DNA from: a virus
IMG/VR virus record: IMGVR_UViG_3300021364_000104
Location: 1 to 31,478 of that record
Length of the DNA: 31,478 nt
Direction: 5' to 3' (one strand)
Part shown: piece by piece, positions 1-31,478 of the stretch
How positions within the stretch are numbered: position 1 is the stretch's first letter
How the letters are laid out: every line of letters starts with the position of its first letter
Position numbers and translations under genes: made by a program
Notes under the pieces: model-generated
What the model saw: only the letters and a program-made list of their open reading frames with translations
What the model was told of the DNA's origin: nothing
Databases searched by the model: none

Positions 1-249
1 ATAGCTATTGTGTACTTGGTTATGCTTCACTCAGGAAAAATAAAAGATGCAGATGGCGATTTTATTGCTGATGCCGTGGAAAATAAAGTTGAAGAAATTC
101 AAACCAATGCAGTAAATAAATTAAATAGATTAAAAGCTGAATTAAAGGACGTGGCGGAATCTATTAAAGAAGTTGGTAATCAATTAGAAGATTTACCAAA
201 ATCATTAAAAGGCAAAAGAGCTGGTAGAAAAGCTAATGTCAAAAAATAG
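1..249 (+). CDS. Partial coiled-coil protein next to holin (5' end outside window)
   Basis: The reading frame is open from base 1 to the TAG at 247-249, so the visible 82 codons are probably the C-terminal part of a longer gene. A GTG at 10 is an in-frame start, but I see no reason to prefer it. The first residues (IAIVYLVML) are hydrophobic and may be the end of a membrane segment. Next comes DADGDFIAD, which resembles the calcium-binding loops of thrombospondin type 3 or dockerin repeats. A charged helix with heptad-like spacing follows, then a Lys/Arg-rich tail. The stop overlaps the next start by 14 bases, so the two are probably translationally coupled. A membrane-anchored coiled coil beside a holin could be a spanin-like or lysis accessory protein, but this is a guess from position. 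Confidence 0.5.
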   Translation: MAIVYLVMLHSGKIKDADGDFIADAVENKVEEIQTNAVNKLNRLKAELKDVAESIKEVGNQLEDLPKSLKGKRAGRKANVKK

Positions 250-691
250 AAAAAAATTAAAAGATACAGCGGTTGGTAAATTTTTAGCCGGCGCTGGATC
301 AAATATAATAGGTAGCTTAGGCGACGTCCTGCCTGACAAAGGAGTTTTTGGTTTAGTCAAAAATTTAATTAAAAAAGACCCCGCGTTACCACCGGAAGAC
401 AAAGAAAAAGCATTAGCATTATTGCATCAAGATACAGTTGAAATGCAAGAGGTATCTAAAAGATGGCAGTCGGACATGCAATCAGATTCTTGGCTTTCGA
501 AGAATACAAGGCCAATGACACTTATATTTTTAACAGTGGCTATGGTCTTATTGATATTTATAGACTCAACTGGCTTAGATTTTAATGTTGACAGTGGTTG
601 GGTAGATTTATTAAAATCACTTCTTATTACTGTTTACGTAGCTTATTTTGGTTCACGTGGAGCAGAAAAATTCAAAACTATAAGTAAATAA
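236..691 (+). CDS. Holin-like membrane protein (GTA-holin 3TM type)
   Basis: This 151-residue protein has a basic N-terminus, an amphipathic segment (about 17-45), a charged helix (about 55-85) and two clear membrane segments at about 94-109 and 123-138, with a basic C-terminal end. The run SKNTRPMTLIFLT just before the first membrane segment is characteristic of the GTA_holin_3TM family as I remember it. That family is linked to release of gene-transfer agents and phages by permeabilising the inner membrane. No endolysin is visible in the window, so it would lie upstream or elsewhere. The start overlaps the previous gene by 14 bases. Family assignment is from motif memory; the holin role is inferred from the family. 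Confidence 0.7.
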   Translation: MSKNRKKLKDTAVGKFLAGAGSNIIGSLGDVLPDKGVFGLVKNLIKKDPALPPEDKEKALALLHQDTVEMQEVSKRWQSDMQSDSWLSKNTRPMTLIFLTVAMVLLIFIDSTGLDFNVDSGWVDLLKSLLITVYVAYFGSRGAEKFKTISK

Positions 692-692
692 C

Positions 693-3437
693 ATGGCAAG
701 GATAAAAAATTATATAAACGATGTTGCTATAACGTCGGGTGACAAGTTTCTTGGTACAGACCAATCAACCGGGGCTACTAAAAACTTTACATTTGGCGAT
801 TTAGTAAATGCCATAAACGATCAAGCTTTATTCCAAGCTTTTGATGGGGCTATATATAATTTTAAAGAATTATCCTCTGATGCATCACCTTCTGGTATTA
901 TAAATATAACAGGTACAAATGCAATTACAACAGATTTTAATGCAGTTACACAGGTTATAGTTAGTAAAATAAATACACAGGGTGATAACATTGCTAATTA
1001 TATTGATGGTTTATTAAACTATCATATTAAAATTTCTAACGCAGAAACTTTAGATGAATACGCTATATTTAGAGTTGATGGTGTAGAAGATTATTTACAA
1101 GATGCCGACTATAAAAGGCTTACTTTAAATTTTAAGGAAGGGAATGGCTCGCTTACGTCTGGGTCAAGCTACTTCCTTTCTTTGTTCCAAGCTTCTTATG
1201 ATACAGATTTAAGCAGCAGATCTGTTACTGAATTTGGGGATATGTCTAGTGCTGGATCTGGTAATATTATAACCACAGCAGAAAGGATAACTCTTAATTC
1301 TGTTCCCAGCAAAATTGATTATAATGACATTGTTGATAATCTTATTGACAATAGAGCAGGCGTACCACTTTCCGCAAATCAAGGAAAAGTAATTAAAGGC
1401 CTTATAGATGATATAAATACATTATTAACATCAGATAATGTAAATTTAGATACACTACAAGAAGTTGTAGATTTTATTGAAGCTAATAAAGATACATTAG
1501 ACAATTTAACTATAAGTAATATAGCTGGATTGCAAAATGCTTTAGATGATAAGGTTGATAAAGTATTAGGAAAAGAATTATCTGATAATAATTTTACAGA
1601 CGCTTTATTAAATAAATTAAATGCTATTGCCGCTGGCGCTGAAGTAAATGTCCAATCAGATTGGAATCAAACATTAAATACAGAAGACGACTTTATATTA
1701 AATAAACCTACTGATATAACAGATTTAAGTCTTCACAATGTTACAGAGCTCTCAGATGTTTTTAATGCAGGTTCAGGGTATATTATTACAGATGTTGAAA
1801 GAACTAAGTTAACAAATATAGTTCCTGGGTCTTATAATATTATAACAAACGCTGAAAGAACAAAATTAACAGGTATTGAAAATGGCGCTGAAGTTAATGT
1901 TCAAGCAAATTGGAATGAGACTGACAATACTGATGACGCGTTTATATTAAATAAACCAGCTTTTGTAGACCCTAACTTGACTATAACGATTACAGGGACA
2001 GCTAATGAAATAGAAGTTTCCCCTAATACAGCTCAAGATTTAACAGCAAATAGAACATTCCAAGTAGGATTGCCAGACAATGTAACTGTAACAAATAATT
2101 TATCAACTGGTAATGATCTTATTGCTAGTAACGATTTGAAAGCGGGTAGATATTTGCAATTTACAACGCCGCAATCTCAACCACCTGCAGCGCAAAACGC
2201 CATATATGTTACAACAGAGGACACTCATGACGTTATGCATTTTAGGTATCATGGGCACGATTTATCTATTGACACTTTAACTGAAAATATTCCAACAGGT
2301 ATTACATCAGGGGGTGAATTATCAAAAACTAGTAATACTCAATTTACAATTAATGCAGGTACAGGTATAATAAATGATTTAAATAAAGAATCTACTGCCG
2401 CAAAGCCTTACCCGGAAATACTTAATATTTCTTGGTCTACACAAACTATAACGGTAGCTAATTTAGATGTAAATGATCCAACGCAAAAAAATGCGTGGAT
2501 ATATATAGATGATCAAGGCGCAGTTCAACAACAAACCACATCGTTTACAGAAGGGCAGTATTCAAGTTATATACCAATAGGGGTTGTATTACACTCATCA
2601 GGTGTAATATTATTTACTAGAACATTTCCACAAACAGCTTATAACACCACAGATTCATTACAGCAATTTGCTAGAATATTTGGGCCTCTTAAAAAAGATG
2701 GACATTTAGTTTCTGCGAATGGTGCTAATTTATCGCTTGATAGAAGTCAGGGTACGGCATTTGCATTTGGAAGAAATTACGTGAATAATCCTAATAGCCC
2801 CTCTATTGTAATTGACGCTGCAAAAACTCAGGCTCAGATACATAGGTACTATAAAGATGGTTCAGGCGGATATATAAAAGATAATAATAACGGCGCGGGA
2901 TATACAGAGGTGGACCCAACTAAATGGGACGCGGGCACGGGGTCGTTATCAACAGTACCTGGAGGGCAATTTACAATACAACGTTTTTATTTCTTTCCAG
3001 CAACACCAGATGTTATAGTGGTGTATTATGGTGATATATATTATTCATCAATAGAAGTTGCAGAAAGAAACTTTTTAACATCCCAATTTGATGAAGCTGA
3101 TAATACAGCGCAGCAAGCTATTTACTTAGGAGCTGCTATAATTTCAGGGGGTGCTAATAATTTACAAAACGTAAACCAAGCTAAATTTTTCCAAGGCGGA
3201 ATATTTAGAAATTTATCCGCAGCACCTGTGGGTAATGTGGCAGGTAATGCTGTATTAAACGATTTAATAGATGTTACAGTACAAACTCCTGCTAATGAAG
3301 ATATTTTACAATACAACTCTACTACACAGCAATTTCAGAATGTTCCATTAGCATCTGTTATTGGAGGAGATAGTGCTAAAGAAGCATTATATAATGTTAT
3401 AGGTATTGGTGAAATTTATTATATGACACAATTATAA
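693..3437 (+). CDS. Long tail fibre protein with shaft repeats
   Basis: A 914-residue structural protein. The N-terminus (SGDKFLGTDQSTGATKNF) is of a type common at the particle-attachment end of marine phage fibres. The middle carries shaft repeats. GAEVNVQ..WN.T.NT.D.FILNKP occurs at about 315-341 and again at 398-424. GSGxIIT..ER..L occurs three times, near residues 188, 360 and 379. Such repeats are widespread in phage fibres and are thought to build trimeric rods. The C-terminal third includes a segment of the form DLIDVTV...DILQYNSTTQQF, the 'what-you-see-is-L-Y-N-T' motif often seen near fibre tips. Only one base separates it from the holin gene. Likely role: a trimeric fibre for host contact. 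The receptor cannot be deduced. Confidence 0.75.
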   Translation: MARIKNYINDVAITSGDKFLGTDQSTGATKNFTFGDLVNAINDQALFQAFDGAIYNFKELSSDASPSGIINITGTNAITTDFNAVTQVIVSKINTQGDNIANYIDGLLNYHIKISNAETLDEYAIFRVDGVEDYLQDADYKRLTLNFKEGNGSLTSGSSYFLSLFQASYDTDLSSRSVTEFGDMSSAGSGNIITTAERITLNSVPSKIDYNDIVDNLIDNRAGVPLSANQGKVIKGLIDDINTLLTSDNVNLDTLQEVVDFIEANKDTLDNLTISNIAGLQNALDDKVDKVLGKELSDNNFTDALLNKLNAIAAGAEVNVQSDWNQTLNTEDDFILNKPTDITDLSLHNVTELSDVFNAGSGYIITDVERTKLTNIVPGSYNIITNAERTKLTGIENGAEVNVQANWNETDNTDDAFILNKPAFVDPNLTITITGTANEIEVSPNTAQDLTANRTFQVGLPDNVTVTNNLSTGNDLIASNDLKAGRYLQFTTPQSQPPAAQNAIYVTTEDTHDVMHFRYHGHDLSIDTLTENIPTGITSGGELSKTSNTQFTINAGTGIINDLNKESTAAKPYPEILNISWSTQTITVANLDVNDPTQKNAWIYIDDQGAVQQQTTSFTEGQYSSYIPIGVVLHSSGVILFTRTFPQTAYNTTDSLQQFARIFGPLKKDGHLVSANGANLSLDRSQGTAFAFGRNYVNNPNSPSIVIDAAKTQAQIHRYYKDGSGGYIKDNNNGAGYTEVDPTKWDAGTGSLSTVPGGQFTIQRFYFFPATPDVIVVYYGDIYYSSIEVAERNFLTSQFDEADNTAQQAIYLGAAIISGGANNLQNVNQAKFFQGGIFRNLSAAPVGNVAGNAVLNDLIDVTVQTPANEDILQYNSTTQQFQNVPLASVIGGDSAKEALYNVIGIGEIYYMTQL

Positions 3438-3457
3438 AAAACAACAAAAATTAAAAA

Positions 3458-5293
3458 ATGGCTAACTCAATTACATTAAGTGCGGATATAATCAATGCTT
3501 TATCCGCTAAAATAACGGCAGGTACAGCGACTGCGGAAGAAATCGTTCTCTATACCACAGGATTGCAAAGACTGCAGGAAGGAAATGATTTTGAAGCTAC
3601 AGTTATTGGTTTGTCTCAAAGCGCAGTTGATGCTATTGATGCGGCTAATAGTCAATTTGTAGCTGATGCTGCAACAGCGGTATCAAATTTCAGTACTTCT
3701 ACTGGAACAGCGGTAACAGATTTTACAACAGCTTCTAATACCGCTATAACTGATATTAATACAGCAAGAACTAATTTAGAAACAGCGGCTACTGATTTAG
3801 CGAATGTTGTTTCAGGATTACCAACAACACAAGCTATTGAAGACGCAATTGATACAGGATTAAATTATGTACCGCCAAACCAAAGAATAGCGTTCTGGTT
3901 TGCACGTGGTGAAGCTGGAAACTACGCGATGTTTACCGCGTTCGATCATAACTTAGTTATGCAAGATGAAGCGCAGTATACAAACAAATGGTGGGGTAGT
4001 GGTTCTAATTACGCTGCAGGTAACGGTTATGGAGCTAGTAGCTCTCTTGTTGGAAGCGCTTATTCAAATACTGATGCGGGAACAAATAATTATTTTAATT
4101 TAAGAATGTCAAACACTGTTGATGCCTTAGGGGGACCTAATTTTGGTTTTTATGATCAATATAATGGTTATGGAAAAACAGGAATTAGATTTAATGACGG
4201 TGGAACCGCGAATCAAAAGTCGGAATTATGTCCAATTGTAAGCACATACGAGCAAGACGTTTTTCTATTTAGAGATGGCGACCAGTTTAAATTAACTACA
4301 GGTTACAATCCAGGAAAAGCATCCAACCATGACAGACACAGATTTAATCAAAACCCTTTATTGCAAATTGATGACGAACCACAAAGCATTCATGTTGGAT
4401 ACACAGGATTTTTATGGCCAAGTACTGGTACGACAGGAAAAGGGTTAGCTTGTTATAATGCTACAACTAATAAATTAGTTGCATTTGATGTTTCTACAAC
4501 TCAAAATGATGCATTCCCTATAGTAGCTTCATTTGCTGGCACTAAAACACCAAGAAGATTAGCTTGGGGATTAGAGTCTTCAGGATACAAAGAAGATTAT
4601 GATGCTACTGCAGATTTAACAGGTATGATTATTGGTACAAATGGAGTTGCTAATAAACCAGCTAGTACAGGTACTGAAGCAAATTATAGAGGAAAACCAG
4701 TATTATGTGATAATGATAATATTGTATTAGTTCAAGCAATTCATAATGGACCATTATATTTACAAAGATGGGTTCCTAATGGAACGAATGACAACTGGCT
4801 ACAGGATTTTGATACTACTATAACTAGAAATGGTACTGTTTATAGTGCTGACAATACTGAAAACTCAAGTATTAGATTTGTAACAACTGTTGATGGAAGA
4901 TATGTAATAATATTTACGCACTACTATTACTATGGAGGTGGTATGTGTGGATATATGGTTAGAGTATCAGACGGTAAAATATTAAAATTTACAGCTGGAA
5001 CTAATCAGTACCAACAATTTATTGCGCCTTTCCACAAAAATAAAATATTCTTTTACGGTAGAAACTTTAATAGCAATAGAAACTACTTCCCAATGGATTT
5101 AGATTACATTTTTAGTTTAAATGCAGACGGAAGCGATATTTCAGCTTTATTTACCAATCAAGATCAAGACCCACAAACCTCAGCGTATTTAGGTCAAAGT
5201 AATGCCCTGGGTCATTCATTATACGGGAGTACTTCAGGTGCAGTTGTAGTAACGCATAAAATCAATCCATTAGAATTACAAAATTTAGTATAA
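3458..5293 (+). CDS. Tail fibre / receptor-binding protein with coiled-coil stalk
   Basis: A 611-residue protein. Residues about 1-135 are Ala/Thr/Asp-rich and helical, with a regular series of TAV.DF.TAS.TA.TDI-type steps that looks like a trimeric coiled-coil stalk. After a short linker (YVPPNQRIAFWF), the rest is Gly-, Asn-, Tyr- and Trp-rich and apparently all-beta, with several blade-like stretches that could be a propeller or beta-sandwich head. No enzyme motif was recognised. The leader upstream (3438-3457) is almost pure A. The stop is one base before the next ATG. The stalk-plus-head design and its place between other fibre genes suggest a receptor-binding protein; this is inference. 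Confidence 0.6.
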   Translation: MANSITLSADIINALSAKITAGTATAEEIVLYTTGLQRLQEGNDFEATVIGLSQSAVDAIDAANSQFVADAATAVSNFSTSTGTAVTDFTTASNTAITDINTARTNLETAATDLANVVSGLPTTQAIEDAIDTGLNYVPPNQRIAFWFARGEAGNYAMFTAFDHNLVMQDEAQYTNKWWGSGSNYAAGNGYGASSSLVGSAYSNTDAGTNNYFNLRMSNTVDALGGPNFGFYDQYNGYGKTGIRFNDGGTANQKSELCPIVSTYEQDVFLFRDGDQFKLTTGYNPGKASNHDRHRFNQNPLLQIDDEPQSIHVGYTGFLWPSTGTTGKGLACYNATTNKLVAFDVSTTQNDAFPIVASFAGTKTPRRLAWGLESSGYKEDYDATADLTGMIIGTNGVANKPASTGTEANYRGKPVLCDNDNIVLVQAIHNGPLYLQRWVPNGTNDNWLQDFDTTITRNGTVYSADNTENSSIRFVTTVDGRYVIIFTHYYYYGGGMCGYMVRVSDGKILKFTAGTNQYQQFIAPFHKNKIFFYGRNFNSNRNYFPMDLDYIFSLNADGSDISALFTNQDQDPQTSAYLGQSNALGHSLYGSTSGAVVVTHKINPLELQNLV

Positions 5294-5294
5294 C

Positions 5295-5699
5295 ATGAAA
5301 GTAGTAAAAGTAAATGGTACAATAATTACCGAAATTCATACATCAAGAAAAAAGAAAGATATTAAAATAATTTCTAAAGGCATAGAAGTTGATAGCGACT
5401 TTAAAGGCAAGGTGGGAATGTTTTATGATATAGACACTAAGGAATTAAGAAAAGCCACAATACAAGATAAAATGTCATCAGGTTTTTGCAAAGAAAACAT
5501 TAGTAAAGGTGAATTAATATCTAAATTGACAGCTGATGAACTTACTGGTATTTTAACTAAAAAAGCATCAGATGTTGAAACTGAGGTTTATTGGTTACAA
5601 GGTGATACCGCTAATTTAGACCCAATGTTTCTAATAAAAAAGGAGCTTTTAACAGAAGAAAGATTAGAGGAGATATTAACAATTATAGATATAGATTAA
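5295..5699 (+). CDS. Unknown small protein between two fibre genes
   Basis: A 134-residue, charged, mixed alpha/beta protein that I do not recognise. It begins with a beta-rich basic half (MKVVKVNGTIITEI...KKKDIKIISKG) and ends with an acidic helix (ELLTEERLEEILTIID). It has no membrane segment or signal peptide. It sits tightly between two large adhesin genes (1 base upstream, 4 downstream). Small genes in that position often encode fibre-assembly chaperones or short linker proteins, but there is no sequence motif here to support either role. Confidence 0.55.
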   Translation: MKVVKVNGTIITEIHTSRKKKDIKIISKGIEVDSDFKGKVGMFYDIDTKELRKATIQDKMSSGFCKENISKGELISKLTADELTGILTKKASDVETEVYWLQGDTANLDPMFLIKKELLTEERLEEILTIIDID

Positions 5700-5703
5700 T
5701 ATA

Positions 5704-7674
5704 ATGCAATTATCAGATAAAGCAACTAAAGTATACGAAGAATATTTTAGTTCCGATATTGGTAGTTTGGAGTTTGAATATAAAATGCAAACTTCTGATT
5801 ATAGTATTGGTTTCCAAGAATTAATAACTTATCCCAGCGTATTAGCTGAAATAAAGGCTTATGGTAGATACTCTGAATTAATAGGTACTTCTGGAACAGC
5901 TTATAATCTAATAACAGCATATGAAACCAGCGAGGATAATAAAAATGTGGAGCTTGCAGCTTATAATGCTATGTTTTCACATACTTCGCAAGATCAGTTT
6001 AATTCTTTTTATAATACAACCGCAGGAGCTTTGGGATTTGGGCTTTGTATAGACAACCCAAATACAGTTTATGATTTAGCAGGAAATGATACAGTAGTAA
6101 CACATATTATAAATAATAGCGGGTCATTAGAAGCTTTACTAAATTCTACAGAAGCTATTAAAGCTTTTTCTGAAACTTCTTCTTCAGCCGCATTAATATT
6201 TGCAAATGTTGAAGCTAATAAAAAGTTTAAAGATAATATAATATTTACAACTAAATCTAATTTACCTGTAAATGCGGACGCAGCATCTTATGGCAAAATA
6301 TATTATTTAAATAATAAATATATATTTTTTCAAAATAATATAATTTATTTCAGTGATGACGCAATAACTTGGTCAAACGCTACCATAAATTTAGAGCCAC
6401 AAGATGATGATACTACAATATATTTTGATTATGATGCAACAACTGCATTATATGTCATGGCTATTGCGGCATCAGGTGATTATATATATAAAAGCACGGA
6501 TTTAATAACTTGGGATCAAGTATTAATACCGCAAACCGGTACACCTGATGGTTTATGTTCATTTAATGACCAAATATATTTATCAATCGGGGGATATATA
6601 TATAGAACAACTTCAGGAGGTGCAACTTGGTTTCAAGTTAGGTTTGGTTCAGGTGTAACATATAAATTGCAAAAATTTAAAGATAAACTTGTTACGTATT
6701 CTTCCGCTAATGCTTTAGATTTCGTAGACACTAATAATGCGTTTAATCTTTATCTGTCAAATGTTATCGCGGAAACTATAGATTATATATCAACATCGCC
6801 TGATTATATGTTTTTTGTAACAAAGGATACTGTTACAAATGCGCCAAATGTAAATAATTATATATATACATTAAACGGGTTAGATGCTGAGTCTATTGTT
6901 ACTAAATATGAATTTGGGCTAGCTTCAGAAGATTATAATATTAAAAAGATATTATATGCAAATGGAATATATATAGCGCAAACTACAGATGGTTATATAG
7001 TTGGTACTGATGGTGTGAACTGGAGTATTAAAAGAAGAGACGAATCTTATATTTTAAACATATCAGCTATAAGTAATAAAGGTATTTTTGGATTTGTTAC
7101 AGATACTAAATTTATAGCGTCAAATTATGATATACAGGTTGAAGGAACGGGTGTAACCACCACTACTACGACAACAATTCCGTCGGAGCCTAATCAATCA
7201 TTAAGTGAATGTTTAGATGTATTATCGGAAGCAAGCATAGTTAACGATGGCGGCAATAAATTGCTATTAAACGCGCATTACGGCTATATTGCTAATAAAG
7301 AATATTTAGTAAATAATAAAAGCTATATTTTATTAAATGTGCCGCAAACAGAGCCTATAGCGGTATTAAACAAAAATATAGCTACAAAAGTGAAATATTT
7401 TGGCGATCCTACAAAAAGGTTTGCTAAAACAATTACCGGAACAGTAGCTGACGGAAGTTATTTCTTTTACTATGGCAATGTAAGAATAGTAATTGAAAAT
7501 AATACAGTAAATGATAATTTTGGTAATGCAACAATATGGGGTTATAATACTGGCAATATAGGCGCTAATAATTTATTAACTTACCATGTAGCCGGAGAGT
7601 ATGACACATCCGGTGATTCAGATACAGTAACAGTGGACAACACTGATATATTAATAAACACAGAAACTTGTTAA
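5704..7674 (+). CDS. Beta-propeller adhesin with Asp-box repeats and poly-Thr hinge
   Basis: A 656-residue protein with three parts. Residues about 1-190 are mostly helical. Residues about 195-475 contain four Asp-box (BNR)-like motifs: SDDAITW at 217-223, STDLITW at 264-270, TSGGATW at 303-309 and TDGVNW at 435-440. These are typical turns of sialidase-type beta-propellers. A run of seven Thr (485-491) then IPSEP forms a hinge to a C-terminal domain of about 160 residues. Asp boxes mark the fold, not activity; I did not find the arginine triad or other catalytic set needed for a sialidase, so a binding role is more likely than hydrolysis. It lies within the fibre cluster, one base before the next gene. 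Confidence 0.65.
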   Translation: MQLSDKATKVYEEYFSSDIGSLEFEYKMQTSDYSIGFQELITYPSVLAEIKAYGRYSELIGTSGTAYNLITAYETSEDNKNVELAAYNAMFSHTSQDQFNSFYNTTAGALGFGLCIDNPNTVYDLAGNDTVVTHIINNSGSLEALLNSTEAIKAFSETSSSAALIFANVEANKKFKDNIIFTTKSNLPVNADAASYGKIYYLNNKYIFFQNNIIYFSDDAITWSNATINLEPQDDDTTIYFDYDATTALYVMAIAASGDYIYKSTDLITWDQVLIPQTGTPDGLCSFNDQIYLSIGGYIYRTTSGGATWFQVRFGSGVTYKLQKFKDKLVTYSSANALDFVDTNNAFNLYLSNVIAETIDYISTSPDYMFFVTKDTVTNAPNVNNYIYTLNGLDAESIVTKYEFGLASEDYNIKKILYANGIYIAQTTDGYIVGTDGVNWSIKRRDESYILNISAISNKGIFGFVTDTKFIASNYDIQVEGTGVTTTTTTTIPSEPNQSLSECLDVLSEASIVNDGGNKLLLNAHYGYIANKEYLVNNKSYILLNVPQTEPIAVLNKNIATKVKYFGDPTKRFAKTITGTVADGSYFFYYGNVRIVIENNTVNDNFGNATIWGYNTGNIGANNLLTYHVAGEYDTSGDSDTVTVDNTDILINTETC

Positions 7675-7675
7675 A

Positions 7676-8650
7676 ATGGCACAACAAACTATAAATGTTG
7701 GAGTTAATCCAAACGATGGAGGCGGGGATACTTTAAGAGCAGCAATGCAAAAAGTTAACGCTAACTTCACAGAAACATACGGGAACGATTTCATTAATTC
7801 AGCTCAAATAGTAGAGAATGCAATTAATGAAAGAGAACTTAATATCGGTGCAGGAACATCAGGACAATCGTTAGCATCTGATGGAGCAGGAGGTTTTTAC
7901 TGGGGTAATGTTATCACAGGTGACGTTCCTGTCGGAGTCTTACAAACAAGACTTGGCGAAATAGGTGCTACTACAATTGGTGTTGATGCTGCTGCTGATA
8001 TAACTTTTAACGGGCAGATAACTGCTACAGGACAAAATGAAATTACATTTACTCACGCAACATTTGCGGGATTACCCGCAGCAGCGAGCAACGAGGGGCT
8101 AATTGCTTACGCGCAAGATACCGGTAAATTTTATTGGTCAGACGGTACCCAATGGGTAGCTGCGTTTGCATTAGCTTCAGACGTTAGAGATAATATAGAA
8201 TATATAGGTTATGATACATCTGATTTTATTAGATTTGTTAATAACACAAAAATGGACTTCTACGTTAATAACGTATACAGAATGCGTTTAGATGATGGAT
8301 TGGATTTAGATGGGGATATAAACGCAACAGGTGATGTTATAGCGTATTCTACAGTAACACTTTCGGATATAAATTTAAAGAAAGATGTTGAGACAATAAA
8401 AAATCCAATTGATAAAATAAATAAAATCAACGGTGTTACATATAAATGGAAGGATAGCGATAAAGAAGCGGCTGGTCTTATAGCCCAAGAAGTACAATCA
8501 ATCTTACCACAATCAGTTATAAAAAGAACTGATTTTCATGGAGAAGAACAGCTTGCTTTAGACTACAACGCTGTAGTAGGGCTACTTGTAGAAGCTGTTA
8601 AAGATTTAGATAGTAGGTTAAAAAATTGTAATTGTAATTGTAAAAAATAA
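7676..8650 (+). CDS. Tail fibre with C-terminal S74 intramolecular chaperone domain
   Basis: A 324-residue protein. The N-terminal INVG.NPNDGGGDTLRAA and NANFTETY segments are common at the start of phage fibre proteins. The middle is a short beta-rich shaft. From about residue 229 it has a peptidase S74 / endosialidase-type intramolecular chaperone: LSDINLKKDV (S230, D231, K235), then ITYKWK-like and AGLIAQEVQSILP motifs, and a final helical bundle with LDYNAVVGLLVEAVKDL. In this family the domain trimerises the fibre and then cuts itself off just before the conserved Ser, using a Ser-Lys arrangement. That predicts a mature fibre of about 229 residues and a released C-terminal part of about 95. 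The last residues are the odd NCNCNCKK, which could crosslink chains. Confidence 0.85.
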   Translation: MAQQTINVGVNPNDGGGDTLRAAMQKVNANFTETYGNDFINSAQIVENAINERELNIGAGTSGQSLASDGAGGFYWGNVITGDVPVGVLQTRLGEIGATTIGVDAAADITFNGQITATGQNEITFTHATFAGLPAAASNEGLIAYAQDTGKFYWSDGTQWVAAFALASDVRDNIEYIGYDTSDFIRFVNNTKMDFYVNNVYRMRLDDGLDLDGDINATGDVIAYSTVTLSDINLKKDVETIKNPIDKINKINGVTYKWKDSDKEAAGLIAQEVQSILPQSVIKRTDFHGEEQLALDYNAVVGLLVEAVKDLDSRLKNCNCNCKK

Positions 8651-8656
8651 TAAATT

Positions 8657-9136
8657 ATGGCATTAATTGGAGATTATACTAAATATTGGCTTGAAGATGA
8701 TCAACAAGAAGTTAGGGAGGTTGTAGTTACATATCCATCTATTTTACCTGAACAGCATCCTAATTATGATAAAAGAGGGGTTACAGAAACTATAATAGAA
8801 CCTGTTACTGTGGAAAAAAGTCAAACCTGGGAAAATGTTTATATAGTTATAAGAACATACGCAATAGAAAAAGAAGAAATTCCGCATTTTGAAGAAGTTA
8901 GTATGGAAACACCCGACGATCCTGTTACGCCTATAGGATTAGAAAAAGGATGGAAAATGAGTTTAAGATATGCTGTTTATGCTAATAAAGAAGACAAACT
9001 TATGTCTCCTGAGAATTACATATTACAAGATTACGCTTATATTGATTTGCCTCCTATGAATGAAAGTATTTTTAAACTAGGTTATTCAAGCCTTAAGCAG
9101 CAGAGAGGATTTGAACAAACACAACACGACGAATAA
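8657..9136 (+). CDS. Unknown 159-residue protein in fibre cluster
   Basis: I do not recognise this protein. It is acidic and Tyr-, Pro- and Glu-rich, with alternating beta-type stretches (EVREVVVTYPSILP, TWENVYIVIRTYAI, GWKMSLRYAVYANKE) and no membrane segment, signal peptide or enzyme motif. Its leader and first codons (ATAAATTATGGCATTA) are the same as those of the next gene. The adjacent genes are fibre proteins and the spacing is six and three bases, so it is most likely a small virion or fibre accessory protein. Confidence 0.55.
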   Translation: MALIGDYTKYWLEDDQQEVREVVVTYPSILPEQHPNYDKRGVTETIIEPVTVEKSQTWENVYIVIRTYAIEKEEIPHFEEVSMETPDDPVTPIGLEKGWKMSLRYAVYANKEDKLMSPENYILQDYAYIDLPPMNESIFKLGYSSLKQQRGFEQTQHDE

Positions 9137-9139
9137 ATT

Positions 9140-10165
9140 ATGGCATTACAGACATCAGGACCAATCGCTTTATATGTGGATATAAGAGCAGAAGAAATTG
9201 TAAAAACACCTAGTTTACCCGCAGATGACCTCGGACTTAGAGAAGTTTCAGCGGCCGCTGGTTTTACTGAACCGGATTTGATGTCAGAATTTTACGGATA
9301 TTCTTCTGTAACACCTATTGTGTGGACCGCAGCCCCAGTAGAGATCGGTAAAAATGATGTTAGTATTAATATAAGACAAAATGCTAACACATATAATACA
9401 GGAAATGGTACTATAACCTCTAAGGGTTTTTATTATGGAACAAGTACTAATATAAATAGTGCAACTAAAATACAAGTTAACACATCAAACAATACAGCTG
9501 AATTTACAAGAAATTTTACAGGGCTAAGCGGTGGTACTACTTATAGATTTTGGGCTTATGCTGTTAATGATGCTGGAGAAACAGTGAGTCCTAGAAGAGA
9601 TATAACAACGCTACCTTCAGTGAGTTTAACCGTAACAAATAGTGTTAGTACTCAGTTTTATATTGATGGTTATACAGCTTCTGCTATTCATAACTGGACT
9701 TGGGGGGATCTTAGTGGGCGCCATCAATACCAGCACCCTTATTACGGGATGACAACTACTGGAAGTAGAGGGTATAATGCTTATACAATTGCTGCAAATG
9801 GTTGGTTAAACTGGTATTTTACTTCATCTATAACAAAAGCAAATAATGCCACTACAAGGCAAGAGTTCCATAACGGTGCGTATATAGCTCTATCAGGAGA
9901 ATTTTATGTAAATAGTTCTGAAACCAACGCTAGCTGGTTTTCTGGCCAGTCCGGCTCTTTTACGGATAACAGTAACAAAACCTTTTCAGTGAACACGTAT
10001 ACTCCATGGGGTGGACCTTTTACAGGAACAGTAACTGGAAACTCAGGAAGTGCTAATTCAGGTAACTATTACGGCTCCCATTGGAGTAATGCTCCTACAA
10101 ACGGTAACCCTAAAATAGAAAGTTATACTTATTTTACAAGAGTAGGTGGGACCAATGTGGTCTAA
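9140..10165 (+). CDS. Virion protein with TSGPI...FYG N-terminus and FN3-like domain
   Basis: A 341-residue protein. The N-terminal ~55 residues (ALQTSGPIAL...ending in LMSEFYG) match a short module seen at the start of many phage surface proteins, which I take to be an attachment element. Residues about 58-158 look like a fibronectin type III fold, with the usual final strand pattern (LSGGTTYRFWAYAVND.GET). The C-terminal ~180 residues are rich in Gly, Ser, Asn, Thr, Tyr and Trp and predicted beta. This suggests a carbohydrate- or surface-binding tip, although I see no named lectin motif. FN3 domains on phage particles are known to aid adhesion. It is the last gene of the fibre block; a 26-base A/T-rich gap follows. 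Confidence 0.6.
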   Translation: MALQTSGPIALYVDIRAEEIVKTPSLPADDLGLREVSAAAGFTEPDLMSEFYGYSSVTPIVWTAAPVEIGKNDVSINIRQNANTYNTGNGTITSKGFYYGTSTNINSATKIQVNTSNNTAEFTRNFTGLSGGTTYRFWAYAVNDAGETVSPRRDITTLPSVSLTVTNSVSTQFYIDGYTASAIHNWTWGDLSGRHQYQHPYYGMTTTGSRGYNAYTIAANGWLNWYFTSSITKANNATTRQEFHNGAYIALSGEFYVNSSETNASWFSGQSGSFTDNSNKTFSVNTYTPWGGPFTGTVTGNSGSANSGNYYGSHWSNAPTNGNPKIESYTYFTRVGGTNVV

Positions 10166-10191
10166 TAAAAAATATAATTAAATTTAATAAA

Positions 10192-10956
10192 ATGAAAACA
10201 GTATATTATGCTATTTCTCCTTACGGAGGAATAATGGATGTATCTGCAATTAATCAATTTATAGGAGGCAGTATACAAAAAGTAAAAAAAAATTATTTTG
10301 ACAAATTAAGAAAAGAAGGGCCTAACGCTCAAATTTATACTAAATGTGTAGCAGCTACAGAATATTTAAAAAATTGGTATTCATGGCACTCAGATTATGG
10401 GTTTAATTTAAGTTTTAATAGAAAAAATAATTCATTTAAATTAAAAGTAGATTTAACTGATGATTTAGAAATAAAAAACTTATTACCTAATTTTCAAGAA
10501 AAAATGTCATCTAATAATTTTTTATTAAGAGGGGTACAAGACAGAATGATGAGTGTAAATCATGGTGTTTATTTTTTTTGTGAAGAAGATTTATGGATAG
10601 AGCAACTTCACCCTGCGTATGAAAAAACCGAATTTTCAAGAAACACTATGGTTTTTCCGGGAAGTTTCAATATAGCTAAATGGTTTAGACCTCTTCAATC
10701 TTCTTTTATGTGCTTAGAAGATGATATAAGAGTAAACGAGGGGGACGCTATGTACTATTTTAAATTTTTAACTAATGAGCAAATTAAATTAGTTGAATTT
10801 GATTTTACACAAGAAATAGCTAATATAGCTTTTTCGTGCACATCATATAAAGTTTTATTGTCTTATTTAAAATTAGACAAATTATATGATTTATTTTCTA
10901 AAAAAAGAGCGCCAAAAAAATTAGCTAAATTAATTAAGCAAAATATAATAGAATAA
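10192..10956 (+). CDS. Conserved-looking protein of unknown function
   Basis: A 254-residue soluble protein with a mixed fold and a Lys-rich C-terminus. It has recognisable stretches such as YYAISPYGG at the start, HGVYFFCEEDLWIEQLHP at about 124-141, GSFNIAKWFRPLQSSF and EGDAMYYFKFLTNEQIKL. I have an impression of similar uncharacterised proteins in marine T4-like phages, but cannot name a family. No catalytic motif is evident. Its stop overlaps the next ATG by one base (TAATG), which suggests coupled translation with the short gene that follows. It begins the stretch of small genes between the fibre cluster and terminase. Confidence 0.55.
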   Translation: MKTVYYAISPYGGIMDVSAINQFIGGSIQKVKKNYFDKLRKEGPNAQIYTKCVAATEYLKNWYSWHSDYGFNLSFNRKNNSFKLKVDLTDDLEIKNLLPNFQEKMSSNNFLLRGVQDRMMSVNHGVYFFCEEDLWIEQLHPAYEKTEFSRNTMVFPGSFNIAKWFRPLQSSFMCLEDDIRVNEGDAMYYFKFLTNEQIKLVEFDFTQEIANIAFSCTSYKVLLSYLKLDKLYDLFSKKRAPKKLAKLIKQNIIE

Positions 10957-11177
10957 TGAATTTAATTAGAAAAATAAGTATAGGCACGGATTATAAAGAT
11001 AATGCAATGCACTATGCTGTGGGGCAAGAAGTTTATGGTGGACACAAAATTTCTGATATATTAGAAGAAACAGAAAAATATTGTATTTATATTAAAAAAA
11101 ATAATGAAATATTACTTTGGAAATCTTTTAATAAAAATATGGGAATAAGTGTAGAATATAATTTAGATTATGAATAG
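10956..11177 (+). CDS. Small unknown protein, translationally coupled
   Basis: A 73-residue protein starting on the TAATG overlap with the preceding gene and ending inside the start of the next (8-base overlap). The run KDNAMHYAVGQEVYGG followed by beta strands (YCIYIKKNNEILLWKSF) suggests a small compact beta domain. Its tight coupling on both sides argues that it is real. Function unknown. Confidence 0.55.
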   Translation: MNLIRKISIGTDYKDNAMHYAVGQEVYGGHKISDILEETEKYCIYIKKNNEILLWKSFNKNMGISVEYNLDYE

Positions 11178-11754
11178 CCCCTATGCACTTATCGTAACAC
11201 CAAAAGAAAACCGCTATAAAAATACCAAAAAAGTATCCAATAAAAACTTGATCCTAAACACATCAATTAGCGACCATAGATATGTAAGTAAGGAAGCAAT
11301 AGTAAAAGCTCTTCCTGGTGCGTTTAAAACACCTCTACGTGAGTCTGATGAATTGATGATACACCATAATATATTTAGAAGATATTATGATGCGCACGGA
11401 ATAGAAAAAAATAGTGGTAATTATTTCAAAGATGATATGTACTTTTGTTATTTAGATCAAGTATATATGTACAAAAGAAATAATAATTGGACAGCGATGC
11501 CGGGGTATTGTTTTGTAAACCCAATTGAAGCAGATGATAAATGGGAAATAAAAGAAGAGCCACTGAAAGGTATTGTAGTTTATACAGATGGATCAGATTT
11601 TGTAACTAAAGGTGAGCTTGTTGGTTTTACGCCTTATTCAGAATTTGAATTTGTGGTTGATAGCAAAAGGCTATATAGAATAAAATTAAATGATATTTCA
11701 ATAAAGTATGAACACAAAGGAACAGAAAAACTCTATAATCCAAGCTGGTTATAA
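11170..11754 (+). CDS. Probable GroES-fold cochaperonin (T4 gp31-like role)
   Basis: A 194-residue, beta-rich protein. The C-terminal half (about 130-185) reads GIVVYTDGS..VTKGELVGFTPYSEFEFVV, then DSKRLYRIKLNDISIKYE. This parallels the GroES layout: a 'KxGDxVxF' strand, an 'x-IDGxxYxI' strand and a final 'xDIxAxxE' strand. The N-terminal half has a similar pattern (DELMIHHNIFR ... DMYFCYLDQVYMYK), so there may be two GroES-like domains. GroES proteins are about 95 residues and T4 gp31 about 110, so this would be a long or duplicated version. Phage cochaperonins cap host GroEL so that the large capsid protein can fold. Its place just before the packaging and capsid genes fits. Alternative: an unrelated beta-barrel virion protein. 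Confidence 0.45.
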   Translation: MNSPYALIVTPKENRYKNTKKVSNKNLILNTSISDHRYVSKEAIVKALPGAFKTPLRESDELMIHHNIFRRYYDAHGIEKNSGNYFKDDMYFCYLDQVYMYKRNNNWTAMPGYCFVNPIEADDKWEIKEEPLKGIVVYTDGSDFVTKGELVGFTPYSEFEFVVDSKRLYRIKLNDISIKYEHKGTEKLYNPSWL

Positions 11755-11986
11755 AGCTGTAAAAGAATTAATCAAAGTTGCGGAAGAAGAAATTATTGTA
11801 GAGGACGCGGCAGATGAGTTAGCGGCTGATAGATTAAAAAATGCAGCAGCTACAAAAAAGCTGGCTATATTCGATGCTTTTGAAATATTAAATAGAATTG
11901 AGCACGAAAAAGCAATGCTTGATAATAAACCAATAGAAGATAAAAAAGAAGCTTTTAGTGGTTTTGCAGAAAAAAGGTCTAGATAA
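11708..11986 (+). CDS. Small helical protein before terminase (possible small terminase)
   Basis: A 92-residue, almost wholly helical and charged protein (KAVKELIKVAEEEII..., then DELAADRLKNAAATKKLAIFDAFEILNRIEHEK) ending GFAEKRSR. It starts 47 bases inside the preceding gene in another frame and its stop shares a base with the terminase ATG. No helix-turn-helix is obvious. Small, helical, oligomeric proteins in this position are often small terminase subunits, which recognise DNA for packaging. Here that is suggested only by location, size and helix content, so a regulatory or capsid accessory protein is equally possible. Confidence 0.5.
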   Translation: MNTKEQKNSIIQAGYKAVKELIKVAEEEIIVEDAADELAADRLKNAAATKKLAIFDAFEILNRIEHEKAMLDNKPIEDKKEAFSGFAEKRSR

Positions 11987-14196
11987 TGAGTTATCAACAA
12001 ACTTTGTATAAAATTGTTGAACCAATTAAACGAACAACAATACATAGACTGAATAAAAAGAAAGCTTGGAAGTACGGATATAATGCAGAGCACGATGTAG
12101 TTGTTATTAGCAAATCAGGCAAGATAGGTGATATATATGAAATACAAAATTTAAAGATTGCACTACCGCTTGAAGAAAATGTGTATAGCAAATATGATAA
12201 GTGGACACCTGAAGAATATCCAAAAGAATTAAGAAACATTAAAACTATATTCGACTGGCAAACATACCCAGCTGAGTTTAAAGAAAAGTGGCATGCATAC
12301 ATTGATAGAGAATTTACCAGACGCGAAGAAGGCTTTTGGTTTCGCAACAAAGGTAGTAGCACTTATATTACTGGCTCTCATTATATGTACTTGCAGTGGT
12401 CCAAGATTGATGTTGGGCAGCCAGAGTTTAGAGAAGCAAACAGATTATTCTTCATATTCTGGGAAGCATGCAAGGCAGATAATAGATGTTATGGAATATG
12501 CTATCTTAAAAACAGACGGTCTGGATTTAGCTTCATGTCATCAGCAGAAACAGTTAATCAAGCTACTATCAGTTCCGACGCTAGATTCGGAATCTTATCG
12601 AAGACTGGTGCGGATGCAAAGAAAATGTTTACCGATAAGGTCGTACCAATATCCGTACATTACCCATTCTTTTTCAAACCAATACAAGATGGAATGGACA
12701 GGCCAAAAACCGAACTCGCATATAGAGTACCCGCATCCAAACTCACAAGGAAATCTATCACCAGTACCGAGCAGAGGGAAGCACTCGAAGGGCTCGATAC
12801 AACAATAGATTGGAAAAACACAGGTGATAACTCATATGATGGTGAGAAACTAAAATTATTAGTGCATGATGAGTCTGGTAAATGGGAAAGACCAGATAAT
12901 ATTTTAAATAACTGGCGTGTAACAAAAACAACGCTGAGACTAGGAAGTAGAATAATAGGTAAATGTATGATGGGGTCTACTTCAAATGCCTTAGATAAAG
13001 GTGGAGATAACTTTAAAAAATTATACAATGACTCAGACGTTACAAGAAGAAACCGTAATGGACAGACTAGCTCGGGATTATATAGTTTGTTCATACCTAT
13101 GGAATGGAACTACGAAGGATTCATTGATTCTTATGGATTACCTGTATTCGAAACACCAGACGCTCCAACTGAAGGACCCTATGGTGATAAAATTGATGTT
13201 GGGATCATAGAATATTGGGATAATGAAGCAGAGGGATTAAAAAATGATCAAGACGCATTAAATGAATTCTACAGACAATTTCCAAGAACAGAGGAGCATG
13301 CGTTCCGTGATGAAACAAAAAATAGTATATTTAATTTACAAAAAATATACGAGCAGATAGATTATAATGAAGATTTGAAATATTCAGGGGCTATTACACA
13401 AGGAAGCTTTTATTGGGAAAATGGAATACAAGATTCAAGAGTAATCTTTGCTCCAGACCCTAATGGTAGGTTTAATATATCTTGGGTTCCTAGTTTAAAT
13501 CTTCAAAATCGTGTAATACTAAAACATGGAGCTAAGCATCCCGGCAATGAACATATAGGAGCATTCGGATGTGACTCTTATGATATATCAGGTACAACGG
13601 ACGGCAGAGGTTCAAAAGGGGCATTACACGGACTTACTAAATTTAGTATGGAAGATGCTCCGGCAAATACATTTTTTTTAGAATATATTGCAAGACCTCA
13701 AACAGCTGAAATGTTTTTTGAAGATGTTCTTATGGCATTAGTATTTTATGGGATGCCATTACTTGCAGAAAATAACAAGCCAAGACTTTTATATTATTTA
13801 AAAAGAAGAGGCTATAGGGGTTATTCAATGAACAGACCAGATAAAACAATGAATAAATTATCTGCCGCGGAAAAAGAAATTGGGGGAATACCTAATACCT
13901 CTGAAGATATAAAACAAGCCCATGCAGCCGCTATTGAATCATACATAGATAAATATGTAGGATTACAAGATAACGGAGATTATGGGAATATATATTTTAA
14001 CAATACGTTAAATGATTGGTCAAAATTTAATATAAATAATAGAACAAAGCATGATGCCGCTATTAGTTCTGGTTTAGCTATAATGGCGTGTAACAGACAT
14101 CTGTATCAGCCAAAACAATCAAGAGAAACTAGAACATTAGATTTTGGATTTAAAAAATATAATAATCAAGGAAATATTTCAAAAATAATAAAATAA
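11986..14196 (+). CDS. terL: Terminase large subunit
   Basis: A 736-residue packaging motor and nuclease. The ATPase part shows a deviant Walker A, KNRRSGFS at 175-182, with the Lys at the start of the motif as in lambda gpA rather than before the Ser/Thr. Walker B is KLLVHDE, with D295-E296, and a coupling motif GSTSN lies at 330-334. The nuclease part (RNase H fold) shows a plausible acidic triad: D530 in FGCDSYD, E595 in LLAENN and D690 in RTKHDAA. These assignments are by pattern, not alignment. The protein would translocate DNA through the portal and cut concatemers. Its ATG overlaps the upstream stop, and the portal gene follows with no gap. The segment about 12290-12850 is richer in GC and in C-ending codons than the rest of the gene. 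Confidence 0.9.
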   Translation: MSYQQTLYKIVEPIKRTTIHRLNKKKAWKYGYNAEHDVVVISKSGKIGDIYEIQNLKIALPLEENVYSKYDKWTPEEYPKELRNIKTIFDWQTYPAEFKEKWHAYIDREFTRREEGFWFRNKGSSTYITGSHYMYLQWSKIDVGQPEFREANRLFFIFWEACKADNRCYGICYLKNRRSGFSFMSSAETVNQATISSDARFGILSKTGADAKKMFTDKVVPISVHYPFFFKPIQDGMDRPKTELAYRVPASKLTRKSITSTEQREALEGLDTTIDWKNTGDNSYDGEKLKLLVHDESGKWERPDNILNNWRVTKTTLRLGSRIIGKCMMGSTSNALDKGGDNFKKLYNDSDVTRRNRNGQTSSGLYSLFIPMEWNYEGFIDSYGLPVFETPDAPTEGPYGDKIDVGIIEYWDNEAEGLKNDQDALNEFYRQFPRTEEHAFRDETKNSIFNLQKIYEQIDYNEDLKYSGAITQGSFYWENGIQDSRVIFAPDPNGRFNISWVPSLNLQNRVILKHGAKHPGNEHIGAFGCDSYDISGTTDGRGSKGALHGLTKFSMEDAPANTFFLEYIARPQTAEMFFEDVLMALVFYGMPLLAENNKPRLLYYLKRRGYRGYSMNRPDKTMNKLSAAEKEIGGIPNTSEDIKQAHAAAIESYIDKYVGLQDNGDYGNIYFNNTLNDWSKFNINNRTKHDAAISSGLAIMACNRHLYQPKQSRETRTLDFGFKKYNNQGNISKIIK

Positions 14197-16617
14197 ATGT
14201 TAAACACAATACCAAGAGGAGTATTCCCAAGCCAAGCAGTTTCAAATGCTGAAAAAGCAAATGAAAAATATGGTTTAGAAGTTGCGAAGGCGGTTGAATC
14301 AGAGTGGTTTAAAAGGGATTCTGGTACAGCAAGATATTATGCGAATAGGGATAATTTCCATCGTTTAAGATTATACGCTAGGGGTGAGCAATCAATACAA
14401 AAATATAAAGATGAATTATCTATTAACGGTGATTTATCCTATTTAAATTTAGATTGGAAACCCGTACCTATTATACCAAAGTTTGTAGATATTGTTGTAA
14501 ACGGTATTGCAGAAAGAACATATGATATAAAAGCGTATTCACAAGATCCGGCATCAATACAAAAAAGAACGGAATATGTTGAGTCTATACTAAGAGATAT
14601 GCGAACAAAAGAATTTTCGCAATCAGTATTAGATGAATTAGATATTAATGTATTTGAAAATGATAAAGACAAGCTTCCTGAAGACGAGCAGGAGTTGGAG
14701 TTACACATGCAGCTTGATTATAAAGACTCTATTGAAATTGCGGAAGAAGAAGCTATTAATAATGTATTTGATCATAATAAATATGATTTAATAAAGAAAA
14801 GACTTGATTACGATTTAACTGTTTGTGGTATTGCAGCAGCTAAAAATGAATTTACAACGTCAGAGGGTATTAACATTAAATATGTAGACCCAGCTGATTT
14901 AGTTTATTCTTATACAGAGTCGCCTTATTTTGATGATATATATTATGTTGGAGAAATAAGAAGAGTTTCAGTTGTTGATTTAAAAAAGCAATATCCTGAA
15001 TTAACAGATGAGGATATTAAAAGAGATGCTGAAGGGCAAGGTAGTAATACAAAGCTATATAATAAATCTTATGCGGCAATGGATGCAGAGGATAGTAATT
15101 ATGTTTATGTATTATATTTTGAATATAAAACTTATAAAGATCAAGTACATAAAATAAAAGAAACATCTACTGGCGCTAAAAAAGCATTATCAAAAGAAGA
15201 TACATTTAATCCGCCAAAAGATTCTAGAGCAAGATTTGAAAAAACGTCTAGATCTATAGAGGTTATTTATGAGGGCGCAAAAATAATTGGTACAAATAAA
15301 TTACTAAAATGGCAGTTAGCTGAAAACATGACAAGACAGATGTCAAATACAGTTAAAGCCCAGTTTAGTTATAATATAGTAGCTCCAAGAATGTATAAGG
15401 GCAAAGTTGAATCACTTGTTAGCAGAATGACAACATTTGCCGATATGATTCAATTAACGCATTTAAAATTACAACAAGTGCTATCAAGAATGGTACCAGA
15501 TGGTGTGTATTTAGATGCGGACGGTATTGCTGAAATTGATTTAGGTAATGGAACAAATTATAATCCGCAGGAAGCATTAAACATGTATTTCCAGACAGGA
15601 TCTATAATTGGAAGATCCACAACAATAGATGGCGAATTTAATAACGGTAAATTACCTATACAAGAATTACAATCATCCGGCGCTAATGCTAAAATTTCAA
15701 GTTTAATTAATTCCTATAATTATTATTTACAAATGATTAGGGATGTAACCGGTCTTAATGAAGCAAGGGATGGTTCTACGCCAGACAAAAATGCATTAGT
15801 GGGGTTACAAAAATTAGCAGCGGCAAATTCAAACACGGCAACAAGACATATATTACAAGGCGGACTATATCTTACTCTTAAAACAGCAGAAGCTATTTCG
15901 CTTAGAATATCAGACGTACTGGAATATAGTACTTTTAAAGAATCATTTATACAATCAATTGGTAGATTTAATGTTGCGGCGCTAAAAGAAGTTAAAGATT
16001 TACATTTACATGATTTTGGTATATTTTTAGAAATATCCCCAGATGAAGAGGAAAAACAATTGCTTGAAAATAATATTAATTTAGCAATAAGTAAAGAGCA
16101 AATTAATTTAGAAGATGCAATTGATATTAGAGAAATTAAAAATCTTAAACTTGCTAATCAATTATTAAAGCTTAGAAGAAGAAAGAAATTTGAGCAAGAT
16201 AGACAAATACAAATGGAAAATATCAATGCTCAGACTCAATCTAACACACAAGCTGCACAAGCAGCGGCGCAAGCTGATATACAAAAACAAACAGCTATTA
16301 CAGAGAGCAAGGCTCAATTAGCGCAAGTTCAGTCTCAATTAGATACACAAAAATTAGAAAAAGAAGCTGAAATTAAAATGATGTTAATGGAAAAAGAGTT
16401 TCAATTGAACATGCAGCTTAAAGAGTCAGAAATACAAGTAATTAAAGATAAAGAAAAGTATAAGGAAGATAGAAAAGACGAAAGAACAAAAATACAAGCT
16501 TCTCAACAGTCTGAGCTTATACAACAAAGAAAAAATAATACACCTCCAAAAAGCTTTGAATCAGCAGGATTTGATACTTTGGGTGGATTTGGCTTAGAGC
16601 AGTTTGAGCCTAGATAA
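14197..16617 (+). CDS. Portal protein
   Basis: An 806-residue protein directly after terminase. It forms the dodecameric channel at the capsid vertex. Residues about 20-640 hold the portal core; the stretch TGLNEARDGSTPDKNALVG (about 518-536) with LAAANSNTATRHIL after it is, to my memory, strongly conserved in crAss-like portals. Residues about 650-775 form a long Gln/Lys/Glu coiled coil, probably the barrel or an extended crown. The final part (SFESAGFDTLGGFGLEQ) looks flexible. At about 800 residues it is longer than many podovirus portals but fits the crAss-like size. It starts on the base after the terminase stop. Confidence 0.85.
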   Translation: MLNTIPRGVFPSQAVSNAEKANEKYGLEVAKAVESEWFKRDSGTARYYANRDNFHRLRLYARGEQSIQKYKDELSINGDLSYLNLDWKPVPIIPKFVDIVVNGIAERTYDIKAYSQDPASIQKRTEYVESILRDMRTKEFSQSVLDELDINVFENDKDKLPEDEQELELHMQLDYKDSIEIAEEEAINNVFDHNKYDLIKKRLDYDLTVCGIAAAKNEFTTSEGINIKYVDPADLVYSYTESPYFDDIYYVGEIRRVSVVDLKKQYPELTDEDIKRDAEGQGSNTKLYNKSYAAMDAEDSNYVYVLYFEYKTYKDQVHKIKETSTGAKKALSKEDTFNPPKDSRARFEKTSRSIEVIYEGAKIIGTNKLLKWQLAENMTRQMSNTVKAQFSYNIVAPRMYKGKVESLVSRMTTFADMIQLTHLKLQQVLSRMVPDGVYLDADGIAEIDLGNGTNYNPQEALNMYFQTGSIIGRSTTIDGEFNNGKLPIQELQSSGANAKISSLINSYNYYLQMIRDVTGLNEARDGSTPDKNALVGLQKLAAANSNTATRHILQGGLYLTLKTAEAISLRISDVLEYSTFKESFIQSIGRFNVAALKEVKDLHLHDFGIFLEISPDEEEKQLLENNINLAISKEQINLEDAIDIREIKNLKLANQLLKLRRRKKFEQDRQIQMENINAQTQSNTQAAQAAAQADIQKQTAITESKAQLAQVQSQLDTQKLEKEAEIKMMLMEKEFQLNMQLKESEIQVIKDKEKYKEDRKDERTKIQASQQSELIQQRKNNTPPKSFESAGFDTLGGFGLEQFEPR

Positions 16618-16626
16618 AAATACTGC

Positions 16627-16635
16627 TAACTATTT
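16627..16635 (+). promoter_or_regulatory. TAACTATTT element before scaffold gene
   Basis: TAACTATTT lies 20 bases before the scaffold ATG, within the only gap over 25 bases between terminase and capsid genes. The same nine bases lie 23 bases before the ATG at 19354. Both copies continue as A/T-rich sequence with TATATTAT-like runs up to the start. It could be a late promoter or a leader element. It does not match the Bacteroidota -7 motif TAnnTTTG exactly, and chance in such A/T-rich DNA is not excluded. Confidence 0.2.
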
Positions 16636-16646
16636 TATATAATATT

Positions 16647-17867
16647 ATGGATGAAAATAAAGACGTCGTAGTTGACGAAACACCAACTGCTGCAGAAAAG
16701 GAAGAAAAAGTACTTGAAGCAGCCGGACAAGATACGGGTAAAACCGAAGATGGTACTTACAAAGTAGATTTAAGTAAACCACCAAAACAAGAAACAGATG
16801 CCGTTCAAGAACAAAGCACAGATGAAAGCGTGTTACGCGGAAGCGGCACGGATGAAAAAAATGGGCAAGAAGCCGACGTGGAATTGCAAGAAGTACAGCA
16901 AGAAGAAAGTCAGCTAACTTTAGAAGAAGTAATTGAAGAAGAAGGAGCAGAAGCAAAAGAAGAGCCTAATCCTGAGGATCCAGTAGAGGAACTTAAGGAG
17001 GAAATAGAAGAAGCTGTACAAACAGCACAAGATACAGCAACAGAATTACCAGAAAATATTCAAAAGGTTGTAGACTTTATGAATGAAACTGGGGGAACGT
17101 TAGAAGATTATGTAAAAATTAATCAAGATTATTCTAACATTGATGATTCAACTTTATTATATCAGTATTATAATCAAACTAAATCGCATCTTACAAAAGA
17201 TGAAATTGATTTTTTAATTGAAGATAATTTTAGTATAGATGAAGAAGTTGATGAACCAAAAGATATTAAACGTAAGCAACTTGCTTACAAAGAAGAAATT
17301 GCAAAAGCTAAAAGCTATTTGGAAGGATTAAAGGGTAAATACTACGAAGAAGTCAAGTTGGGTTCTAAGTTAACCAGCGATCAACAAAAGGCTATTGAGT
17401 TTTTCAATACTTACAACGCTGAGCAATCAGAGCAGCAAAAACTGCAAGAAAAGCAGCTTAATCATTTTAATAATGAATCTAATAAAGTTTTTGACGAAAA
17501 TTTCAAAGGTTTTGAATTTAAAGTTGGAGATAAAAAATATAGGTTTAATGTTAAAGATAAGCTAAAGACTAAAGATAGACAAGCAAATATTTTAAATGTA
17601 TTAGATAAATATATAAATAAAGATAATATGTTACAAGATGCTGCTGGTTATCACAAAGCACTTTTCGTTGCAGATAATGCAGATGCAATTGCTAATCACT
17701 TTTATGAGCAAGGTAAAGCTGATGCAATCAAACAGTTAAATGCAGAATCTAAAAATATAAATATGGATCCTCGTAAAACTGGCACAGTAGAAACCGAAGG
17801 CGGTATAAAAGTAAGAGCAATTACAGGCGATGATAGTTCAAAGTTAAAAATTAAACTTAGACAATAA
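16647..17867 (+). CDS. Scaffold-like acidic protein
   Basis: A 406-residue protein between portal and capsid genes, the classic place for a head scaffold. Residues 1-130 are very acidic and low in complexity (runs of Glu, Asp, Gln, Thr). The middle (about 140-330) is helical and charged. The C-terminus is basic (SSKLKIKLRQ), which resembles the basic C-terminal helix with which other scaffolds bind the capsid shell. No protease motif was seen in it, and no separate maturation protease in the window. Scaffold function is inferred from position and composition, not homology. The Glu-rich part produces a long Leu-rich antisense frame that I consider meaningless. Confidence 0.6.
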   Translation: MDENKDVVVDETPTAAEKEEKVLEAAGQDTGKTEDGTYKVDLSKPPKQETDAVQEQSTDESVLRGSGTDEKNGQEADVELQEVQQEESQLTLEEVIEEEGAEAKEEPNPEDPVEELKEEIEEAVQTAQDTATELPENIQKVVDFMNETGGTLEDYVKINQDYSNIDDSTLLYQYYNQTKSHLTKDEIDFLIEDNFSIDEEVDEPKDIKRKQLAYKEEIAKAKSYLEGLKGKYYEEVKLGSKLTSDQQKAIEFFNTYNAEQSEQQKLQEKQLNHFNNESNKVFDENFKGFEFKVGDKKYRFNVKDKLKTKDRQANILNVLDKYINKDNMLQDAAGYHKALFVADNADAIANHFYEQGKADAIKQLNAESKNINMDPRKTGTVETEGGIKVRAITGDDSSKLKIKLRQ

Positions 17868-17887
17868 CTTTAAAAAAATAAAACAAA
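17868..17887 (+). promoter_or_regulatory. A-rich leader of the capsid gene
   Basis: The 20 bases before the capsid ATG contain 13 A and no G, and there is no Shine-Dalgarno. Highly expressed Bacteroidota genes characteristically use A-rich leaders instead of Shine-Dalgarno pairing. The leader at 3438-3457 before a fibre gene is similar. It fits strong translation of the capsid protein. Confidence 0.4.
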
Positions 17888-19273
17888 ATGGCAGTAATGA
17901 CTTTTTCGGCAGGTGCTAATTTAAACGCAGTACCAGCGCCGGTAAAACAAACATTAAGTTCTAACTACCTTTCTTTTACAGGTGGTTCTAACGACTGGAG
18001 TCAGCAATACTTACCAGAATTATACGAAGCAGAAGTTGAAAGATATGGAAATAGATCTATCGCTAGCTTCTTAAGAATGGTTGGTGCTGAAATGCCTATG
18101 ACTTCTGATCAAGTAGTTTGGTCTGAGCAAGGTAGACTTCATTTATCATACACTGGAGCTTTAGTAGCATCAACAGGTGTTATTACAATTTCTGGTGGAC
18201 ACTCAATTAGAGTTGGTCAAACAATCGTAGTATCTGACGGAACTACAACAGTTAAAGCATATGTTGACGCTGTTGATAACTCAGCAAATACTATTGATGC
18301 TAATAGATATGACAAAGCTCTATTTAGTACTGATTCTGATTTTTCAGATGGTAACGTTGATTTATTCGTATTTGGTTCTGAATTTGCAAAAGGAACTAAC
18401 GGTATGAACGAATCAGTAACTCCTTCTTTCCAAACTTTTACTAACCAGCCAATTATCATTAAAGATAAATTTGAAGTATCAGGTTCTGATGCATCTCAAA
18501 TTGGATGGGTTGAAGTAACAGGAGAGTCAGGTCAAAATGGTTACTTATGGTACTTAAAAGCAGAAGGTGATACAAGAACTAGATTTGAAGATTACCTTGA
18601 AATGACATTAGTAGAAGCTGAAACTGCAGCAGGAGGCTCAGGAGCAGCGGCTATTACAGGAATCAAAGGAACTGAAGGTTTATTCCAAGCTATTGAAGAT
18701 AGAGGTCACGTAACAAGTGGTGGTATCGACGGTGGTTCAGATTCAGACTTAGCAGACTTTGACGAAATACTTAAGAAATTAGATGCACAAGGTGCTATCG
18801 AAGAAAACATGCTATTTATCAACAGAGATACAGCATTAAAAATCGATGACATGCTTGCAGCACAAAATTCTTACGGAGCTGGTGGTACATCTTACGGTGT
18901 ATTCTCAAACAGCGAAGATATGGCACTTAACTTAGGTTTTTCTGGTTTCAGAAGAGGTTCTTATGACTTCTACAAAACTGACTGGAAATACTTAAATGAT
19001 GCTAGTACAAGAGGAAACATTACAGATGTAAGAGGTGTATTAGTTCCAGCAGGAACATCTACTGTATACGATCAAACATTAGGTAAAAACATCAAAAGAC
19101 CATTCCTTCACGTCAGATATAGAGCTTCTGAAGCTGATGACAGAAAGATGAAGTCTTGGACTACTGGTTCAGTTGGTGCAGCTACTTCAGATCTAGACGC
19201 AATGGAGGTACACTACTTATCTGAAAGATGTTTAGTTGTACAAGGTGCGAATAACTTTATGCTTATAAAGTAA
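17888..19273 (+). CDS. Major capsid protein
   Basis: A 461-residue protein placed after portal and scaffold. The N-terminal region (LPELYEAEVERYGNRSIASF, then LRMVGAEMPMTSDQVVWSEQ) resembles what I remember of crAss-like capsid proteins, and the length suits an HK97 fold. The central part (about 90-190) is beta-rich and may be an insertion domain. Codon use is unlike that of its neighbours: by hand count 13 of 18 Tyr codons are TAC, while nearby genes use mostly TAT; TTC, AAC and CTT are also frequent. With the A-rich leader and a terminator-like hairpin after it, this marks the most highly expressed gene here. Host GroEL with the upstream cochaperonin candidate may assist folding. Confidence 0.85.
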   Translation: MAVMTFSAGANLNAVPAPVKQTLSSNYLSFTGGSNDWSQQYLPELYEAEVERYGNRSIASFLRMVGAEMPMTSDQVVWSEQGRLHLSYTGALVASTGVITISGGHSIRVGQTIVVSDGTTTVKAYVDAVDNSANTIDANRYDKALFSTDSDFSDGNVDLFVFGSEFAKGTNGMNESVTPSFQTFTNQPIIIKDKFEVSGSDASQIGWVEVTGESGQNGYLWYLKAEGDTRTRFEDYLEMTLVEAETAAGGSGAAAITGIKGTEGLFQAIEDRGHVTSGGIDGGSDSDLADFDEILKKLDAQGAIEENMLFINRDTALKIDDMLAAQNSYGAGGTSYGVFSNSEDMALNLGFSGFRRGSYDFYKTDWKYLNDASTRGNITDVRGVLVPAGTSTVYDQTLGKNIKRPFLHVRYRASEADDRKMKSWTTGSVGAATSDLDAMEVHYLSERCLVVQGANNFMLIK

Positions 19274-19293
19274 TTTGACATTTTAAAATATGG

Positions 19294-19323
19294 AGATACC
19301 CCGGTTATACGCCGGGGGTTTCT
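19294..19323 (+). terminator. Terminator-like hairpin after capsid gene
   Basis: CCCCGG (19299-19304) pairs with CCGGGG (19312-19317) around a seven-base loop. The stem can extend outward with one bulge and one mismatch (AGATA with TTTCT). TTTCTATATTATT follows, which is T-rich but broken. It sits 20-50 bases after the capsid stop and could be a leaky terminator that lets capsid mRNA exceed downstream mRNA, as in T7 after gene 10. Confidence 0.6.
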
Positions 19324-19330
19324 ATATTAT

Positions 19331-19339
19331 TAACTATTT
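19331..19339 (+). promoter_or_regulatory. Second TAACTATTT element
   Basis: TAACTATTT here is identical to 16627-16635 and lies 23 bases before the next start, just past the hairpin. If the hairpin terminates transcription, a promoter here would restart it. Evidence is only the repeated sequence and its placement. Confidence 0.2.
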
Positions 19340-19353
19340 AATTATATTATATC

Positions 19354-20097
19354 ATGGCAAAAAAAGAAAAAACTCCCACTTGGGAGATTAAAGATAGAGT
19401 TTATCTATTAAAAGGAGGTAAAACTCCGCTTACTTATACAATAAAAAGTAAGAACATGTATTGGTTTGATAAAGAAGCAGGATACGAAAGAGAGCTTAAA
19501 TATACGTTAAACCAAAAGACTTGTTTTGTTGACGAATTTAAAGGCGACGCAAGATTAGGTCATATTGTTTTTGAAAATGGGTCACTACAAGTTCCAAAAG
19601 AAAAACAAACATTACAAAAATTATTAAGTTTATATCACCCAGATTTAAATAAAAGGTATATAGAGTTAGATGCTGTAAAAGAAGCAGAAGACGAAATTGA
19701 TATTATAGAACTTGAGCTTGAAGCATTAAATATTGCATATGAAATGGATATTGATCATGCTGAAGCCGTAATAAGATCTAGTGTTGGTTCTGACGTATCT
19801 AAAATGACTTCTAAGGAGATAAAAAGAGATTTATTGTTATTTGCTAAAAATGATCCTGTTTTGTTCTTAGAAATCGCTAATGACGAAGATATTAATATTA
19901 GAAATTTAGGTATTAAGGCTACAGAAAATGGAATTTTAAAACTATCAAATGATCAAAGAACTTTTGTTTGGGCTTCTACCGGCAAAAAAATTATGACTGT
20001 TCCATTTGATGAAAATCCTTTTTCAGCTTTAACTGCTTACTTTAAAACAGATGAAGGTTTAGAGGTGTATAAAACAATTGAAAAAAGACTAAAGTAA
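19354..20097 (+). CDS. Conserved-looking head/connector protein of unknown function
   Basis: A 247-residue soluble, charged protein. The N-terminal part is beta-rich (WEIKDRVYLLKGG..LTYTI), the middle is an acidic helix (AEDEIDIIELELEALNIAYE) and the C-terminal part reads DLLLFAKNDPVLFLEIAND, INIRNLGIKATENGILKLS and ENPFSALTAYFKTDEGLEVY. I remember similar C-terminal sequences from marine phages but no assigned function. It has its own leader and is bounded by hairpins on both sides, so it may be transcribed or processed separately from capsid and ring genes. Its position after the capsid gene suggests a head completion or accessory role. Confidence 0.55.
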   Translation: MAKKEKTPTWEIKDRVYLLKGGKTPLTYTIKSKNMYWFDKEAGYERELKYTLNQKTCFVDEFKGDARLGHIVFENGSLQVPKEKQTLQKLLSLYHPDLNKRYIELDAVKEAEDEIDIIELELEALNIAYEMDIDHAEAVIRSSVGSDVSKMTSKEIKRDLLLFAKNDPVLFLEIANDEDINIRNLGIKATENGILKLSNDQRTFVWASTGKKIMTVPFDENPFSALTAYFKTDEGLEVYKTIEKRLK

Positions 20098-20104
20098 AGG
20101 TCTA

Positions 20105-20146
20105 ATTATAGTGTAAGGCCACTATGATTGTGGCCTCCGCTATAAT
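20105..20146 (+). other. Two-part RNA hairpin between genes
   Basis: ATTATAG (20105-20111) pairs with CTATAAT (20140-20146), and inside it AGGCCAC (20116-20122) pairs perfectly with GTGGCCT (20130-20136) around a seven-base loop. A small internal loop (TGTA against CCG) separates the stems. The sequence after it is AAAAATATAATAATG, so it lacks the T-run of an intrinsic terminator and ends 12 bases before the next ATG. It could be an mRNA processing or stability element, or it could modulate the next start. Confidence 0.6.
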
Positions 20147-20158
20147 AAAAATATAATA

Positions 20159-20857
20159 ATGGTCAATATAAATACAGTATATCAAAAAGCACTCGCTATT
20201 ATTAATAAAGAAAATAGAGGTTATTTAACGCCGCAAGAATTTAATTTGTTTGCTAACCAAGCTCAACTTGAAATATTCGAGCAGTATTTTTTTGACTTAA
20301 ATCAATATAAAAGATTAGCTACAAATGATACAGAGTATGCTGATCTATACAAAATTACTGATGAAAAATTAAGTAAGTTTAAAAAACAATCCGCACTTGT
20401 TTATTCAACGGATTCATTTCAATTACCATCAGATTTGCATAAGTTAGGCACTTTAACTTATAATAACATTGAGCTAGAAAAAATTGATCAAAAAACTTTA
20501 AATAAATATACTAGCTCCCCTTTAACTAATCCAAGCACAAATAATCCGGTATATATACAGAGCATAGCTAATTCATCATTACAATGGAATGTTAAAGTAT
20601 ATCCATCTACAATAAATACTGGAGTAACCTGTACTTATATCAGAAAGCCTATTACTCCAATATGGGGATATACAGAAGTTGATGGCTCAGCTTTATATAA
20701 TAGTGGACAATCACAAAATTTTGAAATACACTCTTCAGAAGAAACAGGATTAGTTTATAAAATATTACTGTATGCTGGAATTAGTATTAAAGATACAAAT
20801 GTTTCACAAGCAGCAGACGCTAAGGAAAATAAAAAATTAACACAAGAAAAATCATAA
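20159..20857 (+). CDS. Head-tail connector / tail ring protein candidate 1
   Basis: A 232-residue protein. The N-terminal ~65 residues are helical (NTVYQKALAIINKENRGYLT, then PQEFNLFANQAQLEIFEQYF). A beta-rich middle (VYSTDSFQLPSDLHKLGTLTY, WNVKVYPSTINTGVTCTYIR) and a helical C-terminus follow. This helix-beta-helix layout, and the NRGYLTPQEFNLFANQAQ motif, are what I recall for ring or tubular proteins between portal and nozzle in crAss-like podoviruses. The gene order portal, capsid, ring, ring, nozzle supports it. The assignment is moderate. Confidence 0.55.
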   Translation: MVNINTVYQKALAIINKENRGYLTPQEFNLFANQAQLEIFEQYFFDLNQYKRLATNDTEYADLYKITDEKLSKFKKQSALVYSTDSFQLPSDLHKLGTLTYNNIELEKIDQKTLNKYTSSPLTNPSTNNPVYIQSIANSSLQWNVKVYPSTINTGVTCTYIRKPITPIWGYTEVDGSALYNSGQSQNFEIHSSEETGLVYKILLYAGISIKDTNVSQAADAKENKKLTQEKS

Positions 20858-20860
20858 TAA

Positions 20861-21754
20861 ATGGCATTGCTAACTGAAACTAATCAACAATATTACGAAG
20901 GTTCAAATTTAGGTAGTTATCAATTTATAACGTTAACAAATGTTATAAATAATTTTATGCTATCTTATACCGGCCCAGATAAAATAGTTGGTGATACAAA
21001 AAGAACAGAAGTGTTATTTCATGCTCAAAGAGCTTTGCAAGAATTAAGTTATGATACTTTAAAATCTGTAAAAACACAAGAAATAGAAGTTAGCCCCTCG
21101 TTATCTGTTCCTCTACCGCATGACTACGTAAATTATGTAAAGATTTCATGGGTAGACGAGAATGGTGTGGAACATAGAGTAATGCCTACAAGACAAACTA
21201 GCACGCCTACGGCTTTATTACAAGATAGTGATTTTAACTATATATTTGACAACAACGGTAACCTTGTATTAGCGGCGGCTTCTGAAACAGAACAAAAATA
21301 TCAAGCGGCTACAAGCGGGCAAGCGGTAACAACAGCTGATTTAACAGATATATTAGCTAAATCAGAAGATGAGTATAAAATACATTATGGAACGAGGTAT
21401 GGATTAAATCCTGAAACAACAAACAGAAATGGTTCATTTGTTATAAATGATAATAATGGCACAATTTCTTTTTCAGGTGATTTTAATGGTAGATTAATAA
21501 TTATAAAATATATTTCTGACGGATTGGCTACTGAAGCAGAAATGAAAGTGCATAAATTTGCGGAAGATGCTATTTATAAATTTATAGCACATTCAATAAT
21601 TTCTACAAAAAATAATATACCTGAATACCAAGTTAGAAGATACCAAAAAGATAAATCTGCAGCAATTAGAAAAGCAAAATTAAGATTAAGCAATTTAAAA
21701 ATAGAAGAACTTAATCAAATAATGAAAGGTAAGTCTAAGCAAATTAAACATTAA
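20861..21754 (+). CDS. Head-tail connector / tail ring protein candidate 2
   Basis: A 297-residue protein with a helical N-terminus (VLFHAQRALQELSYDTLKS), then SPSLSVPLPHDYVNYVKIS. The phrase 'VPLPHDYVNYVKIS' is typical of gp11/gp4-type connector proteins of short-tailed phages. A beta middle (NGSFVINDNNGTISFSGDF, RLIIIKYISDGL) follows, and a basic helical C-terminus (KDKSAAIRKAKLRLSNLKI). It is predicted to stack beneath the portal. It is three bases after the previous gene and four bases before the giant nozzle gene, consistent with one assembly unit. Confidence 0.65.
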   Translation: MALLTETNQQYYEGSNLGSYQFITLTNVINNFMLSYTGPDKIVGDTKRTEVLFHAQRALQELSYDTLKSVKTQEIEVSPSLSVPLPHDYVNYVKISWVDENGVEHRVMPTRQTSTPTALLQDSDFNYIFDNNGNLVLAAASETEQKYQAATSGQAVTTADLTDILAKSEDEYKIHYGTRYGLNPETTNRNGSFVINDNNGTISFSGDFNGRLIIIKYISDGLATEAEMKVHKFAEDAIYKFIAHSIISTKNNIPEYQVRRYQKDKSAAIRKAKLRLSNLKIEELNQIMKGKSKQIKH

Positions 21755-21758
21755 TTAA

Positions 21759-24700
21759 ATGCCAGAAATTAAAAAGACTTTCCTTCGTGGAAGAATGAAT
21801 AAAGACCTTGATGAAAGGTTAATTCCAGAGGGAGAATATACAGATGCTCAAAATATTCAAGTTTCATCTACAGATGAATCAGAAGCTGGTACAGTGCAAA
21901 ATATTAAAGGTACAACTAAAATATTTGACACAATAGCACAATTTAGCCTAGAATTAGGAGATTTTAATTGTGTAGGGGCTATACAAGACGATGAGCACGA
22001 TAAACTATACTGGTTTATAAAAGGAACTGGCACTAATACAAAACAAGCTATTATAGAATATGATTTAGCAAATAACATAGCTAAACCAATATTAATAGAT
22101 AATGCGGGAACTATTTTAGAATTTTTAGGCGATTCTAATGAAAAATATATACCTGGTATTAAAATATTAGATCAAATGATTATTTGGACAGATAATAATA
22201 CTGAGCCAAAAATTGTAGACTTACAAATATTTTATAATAAAACTACTTATACTCAGCCTGATTGGAGTACAACTACATCTACAACAAAAGAAGATATTTT
22301 AATTATTAAAAAGAAACCATCTTCAGCTCCAACTGTAAAAATAACTTCATATACGTCAGATACATCAAATTCAATATTTGAAGAAAAATTTATTAGATTT
22401 GCATATAGATGGAAATTTAGTAATGGGCAATATTCTGCATATTCTCCATTTACAGAAACTGTGTTTGACCCAACTATAGATCCCGTATTAAATCAAATAC
22501 CTTATAACAAAGACGAAGGGTATAATGAAAGACAGAAAAATAATATTGAAAAAATAAAATTAGAAGGTTTTGAAGTGCCTAATAATGTTGAGCAGATTGA
22601 AGTATTATATAAAGAGTCAAATAATACAAATGTTTATTTATATAAAACAATTAAAAATCCAACTCAATCAGAAGTTGTAACTATTGAGAATAAAGAAGAA
22701 AGTGTATTTTCCGTATTACCTGAAAATCAATTACTTAGACAATATGATAATGTTCCTGTAAAAGCTAAGGCTGTTGAAATAGTAGCAAATAGATTAATGT
22801 TTGGTAATTATGTTGAAGGTATTGATATAAACGATTATACACCAAATTTAACAATAACTACTGTTAATAGAGCTAAATTACCTGATTTTGACAACGGAAC
22901 CGTAAATAATACAGATTTAAGAACCATAAAATCTGGTAGAAAATATCAATTTGGGGTTGTATTTGAAGATGAATATGGTAGACAAACACCTGTTATAACA
23001 AATGAAACAGCTGTAAAAAATATTAATTACGGAGAAAATACATTGCCACAAGCTTTTGAAATAACATTAAATAATGCGCCGGCAGCTGAGAGAATAAAAA
23101 AATATAAATACTTTATTAAAGAATCTTCGGATCAATATTATAATTTTATTATTGAGCATGTATATGATGATAACGATAATACAGAGCATGCGTGGTTATT
23201 GGTTCCAAGTTATGAAATAAATAAAGTTAATGAAGAAGATACAATAGTATTAAAAAAGGCTGCAAATGGAGGTGCTATTGCGGCACCAACAAAATACAAG
23301 GTATTAGATATATCAGACTCTACCCCAAATGGGATTACCTCATCAGCTTCCCATGCTGGTAAGTTTTTTATAAAAATTAAAAAAGATTCCAATATAACAT
23401 CAGAATTATTATCACAAGGCGGTATTACCAATAGCGCTTTAATAGCTGAAAATTCATCTAATTGGGAAGGCCCTATATATACAGTTCCAAGTAACGCGTT
23501 ATTTTTAGGGCAATATTCAGTACAAGACGGAAACCAAACTTATGAAAGAACTAGATTTTATTATAAAGATGGTAAAATATATGAGGTTGTTGATATAATA
23601 GGGTATCCCGTTGATAATGATTTTCAATCAGGAGTTTTTGCAACTTACAATACAAATCCAACATGTAGCAGTCTAACAGATGGTAATTGGGCTGATTTAA
23701 GTATAACAGGAACTGGTGACCCGTCGGGTGATGTAGATGCTGTTTTTGTACAAGCAATTTCTGGAAATCCTGATTATCCAGGAGCTTTTTATATTTGTTT
23801 ATCAAATACTCCGACAACAAGTGGTACAGGATTTGGCCCCGCTGTATTTGAAGTTGAACCAAATGATGGTATATTAGATATATATTACGAAACTGAAGAC
23901 GCATATAATATAACAGATTTAACCGCAAAAACATTAAGATGGTATAATGCGTATCAATTTACAGATGGTGTTGAATCAGATAGAATAAAAGATGATTTTA
24001 ATGAAGTAACATTAGGTAAAGGGGTGAGAGTATCTACGCAAACAGATGCTAAATTCAAAGAATATACACGAGAAAATGGTATTATATCTTCAGATATTTA
24101 TAATAGCAAAAACAGTGTAAATAATTTAAACCAGTTTAATACTGGTCTACCTATTACAAAAGATATTAGCCCTGAATATGGTGGAATACAAAGATTACAT
24201 ATAAGGTCGTTGCAAGGAAGTGATTTAATAGTGTTCGCTGAAAATAGAGTATTAAGATTACCTGCTAATAAAGATTTATTATATAATGCTGATGGCACAA
24301 CAAATTTAATATCTACAAATCAAATATTAGGAACAGCGTTTCCTTATGCGGGAGATTTTGGTATCTCCGATGACCCTATGTCTTTTGCTGAAAACGGTAG
24401 TAGAATATATTTTGTTGATAGAGCAAAAAATGCTATTTTAAGATTAAGCCCAGACGGTTTAACTGTCATATCAAGTAAAGGTATGAAAACCTTTTTTAGA
24501 GACAAGTTAAACAATCAAGATTTACCAATAGTTGGTGTTTTTGATGAATATTCAGACCAATATATACTTTCATTTGATAATTCAGATCCAACAATTGCTG
24601 AAAGTGTTACATTTAAAGAAAACGTAGATGGGTGGGTTTCAAGATTAACTTATGTTGTAAAACCAGCAGTATCAATAAATGGCAAATTATATAGTTTTAA

Positions 24701-27700
24701 TTACGGAAATTTATATGAGCATTATCATCCATCAAGTACAAGAAATGTATTTCATGAAAAACTTTTTACTAATTCAGGTGTGCAATTAGTATTTAACCAA
24801 ACGCCTTCTGCTATTAAAAATTTTAAAACTATATCTTATGAAGGCAGCCAAGCTAAAAACAGTAATAAAAAAGGGTGGAGTGTTGGCTCAATAATAACAG
24901 ACCAGCAACAAGGTAAAATAGTAGAATTTAAAGAAAAAGAAGGTAAGTGGTTTGCAAATATTTCTGGTGTAACAAAAGATGTTGGAATAGAAGGCACCCC
25001 TGATATAGATGTTCAGGAATTTGCAATTCAAGGTATTGGAAACTTAGATAATTTAGGTGAGGTTCCAACAGAATTTGAGTGTAGCACAGCTGTGTATAGC
25101 ATGACAACCGGTAATGTGGGTGACCCCTCAATATCTGTAGCCACTGTTTCTTTAGGTGTAATTAAAAGTATTACTCCTGCAACACTTCAAGAAGGAGAGC
25201 AAGAATATACAGCTACTATAACAGCACCTAGCACTGGGTATACAAATTCAGGTGATGATATTACTTGTAAATTTACTTTAACCCTTGCTCCTCAAGAAAA
25301 TTTAACTTGTACAACTAATGGTTTTGTATTAAACATTGATGATGGATTAGAAGGTGACGCTGTAACTGGCTCAGCCTCTATAAACGGAGCGGCTTTAACT
25401 ATACAAGCTATAAATCCTGGAGTATATCAACCGGGCAGTGGATTAACTTATACAGCTACAATATTAGTTCCAGCAGGATACGCAAATCAAGGCGCAACAA
25501 TAGATTGTGATGATACCGCTACTGCCGCAACAGGTGCGTATGATTGCAACACTTTCTCGGATTGGGTAACAGCTAGTTATGATGTGTCTACTGGTAATAT
25601 AACTGTATTGCCAAAAAGACCATCTACGACTGTGCATAGTTACACACCAACAGGCTCAGCACCTAATCAAGGAAATGTCCCCATAACATACACGTTTAGT
25701 GACAGCGGAGTAGCTTGGTCAAATTCAGGGACCCAAATACAATGTATAGACGGTATAACAGTGGATACAACTGTAACATATTCTGCAACTATATCGGGTC
25801 CTAGTACATTCCAAGTAAATAGCGACACTTCTTTAAGCGTAATAGTAGAAGGAGACGGCGTTTATAATCAAAATATAGATGTTACATCACAATTAAATGA
25901 CCCTGTTGATTTTGTATGGTCAGGCCCAGCTAGTATGTCTGGAATAACAGGTACTTCAACAGGTTTATTTACAGAACTTGCAGCAGGTGAAGTTTATACA
26001 TATTATGTAACTATTGACACAACAAGCTTAACAGGATCTTCCAGTTCTATTGTAGCTTCAAAAAATATAGAATGGGTTGATGGTCCAACCGTGCAACTAT
26101 CAGCTAGTACTAGCATCGCTTTTACAGGAGATAATGTTGAATTAACTGCTAATGGGCAAAATATATCAAACGCTTCATTTGAATTTTCAGAAAGTTATAA
26201 TGATGGTGCTACTTGGTCGGTTGTTCAAGCATTTAGCTCAGATAATACTTTTACAGCAACAAAGGCTTGTGGAACAAATCCAGGTGTTGTTAGATACAAA
26301 GTAAGAATGGACGGTACTAATTCTATAACAAATACTCCGCTAGCTAGCCCTGTAGAAAGCGATCAAACAAATAATAAAATTAATGTAGTTTGGAATGATG
26401 CACCGGAATGGAATTTATATTTTGAAAGTTCTCAAGCTATATTACATTCTATTTGTGATACTGATATAAATACATTGCAGCAAGTTGCATTATTTGGTAA
26501 TACATTAACAGGAGCACCAAATGACCCCTCATTTACTACTAAATTATACCAAAATTGTGAAAGAACAATTGATGCAGGAAGCGGTGGAACATATTTACAC
26601 ATAGCTCCAAATGGGACTAAAAGATATGCTTATTTTAATGGTGCTAATATTTCGGCGCAACCAAATAGCGCTACTGGGTGGTTATCATGTAGTAATATGT
26701 ATTTAACAATTATAGATGGCGCACAAACTATTGATATAACTAATCAAACTATAGAAAAATGTGCTAATATAGATTTAGTGCAAATTACGGCTAATATTGA
26801 AGGATTTGAGTATGATGAAATTTTATGGTCACCTACTGGAAGTACTTCTTTATCAACTACAGCATCATCAGAAACTGTACAATCAATAACTTATATATGT
26901 ACTGCAACAAATAACACCACTAATCAAACTTTAACAGCAAGTGCAACTATTGATTTTGTAAATTGTAGCACATTGGTAGCGGCAAGAAAATGTGCGAGTA
27001 CAACGCAGCCATTAAGATATTTACGAGTAGATGGTATAGCTAGCATGGCAAATGCAGGCGATGTTGTAGAATTTACAGCTATAAATAATAGTACTTTACC
27101 TGAAGGTGATGGCTGTTATGAACTTGTGCAAAAAACAGGAGTTACAGAATCAGATAATATAACAGTTTCTGTAACCGATGTAGTAGGATTTTCGGATTGT
27201 GATTCGTGTAATTGTGACCCTACGGGGACTTCAGAATTTACTAATATATCTTTTTCAGATGCTATAAAATATATTTATGCAGACGGAGGAGGCTATAATA
27301 CAATAACATTAAGCGCGAGTGTAACAAATGCAATTTGTCTTTCAACCGCTAGTTACCAATGGTATGCAGGGTTGTCTACAGATAAAACAAGCCATATATC
27401 AATAAAAACAACTAGTTCTAATTCAACTACAGTAACATATCAAGAATTAACAAGCGCGGGATTATCAATAACACCAGGTTCAACACTAGTGCATTATCAT
27501 TGTAAATTAAGTTACACAATAGGAAACGGTAGTTCTCAATCTGCTGAATCAGATAGTACACAAGGTATGTCGTGGATAAACTTACCTGAATTTACGTTGT
27601 CGTATTTAAATTCAGGAACAGCTAGTAATCCTGATGACTCTATATGTTCCAGTACTAGTGGCTCAACTTTATATCCTGTTTTTGGAAATGAAGGACAAGA

Positions 27701-29819
27701 TCCAGGCCAAGATAATCTTTTACTTGCTACTAAATTTTATTCTAATGCTGAAAGAACACAAACGCCAGCAAATGGAACATGGAAATCTAACTATGGCGGG
27801 AATGCTACAAATATTTATACATACTTATTAAATGGTGTGCCCCAAACCCCCACGAATGCGGTACAAGGTACTAATTGGAGGGCTTGTGCGGCTAATTTTA
27901 GTTTAACATCAAATAGAGGAGATAGCGGCTATACGCTATGTAATAATTTAACAGCTAATTTATTTGCTAATTATGATCCTAATGTATTAACATTGAATAC
28001 ATCTACATATGAGTGGAGAGTTAATAATGTAGTGCAGACAAGCTCTAATGGTCAAGCTAATTTCACAGCATCAAACCCAGGCGGTGCAGGGCTTGTTATA
28101 TATGGTGTGTCAGTGCAAGATACAAATGGAATCCCATATGAAGACCAATTTCAAATACAATGGCAAGACTGTAGTGTTAAGGTAAGGGTAAGAAAATGTG
28201 GTAATTCAACCGGTTATGCTGTTGCTACAGTTTTAGGAACCTCAACAATTGCAAATGGAGTTTTTGAACTAACTGCTGAGCCAAATCAACAATTACCAGA
28301 GGGCAATGGTTGTTATACAATATTACAAACAACGACTGAATCGTCTAATGCAGAAGTTACGGCTATAGGGCCAAATGGAGATTCAGGCCAACCTTATGCA
28401 AGTTGTAGCGTTTCCGCGTGTAATCCTGTAGATGAATTTTATTTATTATCAAGATGTCTTGATGGAGCACAATACAGAACGTCACAAACTATAGAAAACC
28501 TTAGTTATTATGTAAATCAAATTTTAGAATATAATACTCAATCATATACGGTAATAGGTACAACTACTAATACAGGTATAACATCAATTTCAAGTTTTAC
28601 AACTACCAGCTATACTAGTTGTCCAGCATATTATGGATTACAAAAATGTTCTGACCAATCTACTAATCATAGATCAGGTGTAGATGTAGAGCAATTTACA
28701 TTAAATGTAGGGGATAGAGTAAGCGATATACTTACTGGGGAATTTTATGTTGTTCAAAATAACACAGCAACATCAGGTAATTTAGCTACTGTGGTTAGCA
28801 CAGGTTTAACTGGATGTCCAGAACCTACACAAAATTATTATCAAATTAGAGAATGTTCTACAGGTACAGATTATAGAACGCAAAGAACAACAGACGCTGT
28901 AGTTCTTTATGTTGGAAATATAGTATATAATCAAACAGGTGATGTATTTTTTACAGTTATATCAAATACAGCGCAGGTTGGTGATTTTCCAGAGTACTCA
29001 ACACAAGTTTACCAGTCTCCTTACAGTAGTTGCCCGCTGGGTAGTTATAATTGTAATACTTATAATGATTGGGTAACAGCATCGTATAATTCTAGTACAG
29101 GCAATATAACACTTACGCCAGTTAGAAATACAACAACTGTTACAACTTATTCTCCAACAAATACCGCTTCAGGACAAGGAGTAATAACTGTGACTTATAG
29201 TTTTCAAGATTCAGATGTTAACTGGAGTAATACAGATGAAATTATTTCAGGTTGTACAATAACTGTTGATACAGGTACAGCTACTGTATATAGAGCTACA
29301 TTTACAGATTGTGATGGACTTGGTTCAACTATAAATGTTACTAGTAGCCAACAAATAGATACAGACCAAGTTCTTTCAGATGGAGTTACTTGTTATCAAT
29401 TTGCAAATAATAATGGTGGTAGTCCAGAACAAGATATAACAACATATACTTCTTACAACGAACCTGATTTAGATTCTACAGGAAATTGTGGAGTTTGTGA
29501 CGCTGTAGTAAATCCAACTACAACTACAACTACGACTACTACTCTAGCTCCTTGTATAGCGGTTGATGTATATAAAACAAGATTCAATCCAGCTACAAAC
29601 CCAGATGCAATGAGTATTTTATGTGGTAATGGATTTGCAACAACACAATATTTTAACGCAAGCTCAGTAGGTGCTGCAACTATATATTATTCAGATTTTA
29701 CCTGTACTACATATAAGAGCACAGCTGAATACATTTCTGACGCTAATAATACATCACAATATTATTATTGGAATGGTAATTCATTAACATTAATTGGGAA
29801 TACTGGGCCGTGTCAATAA
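21759..29819 (+). CDS. Giant tail nozzle (muzzle/stabilization) protein fused to repeat-rich adhesin
   Basis: A 2686-residue protein. Residues 1 to about 1080 look like the nozzle/'stabilization' protein of crAss-like podoviruses: FLRGRMNKDLDERLIPEGEY at 7-26 and the propeller-like stretch IYFVDRAKNAILRLSPDGL in about 875-900. The usual protein of this kind is, to my memory, much shorter. From about 1108 it becomes a Cys-bearing beta repeat protein. A tandem pair of ~76-residue domains (1108-1254) is followed by module X (1261-1346), Ig-like domains (to about 1445), two ~398-residue units (about 1445-1825 and 1840-2220), three ~66-residue Cys-bounded repeats (2228-2427), a second module X (2430-2515), a Thr9 hinge (2587-2595) and a 91-residue tip. 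Role inferred: DNA exit nozzle carrying a host-binding extension. Confidence 0.75.
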   Translation: MPEIKKTFLRGRMNKDLDERLIPEGEYTDAQNIQVSSTDESEAGTVQNIKGTTKIFDTIAQFSLELGDFNCVGAIQDDEHDKLYWFIKGTGTNTKQAIIEYDLANNIAKPILIDNAGTILEFLGDSNEKYIPGIKILDQMIIWTDNNTEPKIVDLQIFYNKTTYTQPDWSTTTSTTKEDILIIKKKPSSAPTVKITSYTSDTSNSIFEEKFIRFAYRWKFSNGQYSAYSPFTETVFDPTIDPVLNQIPYNKDEGYNERQKNNIEKIKLEGFEVPNNVEQIEVLYKESNNTNVYLYKTIKNPTQSEVVTIENKEESVFSVLPENQLLRQYDNVPVKAKAVEIVANRLMFGNYVEGIDINDYTPNLTITTVNRAKLPDFDNGTVNNTDLRTIKSGRKYQFGVVFEDEYGRQTPVITNETAVKNINYGENTLPQAFEITLNNAPAAERIKKYKYFIKESSDQYYNFIIEHVYDDNDNTEHAWLLVPSYEINKVNEEDTIVLKKAANGGAIAAPTKYKVLDISDSTPNGITSSASHAGKFFIKIKKDSNITSELLSQGGITNSALIAENSSNWEGPIYTVPSNALFLGQYSVQDGNQTYERTRFYYKDGKIYEVVDIIGYPVDNDFQSGVFATYNTNPTCSSLTDGNWADLSITGTGDPSGDVDAVFVQAISGNPDYPGAFYICLSNTPTTSGTGFGPAVFEVEPNDGILDIYYETEDAYNITDLTAKTLRWYNAYQFTDGVESDRIKDDFNEVTLGKGVRVSTQTDAKFKEYTRENGIISSDIYNSKNSVNNLNQFNTGLPITKDISPEYGGIQRLHIRSLQGSDLIVFAENRVLRLPANKDLLYNADGTTNLISTNQILGTAFPYAGDFGISDDPMSFAENGSRIYFVDRAKNAILRLSPDGLTVISSKGMKTFFRDKLNNQDLPIVGVFDEYSDQYILSFDNSDPTIAESVTFKENVDGWVSRLTYVVKPAVSINGKLYSFNYGNLYEHYHPSSTRNVFHEKLFTNSGVQLVFNQTPSAIKNFKTISYEGSQAKNSNKKGWSVGSIITDQQQGKIVEFKEKEGKWFANISGVTKDVGIEGTPDIDVQEFAIQGIGNLDNLGEVPTEFECSTAVYSMTTGNVGDPSISVATVSLGVIKSITPATLQEGEQEYTATITAPSTGYTNSGDDITCKFTLTLAPQENLTCTTNGFVLNIDDGLEGDAVTGSASINGAALTIQAINPGVYQPGSGLTYTATILVPAGYANQGATIDCDDTATAATGAYDCNTFSDWVTASYDVSTGNITVLPKRPSTTVHSYTPTGSAPNQGNVPITYTFSDSGVAWSNSGTQIQCIDGITVDTTVTYSATISGPSTFQVNSDTSLSVIVEGDGVYNQNIDVTSQLNDPVDFVWSGPASMSGITGTSTGLFTELAAGEVYTYYVTIDTTSLTGSSSSIVASKNIEWVDGPTVQLSASTSIAFTGDNVELTANGQNISNASFEFSESYNDGATWSVVQAFSSDNTFTATKACGTNPGVVRYKVRMDGTNSITNTPLASPVESDQTNNKINVVWNDAPEWNLYFESSQAILHSICDTDINTLQQVALFGNTLTGAPNDPSFTTKLYQNCERTIDAGSGGTYLHIAPNGTKRYAYFNGANISAQPNSATGWLSCSNMYLTIIDGAQTIDITNQTIEKCANIDLVQITANIEGFEYDEILWSPTGSTSLSTTASSETVQSITYICTATNNTTNQTLTASATIDFVNCSTLVAARKCASTTQPLRYLRVDGIASMANAGDVVEFTAINNSTLPEGDGCYELVQKTGVTESDNITVSVTDVVGFSDCDSCNCDPTGTSEFTNISFSDAIKYIYADGGGYNTITLSASVTNAICLSTASYQWYAGLSTDKTSHISIKTTSSNSTTVTYQELTSAGLSITPGSTLVHYHCKLSYTIGNGSSQSAESDSTQGMSWINLPEFTLSYLNSGTASNPDDSICSSTSGSTLYPVFGNEGQDPGQDNLLLATKFYSNAERTQTPANGTWKSNYGGNATNIYTYLLNGVPQTPTNAVQGTNWRACAANFSLTSNRGDSGYTLCNNLTANLFANYDPNVLTLNTSTYEWRVNNVVQTSSNGQANFTASNPGGAGLVIYGVSVQDTNGIPYEDQFQIQWQDCSVKVRVRKCGNSTGYAVATVLGTSTIANGVFELTAEPNQQLPEGNGCYTILQTTTESSNAEVTAIGPNGDSGQPYASCSVSACNPVDEFYLLSRCLDGAQYRTSQTIENLSYYVNQILEYNTQSYTVIGTTTNTGITSISSFTTTSYTSCPAYYGLQKCSDQSTNHRSGVDVEQFTLNVGDRVSDILTGEFYVVQNNTATSGNLATVVSTGLTGCPEPTQNYYQIRECSTGTDYRTQRTTDAVVLYVGNIVYNQTGDVFFTVISNTAQVGDFPEYSTQVYQSPYSSCPLGSYNCNTYNDWVTASYNSSTGNITLTPVRNTTTVTTYSPTNTASGQGVITVTYSFQDSDVNWSNTDEIISGCTITVDTGTATVYRATFTDCDGLGSTINVTSSQQIDTDQVLSDGVTCYQFANNNGGSPEQDITTYTSYNEPDLDSTGNCGVCDAVVNPTTTTTTTTTLAPCIAVDVYKTRFNPATNPDAMSILCGNGFATTQYFNASSVGAATIYYSDFTCTTYKSTAEYISDANNTSQYYYWNGNSLTLIGNTGPCQ
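25080..25508 (+). repeat. Tandem ~76-residue beta domains in giant protein
   Basis: Two similar domains lie at about residues 1108-1174 and 1184-1254. Each has a Cys near the start (C1108, C1184), a YTATI strand in the second half, a Gly-Tyr-x-Asn-x-Gly turn and a Cys in an IxC motif near the end (C1170, C1250). The paired Cys may form a disulfide. Confidence 0.65.
25539..25797 (+). repeat. Module X, first copy
   Basis: Residues 1261-1346 (YDCNTFSDWVTASY, then STGNITVLPKR ... ITYTFSDSGVAWSN) closely match residues 2430-2515 later in the protein. Shared features are the CNT..DWVTASY..STGNIT opening, the VAWSN/VNWSN strand and the ITVDT ending. Confidence 0.75.
26085..28420 (+). repeat. Tandem duplication of ~398-residue unit in giant protein
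   Basis: Two large units of similar design follow one another. The boundaries are approximate. Matching landmarks are SICDTD (C1566) with SICSST (C1963), TKLYQNCERT with TKFYSNAERT, and LPEGDGCYELVQ (C1786) with LPEGNGCYTILQ (C2185). Landmark spacing is 397 and 399 residues. Sequences have diverged considerably, so the duplication is old or under diversifying pressure. Confidence 0.7.
28440..29039 (+). repeat. Three tandem ~66-residue Cys-bounded repeats
   Basis: Copies begin at residues 2228 (YLLSRCLDGAQYRT), 2291 (YYGLQKCSDQSTNHRS) and 2360 (YYQIRECSTGTDYRTQ). Each has an early Cys, a central hydrophobic strand with Asn/Gly turn (YVNQIL, NVGDRV, YVGNIV) and ends in a Cys-Pro pair. The regular Cys pair per repeat suggests a disulfide-stapled beta domain. 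Confidence 0.75.
29046..29303 (+). repeat. Module X, second copy
   Basis: Residues 2430-2515 (YNCNTYNDWVTASY, then SSTGNITLTPVR ... VTYSFQDSDVNWSN) repeat the module at 1261-1346. The two copies bracket the large internal duplications, which implies dispersed rather than tandem copying of this module. Confidence 0.75.
29517..29543 (+). repeat. ACN triplet run encoding Thr9 hinge
   Basis: Nine Thr codons in a row (residues 2587-2595, mixed ACT/ACA/ACG) separate the C-terminal 91-residue domain from the rest of the giant protein. A similar run of seven Thr codons at 7156-7176 lies in the propeller adhesin. Confidence 0.9.
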
Positions 29820-29833
29820 TTAAATAAAATTTT

Positions 29834-30739
29834 ATGATATATATATGCGCTCAGCCAGCTATATTATATTATGCTTGGCAGATAGATACAATGCTTTATA
29901 ATTTTAAAGATACTGGGATAGACTTAAATAATGTACATATTGTTTGTTCATTTAAAGCTCCTATTGATCCATATTTTAGAAAATTAGAAAAAAAATATTC
30001 AGCTAAATTTTTTTATTATCAAGATACAAGGTTTGAACCTGATTATATATCTAGTATACGACCACATATATTGGCTAAACATTTTGAAAGTAATAAATAT
30101 TTAGAAACCACTCCTATATTTTATCATGACTGTGATATTGTTTTAGCTAGGCCGTTAGAATTAAAAAATTATATAAGCAATAATATAAATTATTTATCTG
30201 ATACAATTTCATATATAGGGCATGATTATATAAAAAGCAAAGGGGAAGAAGTATTAAATTTAATGTGTAAAGTAATGAATATATGCTCTTGCAAAGTTAG
30301 AGCTAATCAACACAATTCAGGTGGAGCACAGTATTTATTAAAAAACATACCAGCTGATTTTTGGAAAGCGGTAGAAGATGATAGTGAAAACTTATTTTAT
30401 GCTTTAACAGAATATAATAAAGTTAAAAAGCAACAAGACCCAGAATACCACGAATTACAAATATGGTGCGCTGATATGTGGGCTTTATTATGGAATTTAT
30501 GGAAAATAAATAGGCCTACAGCAATAATACCAGAAATGGATTTTGTATGGCCAGTTGAAAAACGGGATTCAATACAAGGTAAATCAATAATTCATAATGC
30601 TGGAGTTTTAAATAATAAAAATAGATTATTTTATAAATCTGACTATAGATCTAAACTTCCAGATTTAAATTTAGATATTGATGAAACAAAGGTGTCTTCG
30701 TTCTATTATAGCTTTGTAAAAAAAGCATTATTAACGTAA
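29834..30739 (+). CDS. Glycosyltransferase-like protein (GT-A fold, GT8-like)
   Basis: A 301-residue soluble protein. YHDCDIVLARPL carries a DxD motif (D99-C100-D101), the metal- and sugar-nucleotide-binding motif of GT-A transferases. NSGGAQYLL (161-169) sits where many GT-A enzymes bind the acceptor or donor. HNAG (254-257) resembles the HxxG metal-binding motif of family 8. The N-terminus (IYICAQPAILYYAWQIDTML) could be the first Rossmann-like strand and helix. There is no signal peptide or membrane segment. It lies 14 bases after the giant adhesin gene and before virion genes, so it may glycosylate a virion protein or a host surface sugar. Substrate and acceptor cannot be told from sequence. 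Confidence 0.65.
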   Translation: MIYICAQPAILYYAWQIDTMLYNFKDTGIDLNNVHIVCSFKAPIDPYFRKLEKKYSAKFFYYQDTRFEPDYISSIRPHILAKHFESNKYLETTPIFYHDCDIVLARPLELKNYISNNINYLSDTISYIGHDYIKSKGEEVLNLMCKVMNICSCKVRANQHNSGGAQYLLKNIPADFWKAVEDDSENLFYALTEYNKVKKQQDPEYHELQIWCADMWALLWNLWKINRPTAIIPEMDFVWPVEKRDSIQGKSIIHNAGVLNNKNRLFYKSDYRSKLPDLNLDIDETKVSSFYYSFVKKALLT

Positions 30740-30749
30740 TAATAACAAT

Positions 30750-31076
30750 ATGAGTCAAATAACACTTAATATAACAGCACATAATAATACGTCTTTACAG
30801 ATAGGTGATACATTGTATTATTTGGGTACAGATAGTAATAAAAAAAGAATTGGCCCGTTGTTATCAAAAACAACATCTACAATAACATGTGATACCGATG
30901 CTAATAGTGATTTAACACAATTAAGTGCATCAAGCTATTTATTTTTTGGCAAAGATCATGTTATCAATACTTCCGGTATAATTGGATATTACGCTGAAGT
31001 TAATTTTTCAAACAATTCTGAACAAGAGGCTGAGTTATTTGCAGTAAATTCAGAAATATTTATAAGTAGTAATTAA
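30750..31076 (+). CDS. Small beta-rich protein of unknown function
   Basis: A 108-residue protein rich in Thr, Ser and Asn with predicted beta strands (ITLNITAHNN, SLQIGDTLYYLG, TITCDTDAN, GYYAEVNFSN). The 'LQxGDTLYY' turn occurs in small structural proteins of marine phages, in my memory. It has no membrane or signal segment. It is 10 bases after the transferase gene and one base before the next ATG, so it is most likely a minor virion protein. It could also be the acceptor of the transferase, but nothing directly shows that. Confidence 0.5.
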   Translation: MSQITLNITAHNNTSLQIGDTLYYLGTDSNKKRIGPLLSKTTSTITCDTDANSDLTQLSASSYLFFGKDHVINTSGIIGYYAEVNFSNNSEQEAELFAVNSEIFISSN

Positions 31077-31077
31077 A

Positions 31078-31478
31078 ATGGCATTAGGAGCATTAATAAA
31101 AGCGGGATCAGTTTTAATCCCAGGCATAGCTAAAGGTATTGGATCTCTTTTTGGAGGAAGAAAAAGAAGAAGAAGAGAAAGAGCTGCTATGTCAACATAC
31201 CAAAACGAATTATCAGCATACAAAACATTTGACTTTACAAACCCATATGCAGGTTTAGAAAATAGAATGGAAGATTTAAAAGTTGCAACAGGTGCGGCTG
31301 AATTCCAATCTCAACAACAAGAAAGAGCTTTAGCGCAAGGTTTAGAGGCTTTAAGAGGGACTGCAGGGGGTACTGGCGTTGCTGCAATTGCACAGGCTTT
31401 AGCACAACAGCAAGCAAGAGGCCAACAACAAATATCCGCAAGATTAGAGCAGCAAGAATTAAGAAATGAATTAATATC
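31078..31478 (+). CDS. Internal virion / ejection-type protein (3' end outside window)
   Basis: The frame is open to the window end, giving 133 visible residues. The ATG follows the upstream stop by one base. The N-terminus (ALGALIKAGSVLIPGIAKGI) is a Gly-rich amphipathic segment, followed by a basic cluster (RKRRRRER, 28-35). Then comes NPYAGLENRMEDLKVATGAA and a Gln/Ala-rich helix with LRGTAGGTGVAAIAQALAQQ. The 'NPY-x-x-LEN...RGxAGGTGVAAIAQALA' pattern is what I recall from internal or ejected proteins of podoviruses, comparable in place to T7 gp14. Such proteins leave the capsid with the DNA and can cross the cell envelope. The assignment rests on motif memory and on the neighbouring tail genes. 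Confidence 0.6.
   Translation, partial: MALGALIKAGSVLIPGIAKGIGSLFGGRKRRRRERAAMSTYQNELSAYKTFDFTNPYAGLENRMEDLKVATGAAEFQSQQQERALAQGLEALRGTAGGTGVAAIAQALAQQQARGQQQISARLEQQELRNELI

Follow-up and report, generated by a model that had tools for sequence, protein, structure and literature searches.

We describe a known muzzle protein that carries an undescribed, exchangeable module at its C-terminus. It is encoded in the window, a stretch of viral DNA of 31,478 bases, by a gene in which a muzzle core is continued by a long Thr/Ser- and Cys-rich arm (Table 1). The explanation that we consider best, with somewhat better than even confidence, is a muzzle arm that contacts the host, can be interchanged and is probably glycosylated; the adhesion and the glycosylation are what we infer. 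Read at the level of sequence, the analysis yields a fusion, a slot filled with differing material, repeated switching between fused and split states, one exchange, a predicted enzyme fold and a linkage of that enzyme to Thr/Ser-rich tail proteins. These observations suggest that, in this aquatic group related to crAssphage, the part of the tail in contact with the host is swapped and perhaps coated with sugars.

Table 1. Features of the muzzle-arm locus in the window
Feature	Position	Strand	Evidence
Virion structural gene immediately before the muzzle gene, at the position of the ring/tail tubular protein	20861..21754	+	phrog_13977
Muzzle-arm gene	21759..29819	+	single ORF, ATG to TAA, 2686 codons
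Muzzle core (aa 1-1096)	21759..25046	+	phrog_14478; hhalign 99.5% to Crassvirales muzzles
crAss_MUZ_C domain (PF25729; aa 995-1069)	24741..24965	+	Pfam, above cut-off
Left exchange breakpoint, at conserved EFKEKEGKW motif	24930..24960	.	nucleotide identity rises from ~0.7 to >0.9; dS falls
Arm (aa 1097-2686), T/S- and Cys-rich	25047..29816	+	composition and repeats
Repeat A, copy 1 (aa 1259-1346)	25533..25796	+	49% identical to aa 2428-2516
Repeat B, copy 1 (aa 1533-1900)	26355..27458	+	self-comparison, ~33% to copy 2
Repeat B, copy 2 (aa 1930-2294)	27546..28640	+	self-comparison
Three C repeats, ~70 aa each (aa 2217-2427)	28407..29039	+	HMM
Repeat A, copy 2 (aa 2428-2516)	29040..29306	+	self-comparison
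Arm C-terminal domain (aa 2575-2686), preceded by a Thr-tract linker	29481..29816	+	HMM
Right exchange breakpoint, at start of next gene	29830..29860	.	identity falls from >0.9 to ~0.8
Predicted GT-A glycosyltransferase (phrog_4417)	29834..30739	+	AF2 model and Foldseek
C-tail protein gene	30750..31076	+	phrog_18548 split over two genes; HMM

A single gene joins a muzzle to a long arm

A sequence-only reading of the window had proposed one uninterrupted gene of 2,686 codons at 21,759-29,819, and this proved correct. Among 200 shuffles of the same bases the longest open run was 144 codons, and the muzzle gene of the nearest relative, contig L002, also encodes 2,686 residues, with a core that is 58% identical to that of the window; the gene is therefore both real and conserved. 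The window and most of its relatives are metagenomic fragments, which might raise the suspicion that the fusion arose in assembly, but the probability of such an artefact is close to nil. The same length and architecture in L002, whose core has diverged so far, effectively refute it; in addition, G+C by codon position looks coding along the entire length of the gene, and many relatives are fused likewise. The muzzle-arm gene is one genuine open reading frame, and the fusion is confirmed.

The same reading had held that the gene begins as a crAss-like muzzle. Phrog_14478 matches residues 4-363 (E = 4e-124), its match and that of phrog_18548 together fall within the first 1,079 residues, and crAss_MUZ_C scores 28.5 bits against a Pfam cut-off of 27 and 36 bits in a genome search. 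Because a profile built from 13 cores matched nothing among PDB sequences, the muzzles of Crassvirales were compared directly. Against a profile of seven of them, the core profile aligned with 99.5% probability and an E-value of 1e-22 (hhalign), over window residues 799-1073 only, which pair with residues 1054-1333 of PhicrAss001 gp44; the crass fold and the IG1/IG2 region gave no sequence match in this profile comparison. The closest cultured relatives of the core, at 26-31% identity, are found in Flavobacterium elemoviruses, Cellulophaga phi40:1 and phi38:1, and Tenacibaculum Gundel, and the record of phi40:1 gp97 describes a structural protein detected by MS/MS. The order of a ring/tail tubular gene followed by the muzzle gene is the same in the window, phi40:1 and crAss001. 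By homology, residues 1-1073 are a crassvirus-type muzzle.

The muzzle is encoded in more than one piece in several of the collected loci. Two genes, split near core residues 357-388, encode it in L015, L018 and L019, and L075 likewise has a two-gene muzzle. MUZ_C lies on its own downstream gene in L093, L094 (Maribacter phage Panino) and L096 (Cellulophaga phi18:3), and the muzzle of L098 lies in two frames, probably through a frameshift.

The arm is repetitive and rich in Thr, Ser and Cys

The core stops near residue 1096, at the end of a motif common to the relatives, which leaves an extension of about 1,590 residues. Past residue 1075-1097 or so, the composition is 14.8% Thr, 10.7% Ser, 2.7% Cys and 1.4% Lys, compared to 8.4% Thr, 0.3% Cys and 7% Lys in the core. 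Repeat A is about 88 residues long, with weaker copies at residues 1110-1250, and the unit of repeat B spans about 370-400 residues. The length, the internal repeats and the Cys content agree with the earlier description of a repeat-built, Cys-bearing extension of some 1,600 residues. We regard the arm as built of Cys-containing, Thr/Ser-rich domains that are probably beta-structured.

An HMM of the C repeat recovered its three copies in the arm and further copies in other glycosyltransferase-linked proteins. In L122, L125, L126, L144, L148, L154 and L164, the gene immediately ahead of the same glycosyltransferase encodes a protein with this repeat, and the one in L122 starts as a major tail protein (phrog_1407, Phage_tail_2).

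Searches of Pfam, PHROGs, NCBIfam, the PDB and annotated phages returned no match to the arm and no recognised receptor-binding or carbohydrate-binding domain in it, and the muzzle-arm protein had no match to the BACON domain. Matches of the arm to fluorescent proteins were insignificant and were discarded. When IMG/VR was scanned with the whole arm as query, the L002 contig was the only match. An AlphaFold2 model of residues 1925-2686, made from a 12-row alignment, had a mean pLDDT of 47.8, too low for interpretation, so that the absence of a PDB match to this model carries no information.

One slot separates the muzzle C-terminal domain from the C-tail

Positions 3-128 of phrog_18548 are matched by the window's muzzle and positions 152-237 by the gene at 30750-31076, whose product we call the C-tail. 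An HMM places the C-tail domain at the end of the muzzle protein itself in phi40:1, the elemoviruses and Gundel. By this homology, the C-tail (about 110 residues) is a domain that ends the muzzle itself in cultured relatives and has its own gene in the window. Since phrog_18548 spans both pieces and these are fused in the cultured relatives, a single slot is defined, with the muzzle C-terminal domain on one side and the C-tail domain on the other.

With the muzzle core alone as query, 74 loci were collected, nearly all of which have a C-tail homologue, and the slot could be delimited in 65. It is filled in all 65, by 207-2078 residues of inserted protein, and empty in phi40:1, the elemoviruses and Gundel, where muzzle and C-tail form one protein with nothing between. 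Complete muzzles end either 42-103 or 170-1617 residues past the muzzle C-terminal domain. Across 57 lineages, the insert is fused to the muzzle in 21, a separate gene in 21, and a long tail together with a separate gene in 15; the window is counted in the last class because the glycosyltransferase gene sits in its slot. The muzzle tree requires at least 13 changes among these states, and homologous inserts can be fused in one member of a pair and encoded separately in the other (L066/L026, 40%; L030/L033, 34%; L036/L035, 48%). Stop-codon recoding as the cause of the "split" muzzles was ruled out, as every muzzle stop in the collected loci is TAA. The comparison of these sequences indicates that the slot is filled with differing material, fused or unfused, and that these states have switched repeatedly.

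Whether all homologues were already known to carry such an extension has a divided answer. Many are indeed extended at the same place; however, their extensions differ in sequence, occur on uncultured contigs only and are described in none of the papers searched. A second kind of long arm, with 3.6-4.8% Cys and a sequence unrelated to that of the window, is present in L053, L059, L064 and L028. In L053 and L059 the gene after the Cys-rich arm has a bacterial Ig domain at its end.

The insert has a gene of its own in half of the relatives, as would be natural if the arm were cut from the muzzle by proteolysis and acted as a protein of its own, like the unfused slot genes. Fused arms nevertheless recur in many lineages, and neither a protease site nor other evidence of a protease was found. 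We consider cleavage quite improbable.

Recent cassette exchange of the arm

Between the window and L002, dS is about 1 around the arm and about 0.1 within it. In detail, it is 0.45-1.65 in the upstream genes and 0.83-0.89 in two downstream genes, compared to about 0.02-0.2 over most of residues 1101-2686, where dN is low as well. The low divergence is confined to the arm and ends at a domain boundary on one side and at the gene end on the other, indicating the exchange of a cassette of about 4.9 kb that comprises the arm. From these divergences we conclude that the exchange between the two lineages was recent. Similarity kept merely by selection on the protein was ruled out as an explanation: conservation extends to synonymous sites and is absent from the flanks. 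Five other pairs had no comparable drop in divergence, and we thus report one exchange and no rate. Modular exchange between related phages served as a test of adhesin character, and such exchange is seen in the drop in dS limited to the arm; that the arm is an adhesin is plausible.

Two patches of the exchanged arm, at residues 2014-2090 and 2521-2560 (27800-28040 and 29250-29440), are more diverged, with 56-85% nucleotide identity, and are possibly hot spots of variation or traces of a nested exchange. Elsewhere, the gene at 20861-21754 and muzzle residues 1-900 (21759-24450) have 45-68% amino acid identity to L002, mostly 50-60%, whereas the genes around 20861-24450 have 78-91%.

A predicted glycosyltransferase adjoins the arm

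The gene that follows the arm belongs to phrog_4417, which is annotated as having no known function and has at least 294 relatives in IMG/VR. An AlphaFold2 model of its product from 37 sequences reached a pLDDT of 94.6. The top PDB matches in Foldseek are GT-A enzymes, namely UGGT, blood-group transferases, Skp1 galactosyltransferase and glycogenin (probability 1.00, E = 5e-5 to 7e-4, TM ~0.5), and D99 and D101 of a DxD-like metal-binding motif are invariant in the 37 sequences. We predict from this model that the gene encodes a GT-A glycosyltransferase.

The enzyme's neighbors point to a possible substrate. In dereplicated loci that have the gene, 28 of 41 upstream neighbors contain 19% Thr+Ser or more, compared to 62 of 374 other ORFs (p = 1e-11), in tests that count related sequences and in loci gathered with the enzyme as query. 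The HMM of the arm's C-terminal domain detected 41 ORFs in 40 loci. In most of these loci the domain closes the protein whose gene immediately precedes the glycosyltransferase, with 0-22 bp between the two genes; most of the 40 have no detected muzzle. Independent support comes from L003, which was found through its muzzle and not through the enzyme, and which has a GlcNAc transferase (PF11397, 1.7e-76) and an HtrL_YibB protein between arm and C-tail. Between an arm or Thr/Ser-rich protein and the C-tail gene, L098 and L166 encode family 29 glycosyltransferases, L156 and L106 encode family 2 enzymes, and L100 encodes a putative mannosyltransferase and a radical SAM protein. Cys-poor fused arms such as those of L037 and L072 have no glycosyltransferase gene behind them. 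Based on genomic linkage, the window's enzyme probably glycosylates the arm.

Phage glycosyltransferases that act on host surface sugars or on DNA exist. The enzyme could be another of these and its position coincidental, as many fused arms lack an adjoining glycosyltransferase. We give this interpretation a real but minor chance, given the tight adjacency to Thr/Ser-rich tail proteins in unrelated phages (Lactococcus 1706 and Enterococcus phiFL1A among them) and the different glycosyltransferase families encoded at the same place.

Two further observations concern these loci. Radical SAM/SPASM genes lie directly behind the glycosyltransferase in L099 (8906-9952) and L100 (8909-9958), which suggests further modification chemistry in the same cassettes. 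In L003 (13331-14719), a long Thr-Pro (TPTPTP) linker connects muzzle and arm, with two glycosyltransferase-like genes behind.

A proposed role for the arm

In gp44 the propeller is interrupted by an insertion, the IG2/crass region (residues 318-1021; PMC10172136). Window residues 799-1073 correspond to gp44 1054-1333, past that insertion, and the arm would therefore start at the propeller and ring-joining end. It thus probably leaves the muzzle near the barrel rather than at the distal tip, and the proposal in the sequence-only reading that the adhesin sits on the tail tip itself is probably wrong. The fibre array that it placed separately at 693-10165 is supported, with matches of 693-3437 and 7676-8650 to tail-fibre PHROGs.

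A proximal exit point, a separate fibre array and an arm in which no binding domain is recognised would also suit a skirt that surrounds barrel and muzzle for structure or protection, rather than a device for host contact; its variation would then reflect weak constraint. We find a skirt unlikely. Whole-cassette exchange and differing inserts in one slot are usual for host-contact parts, and the low dN alongside low dS indicates that the arm is maintained.

For the host-contact arm that we favor, we propose the following model. The muzzle, as the nozzle at the tail end through which DNA exits, would have its C-terminus prolonged by an interchangeable arm of about 1,590 residues. Given hexamer geometry, a virion would have six arms, attached on the muzzle's barrel-proximal side and reaching down past the muzzle to contact the cell beside the fibres. 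They would be long enough both for this contact and for acting on the muzzle gate, which host binding by the arm could help to open. Across the group the slot is filled with different material, exchanged at least here by recombination, and in the window's lineage the slot enzyme would glycosylate Thr/Ser-rich stretches of the arm. We speculate, more tentatively, that the arm is a mucin-like, Cys-rich glycoprotein made by the phage, the sugars of which shield it or act as bait for glycan-binding uptake proteins of Bacteroidota hosts that would then capture the phage.

Contact with the host is likely to map to the defined, exchangeable slot in the muzzle operon of crAss-related phages, and host range would thereby become testable in a largely uncultured group. 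Phrog_4417 gains a candidate function as a predicted GT-A glycosyltransferase, probably acting on tail proteins, and through this predicted enzyme phage-encoded protein glycosylation is linked to the tail end.

Comparison with known systems

No C-terminal muzzle arm, slot or linked glycosyltransferase was described in the literature searched, which left out most subscription papers. Among characterized counterparts, PhicrAss001 gp44 (PMC10172136) resembles the window's muzzle in its homologous C-terminal third (99.5%), its crAss_MUZ_C domain and its place after the ring/tail tubular gene. In contrast to the window's protein, which continues, the muzzles of crAss001, cr126, DAC15, phi14:2, cr1, cr118 and cr108 end directly after the C-terminal domain. 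The insertions reported for muzzles lie within the crass and IG2 domains rather than C-terminally (PMC10172136). The muzzles of phi40:1/phi38:1, the elemoviruses and Gundel are the closest cultured relatives of the core (26-31%) and share its upstream gene order, but their C-tail is fused directly to the muzzle, with no arm or glycosyltransferase between.

The BACON-repeat tail proteins of p-crAssphage change rapidly and are thought to bind the host surface (PMC10136315). Like the window's arm, they are repeat-built and fast-changing; unlike it, they are separate proteins of the tail-spike region, not fused to a muzzle, and the muzzle-arm protein has no BACON match. For the enzyme, the parallels are Lactococcus 1706 and Enterococcus phiFL1A. 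Although its partner there is a major structural or tail protein rather than a muzzle arm, and the homologue is annotated as unknown or hypothetical, both phages, like the window, encode a phrog_4417 homologue directly downstream of a tail or structural gene.

Follow-up and report, generated by a model that had tools for sequence, protein, structure and literature searches.

Why would a virus carry a gene for a predicted glycosyltransferase directly behind the gene for a giant virion protein, and what would that enzyme glycosylate? In the window (the whole 31,478-nucleotide stretch of viral DNA that was analyzed), a complete ORF of 301 codons occupies positions 29834 to 30739 of the plus strand and starts 14 nucleotides past the stop codon of an ORF for a protein of 2,686 residues (positions 21759 to 29819). 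The first-pass annotation had placed the transferase gene at exactly these positions, had described the larger protein as an adhesin, and had proposed that the enzyme decorates it with sugars.

Sequence family and fold of the enzyme

A match to phrog_4417 (E = 8e-61) spans the whole enzyme and places it in a family that carries only the label "unknown function" in PHROGs. No match was obtained in Pfam at E values up to 1 or in NCBIfam at E values up to 0.1, the Pfam Glyco_transf_8 (PF01501)/CAZy GT8 profile did not match the sequence, and no PDB sequence was matched with either the single sequence or a profile; these searches gave no named sequence family. Relatives are nevertheless numerous; a tblastn search of 50,697 phage records found them in 74 records, and 294 contig stretches encode one. 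The DxD and HxxG motifs had been read correctly in the first-pass annotation and correspond to D99-C-D101, within Y97-H-D-C-D101 (codons at positions 30122 to 30136, plus strand), and to H254-N-A-G257 near the C terminus (positions 30593 to 30604, plus strand); both sets of coordinates were derived by hand. In an alignment of 46 sequences (the window enzyme and 45 relatives from viral contigs), D99, D101, and the whole of H254-N-A-G257 are invariant, and D-x-D and H-x-x-G are both kept in 120 of 120 distinct family members collected. The former is the putative metal/nucleotide-sugar motif, and the HxxG motif of GT8 enzymes binds metal.

The AlphaFold2 model of the enzyme (mean pLDDT = 96.3, pTM = 0.92) takes the shape of a single compact GT-A domain over the entire length, in which the DxD motif is placed after the strand formed by residues 95 to 98, at the end of the nucleotide-binding half; a DxD region outside a GT-A fold, which would have refuted the first-pass proposal, is thereby contradicted. 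A Foldseek search of the PDB gave 231 matches at E ≤ 0.001, and the best 50 of the 231 are all glycosyltransferases; the top matches, which mostly act on proteins or glycans, include UGGT (E = 5e-8), the blood-group enzymes GTA/GTB, COLGALT1, LARGE1, and the Skp1 galactosyltransferase. In VIA-align comparisons covering residues 1 to 301, glycogenin ranked first (Z = 15.6), followed by LgtC (Z = 14.6) and GlyE (Z = 13.9), and WbbM is also close. Judged from the model, the enzyme is a GT-A fold glycosyltransferase that is nearest to glycogenin and LgtC of GT8. It shares with the GT8 enzymes glycogenin, LgtC, and GlyE the whole-chain GT-A fold, the DxD motif, and the C-terminal HxxG motif, whereas the sequence identity is approximately 6 to 12% and there is no Pfam, NCBIfam, or PDB sequence match even with a profile. 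Although the fold is GT8-like, the GT8 sequence profile does not match, and the enzyme is best called a separate family.

Two functions other than virion glycosylation have to be weighed against this fold and the genomic setting. LgtC-type GT-A enzymes act on surface glycans and phage serotype-conversion glycosyltransferases exist, which would suit an enzyme that alters the host surface for receptor masking or superinfection exclusion and lies in a structural operon incidentally. We regard this as very unlikely, given that the gene is part of late structural operons, where it keeps close register with poly-threonine genes (described below), in phages whose hosts have very different surfaces, and that the modeled enzyme is one compact GT-A domain from end to end. 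A DNA-modifying transferase that guards the genome from restriction has next to no probability in our assessment, even though phage glycosyltransferases are often of the DNA-modifying type, according to PMC12619734; no base-modification genes were recognized beside the enzyme gene in its relatives, the gene resides in virion operons, its presence toggles with protein sequence features, and the fold neighbors act on proteins and glycans.

The upstream muzzle protein and its threonine-rich extension

As first annotated, the enzyme gene lies among virion genes: PHROGs structural proteins are encoded upstream at positions 17888 to 19273, 20159 to 20857, and 20861 to 21754, and are followed by the gene for the 2,686-residue protein. 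Elsewhere in the window, a tail-fiber protein (positions 7676 to 8650) carries a C-terminal Peptidase_S74 endosialidase-type chaperone domain (E = 1e-15), and an ORF at positions 11170 to 11754 matches a GroES-like co-chaperonin family (phrog_13932, E = 1e-11).

The 2,686-residue protein (positions 21759 to 29819, plus strand) matches phrog_14478 from residue 4 onward (E = 4e-124) and Pfam crAss_MUZ_C (PF25729) at residues 995 to 1069 (E = 2e-6, above the curated cut-off). By these matches, it is a crAss-like muzzle (residues 1 to approximately 1080) with a C-terminal extension of approximately 1,600 residues rich in threonine, serine, and cysteine, which is the proposed substrate, and it is not the stand-alone adhesin that had been suggested. 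The extension (residues 1081 to 2686; positions 24999 to 29816, plus strand) is poor in lysine and repetitive by eye; it contains 14.8% Thr, 10.7% Ser, 8.2% Asn, and 1.4% Lys, with Cys present, in comparison with 8.4% Thr, 7.2% Ser, 8.6% Asn, and 6.9% Lys in residues 1 to 1080. The richness in Ser, Thr, and Asn noted previously is therefore real but, as the composition by region indicates, lies mainly within this extension. The "poly-Thr hinges" of the first-pass annotation reduce to one long run, a T9 linker at residues 2587 to 2595 (positions 29517 to 29543, plus strand; hand-checked); the plural is overstated for the window phage, because the remaining runs are TTTVTT at residues 2458 to 2463 and short TTT runs. 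The T9 run is the most likely glycosylation site in the window phage, which is crAss-like. Past this linker is a Cys-containing C-terminal domain of approximately 90 residues (positions 29544 to 29816, plus strand) that by eye resembles the C termini of the upstream proteins in loci L001, L002, L005, L013-L043, L049, L066, and L076.

On the other side of the enzyme gene, a 108-residue piece (positions 30750 to 31076, plus strand) is homologous to the C-terminal half of phrog_18548, and the end of the muzzle matches the N-terminal half, with the enzyme gene separating the two. In crAss-like phages without the enzyme, the 108-residue piece is fused to the muzzle (L325, L326, and L333), adjoins it, or is separated from it by mostly uncharacterized genes, and the junction is thus a variable insertion site.

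Association of the enzyme with poly-threonine in related phages

The genes upstream of the relatives are mutually unrelated and encode muzzles, capsid proteins, tail-tube proteins, small decoration or Ig-like proteins, and others; the feature common to these neighbors is threonine. When environmental loci were fetched by the enzyme alone, in samples limited to 80 loci per search, and scored for six or more consecutive Thr or for TTTxPxTTT, the gene immediately upstream (-1) satisfied this in 53 of 77 loci, compared with 0/75 for the next gene downstream (+1), 1/58 at -4, and 1/50 at -5. Related sequences inflate some of the counts reported here, and clustering and within-family tests reduce this inflation without removing it; with the enzymes clustered at 70% identity, the values are 17/28 at -1 and 0/27 at +1. 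The association also holds in the reverse direction. Among loci fetched by the DNA pattern (ACN)10 alone, the enzyme is encoded next after 10 of 63 ORFs with at least nine consecutive Thr, and after 1 of 877 other ORFs (Fisher p = 9e-12). The other 53 of the 63 poly-Thr ORFs are not followed by the enzyme, and poly-Thr is thus not dependent on it. The broader proposition that poly-Thr proteins in general precede glycosyltransferases was found to be weak; with the enzyme family excluded, a Pfam glycosyltransferase is encoded in 3 of 42 downstream genes versus 1 of 50 controls, and that sole control gene itself sits in a cassette of the enzyme/poly-Thr kind.

No poly-Thr was found in reach of the enzyme in approximately 10 environmental relatives (L017, L037, L053, L055, L072, L073, L075, L077, L079, and L323). 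Seven relatives were found on chromosomal contigs (genome_contigs). Two of them, in MAG contigs, have Thr-rich upstream ORFs (L210 and L211); the other five, in Chitinophaga, Pedobacter, Niabella, and Dysgonomonas, lack a Thr run immediately upstream and appear to be non-phage relatives. Loci L212, L213, L215, and L216 are the ones from Chitinophaga, Pedobacter, and Niabella.

In the cultured-phage records examined, Thr-rich stretches are present on a virion or adjacent protein in 19 of 19. The Thr tail is on the tail-tube (major tail) protein (MTP) in phages 1706, CHPC971, phiFL1A, and bIL285 and on the capsid protein (MCP) in 4995_1, CHPC836, and R3.3; the C terminus is VTTTTTTTTTTHHD in the tail-tube protein of Lactococcus phage 1706 and APTTTTTTQATTTTTSHA in the capsid protein of CHPC836. 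Small decoration or Ig-domain proteins carry the stretches in PLE3, Bacchae, Iacchus, 521B, ENFP1, and SscS-F1, and a linker carries one in MA9V-3. Half of the 125-residue protein of Lactobacillus phage PLE3 consists of VKPTTTTTTT, and 521B and ENFP1 have TTVKPTTVAP repeats without long Thr runs.

Three phages in which the annotated upstream protein lacks a Thr tail (bIL285, 9183, and nattely) were considered as exceptions, and the tails were found elsewhere. The bIL285 enzyme gene comes after that for the capsid protein, and it is the tail-tube protein (orf50), encoded five genes further on, that has the Thr tail. In Enterococcus phage 9183 (L087:4740-4889) and in nattely (L224:4180-4374), poly-Thr, e.g., KRVEPTTTTSTTKATTTTTSTSTSTTTTTLAEG, is encoded in a second frame that overlaps the capsid gene at its 3' end. 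The capsid stop codon in 9183 is preceded by C CCA AAA G, a heptamer of the standard type for -1 slippage, and, judged from the sequence, a programmed frameshift in these two phages is likely to add the Thr tail to part of the capsid subunits. The MTP has corresponding overlapping-frame extensions in Staphylococcus phage RQ1 (L227:4080-4431), PT1-4 (L221:3420-3707), and TPWB06 (L223:4180-4423). Their tail-tube genes end with Thr-Pro, the final codons reading CCC TAA, and a +1 shift at that point would read into a long poly-Thr/KP region; the two frames carry separate protein annotations.

Coupled gain and loss within gene families

Within single gene families, the tail and the enzyme come and go together. 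Using the capsid family of CHPC836 as bait and excluding contigs that end too soon, a Thr tail was observed in 5 of 5 loci with the enzyme and in 3 of 68 without it (p = 4e-6), and the three tailed capsid genes without the enzyme have short T5-T7 runs. In these loci, the tail-tube protein is tailed too where its gene is within range. On a tree of 28 close MCPs, the presence of the enzyme requires five changes, two of which are forced by well-supported branches. Similarly, the MTP family of phiFL1A has a Thr tail in 3/3 loci with the enzyme and 0/11 without, and phages of this type have tails on both the MCP and the MTP together with a single enzyme gene.

For the crAss-like phages, the enzyme is present in 7 of 51 muzzle loci with complete 3' flanks. 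The idea that the enzyme belongs with the muzzle was consequently rejected, as 44 of the 51 loci lack it. Read locus by locus, a poly-Thr ORF touches the enzyme gene in six of the seven loci with the enzyme, and this ORF is the muzzle itself in L334, L336, and L383 and a separate ORF in L327, L370, and L382. Any poly-Thr ORF at all is found in 1 of the 44 loci without the enzyme, and that contig ends inside the ORF. The enzyme follows poly-threonine and not the muzzle. The linkage that had been expected in relatives holds in a sharper form, not with the "adhesin" as such but with Thr-rich stretches on whichever virion protein adjoins the enzyme.

These observations also bear on two readings in which the poly-Thr run is not the acceptor. 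The enzyme might instead modify Ser, Thr, or Asn of the β-rich domains or of another virion protein, with poly-Thr as a mere spacer, as the Thr/Ser/Asn-rich composition throughout the extension and the several relatives without nearby poly-Thr would allow. This is unlikely, because in 1706, CHPC971, phiFL1A, 4995_1, CHPC836, and R3.3 the capsid or tail-tube protein is ordinary in everything but a short Thr tail and the presence of that tail tracks the presence of the enzyme. Alternatively, the extension and the enzyme gene could be a co-traveling mobile cassette without any enzyme-substrate relation, and the crAss-like enzyme does lie at the variable muzzle/108-residue site, which also receives unrelated genes. 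Hitchhiking, however, does not predict that the partner differs by phage group (MCP, MTP, decoration protein, or muzzle), that the tail in bIL285 lies at a distance of five genes from the enzyme, or that both the MCP and the MTP are tailed beside one enzyme in the phiFL1A type, and we consider a bare cassette hardly credible. We therefore return to O-glycosylation of the threonine-rich stretches, to which we assign a probability of roughly 0.8: a metal-dependent GT-A enzyme would transfer sugar from a host nucleotide sugar to the Thr-rich linkers or tails of the adjacent virion protein. The glycosylation of the neighbor proposed at first is supported, with the target better put as these stretches, and the "sugar-coated tail protein" is a well-supported interpretation.

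We infer that the enzyme is active, that threonine is its acceptor, that particular Thr residues are modified, and that the phage benefits. By analogy with GT8, the donor would be a UDP-hexose, and the hexose of this host sugar would be transferred, either ahead of assembly or while it proceeds, to threonine hydroxyl groups in the linker or tail. The acceptor in the window phage would be the extension at the C terminus of the muzzle, above all its T9 linker; in relatives, it would be a small decoration protein or the tail at the C terminus of the capsid or tail-tube protein. The sugars may stiffen the linker, make it protease-proof, mask the particle, or bind lectins of the host or the environment.

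Several aquatic relatives have, next after the enzyme gene, a gene for a GT2, GT29 (sialyltransferase), or GT32 enzyme, a radical-SAM/SPASM protein, a 2OG-Fe(II) oxygenase, or a methyltransferase-like protein. Sialyl-motif proteins are encoded beside the enzyme in L002 (8900-9394), L006, L007, L031, L032, and L070 (Pfam Glyco_transf_29, best E = 1e-15 among the two that were scanned) and, by this match, represent a sialyltransferase-type gene in bacterial viruses. The radical-SAM/SPASM protein, directly after the enzyme in L003 (8906-9952), L004, L005, and L014, perhaps modifies the same virion protein in a further way. A second unnamed family of approximately 290 residues (SFLEHDVxYPEGYF), in which EHDV and INHG are invariant, is often encoded directly after the enzyme (L057:8912-9787 and approximately 20 further loci); its AlphaFold model has a GT-A fold (pLDDT = 90) with a small N-terminal β domain and is nearest to CHSY3, Bogt6a, and GalNAc-T2. 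The extra downstream glycosyltransferase genes suggest that the first sugar is extended in some aquatic relatives. The window phage has no extra glycosyltransferase gene in the remainder of the record past the enzyme.

Significance and comparison with known systems

The location of the enzyme gene, in unrelated phages, beside genes for virion proteins with poly-Thr runs, with which it is gained and lost, suggests that many phages sugar their own particles. On balance, we lean toward the broader view that virion glycosylation is a general strategy of tailed phages of Bacteroidota and Bacillota, in which phrog_4417 enzymes act on portable poly-Thr "sugar handles" placed on capsid, tail-tube, decoration, or muzzle proteins, some of them by programmed frameshifting, and accessory GT2, GT29, and GT32 enzymes and the second GT-A family build longer glycans in aquatic phages. 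A large family without a function thereby gains a concrete predicted role and an acceptor that can be read from sequence alone, and the prevalence of sugar-coated phages becomes directly testable in easily grown Lactococcus phages. The findings are relevant to the recognition of phages by antibodies and to phage persistence, to the way in which external appendages are carried by crAss-like phages, and to the idea of poly-Thr as a portable protein tag. A search of the open-access literature for poly-threonine or threonine-rich sequences together with phage glycosylation or tails found nothing relevant.

The streptococcal serine-rich-repeat adhesin cluster (PsrP) includes the GT8-type GlyE, and its glycosyltransferase genes lie beside that of a long Ser/Thr-rich surface protein. 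The window resembles this cluster in having a glycosyltransferase gene next to a gene for a long Ser/Thr-rich protein, and GlyE is a structural neighbor of the enzyme (Z = 13.9). The PsrP cluster differs in that it serves a bacterial surface protein with Ser-rich repeats and employs GtfA/GtfB as the initiating enzyme.

Among phages, Freeman and colleagues are said to have seen little sign of virion glycosylation outside mycobacteriophages. In mycobacteriophages, phage-encoded glycosyltransferases place sugars at the C termini of capsid and tail-tube proteins (Freeman et al. 2023, doi 10.1016/j.chom.2023.05.028, as presented in PMC12619734 and PMC11256854). The likeness to the present system consists of a phage-encoded glycosyltransferase together with capsid or tail proteins that have a C-terminal tail, here the putative acceptor. 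No Mycobacterium phage matched the enzyme by tblastn at E values up to 1 in a search of the 50,697 whole phage records. The putative enzymes of Maravista are described in PMC11256854 as lying near the 3' end of the genome, whereas the window enzyme adjoins a virion gene. The phages described here further differ from the mycobacteriophages in that they infect Bacteroidota and Bacillota, appear to use poly-Thr runs as acceptors, and include the crAss-like muzzle as an additional type of partner.
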